Shown here piece by piece: positions 1 through 34,858 of a stretch of 34,858 nucleotides of DNA. Location: the NCBI GenBank assembly GCA_009692105.1, contig SHZS01000014.1, positions 1 to 34,858 on the forward strand. The letters are read 5' to 3'. The DNA comes from Gemmatimonadota bacterium (GTDB lineage: Bacteria; Gemmatimonadota; Gemmatimonadetes; Longimicrobiales; Gaopeijiaceae). A program made the position numbers and the translations under genes. The notes under the pieces are model-generated. The model searched no databases and was not told the origin of the DNA. It saw nothing but the letters and a program-made list of their open reading frames with translations. Within the stretch, counting starts at the first letter, position 1. Every line of letters begins with the position of its first letter.

Positions 1-147
1 ATCCCTGAGTGCGGTCCAGGCGCCGCCCGTGGACCCGCTGACGCTCGGGGGGGGCCCCGCACATGACGCAGTCGCCTGCGGTCCGAAAGCGATATCCAGT
101 CCCGTGCATTCTTGTCTTCAGGTAACGTTGAGGACAGCTTCTTCGCC
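1..147. other. Window edge, no assignable gene
   Basis: I cannot assign a gene here. One plus-strand frame stays open from base 2 into the start of rmlD, but its translation (Pro/Gly/Ala-rich) resembles no family I know. It may be the 3' end of an upstream gene or non-coding. No clear promoter was recognised. If rmlD starts at 148, this stretch supplies its translation-initiation region. Confidence 0.3.
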
Positions 148-1005
148 ATGGCTTGCCTGAGGGTGCTCGTGACGGGAGGGGACGGTCTCGTGGGCTCGGC
201 GCTGGTTCCGGAGCTCAGGAGTCGAGGGCACGAGGTGATCGCCCCGTCGCGGCGGCAGATGGACCTGACCGGGGACCCGACTCGCGTTCACGACGCTGTT
301 CGGGAGGCATCTCCGCACGCCGTCGTGAACCTGGCGGGCTACACGGACGTGGATGGAGCGGAACGCGACACGGAGGCGGCGATGAGGGTGAATCGGGACG
401 GCGCAGGCGTCGTGGCGGCTGCTGCGGCTGCCTCCGGGGCCCATTTCCTCCAGCTGAGCACGGACTACGTCTTCGACGGACGGGCGGATCGCCCGTACCC
501 GCCGGAAGCTGCGCTGCGGCCCCTCGGCGTGTACGGCCGGAGCAAGGCCGAGGGGGAGGAGAGGGTGCGCGGTGCCGGGGGGTCACACCTCATCGTGCGA
601 ACGTCGTGGCTGTATGGTGCCGGTGGCCGGAGCTTTGTGGACGCCGTGCTCCGGAGGGCCCGTCGAGGGGAGACACTTCGCGTTGTGAGCGACCAGCGTG
701 GGGCTCCCACCTGGACGCGGTCGCTCGCCCTTGGGCTCGCCGAGCTGATGGAAGAGGAGGAGCGCGGAACCCTTCACCTCACGGACGAGGGGGAGGCGAC
801 CTGGCACGATTTGGCCGTGGAAGCGCTTCGCCTCGCCGGTCTCGACGGCGAGGTGCAGCCGATCTCCTCCGCGGCGTGGGGGGCGGCCGCCCCCCGCCCG
901 GCCTATTCGGTCCTCGATCTCTCGGCCACCCGGGGACTTCTGAAGCGCCCGCTCCCTCACTGGAGGGAGTCGCTGGCGCTCTACGTAGAGGAATTGACTT
1001 CGTGA
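148..1005 (+). CDS. rmlD: dTDP-4-dehydrorhamnose reductase
   Basis: This enzyme makes the last step of dTDP-L-rhamnose synthesis: NAD(P)H-dependent reduction of the 4-keto group, in the cytoplasm. The short-chain dehydrogenase (SDR) fold is visible. The nucleotide-binding motif GGDGLVGS lies near residue 10, NLAGYTDVD with the family's typical acidic residues follows, then STDYVFDG (catalytic Thr/Ser region) and the YGRSK pair (YxxxK) near residue 130. The product of 285 aa is normal for RmlD. I chose ATG 148 because the protein then begins MACLRVLVTGG; an upstream TTG at 112 would add 12 residues unlike the family. The stop overlaps the GTG of rmlA by 4 bases (GTGA), so the two are translationally coupled. 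The family is clear; that the sugar is rhamnose is inferred from the rmlA and rmlB neighbours. Confidence 0.92.
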   Translation: MACLRVLVTGGDGLVGSALVPELRSRGHEVIAPSRRQMDLTGDPTRVHDAVREASPHAVVNLAGYTDVDGAERDTEAAMRVNRDGAGVVAAAAAASGAHFLQLSTDYVFDGRADRPYPPEAALRPLGVYGRSKAEGEERVRGAGGSHLIVRTSWLYGAGGRSFVDAVLRRARRGETLRVVSDQRGAPTWTRSLALGLAELMEEEERGTLHLTDEGEATWHDLAVEALRLAGLDGEVQPISSAAWGAAAPRPAYSVLDLSATRGLLKRPLPHWRESLALYVEELTS

Positions 1006-1724
1006 AAGGCGTCATCCTCGCGGGGGGGCTCGGAACCCGGCTCGATCCCCTGACGCGGGTCACGAACAAGCACCTCCTCCCCGTCTACGACCGCCCGATG
1101 ATCCACTATCCGCTCCGACAGCTCGTGGGGGCGGGGATCGAGCGGATCCTGATCGTGACCGGGGGGCCGCATGCCGGCCACTTCCTCCGTCTCCTCGGAA
1201 ACGGACACGAGTTCGGACTCCGGCATCTCGATTACACGTACCAGGATGGGGAAGGGGGGATCGCCGAGGCGCTGGGACTCGCGGAGCACTTCGCGGAGGG
1301 CGATTCCATCTGCGTGATTCTGGGCGACAACCTCTTCCAGAGGCCGATTACGCCTGAGGTCGAGCGCTTCCAGCGCCAGGGGAAGGGCGCACGCATCCTC
1401 CTGAAAGAAGTAGACGACCCGGAGCGCTTCGGGGTCGCGGAGGTGGACGGGGATCGTGTGCTGGGGATCGAGGAGAAGCCGCTGCGACCGAAGAGCCGCC
1501 TCGCGGTCACGGGGTGCTACTTCTACGACGCGCGGGTCTTCGACATCATCCGCACCCTCGAGCCCTCTCGCCGGGGGGAGCTCGAGATCACGGACGTGAA
1601 CAACCGCTACATCTCGCAGGGAGAGATGACCTACGGAGTCGTAGAGGGGTGGTGGACGGATGCGGGGACGGTCGCGTCACTCTACCGCGCGACGCGGCTG
1701 ATTGCGGGAAACGGGGCCCCGTGA
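1002..1724 (+). CDS. rmlA: Glucose-1-phosphate thymidylyltransferase, short form
   Basis: This protein transfers dTMP from dTTP to glucose-1-phosphate, the entry step to dTDP-sugars. The N-terminus carries the nucleotidyltransferase signature GGLGTRLDPLT followed by the Lys of NKHLLPV. Further on are ILGDNLF (metal-binding Asp), EEKP and a WWTDAGT segment typical of RmlA. It starts with GTG inside the rmlD stop and ends overlapping the GTG of rmlB by 4 bases. At about 240 residues it is shorter than the usual 290-300 aa RmlA. The missing part is the C-terminal region that in long RmlA proteins helps form the regulatory site, so feedback control by dTDP-rhamnose may differ (inference). Short RmlA-like proteins of this size are known in many phyla, so this need not be a truncation. 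Confidence 0.88.
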   Translation: MKGVILAGGLGTRLDPLTRVTNKHLLPVYDRPMIHYPLRQLVGAGIERILIVTGGPHAGHFLRLLGNGHEFGLRHLDYTYQDGEGGIAEALGLAEHFAEGDSICVILGDNLFQRPITPEVERFQRQGKGARILLKEVDDPERFGVAEVDGDRVLGIEEKPLRPKSRLAVTGCYFYDARVFDIIRTLEPSRRGELEITDVNNRYISQGEMTYGVVEGWWTDAGTVASLYRATRLIAGNGAP

Positions 1725-2761
1725 AGCTCCTCGTCACCGGAGGAGCCGGGTTCATGGGCTCGGACTTCGTGCGACTGGCGTTGGAGGGGGGGAGCCACGA
1801 GGTCGTGGTGCTGGATGCCCTGACGTATGCAGGCAACCTCAGGAACCTGCAGGCGGTGGACAGCGACGCGCGGTTTCACTTCGTCCACGGGGACATCTGT
1901 GACCAAGAGGTCGCGGGCGGCGCCATGGCCGGATGCGATGCGGTCGTCCACTTCGCGGCCGAGACCCACGTGGACCGCTCCATTCGAGGTGACCGCGAGT
2001 TCGTCCGCACCAACGTGGAGGGGACGCGCGTTCTCCTTTCTGCCGCTCTAGAGGCCGGAATCGAGCGATTCCTCTTTGTCTCGACCGACGAGGTATACGG
2101 TCAGCTCCCGTGGCGGGACCCCGGAACCGAGTCCACTCCCGCGGCCCTTGCCCGGTTCCGGGCCGGTAACGAGGACTTCCCCACGTTCTTTACTGAGGAG
2201 TCGCCTTTTCGTCCCCGCTCTCCCTACGCCGCCACGAAGGCTGCCGCCGACCACCTTGCCCTGGCCTACCACCACACCCACGGCCTTCCAGTCGTCGTCA
2301 CCCGCGCCTCGAACAACTATGGACCGTATCAGTTCCCCGAGAAGCTGATCCCGCTGATGATCCGGCAGGCGATCGAGGGCGGAGAGCTCCCCGTGTACGG
2401 AGACGGACGGAACGTTCGCGACTGGCTCTTCGTTCGGGACCACTCGAGGGGGGTCCTCGGTGCCCTCGAGCGAGGAGAACCCGGGGAAGCGTACAACCTT
2501 GGTGGGCTCTCGGAGCGCACGAACCTCGAGGTTGTCCGCGGCATCGTGAGGGAGCTCGGGGTCGGAGAAGGCCGCATCCGCTTCATCCCTGACCGACCGG
2601 GGCACGATGCGCGCTATGCGCTGGACCCAGGGAAGGCAGAGCGTGTGCTCGGCTGGGCGCCGACCACCCACTTCGAGGAGGGACTGCCGGCGACAGTCCG
2701 GTGGTACAAAAAGAACGAAGCGTGGTGGAAGCGCGCAGGGCAGGCCGACGCGCGTCGGTGA
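1721..2761 (+). CDS. rmlB: dTDP-glucose 4,6-dehydratase
   Basis: This enzyme converts dTDP-glucose to dTDP-4-keto-6-deoxyglucose using tightly bound NAD. It is an extended SDR of 346 aa. GGAGFMGS sits at residues 7-14, STDEVYG carries the catalytic Thr-Asp-Glu, YAATK is the Tyr/Lys pair, and NNYGPYQFPEKLIP is a strong RmlB hallmark. The loop between STDEVYG and YAATK is roughly a dozen residues longer than in enteric RmlB. The gene starts with GTG in a GTGA overlap with rmlA and is the last plus-strand gene of this operon. No rmlC follows, so the 3,5-epimerase for rhamnose must lie outside the window or be absent. Confidence 0.95.
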   Translation: MKLLVTGGAGFMGSDFVRLALEGGSHEVVVLDALTYAGNLRNLQAVDSDARFHFVHGDICDQEVAGGAMAGCDAVVHFAAETHVDRSIRGDREFVRTNVEGTRVLLSAALEAGIERFLFVSTDEVYGQLPWRDPGTESTPAALARFRAGNEDFPTFFTEESPFRPRSPYAATKAAADHLALAYHHTHGLPVVVTRASNNYGPYQFPEKLIPLMIRQAIEGGELPVYGDGRNVRDWLFVRDHSRGVLGALERGEPGEAYNLGGLSERTNLEVVRGIVRELGVGEGRIRFIPDRPGHDARYALDPGKAERVLGWAPTTHFEEGLPATVRWYKKNEAWWKRAGQADARR

Positions 2762-3527
2762 GGCAGCGCTGGACCGGATTAGCCCCAGTGGGTCTGTGAC
2801 TCTCCGGCTCGTTCACTCTCGAGGTAGCTGAGCCATGAGGCGCGGTCTCCTCCCCGTGCGGGATCTCCCTGGGCGCGTCGAGCGACGAGCACTGTCGTGT
2901 GGGCGGCAGACGGCCAGAGCAGGCAGACCGGACGAGTCCAGCGGACCGGAAGGGGATAGAAACGACTCCGAGAGTGCGCTCGACCTTGAAAGCCCCGCCC
3001 AGCGACACGAGAGATCTGATCTCGCGCATGGTGAATCCGCGGACGTGAGGTCCGAGCGTCCGAACGGATGTGGGCTGACGGCCGAGACAGAGCAGGACGC
3101 GGTTGTGCAAGCTGGCCAGGTTTGGCGCGGACACGATGAGCCGCCCGCCCGGTGCCAGGACGCGCCAAATCGCCGACAGCGGCAGCCACACGTTCTTCAG
3201 GTGCTCGAGCACCTGATTTGCGATGACCACGTCGAACTTTCCGTCTTCCCACGGCAATCGCTCGCGCTCAAGGTCCAGTTGTTCCACTTGCAGACCCCGC
3301 TGGCGACCGATTTCGGCCGGCCCGGGGAACACCTCGACCCCCGCACCCTCTCCTCCGATCGCGCTCACATACCGAACGGCCTCCTCACCGTCCCAACATC
3401 CGACGTCGAGGATGCGAGGGGGCCGATGGCCGCCCAGATGGCCGTCCGGATCCGATGGAATAGCTCGGAGGACCCCCTCGATCGTGTTGCTCACCTGCTC
3501 GAGCACCGCGCTACAGCGTTCGCTCAC
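2583..3527 (-). CDS. Class I SAM-dependent methyltransferase, probably frameshifted
   Basis: A methyltransferase of the Methyltransf_11 type commonly found in glycan loci; the substrate is unknown. The SAM-binding motif ILDVGCWDGEEA is near residue 40, GVEVFP follows as the acidic end of strand 2, and FDVVIANQVLEHLKN and LAPGGRLIVSAPN form the later Rossmann strands. The start is GTG at 3527, divergent from the GT2 gene. After about residue 188 (near base 2963) the translation stops looking like a methyltransferase. In the neighbouring frame the same DNA reads FYPLP and then ends in a hydrophobic stretch and VLVARRA, as such proteins normally end. A one-base deletion (or sequencing error) near 2963 is therefore likely. 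The corrected product would be about 249 aa ending at 2779, 17 bases short of the rmlB stop, whereas the uncorrected frame runs 179 bases into rmlB. Confidence 0.72.
   Translation of the reverse strand: MSERCSAVLEQVSNTIEGVLRAIPSDPDGHLGGHRPPRILDVGCWDGEEAVRYVSAIGGEGAGVEVFPGPAEIGRQRGLQVEQLDLERERLPWEDGKFDVVIANQVLEHLKNVWLPLSAIWRVLAPGGRLIVSAPNLASLHNRVLLCLGRQPTSVRTLGPHVRGFTMREIRSLVSLGGAFKVERTLGVVSIPFRSAGLVRSACSGRLPPTRQCSSLDAPREIPHGEETAPHGSATSRVNEPESHRPTGANPVQRCLTDARRPALRASTTLRSFCTTGLSPAVPPRSGWSAPSRAHALPSLGPAHSAHRAPVGQG
2779..2962 (-). other. Displaced C-terminal end of the methyltransferase (frameshift)
   Basis: This is the stretch that, in a frame shifted by one base from the 3527 start, encodes FYPLP, LLWPSAAHTTVLVARRA and a polar tail before a stop at 2779. 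These features match how small sugar methyltransferases usually finish. If one base is restored near 2963 the two parts read Gly-Val-Gly-Phe-Tyr-Pro-Leu-Pro across the joint. That joint was seen by reading both frames; the homology of the tail is a judgement from memory of the family. Confidence 0.6.
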
Positions 3528-3690
3528 CTAGCCCCCTCGTCCTGGTCACTCCGCCTTCCGACGTCCTCACCCCACGGCTTCGCACCCCTGTTCGCCTCTT
3601 GGTGTCCGACCTATCATACGGGCGACCTGAAAGGGGGTCGCGCAAGCCCCTTCCTCCCTTCCCTCCCTCTTCCGCTCGGACCGCTCGCAC
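3528..3690. promoter_or_regulatory. Divergent intergenic region with a pyrimidine tract
   Basis: These 163 bases separate the minus-strand methyltransferase from the plus-strand GT2 gene and must hold promoters for one or both. I cannot pick out a convincing -35/-10 pair. A 27-base run of only C and T (about 3647-3673) ends 17 bases before the GTG of the GT2 gene, so that start has no Shine-Dalgarno sequence on the plus strand. Confidence 0.4.
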
Positions 3691-4578
3691 GTGTCTCCGT
3701 CACCCAATGGGCGAAACCCAAGCGTGACCGCCGTCGTGCTCAACTGGTGCGACGCCGAGTCCACCACGGCGTGTCTGGCTGCACTCGAGGGACAGGGGTA
3801 TCCCGGGTTGTCCATCGTCCTCGTGGACAACGGATCTCCGGACGGATCTGGAGACCTCATCCGGGAGCGCTTCCCGCACGTCGAGTTCGTTCAAACCGGG
3901 GCGAACCTCGGGTACTCGGGGGGGAACAACCGCGGCATCGAGGCGGCTCTGAAGAACGGCGCCGACTACCTCCTCATCCTGAACCCCGACACGTTCATGG
4001 AGCCCGGTGCGCTTCACCTGTTGATTCAGGTGGCGAGCGCCGACGATCGGGTGGGAGCCGTCGCACCCACGGTGGTGCGGATGGATGATCCGGAGCACGT
4101 CTGGTACGGTGGTGGGGAGTTCGATTCGATGAGGGCCCTCGGGATCCATTGGAACGGGAATGGACGTGGGGCGCGGCCGGCCGGGCCGCACGAAGTGAGC
4201 TTCTTCACGGGGTCTGCGGTCCTTCTTTCCGCGAGAGCCGTGCGCGAAGTCGGAGCGTTTGCGGAAGACTACTTCCTTTACGTGGAGGACGCCGAGCTGT
4301 CCATCAGGATGAACCGTGCGGGCTGGAGGATCGTGCATCAGCCCGGTGCCCGTGTCCGGCACCGCCTGCCACCGCTCGGCGAAGAGCCAGCGCCTTACCA
4401 GATCCGCTTCCGTGACCGGAACCGCCGTCGTCTTGCTCGCACGCATCTGACGCCGGTCCGGCGCTTCACATTCCGGGCCTGGTTCTATCCCACGCGCGCG
4501 GCACACCTTGCCCGATACTTGCTCATGGGCGATTTCTCCAGGGCTGGCGCCATAGTGAGGGGGATGACCGAGCCCTAA
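3691..4578 (+). CDS. GT2 family glycosyltransferase (rhamnosyltransferase-like)
   Basis: A family 2 (GT-A fold) glycosyltransferase of the WbbL/rhamnosyltransferase type, expected to add one sugar to the lipid-linked repeat unit on the cytoplasmic face. Visible features are TAVVLNW at the first strand, VLVDNGSPDGS, NLGYSGGNNRGIE near residue 70, LILNPDTF as the DxD-like metal site, FTGSAVLLSARAV, and the acidic FLYVEDAELSIRM motif (ED) near residue 195. The length of 295 aa is normal. The start is uncertain: GTG 3691 is used here, and an in-frame GTG at 3724 (just before TAVVLNW) is also possible. It stands alone between divergent and convergent neighbours. The link to rhamnose comes only from the nearby rml genes. 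Confidence 0.88.
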   Translation: MSPSPNGRNPSVTAVVLNWCDAESTTACLAALEGQGYPGLSIVLVDNGSPDGSGDLIRERFPHVEFVQTGANLGYSGGNNRGIEAALKNGADYLLILNPDTFMEPGALHLLIQVASADDRVGAVAPTVVRMDDPEHVWYGGGEFDSMRALGIHWNGNGRGARPAGPHEVSFFTGSAVLLSARAVREVGAFAEDYFLYVEDAELSIRMNRAGWRIVHQPGARVRHRLPPLGEEPAPYQIRFRDRNRRRLARTHLTPVRRFTFRAWFYPTRAAHLARYLLMGDFSRAGAIVRGMTEP

Positions 4579-4617
4579 CGCAACCAACAGGGCCCAGGCT
4601 GCTCAGGCCTAGCTTCT

Positions 4618-5319
4618 CTACCGCCGCAGCAGCGTGACGATGATCCCCGCGAGTCCCACGGTCGCGCTCACCATGAAGCTGCTGTTGCGGTCGAACCACC
4701 CTCGGCGATCTACGAAGATCTGATCGCCCGACCGGATGTCGATCGACAAGAGATCCTGGTCCGGGCCGACCTTCGTGAAGAGAGTCCGGCCGTCCCGCAT
4801 GACGCGAAGCTTCAATGGATCCCCCTCGGCGCTCGGCCCCCCCGCCAGCGCCACGGCGCCCGCGAGGGTGACCGTCGGATCGACCGCCAGGAGACCGGGC
4901 TCGTTCACGTATCCGAGCACGTAGATCCGGCGAAGCGGTGTGATCACGATCGAGGGGTTTCGAAGCTCCACATGATAGGCTTCGATCAGGGTCATGGGCA
5001 GGTCGCGGATCGGGATGCCGGTGACCGGTACGCGCCCCAACAATGGAAGGGTCACGATCCCCGCCTCGTCTACGATGAACTCCCCGCTCAGGTCCTCCTC
5101 CTGCCAGATCTCGACCCCGATCACGTCACCCGGGCGGAGCGTTGCGCTCGCCGCAGCGGGTGGAGGGGTCTGACCCGAAAGACTGGCAGACGCACAAATG
5201 AGGCTGGCAGCCACCCAGATGAGGCTGGCGGGTGCCCGGGCAAGGCTGGCTGGCGCCCGCGCCCGGGCGGCGCAGAGCGGACGCAGGCGTCCCGTGGCTC
5301 GGAAGGTCCGGCAGTTCAT
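4618..5319 (-). CDS. Polysaccharide export outer-membrane protein (Wza family)
   Basis: A small Wza/Poly_export protein with an SLBB domain, acting in the periplasm and outer membrane as the export channel for capsule or exopolysaccharide. After a long signal region (residues 1 to about 50) come LRPGDVIGVEIWQEEDLSGEF, typical of the Poly_export domain, DEAGIVTLPLLGRV, then the SLBB part around IYVLGYVNEPG and LAGAVALAGG. A C-terminal hydrophobic helix (FMVSATVGLAGIIVTLL) may be the membrane segment. At 233 aa it is shorter than E. coli Wza (about 380 aa) but typical of the short forms in other phyla. No lipobox with a proper -1 residue is visible, so the signal peptide looks like type I. The signal is built from degenerate 7-residue repeats. 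It is convergent with the GT2 gene (39 bases) and divergent from the O-antigen ligase gene. Confidence 0.88.
   Translation of the reverse strand: MNCRTFRATGRLRPLCAARARAPASLARAPASLIWVAASLICASASLSGQTPPPAAASATLRPGDVIGVEIWQEEDLSGEFIVDEAGIVTLPLLGRVPVTGIPIRDLPMTLIEAYHVELRNPSIVITPLRRIYVLGYVNEPGLLAVDPTVTLAGAVALAGGPSAEGDPLKLRVMRDGRTLFTKVGPDQDLLSIDIRSGDQIFVDRRGWFDRNSSFMVSATVGLAGIIVTLLRR
5180..5263 (-). repeat. Four degenerate 21-bp tandem repeats in the wza signal peptide
   Basis: Four 21-base units begin at 5180, 5201, 5222 and 5243. Each opens on the plus strand with AGACTGGC or AGGCTGGC. On the coding strand each unit gives a seven-residue block containing Ala-Ser-Leu, and together the blocks form the hydrophobic core of the Wza signal peptide. 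The in-frame period implies the core can grow or shrink by whole repeats without breaking the gene. Confidence 0.85.
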
Positions 5320-5379
5320 GGGACGGCGAAGGTACCGCGGGCCTGGGCAGGCAACAAGCGCAAAACCTACATTTCCCGG

Positions 5380-7872
5380 GTGCGAGACCTGCTGCTGGTG
5401 CTCTGGATTGCGCTCCTCGGAGCCACGGGGATCGACTTCCTCGGGGGGGAGGGTCCGCTTCTCCTAACGCCCTTCCTCGTCCTCTCTCCCATTGTCGTGC
5501 TCACGGAGGGGTGGAGGATCGCGGCCGACGGTTGGAGGATGCGGTTGCCCGAGGGCGCACTGTCTTTCCTGCTTGCAGTCTCCGTGCTCCTGGCGATTCT
5601 CCTGCTCTCGACCTTCGCGAGCTACGATCTGGAGACATCGGCGCGCCGTTTCGCCCTCCTCCTGGTACAGATCTATCTCGTCTTTCTGGGAGGGATGGCT
5701 ATTGCGAACCGTCCCGATCCGGCGGCGCTCCTCGTCCGGGGCGCGTATGCCGGCCTCCTGCTCTTCCTCGCCTTCGACGTCGTCCAGGCGATCGTGTGGA
5801 TCGTGGACCCGGCGTGGGCCGAGCCCAGCGCGGGGTTCCTCCATCTCCGGCCGGACGCGTACTTCGGCGTCATCCCGCGGCTCACTGGAGCCTCCCACGA
5901 CCCGAACCTCGGTGGGCTCCTCCTCGTCTTCTATATCGGGCTCGTCCTGCTTCTGGATCGCCCGTCCCCGGTCCGGGGGCGGATCCTGGCGTTCGGGGCT
6001 CTCTCCGTCGTCGCCACGCTTTCCCGCTCCGCGGTTCTCGCGGGGCTCGTGTTCTGGGGAGCGCGGGCCCTCCGGGGCCGCGACTTACGGCTGACCCCGA
6101 AGCTGATCGGCGGAGGGGCGTCCGTTGCCGCGCTCATCGTCGCCGCATACCTCACGGTTCCCGGCATCTACGACCCGGTCCTCCAGCTCGTGGACATCCT
6201 CCAAAACCGCCTGACGCTGCAGGAAGGGTCGACCAGCGAGCACCTGACCGTTGTCGCCAGAGGATGGGCGGTCGGAACGGCGAGCCTGAAGCAGGCCCTG
6301 GTAGGGATCGGGTACGGGAATGCGTTCGTCGTACTACAGGACATCTATCCGGGCAATGTGTACGGTAACTTCCACTCGATGTTCGTCACCCTCTTTGCCG
6401 AAGCCGGCGCGGGGGCGGCCCTCCTGGGGCTCTGGATCTTTGCGCAGGCCATCGCGAGAGCGGGCGCGTACCGGCCTCTTGTCCTGGCCATGCTCGCCTA
6501 CAACCTCTTCCAGCAGGCGCACACGGACCCCGTGCTCTGGCTGACCATCCTCCTGGCCTGGACGGGGATCGCGCTCGCTACCGGTGGGGACGGCCGCTCG
6601 GGAGATCCTGCTCAAGGAGTTTGGAAGGAAGTCCGGAGGGGAGTCCTGGATGATGTTTCATCCCTCGTCACGGCCCCGTCCCGCATGTCGGGCGGGCTAT
6701 TGCTGGCCCTCGTGACGGTCGGGGCTTTGGGGCTCGGGGGGTGCTCCGAGATCCTCACCGAGCCCTATCGATACGGCGCCGTGGAGGTCGTCGCGGTGCG
6801 GCGGTCCGAAGAGCCCGTGCCCGGAGTGCGGCTCGTCCTGTTCACGGGGACCCGGCACCTGGGCTTCGAGTCCACGGGGGAGGATGGCCGGGCGCTCTTC
6901 GACTTCGTCCCCGCGGGGAGCCTTGGGGTCTACGCCACGCCCCCTGCGGGATACCGCCCACTGGACCTCGAGCACGGTTACGTGCACACCTTCGGCTTCG
7001 AGGAGGGGGAAAAGCTCCTCGTCGCTTTCACGTACCTCAAGATCGGGCCGGGATCGGTCACTGCAGAGGTGCGGGATGCAGTAGGCAAGCCCTTGGAGGG
7101 GGTGCGGCTCGAGCTCTTCTCGCCGGTCAGGTTGGTGGCTGCGGCTACGAGCGGGTCCGTCGGGACGCATACGTTCTCCGCCGTGCCCTTCGGGGAGTAT
7201 GGGGTGCGGGCTCTACCAGGCCGTGGGTATACGGTTCCAAGTGGCATGGTGACTCGATCAGGGCTCCTCGTGGAGGAAGGGGTGGAGGAGCTCGCGCTCT
7301 TCACTCTGGAGCGGTGCCGGGGCTCGGTGCGGGTCCTGACCGTAGCGGAGGCTGGGGATCCGGTGCGAGGGGCGCCCGTGACCCTGTACGAGGCAACCGG
7401 GCACGTAGCCGTCTCCTCGACCGGCCAGAGCGGGGAGCGGATCTTCCCCATGCTCCCATGCGGGGACTACGGTGTACGTGTGGCTCCCGTCGCCGGGTAT
7501 CGCTTGCTCAGTCCTGCCGCCGGGTACGTGGACGGGCTCGTGCTCGGGAACGAGGCGGTGCGCGAGGCGCGCTTCACCTTCGCCACGTGCAGGGGAACCA
7601 TCCGTGTTCTCGTTGTCGACGATCTGGGGGCGCCCGTGTCGGACGCAGAGCTGATCCTCTATCAGCCTGGAGCGGTCGTCGCCCAAGTCCGTAGCGGTCC
7701 TTCGGGAAGGTTCGACTTCGGGGACCTCCCGTGCCGCCTCGACTACGCGGTCAAGGTGACGCCGCCCGGCGGGTATGCCGTTACGGAGGGAAGGGGCTCG
7801 AGCTACCTCGACGGGATAACGGTGGAAACAGGGAGTGCGGTTCAGATCACCTTTAGGCTCGTGGCCTCCTGA
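5380..7872 (+). CDS. O-antigen ligase/polymerase in frame with a SpaA-like lipoprotein module
   Basis: Residues 1 to about 430 form a multi-pass inner-membrane protein of the WaaL/Wzy (Wzy_C) type, which ligates or polymerises lipid-linked glycan in the periplasm. Key segments are TGASHDPNLGG, ATLSRSAVLAGL, and IGYGNAF followed by YGNFHSMFVTLFAEAG, the periplasmic His-Ser region of the family. The reading frame continues with no stop into a second module (residue 436 on). It starts MSGGLLLALVTVGALGLGGCSE, a lipoprotein signal with lipobox Leu-Gly-Gly-Cys, followed by four roughly 90-residue beta-sandwich repeats. The whole frame codes for about 830 aa. It may be a true fusion or two genes whose first stop was lost. 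GTG 5380 is the first plausible start in this frame downstream of the divergent wza start; no clear Shine-Dalgarno is seen. The 3' end overlaps the convergent wzc by 20 bases. Confidence 0.78.
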   Translation: MRDLLLVLWIALLGATGIDFLGGEGPLLLTPFLVLSPIVVLTEGWRIAADGWRMRLPEGALSFLLAVSVLLAILLLSTFASYDLETSARRFALLLVQIYLVFLGGMAIANRPDPAALLVRGAYAGLLLFLAFDVVQAIVWIVDPAWAEPSAGFLHLRPDAYFGVIPRLTGASHDPNLGGLLLVFYIGLVLLLDRPSPVRGRILAFGALSVVATLSRSAVLAGLVFWGARALRGRDLRLTPKLIGGGASVAALIVAAYLTVPGIYDPVLQLVDILQNRLTLQEGSTSEHLTVVARGWAVGTASLKQALVGIGYGNAFVVLQDIYPGNVYGNFHSMFVTLFAEAGAGAALLGLWIFAQAIARAGAYRPLVLAMLAYNLFQQAHTDPVLWLTILLAWTGIALATGGDGRSGDPAQGVWKEVRRGVLDDVSSLVTAPSRMSGGLLLALVTVGALGLGGCSEILTEPYRYGAVEVVAVRRSEEPVPGVRLVLFTGTRHLGFESTGEDGRALFDFVPAGSLGVYATPPAGYRPLDLEHGYVHTFGFEEGEKLLVAFTYLKIGPGSVTAEVRDAVGKPLEGVRLELFSPVRLVAAATSGSVGTHTFSAVPFGEYGVRALPGRGYTVPSGMVTRSGLLVEEGVEELALFTLERCRGSVRVLTVAEAGDPVRGAPVTLYEATGHVAVSSTGQSGERIFPMLPCGDYGVRVAPVAGYRLLSPAAGYVDGLVLGNEAVREARFTFATCRGTIRVLVVDDLGAPVSDAELILYQPGAVVAQVRSGPSGRFDFGDLPCRLDYAVKVTPPGGYAVTEGRGSSYLDGITVETGSAVQITFRLVAS
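6685..7872 (+). other. Lipoprotein-like module with four SpaA/prealbumin-like repeats
   Basis: This part of the frame could be translated separately from ATG 6685 as a lipoprotein of 395 aa. It has a hydrophobic signal of about 18 residues, then Gly-Gly-Cys-Ser as lipobox and lipidation site. Four tandem units follow, starting near YGAVEVVAV, GSVTAEVRD, GSVRVLTVAE and GTIRVLVVDD. Each has a conserved P-x-x-G/D-hydrophobic turn (VPGVRLVLF, LEGVRLELF, VRGAPVTLY, VSDAELILY) and a YGVR/YAVK-type strand followed by an aromatic Gly-Tyr. This is the pattern of carboxypeptidase-regulatory or SpaA-like beta-sandwich domains. Cysteines recur at the ends of units 2 and 3 and before the last strands of units 3 and 4. 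The function is unknown; a periplasmic or outer-membrane glycan-assembly role is inferred from the context only. Confidence 0.65.
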
Positions 7873-10210
7873 TGTTGCGTCGTGCGCGCTCACGCCCGTC
7901 CTCGGTGATCACGACCCCGAGGATCCGTCCCGACGCCCGTCGGATCTCGTCGGCAGCCCACCGGAGGGATTCACTCCGCGTCCGGCCGCTCCGGGCAACC
8001 AGAATCACACCGTCCGCAAGGCTGGCCAGCGCCGTGGCGTCGTGCCCCGTCTCCATCGCTGGCGAGTCCACGACCACCGCACGATACCGCGACCGGAGTG
8101 CGTCGAGGAACGCGGTAACACGCTGTGAGGACAGCACCTCCAGGGGGTGAGTCGAAATGTCCCCCGCCGGAAAGAGGTGAAGTGATTCCACCTCGTGTAC
8201 CACCGCGTCCGCCGGCGTTCCGTCGAGAGCTGCCCGCACCCATCCGGGCTGATGCGGGATACCAAAGAGAGAGTGCAAGGCGGCGTTCCGTAGGTCTGCG
8301 TCCACGAGCGCGGTCGGAACGCCCTGTCGGGCGAGCGCGGCAGCGAGGTTCGCCGCGACGGTAGACCGACCGTCCCCCTCGCTCGGGCTTGCCACGAGCA
8401 CGATGCCGGGTTCGGATCCCCGCGAGCGGAGGAAGAGGGCCAGCCCTCGGTAGCTCTCCGCAGCGGCGTGCCACGGATCGCTGAGGGTCACGATTTCAAC
8501 TCGAGCGGAGGACCGGGCCCAACGTCGCCTGCGTCGTGGGATCCCCGCGAGCACGGGGGCTCCGACGGCTTCTTCGGCGTCCCTCTGTGAACGCGCGAAT
8601 GGGCTCCCAGATTCCGCCGCGACGACCCCGAAGAGCCCCATCATGAGCCCGAGGATCCCACTCAGGGCGAGGCTGATCGCTGGGCGCGGAAAGGCGGGGC
8701 GGTCCTCGATGACACCTGTGTCCACGATCCGCACGCGGGCATCGTCGATCTCTTCCTGCACGCGGGTCTGCGCGAGCCGAGCCTGAAGGCCGAGGTACAC
8801 CTCGCTCTGGAGGGTGCGTTCGCGGAGGCGGCGGGCGTACTCGATCTCCACCTCGGGGATCGACTCCAGGTCGGCCCCGAAGCCCTCGAGCGACACCGCG
8901 GCCGAGGCGATCTGCGTGTCCAGTCCCTCGAGATAGTCCGTGGCCAGCGCGTAGAGCTGTTCCTCGATCTCACGAATGCGCCCGTCCACCATACGGAAGT
9001 CCGCGTTCTCAGGGGTGCGAAGGACGCCCAGCTCGGCACGCCGGGTCTCGAGCTCGGTCAGTGCCTGGAGGAACTCCTGGACCGCGGGGTTCGTGATGAA
9101 CGAGGGGAACGCGGCGAGCCTTCGATACGGCGTGTCCCCGCCCGGAGGAGGCTCCCGGCCGGATACCTCGGCGAGGAGCTGAGCAAGGGCCGTCCGCTCC
9201 ACCTGGAGCGCATCCCGCGCAACCTGGATCTCGGCGATCCGCCGGATCTGCTGCACCGCCTGTTCGTCGGGGGCTACGATCCGCTCGACCTCCTGGTACG
9301 CCTGTAGCCGTGCTTCCGCGGTGGCCAGATGGTCCGCCTGGTCCGCGACCTGCGCGGTCAGGATCTCCACCTCTCGACGCGAGTCGCTCTTGTTTTGCGT
9401 CTCCGAGTACTGGAGGAAGCGGTCCGCGATGCCGTTGACCAGGGCGCGCGCCAGGTAGGGGTCGGTGTGGCGGTAACGGATCGTGACCAGACGGGAGCCC
9501 GCGTTCTCCCGCTCGATCTTCAAGTCCTCACGGAGGTCCTCCATCATCCGCTGGAAGGGCCGAACCCGAAGGCGAATCTCGTTGGGCGGGTCGCCGGAGA
9601 CAGCCGGAAGGATCCGGAAGGACATGGGCCCGAGGACAAATGGCTCCCCCACCCGCACGACGTCCGGGAGTGGGACCGCGGTCCGTGTCCCTCGCGAGGA
9701 CACTCGGTACGATCCGTCCTCCTGGAGCCGGAATGAGAACACCCCTCTCGGAGCGTCCACGCCGACTTCGAGCACCTCCACGACGTTGGTTCGGAACTCT
9801 CGTCTGGGACGGACGAGCTCTACCTGGAGGGAGAGAGGGTCCGCGATGGCCGCCACGATCAGGCGGCTGCCCAGGACGCCCATCTCCGTCTGGACGTCCG
9901 TGTCCGAGAGGCCAGGAACCGATATGCCCGTCGGGAGCGCTTCCTCGAGGCCGGCGAGTAGGCCGCTGCCGAGCCCGCCCTGCTCTCTGGCGCGCACTCT
10001 TACCGACGCCTCGCTCTCCCAGACCGGGGGGATGAGCAGCGTGACACCCATCACGGCCGCGACGACCCCCAGGACGATCAAAAAGAAGAGGCCCCACCGC
10101 CGGGCGAGCGCGCGCGGGAGGTCACGGAGATCCATCGAACGCCCGCTGGGCGAGCCCCCGCTCGATGGCCGGAGTGGTTCGGCGTCGGGGGGGGTGGGGG
10201 ATCGCGCCAT
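7853..10210 (-). CDS. Wzc-type polysaccharide copolymerase with degenerate kinase domain
   Basis: An inner-membrane Wzz/Wzc chain-length and export regulator of 785 aa. A cytoplasmic N-tail is followed by a first membrane helix (residues 40-65), a long periplasmic part with a Wzz domain and coiled coil (about 230-490), a second helix after PAFPRPAIS (about 520-545), and a C-terminal BY-kinase-like ATPase domain. The Walker A region reads SPSEGDGRSTVAANLA: Arg (codon CGG) stands where the catalytic Lys belongs. Walker A' (ALVDADLRNAALH) and Walker B (VVVDSPAM) are kept. The C-terminus lacks the usual tyrosine cluster, so phosphorylation-based control is probably lost (inference). It starts with ATG 12 bases after the upstream wzi gene, so the two form an operon. 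Its 3' end overlaps the ligase/lipoprotein gene by 20 bases. Confidence 0.9.
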   Translation of the reverse strand: MARSPTPPDAEPLRPSSGGSPSGRSMDLRDLPRALARRWGLFFLIVLGVVAAVMGVTLLIPPVWESEASVRVRAREQGGLGSGLLAGLEEALPTGISVPGLSDTDVQTEMGVLGSRLIVAAIADPLSLQVELVRPRREFRTNVVEVLEVGVDAPRGVFSFRLQEDGSYRVSSRGTRTAVPLPDVVRVGEPFVLGPMSFRILPAVSGDPPNEIRLRVRPFQRMMEDLREDLKIERENAGSRLVTIRYRHTDPYLARALVNGIADRFLQYSETQNKSDSRREVEILTAQVADQADHLATAEARLQAYQEVERIVAPDEQAVQQIRRIAEIQVARDALQVERTALAQLLAEVSGREPPPGGDTPYRRLAAFPSFITNPAVQEFLQALTELETRRAELGVLRTPENADFRMVDGRIREIEEQLYALATDYLEGLDTQIASAAVSLEGFGADLESIPEVEIEYARRLRERTLQSEVYLGLQARLAQTRVQEEIDDARVRIVDTGVIEDRPAFPRPAISLALSGILGLMMGLFGVVAAESGSPFARSQRDAEEAVGAPVLAGIPRRRRRWARSSARVEIVTLSDPWHAAAESYRGLALFLRSRGSEPGIVLVASPSEGDGRSTVAANLAAALARQGVPTALVDADLRNAALHSLFGIPHQPGWVRAALDGTPADAVVHEVESLHLFPAGDISTHPLEVLSSQRVTAFLDALRSRYRAVVVDSPAMETGHDATALASLADGVILVARSGRTRSESLRWAADEIRRASGRILGVVITEDGRERARRNIRRPRA

Positions 10211-10222
10211 CGGGTTACCTGC

Positions 10223-12028
10223 TCAGGGGCGGGGGACGGAAGTCTTGCTTCCGGTCGAGAGGGTAAGCTTCAGCGTGTGATTCCGGATGTCCACCCCACG
10301 GTGCTCAGTGGGCGTCACCGGCACCGCCTGGAACAGATAGTTCAGCCGGACTCCCGCCGCGTACTCGGCCTGTAGATGAACCCACCCCAGATCGGCGCCG
10401 CCCCGGATCCCCGTGAAGAGAGACACGTCCGTGCGCCGAAACTCCGTCGGATAGGTGAATTCGGCCTGGTTCTCCCAGCGGATCCGCCCTGCGAAGCCGC
10501 CAACACTCCATCGCTCGGCGAAGACGTCGCCGGCAAGCCACTGACTCGATCCGCTCGGGCCGATCGCCGCCCCGAGAACTCGACCTTGGTGCGTGTACCC
10601 CTGTGGAACCGTCCGGCTGGCGTACCATTCTCCGAAAGGTCGGACCCGGTAGCTCGTGCTGGGCTCGAGGGTGGAGAACTCGACCTGGAGGCGGAACGCC
10701 GGCCACGCCGCCCTGGGCTCGGGACGGTCGGACAGGCGATCCGTGGCTACGCGGCCCCCAAGAGGCTGCGCATACTGGAGGCCCACGGTATAACCGCGGG
10801 AGTGCTGGGGGAGCTCGAGGAAATTTCTGAAGCTCCTCGCGGGCTGCTCCCACCGCCCCCACTCCCCGTATAGCTCGAAGCCGGCCGGGGCGAGGACCCA
10901 TCGAACGAAGACTACGAGAAGCTGATCGGGAGCCGGATGCGCCAGGGAATCCCCCGGAATCGAGGAGGGGCGCCCGACGTTCCGCAGGAAATCCAGCGAC
11001 GCGCCAAGTGGAATCAGCCCGTCCCCCGCTGCGGCGTAAACCGCTCGTGCGAGCCCGAGCCCGAGCCCTGGCTCGAAGGCTGGTCGGACGACTACGGCCG
11101 CAGCGCTGAGCGAGCGGTAGTCGTTGGACGGATCGGAGTCGAAGTAGTCCGACTCACTGAGGCGACCCAGGATCCACTGTGCCTCGACGGTCCCAAAGCG
11201 GGTCGCTATCGGGGACGCCGTTCGGGTGAAGAGGTGGGGGAAGCCGGGAGCGTTCGCGCTCAAGAGAAGCCCGTTTCTGATTCCGGGGCCCCACCAGACG
11301 TTTTCGGTTGCGAGCCCGAAGTCCACCGCTCCGGCGTGCACGATGACGCTGCTCTGCCCCGGCACCCCGAAGCCCCTCGATTCTGTGCCGAACCGCTGGG
11401 GAAGATCCATCGAGCCGGGTGGATAATGGAAGGGCGACGCGAGCGCGTGCCTTTCACGAATCGAGTCGGCCTCCGGGTACGCGACCGTCTGGAAGTCGCC
11501 GTTGGCCTCGAAGATGAACTCCGGCGCCAGGATGAGAGACATATAGGGGAGCTCGACCGCGGCGCCCGCGCTCAACCGGAGCGAGACCCCGCGCCCGGCC
11601 CAGAGATTCGCCTCGTTCAGAGAGAAGGGGAGGCGAGAGTTCCACACTGTATGGAGCTCCGGGGCCAAGAGAGCCCAGCTGACCGCGGGCGACGCGGGAC
11701 CGTCGCCTTCGCGTGCGCCGAGTCTGTCGCGAACCGTGGCCGGCGAGCGGAGCAGGAACCCGCTGACGGCCCTTTCACCGAGTAGTTGCTCGAGGCGCCC
11801 GCGATCCTCGTCCGCTCCCCCCAAGGAAGGGAACCTCAGAATGGCCGGGTACTGCTGGGCCTCGACCGCAGCTCCTCCGAAGGGAGCCGCCGGCCAAAGG
11901 GCCAAGAGAGAGGGCGTCAGGAGAACGGGCGCCAAGAGCCCAAGCGCTGAGAGAAAGGGCGCCCAGAGAAGGGGGACGACGGCAGCCGCGCGGGTGTTCG
12001 TCTTCAGGCGGGCTCCGTATGATTCCAT
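10223..12028 (-). CDS. Wzi-family capsule assembly outer-membrane protein (copy 1)
   Basis: A 601-aa protein with an N-terminal signal peptide ending near VEAQQ and a body of alternating amphipathic strands, as in the Wzi/capsule-assembly barrel family. Wzi anchors or orders capsule at the outer membrane. Family-like segments include NLWAGRGVSLRLSAG, PGSMDLPQRFG, the WWGPGIRNGLLLSANAPGFPH region, FVRWVLAPAGFELYGEWG and YTHQGRVLGAAIGPSG. The signal core is built of degenerate ten-residue repeats. The gene is the first of an operon with wzc (12-base gap) and is divergent from a second Wzi-like gene with 56 bases between the starts. The two share the motifs DLPQRFG, LWAGRGV and GFELYAE/GFELYGE, so they are clearly paralogous. 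Confidence 0.85.
   Translation of the reverse strand: MESYGARLKTNTRAAAVVPLLWAPFLSALGLLAPVLLTPSLLALWPAAPFGGAAVEAQQYPAILRFPSLGGADEDRGRLEQLLGERAVSGFLLRSPATVRDRLGAREGDGPASPAVSWALLAPELHTVWNSRLPFSLNEANLWAGRGVSLRLSAGAAVELPYMSLILAPEFIFEANGDFQTVAYPEADSIRERHALASPFHYPPGSMDLPQRFGTESRGFGVPGQSSVIVHAGAVDFGLATENVWWGPGIRNGLLLSANAPGFPHLFTRTASPIATRFGTVEAQWILGRLSESDYFDSDPSNDYRSLSAAAVVVRPAFEPGLGLGLARAVYAAAGDGLIPLGASLDFLRNVGRPSSIPGDSLAHPAPDQLLVVFVRWVLAPAGFELYGEWGRWEQPARSFRNFLELPQHSRGYTVGLQYAQPLGGRVATDRLSDRPEPRAAWPAFRLQVEFSTLEPSTSYRVRPFGEWYASRTVPQGYTHQGRVLGAAIGPSGSSQWLAGDVFAERWSVGGFAGRIRWENQAEFTYPTEFRRTDVSLFTGIRGGADLGWVHLQAEYAAGVRLNYLFQAVPVTPTEHRGVDIRNHTLKLTLSTGSKTSVPRP
11891..11968 (-). repeat. Degenerate 30-bp tandem repeat in the wzi signal peptide
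   Basis: The 8-base core GCCAAGAG recurs exactly 30 bases apart at 11901 and 11931, with a one-base variant at 11961. The 18-base stretches at 11921 and 11951 differ by only two bases. On the coding strand this makes ten-residue blocks (LWAPFLSALG, LLAPVLLTPS, LLALWPAAPF) that form the hydrophobic core of the signal peptide. Confidence 0.7.
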
Positions 12029-12084
12029 GGGCAGGGGTCATAACACGATGCCGCGCGCCCCGTCAATTGAACAGGGAATCACGG

Positions 12085-13749
12085 GTGCTCCTCAGTCGAA
12101 TCCTCATCGGCGCGTTAGCGGCTTCGCTCCTGCTTCCGTGGTTCGCCCGTGCGCAGCGGTTCCCCTCCGGGCCGGCTCCAGCCGAGTTCGAAGCGTTTGC
12201 GGGAGGGGAGATCGAGAGGTACCTGAGGACTCTCCAGGACGCAGGGCAGCTCGCGCCTTACCCCTGGTCCATCCGTGCGCTCTCCCCCAGGGAAATCGAG
12301 GCGCTCGCCGTTCACGAGGCGGCACATCCGTGGTCGAAGCGGTACTCCTTCGCGGGAGATTCGACCGGTGGCGTGACCCGTCGCGTACAGTACGGGCTTC
12401 TCTCCCCGAGCGTCGACGTCGTGTACAACTCGGCATTTCCCTTCGGGGGGAATGACGGACCCTTGTGGGCGGGACGTGGCGTCACCTCCGCTGTCGGCTT
12501 CGGGGGGTACGCCCGCTGGGGGCCGATCGACCTGACCATCGCTCCGGTCGCCTTTCGGGCTGAGAACCAGGCGTTTGGGCTGGCTCCCGGGTCGTCGGTT
12601 CCTGGCAATGAGTACCAGAACGCCGTTGCCCCCGCTCACATCGACCTTCCGCAGCGCTTCGGGGACGGTGCGTACCAGCGCCTCGATGCCGGGAACTCGG
12701 GCGTGCGTGCCGAGTTGTGGGGGGCGACGGTCGGCCTATCCAGCGCGTCGCAGCAGTGGGGTCCAATGGATACCCACCCCCTGGTCCTCGGCGCGAACGC
12801 CGGCGGCTTTCTCCACTTCTTCCTGGGTACCCGACGGCCTATTGGGGTTGGGTTCGGCGACGTACACGTGCGATACGTGGCCGGGCGCCTCGAACGATCC
12901 GAGTATTCGCCCACGCGGCCCGGCGACCCGCGCCGCCTCACGACCGGTCTCCTCTTCGTGATTCTCCCCCGAGGGCTCCCTGGGCTGGAGCTGGGCGGGT
13001 CCCGTTTCATTCACCGGGCATGGCCTGCGGATGGCGTGGGGTGGAAGCTTCTCTCCAGGCCGTTCGAGAACCTGCTCAAGGGTCACGTTCCCGAAGCGGA
13101 TGTTCGAGAGCCCGACAACCAGCTCGCCTCGCTCTTCGTCCGGTGGAACCTTCCGGAGTCGGGCTTCGAGCTGTACGCGGAATTTCTGCGCGATGACTAT
13201 CCGTACAACGTGAGGGTCCTGGTCGAGGAGCCGGACGACCTGAGCGGCCATGCCATGGGGTTTCGGAAGGTCTGGCAGTCGGTCACGGGCGACCGGCGAA
13301 GCTTCACCGTGTTGCGTACCGAAGTGTTGAATGCGATCAGCTCACACCGGGAGCGGGGAGGAGCCCGGACAGCGTATGCGTTCAACGCACTCACGATGTA
13401 CCAGCACGGGACGATCGTGGAGGGGCACACGCACCGCGGGCAGCTGCTGGCCTCGCCCGCTGGCCTGGGGGGCGCCGCCGCCATCCTCGCGGTGGACCGG
13501 TACTCGGAGACCGGGAGGTGGAGTGTTCAACTGGAGCGTCGGGTCGAGCGAGACCGGACGACCGGCGTGGTGCCGGAAGACCCTACCGACGTCGACGTCG
13601 TTTACGCTCTGGGTATGGAAGGGCTGCGGTTCTTGGGCCGGTTGGACGCGCGGCTTGGCCTGACGGCGGTCTACAACCTGAATCGCTACCTGAGCGACGA
13701 CAGCTTCAACTTGAACCTGCGAGTGGGCGCTTCGGCGACCGTTCCGTGA
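12085..13749 (+). CDS. Wzi-family capsule assembly outer-membrane protein (copy 2)
   Basis: A 554-aa paralogue of the divergent Wzi gene. It has a short signal peptide (LIGALAASLLLPWFARAQ) and then a region rich in alternating strands with GPLWAGRGVTS, HIDLPQRFGD, QQWGPMDTHPLVLGANAGGF, FVRWNLPESGFELYAEF and HTHRGQLLASPAG. GTG 12085 is chosen because AGGGA lies at 12073-12077 and the signal peptide then begins directly. Starts further upstream would run into the divergent promoter region and add charged residues before the signal. The protein is expected in the outer membrane. Having two different Wzi-like proteins side by side suggests either two glycans or a hetero-assembly. The 3' end overlaps the convergent GT4 gene by 44 bases. 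Confidence 0.84.
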   Translation: MLLSRILIGALAASLLLPWFARAQRFPSGPAPAEFEAFAGGEIERYLRTLQDAGQLAPYPWSIRALSPREIEALAVHEAAHPWSKRYSFAGDSTGGVTRRVQYGLLSPSVDVVYNSAFPFGGNDGPLWAGRGVTSAVGFGGYARWGPIDLTIAPVAFRAENQAFGLAPGSSVPGNEYQNAVAPAHIDLPQRFGDGAYQRLDAGNSGVRAELWGATVGLSSASQQWGPMDTHPLVLGANAGGFLHFFLGTRRPIGVGFGDVHVRYVAGRLERSEYSPTRPGDPRRLTTGLLFVILPRGLPGLELGGSRFIHRAWPADGVGWKLLSRPFENLLKGHVPEADVREPDNQLASLFVRWNLPESGFELYAEFLRDDYPYNVRVLVEEPDDLSGHAMGFRKVWQSVTGDRRSFTVLRTEVLNAISSHRERGGARTAYAFNALTMYQHGTIVEGHTHRGQLLASPAGLGGAAAILAVDRYSETGRWSVQLERRVERDRTTGVVPEDPTDVDVVYALGMEGLRFLGRLDARLGLTAVYNLNRYLSDDSFNLNLRVGASATVP

Positions 13750-14869
13750 CCTCGCGCAGGGCGCTCAGCACGTTGCCGCTCGCTTCTATCCAACTGTACC
13801 GGCGCGCATGGGCGATCGCCCGCGCCCGCTCATCCGGCCCGACGCCAAGAGAGAGGACCCGCTCGATCGCCTCGATCCAGCGCGCAGGCGAGTCGATTGG
13901 CAGGACTCGAGCCAGTCCGGCTACTTCGGCCGGTCCCACTGTCTCGGGTAGGGCGCCGCGGTCCGAAGCGAAAACGGGCGAACCGCAGGCCGTCCCTTCG
14001 AGAACGGGAAGCCCGAACCCCTCGTAGAGTGAGGGGACCAGGATGCCGGACGCCAAGGCGTACAGCTCGCGGAGTAGCTCCGCCCTCACTTCGCTAACCT
14101 CCCGCACGAGATCGGATACACCCAGGCGCTCGGCCTCGCGCCGTACGACGCTCGCCATCCTCCCTCCAGGACCTGCCAGGACCAGCCGGTACTCGCGTCC
14201 CCGCTCCCGCAATCCATGGACGATCTGCACGGCGAAGGTCGAGTTCTTATGCGGTCGGTCCCAACCGACCAGCAGCAAGTAGGGCAACCGCTCGTGCCAG
14301 CGCTCCCGCGCGACGGTTTCTTCGTGCGCGTCCAGGGGGTGGTACTCGTCTCCGACACCGTTCGGAATGACGGTGACCGCGGTTCCCGACGCGATGCCAA
14401 GGCGAGCAAGGTCGGCGCGCGTAGTCTCGGAAACCGTGAGCACCTGTCCGGCCCCCCGCGCTACTCGTTCGAGGAGCCACCGCCCCGCAAGGCGCTTCGC
14501 GAGAGGGAATTGGTGCGTCAACAGGAATTGCGTGAGGTCGTGGACCGTGACGGCGTACGGAAGGGACTGCCCGAATGCAGGCGCGTCATAATGAGGGAAG
14601 AACAGGACGTCGCAGTCGCGCACGGAGGAAGAGAGGCTGAGAGGCCAACGCAATTGGGCAGCGACAGAGTACGGGGGGTCCTCCCAGGGAGTGATACGGA
14701 TCGGAACAGAGGGCGCGAGTGAGTCGACCCATGCCGCGATCTCTCGCGGGCGTCCGAGGAGTTGGAGGCGCGAAACAGCCGCGTTGGTGCTCCAAGGACC
14801 TACGATCTCGCGGATGTAGGTCCCGATCCCGCCGGCCCGGAGCATTCGGGCATCCACGGCGACCTTCAT
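13706..14869 (-). CDS. GT4 family glycosyltransferase
   Basis: A retaining GT-B glycosyltransferase of 387 aa, acting in the cytoplasm on the lipid-linked repeat unit. The N-terminal domain begins MKVAVDARML and GGIGTYIRE, the glycine-rich acceptor-side loop. The C-terminal domain begins LLLVGWDRPHKN and contains VPSLYEGFGLPVLE, the E-x7-E sugar-nucleotide motif, and CGSPVFASDRGALPE. The ATG at 14869 is preceded by a strong purine-rich site (GAGGAGG), which fixes the start. The donor sugar is not predictable; a mannosyl- or rhamnosyltransferase of the WbdA/RfaB type would fit. It is divergent from wzx (92 bases) and its tail overlaps the second wzi gene by 44 bases. Confidence 0.9.
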   Translation of the reverse strand: MKVAVDARMLRAGGIGTYIREIVGPWSTNAAVSRLQLLGRPREIAAWVDSLAPSVPIRITPWEDPPYSVAAQLRWPLSLSSSVRDCDVLFFPHYDAPAFGQSLPYAVTVHDLTQFLLTHQFPLAKRLAGRWLLERVARGAGQVLTVSETTRADLARLGIASGTAVTVIPNGVGDEYHPLDAHEETVARERWHERLPYLLLVGWDRPHKNSTFAVQIVHGLRERGREYRLVLAGPGGRMASVVRREAERLGVSDLVREVSEVRAELLRELYALASGILVPSLYEGFGLPVLEGTACGSPVFASDRGALPETVGPAEVAGLARVLPIDSPARWIEAIERVLSLGVGPDERARAIAHARRYSWIEASGNVLSALREVTERSPKRPLAGSS

Positions 14870-14961
14870 GGGTCCTCCTCATCGGGGGTTCGGGCTCGTT
14901 CGGGGCTGGAGGGACGATCATATGCAGCGTGGCCAGGCGCGTACAGGTTAGACTGCATGCC
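14870..14961. promoter_or_regulatory. Divergent control region between GT4 and wzx
   Basis: These 92 bases separate two divergent starts. On the minus strand GAGGAGG at about 14871-14880 is a near-perfect ribosome-binding site for the GT4 gene. I saw no clear Shine-Dalgarno for wzx and no confident -10/-35 boxes. Confidence 0.45.
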
Positions 14962-16437
14962 ATGCAGCCGTCCGTGACTACCCCCTCGGAGCGCCGGTTT
15001 GCGAGGAATGCCGGGCTCAACCTCCTCGGTCAGGGTCTTCCGCTCCTCGCCGCGCTTCCGGCTATCCCGCTCCTCATCCGCGGAGCGGGGCTCGAGCGCT
15101 TTGGCATCCTCACGATCGCCTGGGCGGTGATCGGGTACCTCGGCCTCTTCGATTTCGGAATCGGTCGGGCATTGACGTACGCCGTGGCGGAGCGCGTGGG
15201 CCATGGCAGGGAGGATTCGGCGGTGCATGTGGTGAGGTCAGGCCTTGGGCTCGCGTTCGTGATCTCGGGGAGCGCTGGGATCCTCCTCTTTCTTGGCGCA
15301 CCCTGGGCGGCGTCTCTGCTGCGTCCATCGGCCCAGCTCTCCCGGGAGGCCGCCGCGGCCATTCGCGTGATCGCGGTCGCGATCCCGGTTGTGGTGCTGG
15401 CCGCCCTGTTCAGGGGAGTGCTGGAGGGGCTGCACCGGTTCGGGGTGGTAAACGTGGTCCGGGTCATGATGGGTGTGGCGACCTTTGCGGCTCCTCTCTT
15501 GGTGCTCCCCTGGAGCTCGCACCTGGCTCTTCTGATTGGAGCGCTCCTACTGGCCCGGCTCTTGGGCCTGTTCGGATACGCATGGGCGGTGTGGCGTGCG
15601 CTACCGCGTTCCGCCCTGTCGGATCCGGGTGGCCCGGCGGCTCCAGGGGCCGGGGCCCTCCTGCGATTTGGGGGGTGGACGACCGTGAGCAATCTCGTGA
15701 GCCCGCTAATGGTACAGTTCGACCGGGTCGTGATAGGAGCCGTGCTCGGAGCCGCGGCCGTTGCTCTGTATACGACGCCCTTCGAGATCGTGAACCGGCT
15801 TCTGGTGATTCCAGGCTCCATCGTCGCCGCCTTCTTCCCAATGGTTGCGCAAGACGCCGGAGCCGGAGGCGACGGGCGTCCATCGCTTTTTCGGGCATCC
15901 GTGCATGGGATACTTCTGCTGCTCCTGCCTCCCGCCCTCATCCTGTTCGCGTTTGCGGATGCCGGGCTCGATCGCTGGGTCGGTAGTGCGTTTGCGGTGG
16001 AGGGGGTCGACGTCGCGCGTTGGCTCCTAGTGGGGACCACGGCGAACGCGATTGCGCACGTGCCCTTCATATTTCTGCAAGGAATCGGGCGCCCAGACGT
16101 AACCGCGAAGCTTCACCTGATCGAGCTCCCACTGTACGTGGCGGCGCTCCTCTGGACGCTCCCGCGCTTCGGGATATCGGGAGCCGCGGCGGTCTGGAGC
16201 GGCCGGGCCACGCTGGACCTCGTCTTCCTCCTCGTCGCCTTGGGTCGCGTGGCTCCCCGCCTTCGTATCGAGACAGCCCGCGCCGCGCTCGCCCTGGGAT
16301 TGGGGCTGGCGGTTCTCCTTCTGCCGCTCGCGTTCCCTAGTCTGATCGAACGCCTCGTTCTGGTGACGCTGGTCGCCGTCGGCTGCGCTGCGGTAGGGTG
16401 GCGCCAGTTCCGCGGACGGGACCAGCTCAGCGTGTAG
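14962..16437 (+). CDS. Wzx-type polysaccharide flippase (region A)
   Basis: A multi-pass inner-membrane protein (491 aa, about 12-14 hydrophobic helices) of the polysaccharide biosynthesis/MOP exporter family, which flips undecaprenyl-linked repeat units to the periplasm. It begins with RNAGLNLLGQGLPLLAALPAIPLLIRGAGLERFGI, long known as the first-helix pattern of the family (shown here only in part: NLLGQGLPLL and LERFGILTIAW). GLFDFGIGRALT marks helix 2, and a second half-repeat starts near FGGWTTVSNLVSPLM. ATG 14962 is the first Met next to this motif. Upstream in-frame sequence lies over the divergent GT4 gene and is not protein-like. A second, unrelated-looking Wzx lies at 27,259-28,782. 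Confidence 0.87.
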   Translation: MQPSVTTPSERRFARNAGLNLLGQGLPLLAALPAIPLLIRGAGLERFGILTIAWAVIGYLGLFDFGIGRALTYAVAERVGHGREDSAVHVVRSGLGLAFVISGSAGILLFLGAPWAASLLRPSAQLSREAAAAIRVIAVAIPVVVLAALFRGVLEGLHRFGVVNVVRVMMGVATFAAPLLVLPWSSHLALLIGALLLARLLGLFGYAWAVWRALPRSALSDPGGPAAPGAGALLRFGGWTTVSNLVSPLMVQFDRVVIGAVLGAAAVALYTTPFEIVNRLLVIPGSIVAAFFPMVAQDAGAGGDGRPSLFRASVHGILLLLLPPALILFAFADAGLDRWVGSAFAVEGVDVARWLLVGTTANAIAHVPFIFLQGIGRPDVTAKLHLIELPLYVAALLWTLPRFGISGAAAVWSGRATLDLVFLLVALGRVAPRLRIETARAALALGLGLAVLLLPLAFPSLIERLVLVTLVAVGCAAVGWRQFRGRDQLSV

Positions 16438-16505
16438 CGACGTCGCGCGCCGACGTTGCCCCACCGGGGGTTGCCCGGCGGCACTCACCCCCATCATCGT
16501 ACCGG

Positions 16506-17216
16506 ATGCCTCTTTCATCCAGGTCGGCGAAGCGGATCGAACTGGCTCCCGCGCCTCTCGGTCGCGTGAGCGCCCATGACAGCGCTCAGGATAGCGCCCA
16601 GGACACTGATCTCCCGCGTCGCTTCCTCGAACTCGTCGTCGCTGGAGTGGGCTTGGTGTTGGCGCTTCCTCTCTTCTTGGTGATTGTCGCTCTAGTGAAG
16701 CTTGTCTCTCCAGGCCCCGTCCTCTTTCGGCAGCCCCGCATGGGGCGAGGCGGCATTCCGTTTTCCTGCCTGAAGATTCGCACCATGGTTCCCGGCGCTC
16801 AGGAGGAGTTGAAGCAGAACCTCGCGCTCCAGGCCCTCCATCGTGAGAACGGGTTCAAGCTCCCGACCCAGCTCGATCCACGGGTCACGAGAGTTGGGCG
16901 AGTCCTCCGCCGCACCCACCTGGACGAGCTTCCTCAGCTTTGGAATGTCCTGAGGGGCGACATGTCACTCGTGGGGCCACGTCCCATCGAGCGGGAACAG
17001 TACGAGAAGTGGGTTGCCATGAATCCCGAAGCTTCCGATATCCTCACCGCTGCTCCCGGCATCTTCGGCGCTTGGACCGCGCAGGGAAGGAACCGAGTCG
17101 GCGATCCGGACCGGATCCTCGTGGAGATCGAGTTCATTCGGAACCGGAGCCTCGTCGGTGATGTGAAGATTCTGCTCCGTCACGTTTCCGTCCTCATGGT
17201 CGGACAGCGGGAATGA
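16506..17216 (+). CDS. Undecaprenyl-phosphate sugar-1-phosphate transferase
   Basis: A 236-aa bacterial sugar transferase (WcaJ/WbaP catalytic core without the N-terminal four-helix part). It starts repeat-unit synthesis by moving a sugar-1-phosphate from a nucleotide sugar to undecaprenyl phosphate at the inner membrane. A single hydrophobic segment (LELVVAGVGLVLALPLFLVI) is followed by SPGPVLFRQPRMGRGG, FSCLKIRTM, a loop, then RVGRVLRRTHLDELPQLWNVL with DMSLVGPRP, the catalytic core signatures. ATG 16506 gives a normal length; its ribosome-binding site is weak. Near the start is a short 12-base tandem repeat encoding DSAQDSAQ. The stop overlaps the next ATG (ATGA), coupling it to the following glycosyltransferase. 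Confidence 0.93.
   Translation: MPLSSRSAKRIELAPAPLGRVSAHDSAQDSAQDTDLPRRFLELVVAGVGLVLALPLFLVIVALVKLVSPGPVLFRQPRMGRGGIPFSCLKIRTMVPGAQEELKQNLALQALHRENGFKLPTQLDPRVTRVGRVLRRTHLDELPQLWNVLRGDMSLVGPRPIEREQYEKWVAMNPEASDILTAAPGIFGAWTAQGRNRVGDPDRILVEIEFIRNRSLVGDVKILLRHVSVLMVGQRE
16578..16604 (+). repeat. 12-bp tandem repeat in the sugar transferase N-terminus
   Basis: Two near-identical 12-base units at 16578 and 16590 (GACAGCGCTCAG and GATAGCGCCCAG), plus the start of a third, encode Asp-Ser-Ala-Gln repeats ahead of the membrane helix. The region is probably a flexible tail, so repeat number could vary freely. Confidence 0.7.
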
Positions 17217-18418
17217 CCCCGGGCGGGGGCGGGGCGGGGGAGGAGAGGCCCGCCCTGCGCGTCGCGCTCGTGCATGATTGGGTGGCGGGGTGGGGTGGAT
17301 CCGAGAGCGTCCTCCGAGCTCTCGCCGACCTCTTCCCCCGAGCTCCGATCTATCTCGGGATGTGGCGCCCCGACCGGGCCGGTCGCGAGGCCTTCGGTCG
17401 TCGGGACGTCCGCACGACGTGGCTCCAGCGCCTCCTTCCGGTGGTAGGCGGCGACCATCGGAAGCTCCTCCCCCTCATGCCCAGTGCCTTTCGCTCCCTC
17501 GACCTGTCGGAATACGACCTGGTGATCTCGAGCAGCCATGCGTTCTCGAAGGCTGTTCGAGTGCGCCCGGGCGCCAGACACGTCTGCTACTGTCACACGC
17601 CTCCTAGGTACCTCTGGGACCTCTACAAGACGTACAACCCGGGTTGGGGGGGAGCATTGGGTGCCCCGCTCGCGAGGGCGCTGAGGAGACGCGACGTCAG
17701 GGCGACCGCTGGCGTCGACCAGTTCATAGCCAATTCCAAGACCGTGGCTGAGCGGATCCGAGGGCATTACGGGCGCGATTCCGTCGTGGTATACCCCCCG
17801 GTCAGGGTCGGGCTCTTCGAGGCGGCCGCGGCCCGGGCGCGATCCGTCGGAGGCGGGATCCCCGAGGCTTGGTTCCTGGCCGGAGGCCGGTTGGTCCGGT
17901 ACAAGCGGACGGAGGTGCTGATCGACGCGGCGAACCTCGGAGGCTTTCGCCTCAAGGTCTTCGGAGACGGCCCTGAGCGGGGGACGCTGGAACGACGTGC
18001 CGGGCCGAACGTCGAGTTCCTGGGACGGGTGGATGACGTCGAGTTGGCAGGGCTGATGGCCCGTTGTGCGGCTTTCCTCTTTGCCGCCGAGGAGGACTTC
18101 GGGATCCTCCCTGTGGAGGTGCAGGCCGCCGGGCGTCCGGTCGTGGCTTGGGGAACGGGGGGGGCCACCGAAACCGTGATCCACGGGGAAACGGGCCTCC
18201 TGCTCGATGAGGGCACGCCCGAGGCGTTCGCGGCCGGGGCGATCGAGGCTGCGGCGCACCATTGGGACCCGGAACGCCTCCGCGCGAACGCACGTCGCTT
18301 CAACGAGGGTCGATTTCAGGAGGAGGCCCTCGCGGTCATCCGCAGGGGAGACGCCGCCTCAAGAGGGGGCTCCGCCGCGTCCTCCGTGCCTGGCCGGGCG
18401 CTTAGGTCTCATCCTTGA
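17213..18418 (+). CDS. GT4 family glycosyltransferase (WbaZ-like)
   Basis: A GT-B glycosyltransferase of 401 aa. Residues 15-30 (LRVALVHDWVAGWGGSE) form the nucleotide-fold N-terminus with its Gly-Gly loop. YDLVISSSHAFSKAV and CYCHTPPRYLWD are typical of the WbaZ mannosyltransferase group. FLAGGRLVRYKR opens the second domain, and EEDFGILPVEVQAAGRPVVAWGTGG has the E-x7-E motif. It is coupled to the sugar transferase by an ATGA overlap, so it plausibly adds the second sugar. The mannose specificity is from family resemblance only. A Ser/Ala-rich tail of about 25 residues lacks family features. Confidence 0.88.
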   Translation: MTPGGGGAGEERPALRVALVHDWVAGWGGSESVLRALADLFPRAPIYLGMWRPDRAGREAFGRRDVRTTWLQRLLPVVGGDHRKLLPLMPSAFRSLDLSEYDLVISSSHAFSKAVRVRPGARHVCYCHTPPRYLWDLYKTYNPGWGGALGAPLARALRRRDVRATAGVDQFIANSKTVAERIRGHYGRDSVVVYPPVRVGLFEAAAARARSVGGGIPEAWFLAGGRLVRYKRTEVLIDAANLGGFRLKVFGDGPERGTLERRAGPNVEFLGRVDDVELAGLMARCAAFLFAAEEDFGILPVEVQAAGRPVVAWGTGGATETVIHGETGLLLDEGTPEAFAAGAIEAAAHHWDPERLRANARRFNEGRFQEEALAVIRRGDAASRGGSAASSVPGRALRSHP

Positions 18419-18488
18419 GGCGCGTCTTCCAGGGAGCCCGAGGCTCGTGGCCTCACCCGCGGAGCTGGTCCACCCGAACCGGACAGTC

Positions 18489-18530
18489 ATGCCACGGATG
18501 ACACTGGTCACGGGCGGGGCCGGATTCGGC
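18489..18530 (+). pseudogene. Remnant of an SDR sugar epimerase/dehydratase start
   Basis: In the 236-base gap after the GT4 gene, an ATG opens a frame reading MPRMTLVTGGAGF, exactly how NDP-sugar epimerases and dehydratases begin (the GxxGxxG NAD loop). After the Phe the sequence loses all SDR character and contains several cysteines before a stop at about 18668. I read this as the 5' scrap of a deleted sugar-modifying gene. The rest of the gap shows no recognisable feature apart from AT-richer sequence just before the next gene. Confidence 0.6.
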
Positions 18531-18654
18531 CTCTCTCGCGGCGTGCTCATCCTGGATTGCTTCTTCTGCACGCGCCTAAGCGTGTGCGATCCGACTTGCC
18601 CCGGGCTTCCGGATGGTGAAGACCTTGTTTTCGTAGGCGTTGAGCCTTCAATTT

Positions 18655-20715
18655 ATGGCGATCTTTGATGATCGTCCCGAGCAGGGCGTGGGCTCCATGG
18701 TAAGCCAAGACGGGACTGATGGGCCCGGTTTTCTCCGGAGCTTCCTGGATCGCCGGCGCTTTCTGGTAGCGCACGGGATCTACTCCGTGCTCGCCGCCGG
18801 ATCGCTTCTAGGCGCCTATCTCCTCCGTTTCGAGTTCGAGGTTCCCTCCGGGCAGGTCGATGGGGCCCTCATCGCGCTGCCGTTTCTGCTTGCGGCCCGT
18901 TTCGGGGCGAATTGGGGGTGGGGGCTCTCCAGAGCACGCTGGCGCTTCGTGGGCACACCGGAGGTCGTCCGGCTGGTGGGGGCGGTGATCACGGGGTCCA
19001 TCGTCTTCGCCCTCGTCGTCCACAGCCTGCCCTTCGCGCCGCAGGTGCCCCGCTCGATCCTCCTCATCGAGGCGGCCCTCACGACGCTCGCAACGGCTGG
19101 CATCTGGGTCACCTACCGGCTCGCCTTCGAGGAGTCCAAGCGGTCCCGAAATTTGGACGGGGCCGCGCCGCGCCGTGTCATCCTCGTGGGGGCGGGGGAG
19201 GCCGGGAGCCTGCTTGCCCGGGAGATGGTGCGGGGGGACCATGGTTACCGGGTCGTGGGTTTCGTGGACGACGATCCCTTGAAGCGAGGCACCCGCATCC
19301 AGGGGATCGAGGTCGTTGGAAGCCCAGACGACCTCGCCGAGATCGCCCCGCTCCTGAAGGCCGACGAGGTCATCGTTGCCATCCCATCAGCGGGGCCGGA
19401 CGCCCTCAGGCGGATCGTCGTGCGGTGCCAGGGGATCGATCTGCCCTTCAAGGTCCTTCCCGGGATTGGAGCGGTGCTGGACGGGGACGTGGGCCCCGGG
19501 CGGATCCGGGAGCTCAGGATCGATGATCTGCTCGGCCGGGACCCCGTCTCTCTCGCCCTTCCCGAGCTCCGGGCGGACGTAGGGGGGAAGACCGTTCTTG
19601 TCACGGGCGCGGCCGGCTCGATCGGCTCCGAGCTGGCGAGGCAGATCGCGGTGAACCACCCGGGCCAGCTCATTCTTCTGGACGTCGCGGAGAGCGCTCT
19701 GTTCTTCCTGGAGCGGGAGATCCGGGAGGAGCATCCGGACCTCCCCGTTCGGACGCTCGTAGGGAACATCCTGGACCGCTCGCTCGTGGAGGGGCTGTTC
19801 GGCGCGCACGGCATCGACCGGGTTTACCACGCGGCCGCGTTCAAGCACGTCCCCCTCATGCAGACGAACGTGCGGGCCGCGGTCATGAACAATGTGCTCG
19901 GCACGTGGAGGCTCGCCGATGCTGCCGGGAGGCATGGAACGGAGAAGTTCGTGCTCATCTCGACGGACAAGGCGGTGCGGCCGGTGAGCGTGATGGGCAT
20001 GACGAAGCACCTGGCCGAGTTGGTTGTGACCTCGTGCCAGGAGCGGTTCTCGGGGACTGACTTCAGGGCCGTACGCTTCGGGAACGTGCTCGGCTCCGCC
20101 GGAAGCGTGGTGCCGATCTTCCAGAGGCAGCTCCGGGAGGGGAAGCCGCTCACGGTGACGCATCCCGATGTGAGCCGCTACTTTATGACGATCCCGGAGG
20201 CCGTCCATCTCGTGCTCCAGGCCTCCATCCTGCCGGGTGCGGCGGGCAAGGTAGCGATGCTCGATATGGGTCAACCGGTGCGGATCCTCGATCTCGCTAG
20301 GAACATGATCCGGCTGTTCGGAAGACGGCCCGACGCGGATGTCCCGATCGTCTTCACAGGGCTTCGTCCCGGTGAGAAGATGCACGAGGAGCTGAGCTCC
20401 CCGGATGAGGAGACCGAGGCCACCCCGGTCGATAAGGTGCTCCTGATCGCCCCACGCGATGGCTTCCTGAGGCGCCCGTTGGCGGAGGTCCTCTCCGCCA
20501 TCGTCCTCGAGGTTGAGGATTGGGGGCATAACGGGGTGCCCGGAGGCCCGGAGGAGCGCCGGGAGCGCCTGACCCGGTTCTACCAAGAGTTAACCGGTCA
20601 CGTCAGGCCGGGGGAGTCGACGCCGGTCGTGACGGTGATGTTCAGCGATAGAGCTCCATCCCTCGAGCCCGCTCCGGGGCGCGGGCGACCGGAGCGTAAG
20701 GGAGCCTCGGCTTGA
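18655..20715 (+). CDS. FlaA1/WbpM-type NDP-sugar 4,6-dehydratase (membrane form)
   Basis: A CapD/WbpM/PglF-type enzyme of about 686 aa that converts a UDP-HexNAc (usually UDP-GlcNAc) to the 4-keto-6-deoxy sugar. Four membrane helices lie in the first 160 residues. A CoA-binding-like Rossmann domain follows (RVILVGAGEAGSLLARE), then the catalytic SDR domain: VLVTGAAGSIGSELARQ, YHAAAFKHVPLM, and LISTDKAVRPVSVMGMTKHLAE, where Met replaces the usual Tyr as in WbpM. RFGNVLGSAGSVVP and GLRPGEKMHEEL are further signatures. The start is uncertain: ATG 18655 is used, with ATG 18697 as the alternative; neither has a strong ribosome-binding site. It is followed 4 bases later by cysQ. Confidence 0.92.
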   Translation: MAIFDDRPEQGVGSMVSQDGTDGPGFLRSFLDRRRFLVAHGIYSVLAAGSLLGAYLLRFEFEVPSGQVDGALIALPFLLAARFGANWGWGLSRARWRFVGTPEVVRLVGAVITGSIVFALVVHSLPFAPQVPRSILLIEAALTTLATAGIWVTYRLAFEESKRSRNLDGAAPRRVILVGAGEAGSLLAREMVRGDHGYRVVGFVDDDPLKRGTRIQGIEVVGSPDDLAEIAPLLKADEVIVAIPSAGPDALRRIVVRCQGIDLPFKVLPGIGAVLDGDVGPGRIRELRIDDLLGRDPVSLALPELRADVGGKTVLVTGAAGSIGSELARQIAVNHPGQLILLDVAESALFFLEREIREEHPDLPVRTLVGNILDRSLVEGLFGAHGIDRVYHAAAFKHVPLMQTNVRAAVMNNVLGTWRLADAAGRHGTEKFVLISTDKAVRPVSVMGMTKHLAELVVTSCQERFSGTDFRAVRFGNVLGSAGSVVPIFQRQLREGKPLTVTHPDVSRYFMTIPEAVHLVLQASILPGAAGKVAMLDMGQPVRILDLARNMIRLFGRRPDADVPIVFTGLRPGEKMHEELSSPDEETEATPVDKVLLIAPRDGFLRRPLAEVLSAIVLEVEDWGHNGVPGGPEERRERLTRFYQELTGHVRPGESTPVVTVMFSDRAPSLEPAPGRGRPERKGASA

Positions 20716-20719
20716 CCCT

Positions 20720-21556
20720 GTGGAGGTGATCGGGGACCCGGTCCCGATGGACGACCTGGTTCGGGTCGCGCGTCGGGCCGGAGAAGAGATCCTTCGCTGG
20801 TACGGAGCTCCGGGAGCGGTCCATGTGAAGGAGGACCGGACGCCCCTCACCGAGGCGGATCGGGCTGCCCACCGGCTTCTCGTGCGCGAGCTCCCCTCCA
20901 TTGTCCCCGGCGTGCCAGTCCTCTCCGAGGAATCGGAGGGAGTGGAGAGGGTGGACCGGCTCGGTTGGACGCGCTTCTGGCTCGTGGACCCCCTCGATGG
21001 CACGAAGGAGTTTCTCAAGGGCACCGGGGAGTTCACCGTGAACGTAGCCCTGATCGAGGACGGGAGGCCGGTCGTGGGGGTGGTCCACGTACCGGCGACC
21101 GGGCGGACCTACCGCGCATCCCCCGCCCTGGGGGCACAGATGGCGGATAAGGACGGACCCTTCCGGCCGATCCGTTCACGCCCCTTTCCTCCCGATTCAC
21201 CCGTCCTGGTCGCGAGCCGGGACCATTCGGGGCCCGGGGTAGAGGCCCTTGCCCGGGCGCTCGGTCCGAGCGTGCAGTTCACCAGCCTCGGTAGCTCCCT
21301 TAAGTTCTGTGTCGTTGCGGAAGGGCGGGCGGACCTGTATCTGCGGGACCTTCACACGATGGAATGGGACACCGCGGCGGCCCAATGCATCGTCGAGCGG
21401 GCCGGCGGGGCGGTGTATGGCCTGATAAGCGGTGGTCTGTCGGTAGGCGTAAAGCTCCGGTACAACAAGAGCACTCTCGAAAACCCCCCGTTCCTCACGG
21501 TCGGTGACCCGTCCGGCGCATGGAGGGACATGTTCGGGGAAGGACGCGGTACCTGA
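20720..21556 (+). CDS. cysQ: 3'(2'),5'-bisphosphate nucleotidase
   Basis: This enzyme removes the 3'-phosphate of PAP (adenosine 3',5'-bisphosphate), the by-product of sulfotransferases and PAPS reductase. The inositol-monophosphatase-fold metal site is intact: LSEESEG near residue 70, WLVDPLDGTKEF near residue 92, and MEWDTAAAQCIVERAGG near residue 215. The length of 278 aa is normal. The start is GTG 20720, with GTG 20726 and ATG 20747 as alternatives. Its stop overlaps the cysD ATG by one base (TGATG), so cysQ, cysD and cysNC form one coupled unit. The position implies recycling of PAP produced by sulfation. Confidence 0.92.
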   Translation: MEVIGDPVPMDDLVRVARRAGEEILRWYGAPGAVHVKEDRTPLTEADRAAHRLLVRELPSIVPGVPVLSEESEGVERVDRLGWTRFWLVDPLDGTKEFLKGTGEFTVNVALIEDGRPVVGVVHVPATGRTYRASPALGAQMADKDGPFRPIRSRPFPPDSPVLVASRDHSGPGVEALARALGPSVQFTSLGSSLKFCVVAEGRADLYLRDLHTMEWDTAAAQCIVERAGGAVYGLISGGLSVGVKLRYNKSTLENPPFLTVGDPSGAWRDMFGEGRGT

Positions 21557-22461
21557 TGAAGACGAAGATCCATGGCCACCTCGAGATGCTTGAGCACGAG
21601 TCGATCTACGTGCTCCGTGAGGTCGCGGCCCAGTTCGAGCGCCCGATCCTCCTCTTCTCGGGGGGGAAGGATTCGATCGTCCTTTCCTGGCTGGCGCGGA
21701 AGGCGTTCCATCCGAGCCCGATCCCATTCCCGCTCGTCCACATCGACACTGGGCACAACTTTCCCGAGACCTTGGAGTTTCGGGATCGGTACGTGAAGGA
21801 GCTGGGCTCGGAGCTCATCGTGCGCTACGTGCAGGACTCGATCGACCAGGGCCGAGTGAAGGAAGAGACGGGCCCGGAGGCGAGTCGGAATTCACTCCAG
21901 ACGGTGACCCTTCTCGATGCTTTGAAGGAGCTCCAGGCGGACGTCGCCATCGGGGGCGCGCGCCGGGACGAGGAGAAGGCCCGCGCGAAGGAGCGCTTCT
22001 TCTCGCACCGGGACCGCTACGGCCAGTGGGACCCGAAGAACCAGCGCCCCGAGCTCTGGAATCTCTACAATGGAAGGAAGAACCCCGGCGAGCACTTCCG
22101 TGCCTTCCCTCTCTCGAACTGGACCGAGATGGACGTGTGGCAATACATCCACCTGGAGGGCATCCCCATCCCGGGGCTCTACCTGGCACACGAACGGGAC
22201 GTCGTGCGTCGAAACGGGATCCTCCTCGCCAGGACCGACTACATCCAGCCCATCCCGGGGGACGAGGTTTCCCGCCAGAGTGTTCGCTTCCGCACGATCG
22301 GGGATGCCACCTGCACCGGGGCGGTCGAGTCCACTGCGAGGACGATCGAGGCCGTGATCCAGGAGACTGCCGCTGCCCGGGTCACGGAGAGGGGCGGGCG
22401 AAGCGACGACAAGCGTTCCGACACGGCCATGGAAGACCGGAAGCGCGTGGGCTACTTCTGA
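21556..22461 (+). CDS. cysD: Sulfate adenylyltransferase subunit 2
   Basis: The small, ATP-pyrophosphatase-type subunit of ATP sulfurylase; with CysN it makes adenosine 5'-phosphosulfate (APS) from sulfate and ATP. The PP-loop LLFSGGKDSIVL is near residue 35. HIDTGHNFPETLEFRD, IGGARRDEEKARAKER and FPLSNWTEMDVWQYI are close matches to the family, and the C-terminus KRVGYF is the usual ending. The length is 301 aa. ATG 21556 begins MKTKIHGHLEMLEHESI, exactly where the family begins. Both ends share a base with their neighbours (TGATG), which points to strict co-expression. Confidence 0.96.
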   Translation: MKTKIHGHLEMLEHESIYVLREVAAQFERPILLFSGGKDSIVLSWLARKAFHPSPIPFPLVHIDTGHNFPETLEFRDRYVKELGSELIVRYVQDSIDQGRVKEETGPEASRNSLQTVTLLDALKELQADVAIGGARRDEEKARAKERFFSHRDRYGQWDPKNQRPELWNLYNGRKNPGEHFRAFPLSNWTEMDVWQYIHLEGIPIPGLYLAHERDVVRRNGILLARTDYIQPIPGDEVSRQSVRFRTIGDATCTGAVESTARTIEAVIQETAAARVTERGGRSDDKRSDTAMEDRKRVGYF

Positions 22462-24347
22462 TGACGACCCCCACGGTATACGCAGAGATGGATCTCCTCC
22501 GTTTCACGACAGCCGGAAGCGTGGACGATGGGAAGAGCACCCTGATTGGGCGTCTCCTCTACGACACGAAGTCCATCTTCGAAGATCAGATGGAGCAGAT
22601 TGAGGGGGCGAGTCGCCGGCTGGGCGAGTCGGAGGTGAACCTCGCCCTGATCACGGACGGTCTCCGCGCCGAGCGGGAGCAGAAGATCACGATCGACGTG
22701 GCGTACCGCTACTTCGCCACCCCCCGCAGGAAGTTCATCATCGCGGACACTCCGGGACACGTGCAGTACACCCGGAACATGGTCACTGGCGCCTCGAACG
22801 CCGAGCTCGCGATCGTCCTCGTGGACGCGCGAAACGGGGTCGTCACCCAGTCCAAGAGGCACGCCTTCATCGCCTCGCTTCTCGGGATCCCGCATCTCAT
22901 CGTAGCTGTGAACAAGATGGACCTCGTGGACTACGCGGAGGTGGCATACGAGAAGGTCCGCCACGATTTCACGGAGTTCTCGAGAAAGCTCACCGTCCAG
23001 GACATCACGTTCATCCCGATCAGCGCGCTCAGGGGCGATAACGTGGTGGAGTGGTCCGATCGCATGCCCTGGTACAAGGGCGGATCGCTTCTTCACCGGC
23101 TCGAGACCGTGAACGTCGGTTCCCGCCGGAACCACATAGACTTCCGCTTCCCCGTGCAGTACGTCCTCCGCCCGAATCAGGGGTTCCGGGGCTACGCGGG
23201 AACCGTGGCCTCGGGATCGGTCGCGCCGGGCGAGGAGATCGTCATCCTTCCCTCGCGCCGGCATTCGAGGATCCGCTCCGTCGAGACCTACGACGGCGCC
23301 GTCGGGGAGGCACGAACCGGGGACGCGGTCGTGCTGACGATCGAGGACGAGGTGGATATCTCGCGGGGCGACATGATCGTGCGCCGGAAGAACGTGCCGA
23401 TCGTGGGAGACCGATTCGAGGCGTACCTCTGCTGGATGAGCGAAACGCCTCTCGAGCTCAACGGACCCTACATGCTCCTCCACACGACGAACCGGATGCA
23501 GGCGTTCGTCGAGCGGATCGAGTATAGGGTGGACGTGGATACACTCCACCGGCAGGCTGCTAACTCGCTCGAACTGAACGAGATCGGGCGGGTCGAGATC
23601 ACGACTTCTAAGCCCCTCTTCTTCGACTCGTACCGCGTGAACGTGCGGACGGGGAGCTTCGTCCTCGTGGATCTGCACTCGAATGTGACCGTGGCCGCGG
23701 GCATGATCCGAGGGGAACCAACCCGGGACGAGGACGTCACCGAACGCCCTGTCTCGAAGGACGTCGTCTGGGAGGGATGGAATGTTCCGAGGGAGGAGCG
23801 GGAGATCCGGACCGGGCACCGGGCGGCGATCCTCTGGTTTACCGGGTTGCCCGGTGCCGGAAAGACGACCATCGCACGCGAGGTCGAGCGCCGCCTCTTC
23901 GAGCGGGGTGTGCGCACGATGCTTCTGGACGGGGATCAGCTTCGCCACGGGCTCTCGGGAGACCTGGGGTTCACTCCCGGCGACCGGGTCGAGAACATCC
24001 GACGGGTGGGAGAGGTGGCCAAGCTCTTCTTCGAGCAGGGAAGCGTCGTCCTCTGCGCGTTCGTGTCACCTTACGTGAAGGGAAGGGAAGCGGTAGGAGC
24101 GCTCGTTCCCGAAGGAAGGTTCCTCGAGATCCACGTGCACGCGCCCGCCGAGGAGCTCCGGCGACGCGACCCAAAGGGACTCTACCGTAGGGAGGAGAGA
24201 GGGGAGGTGGCGCCCCTCACTGGGGTCTCCGCCCCCTACGAGTCGCCCCGTAGCCCCGCCCTGGACCTGGACACCGGATCTGTCGGCGTGGAGGAGGCGG
24301 TGGCAGCCGTCCTGAAGCTGCTGGAGGGGAAGGGGATCGTCGGCTAG
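22461..24347 (+). CDS. cysNC: Sulfate adenylyltransferase subunit 1 / APS kinase fusion
   Basis: A two-domain protein of 628 aa. Residues 1 to about 430 are the CysN GTPase: GSVDDGKST is the P-loop, ADTPGHVQYTRNM the switch region, and NKMD the guanine-specificity motif, followed by EF-Tu-like beta barrels. Residues from about 450 are the CysC APS kinase, with FTGLPGAGKTTIA as Walker A, DGDQLRHGLSGDLGF, FVSPYVKGRE and RRDPKGLYRR. Together they make PAPS, the universal sulfuryl donor. ATG 22461 overlaps the cysD stop by one base. PAPS reductase (cysH) and sulfite reductase are absent here, so the module supports sulfation rather than obvious sulfur assimilation. Confidence 0.96.
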   Translation: MTTPTVYAEMDLLRFTTAGSVDDGKSTLIGRLLYDTKSIFEDQMEQIEGASRRLGESEVNLALITDGLRAEREQKITIDVAYRYFATPRRKFIIADTPGHVQYTRNMVTGASNAELAIVLVDARNGVVTQSKRHAFIASLLGIPHLIVAVNKMDLVDYAEVAYEKVRHDFTEFSRKLTVQDITFIPISALRGDNVVEWSDRMPWYKGGSLLHRLETVNVGSRRNHIDFRFPVQYVLRPNQGFRGYAGTVASGSVAPGEEIVILPSRRHSRIRSVETYDGAVGEARTGDAVVLTIEDEVDISRGDMIVRRKNVPIVGDRFEAYLCWMSETPLELNGPYMLLHTTNRMQAFVERIEYRVDVDTLHRQAANSLELNEIGRVEITTSKPLFFDSYRVNVRTGSFVLVDLHSNVTVAAGMIRGEPTRDEDVTERPVSKDVVWEGWNVPREEREIRTGHRAAILWFTGLPGAGKTTIAREVERRLFERGVRTMLLDGDQLRHGLSGDLGFTPGDRVENIRRVGEVAKLFFEQGSVVLCAFVSPYVKGREAVGALVPEGRFLEIHVHAPAEELRRRDPKGLYRREERGEVAPLTGVSAPYESPRSPALDLDTGSVGVEEAVAAVLKLLEGKGIVG

Positions 24348-24366
24348 GCAGTTGGGGCTACGGACG

Positions 24367-24681
24367 TTACGCCGTCAGTGGGTTCTCCCAGATCAGCCCG
24401 TGAAAGCGACTGAAATCGTGGTCCGTGGATTGAAGGACGAGCCCGTACTCCATGGCCAGCGCCGCGAGGTGGGCATCCGGGACGAAGTTGGACTTGCCTC
24501 CGATCCCTGGGAGCAAGGCCCCCAGGATCGCGGCATGACGCTCGGTTGGCTCTGGCACCCAGACGGGCCGGCACGCGAGCCACTCTCCGACCTGGGTCCA
24601 CGCCCGATCGAGGGACATGGGTTCTCGGAAGATGCGACGATTCGCGACGATCCGGTGGTAGCGATCGCGATGTTCCGCCAC
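24367..24681 (-). pseudogene. N-terminally truncated PIN-domain (VapC-like) toxin
   Basis: The 104-residue frame resembles only the C-terminal two-thirds of a PIN-domain ribonuclease. [21 protein letters not shown] and HDFSRFHGL match the end of VapC-type toxins, with the two C-terminal acidic residues kept. The N-terminal strand with the first catalytic Asp is missing: upstream in the same frame a TAG appears at 24709-24711 after only nine more codons, and other frames give no PIN start. No antitoxin gene is beside it. It lies in the 396-base gap between cysNC and the epimerase gene and looks like the inactive remnant of a toxin-antitoxin pair. Confidence 0.68.
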
Positions 24682-24743
24682 GCGGAGAAGCTCCGGGCGA
24701 GGCTCGGGCTAGGCGTGTCCTCGAAGATGCGGGTGGTGGAGCT

Positions 24744-25802
24744 TTGAGCACACCGATTCTGGTAACCGGCGCCGCCGGGTTCATCGGGTACCATACCGCC
24801 GAGCGGCTCTTGGTCCGGGGAAACCAGGTGGTGGGGCTGGACAATCTCAATCCCTACTACGACCCAGCGTTGAAGGAGGCGCGGCTGGCACGGCTCCAGG
24901 CGCGTTCAGGGTTTTCATTCCGTCGTGTGGAGCTGGCCGACCGGGAGGCTGTCGAGGCGGTGTTCGAGGGAGACCGGCCGGAGGTCGTTATCCACCTGGC
25001 GGCCCAGGCCGGTGTCCGCTACTCGCTCACGAATCCCCACGCATACGCTCATTCGAATCTGACGGGGTTCCTGCACATCCTTGAGGGATGCCGCCGGCAC
25101 CAGGTCCGCCACCTCGTCTATGCCTCCACGAGCAGCGTGTACGGGGCGAACACTGGGATGCCCTTCTCGGAGCGGCACGGGGTGAATCACCCCCTCACCC
25201 TCTATGCGGCGACGAAGAGGGCGAACGAGCTGATGGCGCACAGCTACAGTCACCTCTACGGGATCCCGATGAGCGGCCTCCGCTTCTTCACCGTGTACGG
25301 CCCCTGGGGGCGTCCCGACATGGCGCTCTTCCTGTTCACCAAGGCGATCCTGGAGGGGCGACCGATCGACGTGTTCAACGAGGGGAGGATGCGGCGGGAC
25401 TTCACGTACGTGGACGACCTCGTGGAAGGGGTGATCCGGGTGGCCGACCGCCCCCCGAAGGGGGATCCCGCATGGGACGGAAACGCGCCGGACCCCTCGA
25501 GAAGCGCCGCTCCCTGGCGGATCTACAACATCGGAAACAGCCAGCCCACCGACCTCTTTCGCTACATCGAGGTGTTGGAGGAGTGCCTGGGGAGGAAGGC
25601 CGAGCGCCGGCTCCTCCCGATGCAGCCCGGGGACGTCCCGGCCACGTGGGCCGACGTCTCCCTCCTGGACGAGGCCGTGGGATACCGGCCCGCCACGACC
25701 ATCGAGGAGGGGGTGGCGAAGTTCGTGGCGTGGTACCGGGAGTACTATGGAGTGCCGGAGTGGATCCCACCGGGTGATGCTGGTCAGGGTTTCGAGTACT
25801 GA
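24744..25802 (+). CDS. UDP-glucuronate 4-epimerase-like NDP-sugar epimerase
   Basis: An extended SDR of 352 aa, closest in its motifs to UDP-glucuronate 4-epimerase (CapI/GAE type), which makes UDP-galacturonate. [17 protein letters not shown] is the NAD loop, [17 protein letters not shown] is a strong marker of this subgroup, then [30 protein letters not shown] (catalytic Ser), [10 protein letters not shown] (Tyr/Lys) and [17 protein letters not shown]. The start is TTG 24744, with a GGTGGTGGAG site just before; there is no nearby ATG or GTG in frame. It is the last gene of the plus-strand set and ends 38 bases before the convergent wzy-like gene, where GC content falls. Confidence 0.9.
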
Positions 25803-25840
25803 AAGCCCGGCTCAAGCCAGCAGCGGAAGGCCGCGTCGAC

Positions 25841-27262
25841 TCACATGAACGCCCGCCATCCTGATCGCTCACCGCTGATAACGCCGGATCCGGTGAGACC
25901 CGAACCCCACCAAAAGATGTTCGCGGCGATGAAGAGGGCGAGCAGTTGCCACAACGCCTTGGGGATGCGCTTGCGATCGACCGTAACAAGGCTCGGCAGA
26001 AAGAGGACCGTTCCCACCGATACGTAGGACGAGTGGACCTCGTGGGTGCCGAACGAGGCAACCAGCAGGAGAAGACCAAACAGCAGTGCGGGATCGATCC
26101 GCTCCGTCCGCCGCCATTCCCTGAACGCCACGGGCAGGACCAGGACGTACATCGCGGCATTCACCACCTGCTGAAAAAAATCTGGAATCATATACGGTGC
26201 TCCCGGAATCCGATCCCTCCCGTAGAACACCTGATACCATGGGAAGGGGCCGACGAGCCCCTGGAGCACCCGACGGGGGAGCTCCCATACCGTGAATGCG
26301 CCGATCTCGGCGTCAAAGCGCCCAAGCGCCGTGTTGAGTACCGATTCACCAAACGACAGGAGCAAGAGGACCCCGCCGCCGAACACCAACGCCGCCTGCC
26401 AACTTATGCGGTCCTTAGCGATGAGACTGACTGCCAGCAGAGGAACCAGCAGCAGATATGGCTGGCGCATACTGAACGTGAGGGCGCAGGCGAGAGGAAG
26501 CACGACGATCCAGGTGACTTTCGAGTTGCGGGTGAGAAACATCAGCGCAAACGCGACCATGATCCAGGTCTGCCCGACTGTGTCGCGCCAAAAAATGCTC
26601 GAGATGAATCCGAACGGCTGAAAGGCCGCGATGATCGCAATCCATTTCAGCGACGGGCTATCGGGGGCACGCATTTTCGCGAGCATGATGACGATGTACG
26701 TGGTGTACATGGCATGGAGCGTGTTCCAGGCCGCGTAGTTGAGCGTATTTTGCCCCGTAAACCAATACAAGAATGCATTGTAGATGGTGATGAACGGGTT
26801 CTTGTTCAATACATAGAACGTGGCTGGCATCGCCGACAGAAATCCCTGAGATCGCCACGTGTAAACGACGTACGCCATCTCGTCGTTGAGCCACTGATAA
26901 TCGCTCAGATAGTTGATCTGATCTGGTTGGAGAGAATAATCGGGATTCATCAGCACAAGAAAGTGGACCACTCCCACCGAGAGGCGGACGACAAACGCGA
27001 CGACGATGATGCCGTAGACTGAATCGCCTACGTCGCGGCGAAAGAAGAACAAGTGCGCGATCGACAGTCCCGCGAGACAGGCGAGCGACGTCAAGATGAG
27101 GCTTACAAACGGCGCTCGCTCCGTCCCGATCTGCGCGAACAAACCGACGACGATAACCTCGCACGCGACTAGGCCGACCATCGTCGGCCAGCCTGAGGCG
27201 GCCCGGAGCGACCGGCTGCCGGCGACTGGGCGGTCGACCACGCCGCGCACTGCCGTGGTCAT
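25841..27262 (-). CDS. Multi-pass membrane protein, putative Wzy-like polymerase
   Basis: A hydrophobic protein of 473 aa with about ten or more predicted helices; I do not recognise it as a named family member. Visible points include a large loop after helix 4 containing YSLQPDQINYLSDYQWLND, the motif FGFISSIFWRDTVGQTW (a short Arg-Asp pair beside a helix) and MRQPYLLLVPLL. Its size, topology and place directly after a Wzx make an oligosaccharide polymerase (Wzy or EpsG-like) the best guess. ATG 27262 overlaps the wzx stop as ATGA, which sets the start. The GC content is clearly lower than in the genes to its left. Confidence 0.6.
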   Translation of the reverse strand: MTTAVRGVVDRPVAGSRSLRAASGWPTMVGLVACEVIVVGLFAQIGTERAPFVSLILTSLACLAGLSIAHLFFFRRDVGDSVYGIIVVAFVVRLSVGVVHFLVLMNPDYSLQPDQINYLSDYQWLNDEMAYVVYTWRSQGFLSAMPATFYVLNKNPFITIYNAFLYWFTGQNTLNYAAWNTLHAMYTTYIVIMLAKMRAPDSPSLKWIAIIAAFQPFGFISSIFWRDTVGQTWIMVAFALMFLTRNSKVTWIVVLPLACALTFSMRQPYLLLVPLLAVSLIAKDRISWQAALVFGGGVLLLLSFGESVLNTALGRFDAEIGAFTVWELPRRVLQGLVGPFPWYQVFYGRDRIPGAPYMIPDFFQQVVNAAMYVLVLPVAFREWRRTERIDPALLFGLLLLVASFGTHEVHSSYVSVGTVLFLPSLVTVDRKRIPKALWQLLALFIAANIFWWGSGLTGSGVISGERSGWRAFM

Positions 27263-28782
27263 GGGGCCTCCCCCGCCGTCGCGAGGCGACGGCGGTGCAG
27301 CAGTCCGACGTTCGCTCGCGCTGTGGTGCGCCAGCCGCGGTCGATTGCCAGGGTAAGTGTGAGGAGTAAGCTCGCGAAGCCGAAGAACGCGATCCCGAGG
27401 CTCGGCCAGGAGTGAAGTGGTGGCATCAATTCGAGCGCTACAACCCCGGCCACCAGCCCGCACATGAATGTCTTGATACCAGGAAGCCACTGGGTGGTGA
27501 GCGAAACTCCCGACTGCGCGCGAAGCACGTGCGAGAGAAGTACGACAGGAACGAGATTCGCCAGCAATGTGGCGAGCGGGATCCCGAGCAGTCCGAGCCC
27601 GACCGCAGCGCCTAGCAGCAGCACGGGCCGGACGAGCGCCTCAACGATCGAAATACGAGCCGCGGCTCGCGTGCGTCCACCCGCAATCACGAGGGTGACG
27701 AACAGTCCCTTTCGAAAGCCGAGCGCATCACCTGCGGCAATGAGGGCCAATAGCCAGATCCCGCCGAAGGCCGTGGGGCCTACCCAGAGCGGAATGATCG
27801 AGGAGCTGAAAGCCAGCGCGCAGCCCAGGCCCAGTCCGGCCAGCGACGCGCTGATCGTGAAAAACTCCACGAGCACCCTATGGTAACTTGAGCGATCCAA
27901 GCCCTCGCCGAGGATGACCATTCCGGCGAACACCGCGCTTCCAATCCGCTCGAGGAACATTCGCACCGTGGAAACGACGCGCCCGGTAAGACTGATCACC
28001 GCGGCAGCCTCCGGTGCAATGAGCGCGGCCGCGACGAACGATTCGAGGTTTCCACTGATCGTGTTCGCAATCTGCGAGAGCAACAGATTGGACGCCTCAC
28101 TCCAGACCTCGCGCACCAGTCGCACGCTCGGCCGTGGCCATGCCAGTGACTTTTGGCCCCATTGGATCCAGAGGTACCAGGCGTACCCGCCGATCTGGGT
28201 GAGTGCGAGTGCCAGGCGCCCAGCGCCAAGCGCAACAACTCCCCAGCCAAGATGCAATCCCAAGACGATTACAACCACGTTCATCAGGAACGCGAGCGTG
28301 CCAATCAAATTGGCAATGATCGTCTGTTGCCACGCCTGCGGAATGGCCCCGATGCTCAGGTACAGGATGCTCCCGCCGGCGGCGAACGAGCACAGCTGCA
28401 TGGCGTGAGTGAGGGCCGCTCGCTGTGCAAGGGGCGCGTGCACCCAGGCCGGAGCAAACGGCGCCAGAGCACACCCAAGGAGCGCGGCGAACCCACCGAA
28501 GAAGACGGCAAGGAGAATTCCTGACGTCGCGAGGTGCGCAAACTGTGCCGAGTCGGCGGCTGCGTGAGCGGCAGCCAATCTGCGTGTCAGCACCGTCGAG
28601 AGCCCGGATTCGAACAGACCGATCGCGGCGATAACGCTCCCCGAAGCGAGCCACGCCCCGTACGTGGCCATGTCGAAATGGCGGAGATACAGCGGGACGA
28701 GGAGAAGTCCCGCCACGAGCGTCAATAACGCATTGCCCGAGCTGAATGCGAGATTCGCCAATGCAGCGAGGCGTTTGTTCAC
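27259..28782 (-). CDS. Wzx-type polysaccharide flippase (region B)
   Basis: A second MOP-family flippase of 507 aa with about 12-14 helices. NKRLAALANLAFSSGNALLTL and VPLYLRHFDMATYGAWLASG are the N-terminal family pattern, and FESGLSTVLTRRLA is helix 2. The second half opens near EASNLLLSQIANTISGNLE. I chose GTG 28782 because it overlaps the stop of the upstream SDR gene as GTGA, and the family N-terminus follows at once; an upstream GTG at 28884 would add 34 non-family residues lying over the SDR gene. It is coupled to the wzy-like gene downstream. It presumably exports the CDP-deoxysugar-containing repeat unit. Confidence 0.85.
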   Translation of the reverse strand: MNKRLAALANLAFSSGNALLTLVAGLLLVPLYLRHFDMATYGAWLASGSVIAAIGLFESGLSTVLTRRLAAAHAAADSAQFAHLATSGILLAVFFGGFAALLGCALAPFAPAWVHAPLAQRAALTHAMQLCSFAAGGSILYLSIGAIPQAWQQTIIANLIGTLAFLMNVVVIVLGLHLGWGVVALGAGRLALALTQIGGYAWYLWIQWGQKSLAWPRPSVRLVREVWSEASNLLLSQIANTISGNLESFVAAALIAPEAAAVISLTGRVVSTVRMFLERIGSAVFAGMVILGEGLDRSSYHRVLVEFFTISASLAGLGLGCALAFSSSIIPLWVGPTAFGGIWLLALIAAGDALGFRKGLFVTLVIAGGRTRAAARISIVEALVRPVLLLGAAVGLGLLGIPLATLLANLVPVVLLSHVLRAQSGVSLTTQWLPGIKTFMCGLVAGVVALELMPPLHSWPSLGIAFFGFASLLLTLTLAIDRGWRTTARANVGLLHRRRLATAGEAP

Positions 28783-29720
28783 GAGCCTTGGCCAGCGGAG
28801 ACGATGGCTGCCGCACAACGCGACAATCCGTCTCTCAACGAGACGCGTGGACTCCAGCCCGGGAGTGGCCTGCCCCCCGTCCACGGCCTCATGATCTCAC
28901 GCGAGCGGTATGGCTTTGCTCCCCAATTCACATGGATCGGGCGGGCGAGAATAGAAGCGTAGGTGGCGACGAGCTCCCGAATGGTAACGCTCGCGCCAGA
29001 GCTCAACGCAAATATCGCGTGTCGTTCGGATCCGCTGGATTCCAGAAATGACCACGCCGCCACATACGCGTCCAGAACGTCATCGATGTACACCATGTCG
29101 ATGAGCTGCTCGCCTTTCGTGAGGTCAAGCTCATCGCCCGTCCGTGCCGCACGCTCAACCAGCGTCAATAACTTGGGACGAGGATCCGCTGGCCCGTACA
29201 GATCATAGAGTTTTATCGTGGCAACACGCAGCGGCTTTACGCTTACGTAGTACTGAATGATGTCTTCAAACGCCTGTTTGGTGGCCGCATACAGTGTCGT
29301 GGGATCGTAGTTGCTGTTATTGAAATGCTGCCACGCGGTACCGGTGTTGACCATAAACGGCACGTTGACCGCAGACATGGCTTCCAGGAGTTGCGCGCCG
29401 AACGCGAGATTGGACTGCATAAGCGGTCCGACCTCGTCCGGCTGGTGTTCGGCAATTACTCTCGCGGCGGCGTGAAAGACCACGCGCGGCGTCGCGGCGC
29501 GGACGATGCCGACGAGGCCATTCATTGTTCCATCGTGCACATGTACTCGGATCTGGTCCGCACACGACGACAGCTGCTCGAGCCTCGATGCGGGGCGTAC
29601 GATCGCGTGAACGTCGAAGCCTCGAGCCGCCAGATGACAGGCCAGCCGTGAGCCGACGAAGCCCGGCGCACCAGTGACCAGGACTGAGGCGCCAGCAGGA
29701 ACAGACTCAGTGAGATCCAT
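28779..29720 (-). CDS. SDR reductase of CDP-4-keto-6-deoxyhexose (RfbJ-like)
   Basis: An extended SDR of 313 aa. VLVTGAPGFVGSRLA is the cofactor loop, VFHAAARVIAEHQ follows, NTGTAWQHF carries the catalytic Thr, and LYAATKQAFEDI is the Tyr/Lys pair. The segment KLYDLYGPADPRPKLL and the later KGEQLIDMVYIDDVLDAY resemble CDP-abequose or paratose synthases, which reduce the 4-keto group of CDP-sugars. ATG 29720 is preferred over a TTG nine bases upstream. It follows the RmlC-like gene after 81 bases and overlaps wzx by 4 (GTGA). Its predicted job is the last step of the CDP-6-deoxyhexose made by the four-gene set; the product's stereochemistry is not predictable. Confidence 0.8.
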   Translation of the reverse strand: MDLTESVPAGASVLVTGAPGFVGSRLACHLAARGFDVHAIVRPASRLEQLSSCADQIRVHVHDGTMNGLVGIVRAATPRVVFHAAARVIAEHQPDEVGPLMQSNLAFGAQLLEAMSAVNVPFMVNTGTAWQHFNNSNYDPTTLYAATKQAFEDIIQYYVSVKPLRVATIKLYDLYGPADPRPKLLTLVERAARTGDELDLTKGEQLIDMVYIDDVLDAYVAAWSFLESSGSERHAIFALSSGASVTIRELVATYASILARPIHVNWGAKPYRSREIMRPWTGGRPLPGWSPRVSLRDGLSRCAAAIVSAGQGS

Positions 29721-29801
29721 GTTTAACAAGCTAGGTTCAGAAGGTGTGTAAGAAGAGAGGCGACAGGCTGCCGTTCATACACCTATTGAGCCGAGCGCTG
29801 T

Positions 29802-30347
29802 CTACCGGAACGGCGAACGAAACTCGCTGAACCTCGGCAGGTGCCGGTCTTTTTCCGATAGCTGTGGGCCTAGATGCGGCCATGAAATGCCCGCGCTGTC
29901 CCACCGAATTCCCGCGTCGGACGCCGGCTGATATACACCGGTCATGCTACACGAGACGATGGCCTGATCGGTGAGCGCCAAAAAGCCATGTGCGAGCCAC
30001 TCGGCAACGAACACGCCGTTCCCGCGCTCCGCGTCCAACTCGACCATGGCGATCTGCCCGTAGGTTGGCCCGGACGCCCGAAGATCGAGCGCGACATCAA
30101 GCACACGACCTCGAATGCAGTACACGAGCTTGGCCACGACATGCGGCGGCGCCTGAAAGTGGAGCCCCCGAAGCACCCCACGTGCGGACTCCGAGAAGTA
30201 ATGTTCCGAGAACATGCTCGCCAATCCCAACGCTTCAAACGCGGTCGAGTCGAACGTCTTGATTAGCCGACCGCGAGCGTCAGCGTGCACCGGCGGTTGA
30301 ACTTCGAAGTAGCCTTCGAGCGTGGTCGGCTCGCACCGCATGGTCAT
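29802..30347 (-). CDS. RmlC-like cupin epimerase of the CDP-sugar pathway
   Basis: A 181-aa member of the dTDP-4-dehydrorhamnose 3,5-epimerase family. [14 protein letters not shown] holds the catalytic His, AKLVYCIRG the active-site Lys, [10 protein letters not shown] and [11 protein letters not shown] the cupin core, and LSEKD the catalytic Asp. At the place of the catalytic Tyr (Y133 in Salmonella RmlC, in YKATNYY) this protein has Cys (codon TGT) in SCSMTGVY. That Tyr is the proton donor in the normal reaction, so the enzyme may epimerise only one carbon. It is coupled to rfbG by an ATGA overlap, so the likely substrate is CDP-4-keto-6-deoxyglucose rather than the dTDP form. Confidence 0.85.
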
Positions 30348-31345
30348 GGGGTGTGCGCAGCGGTCCGGCTGCCGTTCTCAAAAAACTCGCGGTACCATTC
30401 CACTGTTTTTGCCAGCCCTTCATCGAGGCTGAACCGGGGGCGCCAGCCAAGTCGCGATCGCGCCTTGGCGGCACTGAGCGATTGGTCGCGAATCTCATTT
30501 GATGCTTCACCCAGAATCTCGCACTCCAGGCTCGAGCCCATGAGCCGGAGTATCTTCGTCGCGAGCTCCGAAACCGGGATGTGAAGCTCGTTCGAAAAAT
30601 TGAACGCTTCGCCGCGAAGACTGGCATCCTTGACCATCGCTTCCGCGAGGGTCATCAGAGCAGTGGCTCCGTCCTCGACGTAGAAGTAATCCCGGATGAA
30701 CTGTCCATCCGACCGGATAACCGGCCGCGTGCCACGCATGACGGAGCGGATGGTTCCGGGCACGATGCGGCTCCAGTTCAGGTCCCCACCACCGTAGAAA
30801 TTGCCACATCGGGTGATCGCAACGGGAACGCCAAACGTCTTGGCGTAACTCGTCGCAATCAAATCCGCGCACGACTTACTCGCGTCGTATGGATGTTCGC
30901 CAGCGAGCGGTGTTTCCTCGGTGTAGGGCAGCACCTCCTGCGAGCCGTAGGCTTTGTCGGACGAGGCGACGACGATTTGTCTGGCGCTGGGACTGCGGCG
31001 GCAGGCCTCGAGCAACGCCCAGGTGCCACGAATGTTGGTGTCGAACGTCGATACCGGATTCCGGTTCGCGATTGGAACGATGGTTTGTGCGGCGAGATGG
31101 AACACTGTGTCTACTTCATACTCGCCGAGTACGCGCTCCATCGCCTTCTGATCGCGGACGTCGCCCCGCACCACGCAAACACACGAGAACAGACCGGAAC
31201 GCACGAGCTCGGATTCTGGCACCCAGTCCCGAACCAGGCAGACGACGCTGGCGCCCTTGTCTACGAGTGCGCGCACCAGCCAGCTCCCCACGAGCCCGGT
31301 ACCACCGGTCACGAACACCGGGCGATCAGACCAGAAGCCGGTCAT
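30344..31345 (-). CDS. rfbG: CDP-glucose 4,6-dehydratase
   Basis: This enzyme turns CDP-glucose into CDP-4-keto-6-deoxyglucose, the branch point to CDP-deoxysugars. It is an extended SDR of 333 aa. [15 protein letters not shown] is the NAD loop; [15 protein letters not shown] and [15 protein letters not shown] are close to Rfb[10 protein letters not shown] carries the Ser-Asp-Lys, [14 protein letters not shown] is the Tyr/Lys pair, and [18 protein letters not shown] is diagnostic. ATG 31345 overlaps the rfbF stop (ATGA); a further in-frame ATG at 31381 would lie inside rfbF and is not needed. The stop overlaps the RmlC-like ATG by 4 bases. Confidence 0.95.
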
Positions 31346-32127
31346 CGCCACACCCGCCACGGCGGGTGACCGTCGCTCCACAGCCGCTCTAGAAATTGTT
31401 TATCGCGCACCGTGTCCATGCATTGCCAAAACCCCTCGTGGCGAAACGCGACCAGCTGCCGGTCGGCCGCTAGCCGCTCAAGCGCATCCGATTCGAGACT
31501 GTTGTAATCGCCGTCAAGATAGTCGAAGACACCCGGCTCGAACACGAGAAAGCCGCCATTGATCCACCCTTCGCCGATTTGCGACTTTTCGATGAATCGC
31601 GACACGAAGTCGCCGTCGAACTCAATCCCCCCGAATCGGGCCGGCGGGCGAACCGCCGTCACGGTCGCCAGGCGCTTGTGAGCACGGTGGTACGCAAGCA
31701 GCTCCTGCAGATTGACGTTGGAGACGCCGTCACCGTACGTGACCATGAAGGTCTGCTGCTCGAGCTGTGACCGTAGGCGCCTGATACGGCCGCCGGTCAT
31801 TACGTCGTGCCCCGTCTGTACCAAATGCACAACCCACGGCTCATGGACTTGGTCCTCTCGCTCCATGTGGCCGCGCACGAGGTCGATCGTTAGATCGCCG
31901 TGCAGATTCTGATAATCCACGAAGAACTTCTTGATCGCCTCGCCCTTATATCCGAGCGCGACGACAAACTCGTTGAAACCATGAAACCCGTAGTGTTTCA
32001 TGATATGCCAGAGTATGGGATGACCGCCGATCTCGACCATCGGCTTGGGTTTGGTCTCTGTTTCCTCCGCCAAGCGGGTCCCGAATCCGCCGGCGAGGAG
32101 CACGACCTTGGGCTGAGTTGTCGTCAC
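31342..32127 (-). CDS. rfbF: Glucose-1-phosphate cytidylyltransferase
   Basis: This enzyme activates glucose-1-phosphate with CTP to CDP-glucose, the first step of the CDP-deoxysugar branch. [76 protein letters not shown] and [16 protein letters not shown] follow Salmonella RfbF almost segment by segment. I use GTG 32127, which places the protein start seven residues before VVLLAGG. A TTG at 32157 would add ten residues. No clear Shine-Dalgarno precedes either. Gap to the upstream glycosyltransferase is 42-72 bases depending on the start. Confidence 0.95.
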
Positions 32128-32199
32128 GATTGTCTTGTCGAGAGGGAGGGATCGCAAGTTGAGTTTCCAAAGACGCGCTGGCAGCGCGATGAGTTCTTC

Positions 32200-33330
32200 C
32201 TAGCTTAATCCTATGTGGGCGAAGAGCGCATCGAAGCGATTCTGCCAGGTGTGATTCGCGGTTGCCCGCCGGTGTCCGGCGTCGGCAATCGCCTGAAGCG
32301 CCGGAAAGTCGGCCGCGTAAAACCTAAGCTTCTCGGCGAGGTCCACGTCGTCGTAGTACGTGATGACCTCTTTTCCGGGTTCATAGAAATGCTCCAGCTC
32401 GGACGAGTACTGAGTAAACAGGCACGAGCCCGCCATTGGAACCTCGAAATCGCGGAAATTGCAGCCGCGCAGAACATTCGGATTGAGGTAGTCGTGATTG
32501 AATCGCGACTCCGCCATGTTGATGATGATACGGGACGTCGCGAGGATGCGCACCAGCTCTGCGTCGCTCAGCGGGCCGTGCATACGCGCTGAGTACGCCG
32601 CACACATGCGCTCGATGATCAGGCGTCGTTCGTTGCGATTGATGAAGCGCAACCGGCTCTCGGTGTCTCCGATCGCGTAGAGCAGCGGCTCTCCCCAGTT
32701 TCTGGCCAGCCTGCCAATGCGCGATCGCGGCTGCCAGCTGGGCCCGTATACGTGCAGGTCGATGCCGTGCTGTAACAGGCGCCACAGCAGGTGCGGACGC
32801 TGGCCATAGGCGGTTCCTACGAAGGCGGCGTAGTGCAAGCGTTCCGCCGATGGACGGTAGATGTCGGGGTTGGCCGCCATCGGCATCCAAAAGCTTCGGA
32901 CGCCCATGCGGTCAAACGCTTCCTTGGCTGGAAGGCTGATGTACGTGCTCAGCGTGACATGCCTGGCGACATCGGTGACCAACTCTACCTGGTGGTAATT
33001 GGCGGTGTAGTTTACGGTCACGACCTTATCGGTGATTTTCCGCAACGCATCGGGCCGAATCGTCACGTTATTCACGCCACAGAACGCCAGGTCGAACGGC
33101 CGCTGCCGGTGATAATGTTCGAACCGCTTCAGCATTCCGCGAGTACGAGCTTCTCGGAGGTTTCCCGCTTCCTTGATCTCCGCGGCCGTTACGTCTTCGA
33201 CAAAGTTGAACGCAACGACACGGTGTCCCGCGGACTCCAAGGTCCGCAGGAAGTTGTCTCGCATGATCGTACTGCCCGGCACGTCGGCCGCCGCGCTGCC
33301 GCTCACCAGGTAGATGTTGAGGGGTCTCAT
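32200..33330 (-). CDS. CgeB-like (GT4-type) glycosyltransferase
   Basis: A 376-aa protein of the CgeB/glycosyl transferase 1-2 group found in surface-glycan loci. It begins MRPLNIYLVSGSAAADVPG. MPMAANPDIYRP and HYAAFVGTAYGQRP open the second domain. ILATSRIIINMAESRF, LNPNVLRGCNFRDFEVPMAGSCLFTQY and EVITYYDDVDLAEKLRFY make the typical C-terminal half with its Asn/Glu-rich nucleotide site. The donor sugar is unknown; the neighbouring CDP-sugar genes make the CDP-deoxyhexose a candidate. ATG 33330 is clear. Its first 17 codons recur as a degenerate copy at 34,351-34,398. Confidence 0.78.
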   Translation of the reverse strand: MRPLNIYLVSGSAAADVPGSTIMRDNFLRTLESAGHRVVAFNFVEDVTAAEIKEAGNLREARTRGMLKRFEHYHRQRPFDLAFCGVNNVTIRPDALRKITDKVVTVNYTANYHQVELVTDVARHVTLSTYISLPAKEAFDRMGVRSFWMPMAANPDIYRPSAERLHYAAFVGTAYGQRPHLLWRLLQHGIDLHVYGPSWQPRSRIGRLARNWGEPLLYAIGDTESRLRFINRNERRLIIERMCAAYSARMHGPLSDAELVRILATSRIIINMAESRFNHDYLNPNVLRGCNFRDFEVPMAGSCLFTQYSSELEHFYEPGKEVITYYDDVDLAEKLRFYAADFPALQAIADAGHRRATANHTWQNRFDALFAHIGLS

Positions 33331-33449
33331 ATGGCCTCGTCGATGCTGTGAGCGGAGGTCAAGGCCCCGCCGCTGAAATCACCTAGGTCAACAGTGCCAC
33401 CCGACGTCCAGGTGGTTGACTCATACCAACCCCCCCCGTGCCGATCGGG
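33331..33449. other. Intergenic gap with a weak inverted repeat
   Basis: These 119 bases between the interrupted methyltransferase and the glycosyltransferase hold no gene. GTCAAC at 33387 and GTTGAC at 33415 pair, and CCACC/GGTGG pairs inside them with a bulge, so a modest hairpin is possible. There is no T-run after it on the coding strand, so I do not call it a terminator. Confidence 0.3.
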
Positions 33450-34331
33450 TTACGCGTCCTTTCTGACACAAAACAGATATGCGTTGTTGGCGGAAACTAT
33501 GCGATGGTTCTCAAACGCTGGGGGCGGTAACGAAGAGACCAGATGCCACACCGGAAGCGAGTCAGGCATGATGTCTTCAATTATCAACCGGCCGCCCGGC
33601 TTCAGCCACTCCAACGGAAAAAGCAGAACCGTGAGGTTAGCATTCGGCGCATGCAAGCCGTCGTCGATGATCAGGTCGAGCTGTCCCCCGATATCTCGGC
33701 CGAGGAGTTCAAACGTGCTTGGGTCGGTCTGGTCAACCCAAAACGTCTTGATCATTCCGTCCTGGAACAGGATTCTCCTGTCGGTAGCCGCTCCGTATAT
33801 CCGCGCGTTCGGTAGAAACTCTTTGAAGGCACTCAAGGAGGCGCCCGGCTTGCCCCCTTTGCCCATATTTGAGAAAACGTCGGTATTGTTGGTCCCAAGC
33901 CCGACCTCGAGGACCGCTGTGATCTTGTTTGGCTGGTCAAGTATAGAGGCGTATATAGGGTGATAATTGTGAATGGCCTTGTCGCTGCCGTGTTTTTCAA
34001 GCAAGCACTTAAGGCTATCCGGCTACCCCTTCCTGGCGAGTTCATCACAAAACTCCGCTACCGTGACCACTCTTCCCGACGGCTGAGGCCTGGAGGCCTT
34101 TACCAATTCGCCAAGGAGCGGGATGACCTGCTTGGCGGACAGTAGCGTGAGGTCAAACCGTGCTCTGACCGATCCGCTAGGAGTGGGGGCGAATATCCTC
34201 AATTCCGAAATTACGCCGTTGTATTTGCTGTAAAGGGCGTTTTTCAGAGCTGTGCTGCTCGTCTGCTTGATGGCTCTTGCAATCCTGAACAGAGAAGGGG
34301 TTCTCTTGATGATGTTCTTTAGGGATCTCAT
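33450..34331 (-). pseudogene. Class I methyltransferase interrupted by an in-frame TAG
   Basis: Two frames in the same phase together read as one methyltransferase of about 293 aa. The upstream part (34331-34026) ends ...CDELARKG before TAG at 34025-34023. The frame then continues at once with PDSLKCLLEKHGSDKAIHNYH, a family-typical start of the SAM domain, followed by VLEVGLGTNNTDVFSNMG, GASLSAFKEFLPNARIYGA, DLIIDDGLHAP and LKPGGRLIIEDIMPD. Only one base change separates it from an open gene. It could be a nonsense mutation, a sequencing error, or (least likely) readthrough. If the downstream part is translated alone from TTG near 34004, it keeps the SAM domain (184 aa). The local GC is the lowest of the window. 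The substrate is unknown. Confidence 0.75.
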
Positions 34332-34350
34332 AGAAACGCTGGTCGCGTTT

Positions 34351-34398
34351 GACGTCAGCCGCCGCGCTGTAGTTTGCCAAGTAGATGTTGAGCGGTCT
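34351..34398 (-). pseudogene. Remnant of a CgeB-like glycosyltransferase start
   Basis: In a frame different from the aminotransferase that overlaps it, this DNA reads RPLNIYLANYSAAADV. Thirteen of the sixteen residues equal residues 2-17 of the glycosyltransferase starting at 33330. The ungapped DNA match over about 49 bases is near 80 percent. The ATG is lost (CAG) and similarity ends after the Val, just before the methyltransferase start at 34331. Confidence 0.65.
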
Positions 34399-34858
34399 CT
34401 GGCGCTTCGTTCGTGTAATAATGCTCGATCAGCTCGCAGATAGTTCGGACCTGCTCGTCAGTAAGCTGCGCGGCCGAAGGGAGCCAGAGTCCCTTCTCAC
34501 CCACCAACTCCGAGACGGGATAACTCCCGGCAACCTGATATGCCTCCTGCCTGTTGATCGGCGGATACATGAGGCGGGTTCCCACGCCGTTCGCCTTGAG
34601 AAATCTCATTAATCCGGCACGATCATCCGCGAGCGAATCGATGAACCACGGAGTGGTGTGCTCGAGATTCTGGTCGAACAGGCGTATCTGTGAGCAGCGC
34701 GACAAACCTTCACGGTAGAGGCGATAAATCTCCTTCTTCCGCTCCACGCGCCACGCGAGCTTTTTCATTTGCGCCAAGCCAACGCACGCCTGAAGCTCCG
34801 TGGCGCGTGGAGCGGAAGAAGGAGATTTATCGCCTCTACCGTGGGTGGCACCGATGTG
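34355..34858 (-). CDS. DegT/DnrJ/EryC1/StrS sugar aminotransferase, C-terminal part
   Basis: The 3' end of a PLP-dependent sugar aminotransferase that would add an amino group to a keto-sugar nucleotide. TELQACVGLAQMKKL is the family segment after the active-site Lys region. RKKEIYRLYREGL, GVGTRLMYPPINRQEAY, YPVSELVGEKGLWLPSAAQLTDEQVRTICELI are the standard C-terminal landmarks (each given here in part). The frame stays open to the window edge, but family resemblance stops upstream of about 34807. From there the sequence is an inverted copy of 34711-34755, so the true 5' continuation is not shown. Its stop at 34355 overlaps the glycosyltransferase-start remnant. It is the first visible gene of the minus-strand module. 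Confidence 0.82.
   Translation of the reverse strand, partial: HIGATHGRGDKSPSSAPRATELQACVGLAQMKKLAWRVERKKEIYRLYREGLSRCSQIRLFDQNLEHTTPWFIDSLADDRAGLMRFLKANGVGTRLMYPPINRQEAYQVAGSYPVSELVGEKGLWLPSAAQLTDEQVRTICELIEHYYTNEAPETAQHLLGKLQRGG
34711..34843. repeat. 45-bp perfect inverted repeat at the window end
   Basis: Bases 34711-34755 and 34799-34843 are exact reverse complements, separated by 43 bases. The left arm encodes aminotransferase residues (WRVERKKEIYRLYR on the minus strand). The right arm is the same sequence facing the other way, so it cannot also be normal aminotransferase coding sequence. The final 15 bases do not continue the inverted copy. Confidence 0.9.

Follow-up and report, generated by a model that had tools for sequence, protein, structure and literature searches.

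A single reading frame in the DNA analysed here leads from a polytopic membrane enzyme directly into a lipoprotein with repeated beta-sandwich domains, and the question raised by this locus is whether the organism makes one composite protein or whether two genes have merged. The window, i.e. the whole stretch that was analysed, comprises 34,858 nucleotides of a Gemmatimonadota genome (contig SHZS01000014.1). The frame runs from GTG 5380 to TGA 7870 and encodes, by direct reading, 830 residues. Residues 1-400 form the enzyme body, 401-435 a junction and 436-455 a lipoprotein signal with lipobox; four beta-sandwich domains follow. The GTG start matches the N-terminus of the relatives (consensus MRDxLLVxWxAxLGAxRxDLLGG; alignment A1). 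A sequence-only reading had reported that the ligase frame passes its normal end without a stop, and indeed none was found before TGA 7870. The joining of the frames is genuine in the sequence as it stands; since there is no stop, ribosomes starting at 5380 would read into the lipoprotein and, if the sequence is right, would make the fusion. The frame contains the following features.

5380-6579, plus strand: WaaL/Wzy-superfamily polymerase or ligase, transmembrane body (residues 1-400), predicted from alignment, model and fold match
6580-6684, plus strand: junction, an unconserved enzyme tail where relatives have a stop; no stop in frame 0
6636-6655, plus strand: Shine-Dalgarno-like GGAGGGG followed by ATGATG (6650), in frame +1 to both modules; this frame ends at TGA 6713
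6685-6744, plus strand: predicted signal peptide and lipobox, MSGGLLLALVTVGALGLGGC, with the putative lipid-bearing Cys at 6742-6744, from the sequence and the invariant Cys
6775-7041, plus strand: bead 1, kept in all homologues; its TGTRHLGF loop resembles the YxGxRxMGY of relatives
7051-7308, plus strand: bead 2, prealbumin/CnaB-like domain in the AlphaFold2 model
7318-7587, plus strand: bead 3, whose two Cys at lipoprotein residues 211 and 259 are a candidate disulfide pair
7591-7866, plus strand: bead 4, with a Cys pair (lipoprotein residues 302 and 350)
7870-7872, plus strand: TGA stop of the joint frame, by direct reading

The enzyme is 33-51% identical to ten relatives (alignment A1) and has about 12 predicted membrane helices, of which helices 9 and 10 are separated by a large periplasmic loop, as counted on the prediction and the model (pLDDT mostly 85-97). 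The best PDB fold match of the enzyme model was the O-antigen ligase WaaL (7tpg; Foldseek, E 1.8e-7, TM 0.59 by target length); a PDB sequence search with the enzyme profile gave no match. Residues SRS 215-217, R277, R294 and H332 are invariant among the eleven homologues in A1, and the invariant Arg/His residues (R216, R277, R294, H332) are in keeping with R215, R288 and H338 given for E. coli WaaL (PMC3643930), to which they may correspond. The Wzy_C domain (PF04932) was matched at E <= 1e-3 by 10 of the 11 A1 members; for the enzyme itself it scored 27.3 and 30.9 bits, both below the curated cut-off of 31.7. The name O-antigen ligase given in the sequence-only reading needs correcting: the match of 27.3 bits lies under the Pfam cut-off, and the enzyme may be a polymerase or a ligase. 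With WaaL (PF04932, CAZy GT121; 7tpg) the enzyme shares the predicted twelve-helix fold, the loop between helices 9 and 10 and possibly the conserved Arg/His residues; it differs in being 18% identical, below the Pfam cut-off, and accompanied by a lipoprotein partner.

The surroundings of the frame are those of an exopolysaccharide locus, with several glycosyltransferases also in the window, and include the following genes.

4618-5319, minus strand: Wza/EpsE-type polysaccharide export protein (PF02563, 1.5e-13)
7853-10210, minus strand: Wzc/Wzz-type chain-length and ATPase protein (PF02706, PF13807, CBP_BcsQ; TIGR01005, 2.4e-41)
10223-12028, minus strand: Wzi-like capsule assembly protein (PF14052, 3e-7)
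12019-13749, plus strand: second, divergent Wzi-like protein (PF14052, 6.6e-7)
14719-16437, plus strand: Wzx-type flippase (PF01943, 4e-20)
16398-17216, plus strand: initiating phosphoglycosyl transferase (Bac_transf; PF02397, 6.1e-52)

No second Wzy_C-like enzyme was found in the genome. As the sole Wzy_C-like protein, with Wza, Wzc, Wzi, Wzx and initiating-transferase genes around it, the enzyme is at least as likely a polymerase as a ligase, and the setting suggests that it is most likely the polymerase of a Wzx/Wzy exopolysaccharide locus; in this, too, it may differ from WaaL. It shares with the Wzy polymerases of Wzx/Wzy clusters the setting with flippase, initiating transferase, Wza, Wzc and Wzi, and differs from them in its WaaL-like predicted fold. 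We know of no described Wzy with an obligate CnaB-bead lipoprotein partner.

Several other features of the locus were recorded. The two Wzi-like genes form a back-to-back divergent pair (10223-13749) that is kept in many relatives. Genes for an inositol-phosphatase-like protein (CysQ type), a PAPS-reductase-domain protein and an EF-Tu-like/APS-kinase protein (CysN/C type) lie within the polysaccharide locus (20720-24347). They might provide the activated sulfate from which a sulfated polymer is made; a sulfotransferase was not identified. The G+C content falls from about 0.67 to 0.58-0.61 at 26001-34000, a region with RmlA/B/C-type genes that is possibly a foreign cassette. On the minus strand, 27262-28896 holds an open frame of some 545 residues; it shows about ten hydrophobic segments, matches no Pfam family and may encode an unrecognised membrane enzyme.

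The second module of the joint frame has the makings of a complete lipoprotein. The LGGC lipobox placed earlier at about residue 451 was confirmed in residues 436-455: the hydrophobic signal MSGGLLLALVTVGALGLGG ends at the lipobox Cys (LGG/C; codon 6742-6744), which is invariant in 13 homologues. The signal is complete by sequence, and lipidation and cleavage are predicted. The four tandem beta-sandwich repeats were likewise borne out by Pfam (CarboxypepD_reg, 4.6e-22; SdrD_B; SpaA), by an AlphaFold2 model of the separate lipoprotein (mean pLDDT 90.6), which places the domains at lipoprotein residues 31-119, 123-208, 212-301 and 303-394, and by a fold search, in which the matches were CnaB/SpaA pilin domains and stalk domains of Gram-positive adhesins. 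The bead structures were taken from the separate model, the full-frame model being poor in this region because no alignment rows cover the beads. Identity between beads is 24-36%. The beads thus predicted share fold and tandem arrangement with the CnaB/SpaA/SdrD B-type stalks of Gram-positive adhesins and pilins, and differ in their predicted lipid anchor, in a lineage of Gram-negative type, in their few lysines and in the Cys pairs, which are conserved, in beads 3 and 4. The lysines number four in total (110, 119, 135 and 357) over four domains, with none in bead 3, which is fewer than isopeptide-bonded domains of this kind would need. The mature lipoproteins range from about 101 to 475 residues, i.e. 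roughly one to five beads.

Whether enzyme and lipoprotein belong to one protein was examined among the relatives. A contig search with the full joint frame as query gave no match; a profile search from alignment A1 then gave 19 loci, and a 395-genome sample of the phylum was surveyed later; relatives that carry a name are Gemmatimonadetes, Gemmatimonadales and Longimicrobiaceae genomes, which mark the organism as a gemmatimonadote. The fused frame was present in none of the 26 other Gemmatimonadota genomes with the enzyme, and thus in no second lineage; the two modules are separate genes in all relatives with an identified pair. In 14 of the 26 (G015, G057, G019, G045, G142, G071, G073, G088, G096, G234, G301, G377, G385, G433) the lipoprotein follows the enzyme on the same strand, and every one of these 14 tandem pairs is interrupted by a stop between its modules. 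Relative to the enzyme, the lipoprotein is read in the +2 frame in 13 of them, and several show an overlap of four bases (ATGA or GTGA), which would be expected of translationally coupled separate genes; in G073 the lipoprotein lies in the enzyme's frame, behind a TGA. A further 11 genomes have the pair in reverse order or on opposite strands: four with the lipoprotein first and a stop between (G302, G359, G374, G378) and seven with it nearby on the other strand (G005, G143, G144, G145, G146, G305, G421), a Wzc gene separating the two in the first five. In G087 no convincing lipoprotein partner was found (best match E 3e-6, elsewhere). The sequence-only reading had offered one 830-residue ligase with a glycan-holding arm as its first possibility; stops between the modules of close relatives were the condition that it had named as refuting, and this possibility fails on the stops in all 14 tandem pairs and on the variable arrangement of the others; a functional fusion of enzyme and lipoprotein is not supported by these comparisons.

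The gene order round the pair is that of G015, and the immediate neighbours are also those of G057; these two are the closest relatives, and in both the genes are separate. In G057 (L073, 6254-6296) the enzyme stop lies 43 bases beyond the lipoprotein Cys codon in another frame, so that the reading frames overlap; this lipoprotein has no ATG start nearby, and the nearest GTG lies 139 bases before the enzyme stop; this junction, too, is unusual. In G067 (L041, 4670-5590, minus strand) the gene before a homologous lipoprotein encodes a GT2 glycosyltransferase and not a member of this enzyme family.

The two genes, while freely arranged, occur together. In the 395-genome sample, 25 genomes have the enzyme and 30 the lipoprotein; the latter is present in all 25 enzyme genomes versus five of the 370 others (Fisher P 6e-35, uncorrected for kinship). 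By sequence, enzyme and lipoprotein are thus separate, dedicated partners in a Wzx/Wzy/Wza/Wzc/Wzi exopolysaccharide locus, since a constant partnership with shuffled order points to two separate cooperating proteins. The partnership was not found in the literature searched (open-licence papers only).

The explanation that we consider probable, with good though not full confidence, is that the genes for the enzyme and its dedicated bead lipoprotein have merged here by loss of a stop, the lipoprotein still being a separate product and a glycan-handling partner. The merger of two genes, the second possibility of the sequence-only reading, is the better-supported one, and the lipoprotein signal is kept. 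A recent one-base phase change near 6580, in the unconserved tail, most likely removed the enzyme's own stop; before it, the enzyme tail would have run in the +1 frame to TGA 6713, in the usual +2 relation to the lipoprotein. Over 24 codons from 6580 the codon usage scores -0.06 in frame 0 and +0.33 in frame +1 (favoured over 6580-6651), a difference seen in 0.5% of within-gene windows of other genes here; this is a lead and no proof, because a signal of 24 codons is short and the tails of some unmerged relatives are likewise ambiguous. The junction DNA could not be aligned significantly to that of G015 or G057 (shuffle P 0.2 and 0.11), so that the ancestral stop could not be placed. The distance from Trp to Cys across the junction (183 nt) lies, by simple arithmetic, within the 71-194 nt of two-gene relatives. 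By a base-composition estimate, a stretch of 35 codons is stop-free by chance in about 45% of cases at this G+C content, so the merge needs no special explanation. The GGAGGGG and ATGATG within the junction are possibly a relic of an earlier start. ATG 6650 as an old lipoprotein start overlapping TGA 6651 was considered and rejected: two phase changes would be required, and the codon usage of the frame that ends at 6651 is strongly negative (-0.8).

Alternatively, the frames could have been joined by an error in the sequence or assembly, either of one base or through a lost stop, the organism itself then having two ordinary genes. Such an error would bear on the cause of the merge alone, and on the identity of the genes this reading agrees with the favoured explanation. 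The occurrence of the merge in a single genome would fit such an error, as would the switch of codon usage at about 6580, where changing one base would bring the lipoprotein back to its usual +2 phase. There is no long homopolymer in the region, however, and some dozen further conserved genes of the window are intact, none being frameshifted against relatives. Phase changes at the junction are also seen among relatives: G071 and G073, otherwise alike, differ in phase there, which indicates that natural indels occur at this site. Given the intact neighbours and the G071/G073 difference, a natural indel is more likely than an error, and the latter is judged unlikely.

In a natural merge of two genes, translation would run on from the enzyme into the lipoprotein. 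The latter would most likely still reach the membrane as a lipidated protein of its own, whether initiated at its own start or released by internal processing. ATG 6685, proposed earlier as the start that is still used, is the sole in-frame ATG near the lipobox, and is one option only; it has no close Shine-Dalgarno sequence, and its MSGG lacks the usual basic residue, so that independent initiation there may be weak. Alternatively, Lgt and LspA could modify and cut the internal signal, given ordinary lipoprotein orientation, which is predicted because twelve enzyme helices leave the junction cytoplasmic. Literature searches on fusions with internal lipoprotein signals and on bc1-type polyproteins brought no usable result. 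The working product is most likely the separate lipoprotein.

The lipoprotein is most likely a periplasmic or outer-membrane guide or holder of glycan. It would keep hold of the glycan, or steer it, on the way from the inner-membrane enzyme to the Wza/Wzi export side, and the number of beads would set its reach. A different function, compatible with two genes, would be that of an acceptor: the enzyme would be a glycan ligase and the lipoprotein would anchor the polymer to the membrane, as the O-oligosaccharyltransferases PglL/TfpO modify a neighbouring pilin. These systems, in which PglL genes adjoin acceptor genes in 21 of 31 cases (PMC3643930), share with the present pair a WaaL-like enzyme and a dedicated neighbouring exported protein, and the best fold match to WaaL and the partner in 25 of 25 genomes would suit such an analogy. 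They differ in that here the PglL_A domain (PF15864) had no Pfam match in the 11 enzymes, the partner is a bead lipoprotein and not a pilin, and an acceptor site was not seen: the lipoprotein homologues have no Ser/Thr-rich stretch and no acceptor-like invariant Ser, and their lone invariant Thr sits in a common turn. The enzyme being the sole Wzy_C member of its genome also favours a polymerase, and we regard the acceptor role as rather improbable.

A true single-chain fusion, in which a periplasmic arm of four beads on a thirteenth membrane segment would hold or position the glycan, could draw on the open frame and on the topology, since twelve helices place the C-terminus in the cytoplasm and the next hydrophobic segment would send the beads to the periplasm. 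It is nevertheless very doubtful: besides the lack of any fused frame among the 26 other genomes and the free variation of order and strand, a complete signal and lipobox have been kept that a permanent fusion would not need, and the junction is unconserved and predicted to be disordered (pLDDT 21-56). Hardly more credit is given to a lipoprotein-anchored Gemmatimonadota capsule, for which the enzyme would act as a ligase and join the exported polymer to the bead lipoprotein, the two being made here as a polyprotein that the lipoprotein signal peptidase would cut at the internal lipobox.

For the biology of these bacteria, the lasting finding is the tight partnership of two proteins and not a new giant enzyme, the fusion itself being probably a local accident. 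The merged frame, if real, would test whether processing takes place at a lipoprotein signal that lies within a polytopic membrane protein. To our knowledge, few periplasmic partners of Wzy and WaaL enzymes are known apart from Wzz-type proteins; a partner with a variable number of beads gives a testable way into the question of how the polymer, once it has left the enzyme, is received, measured or anchored.
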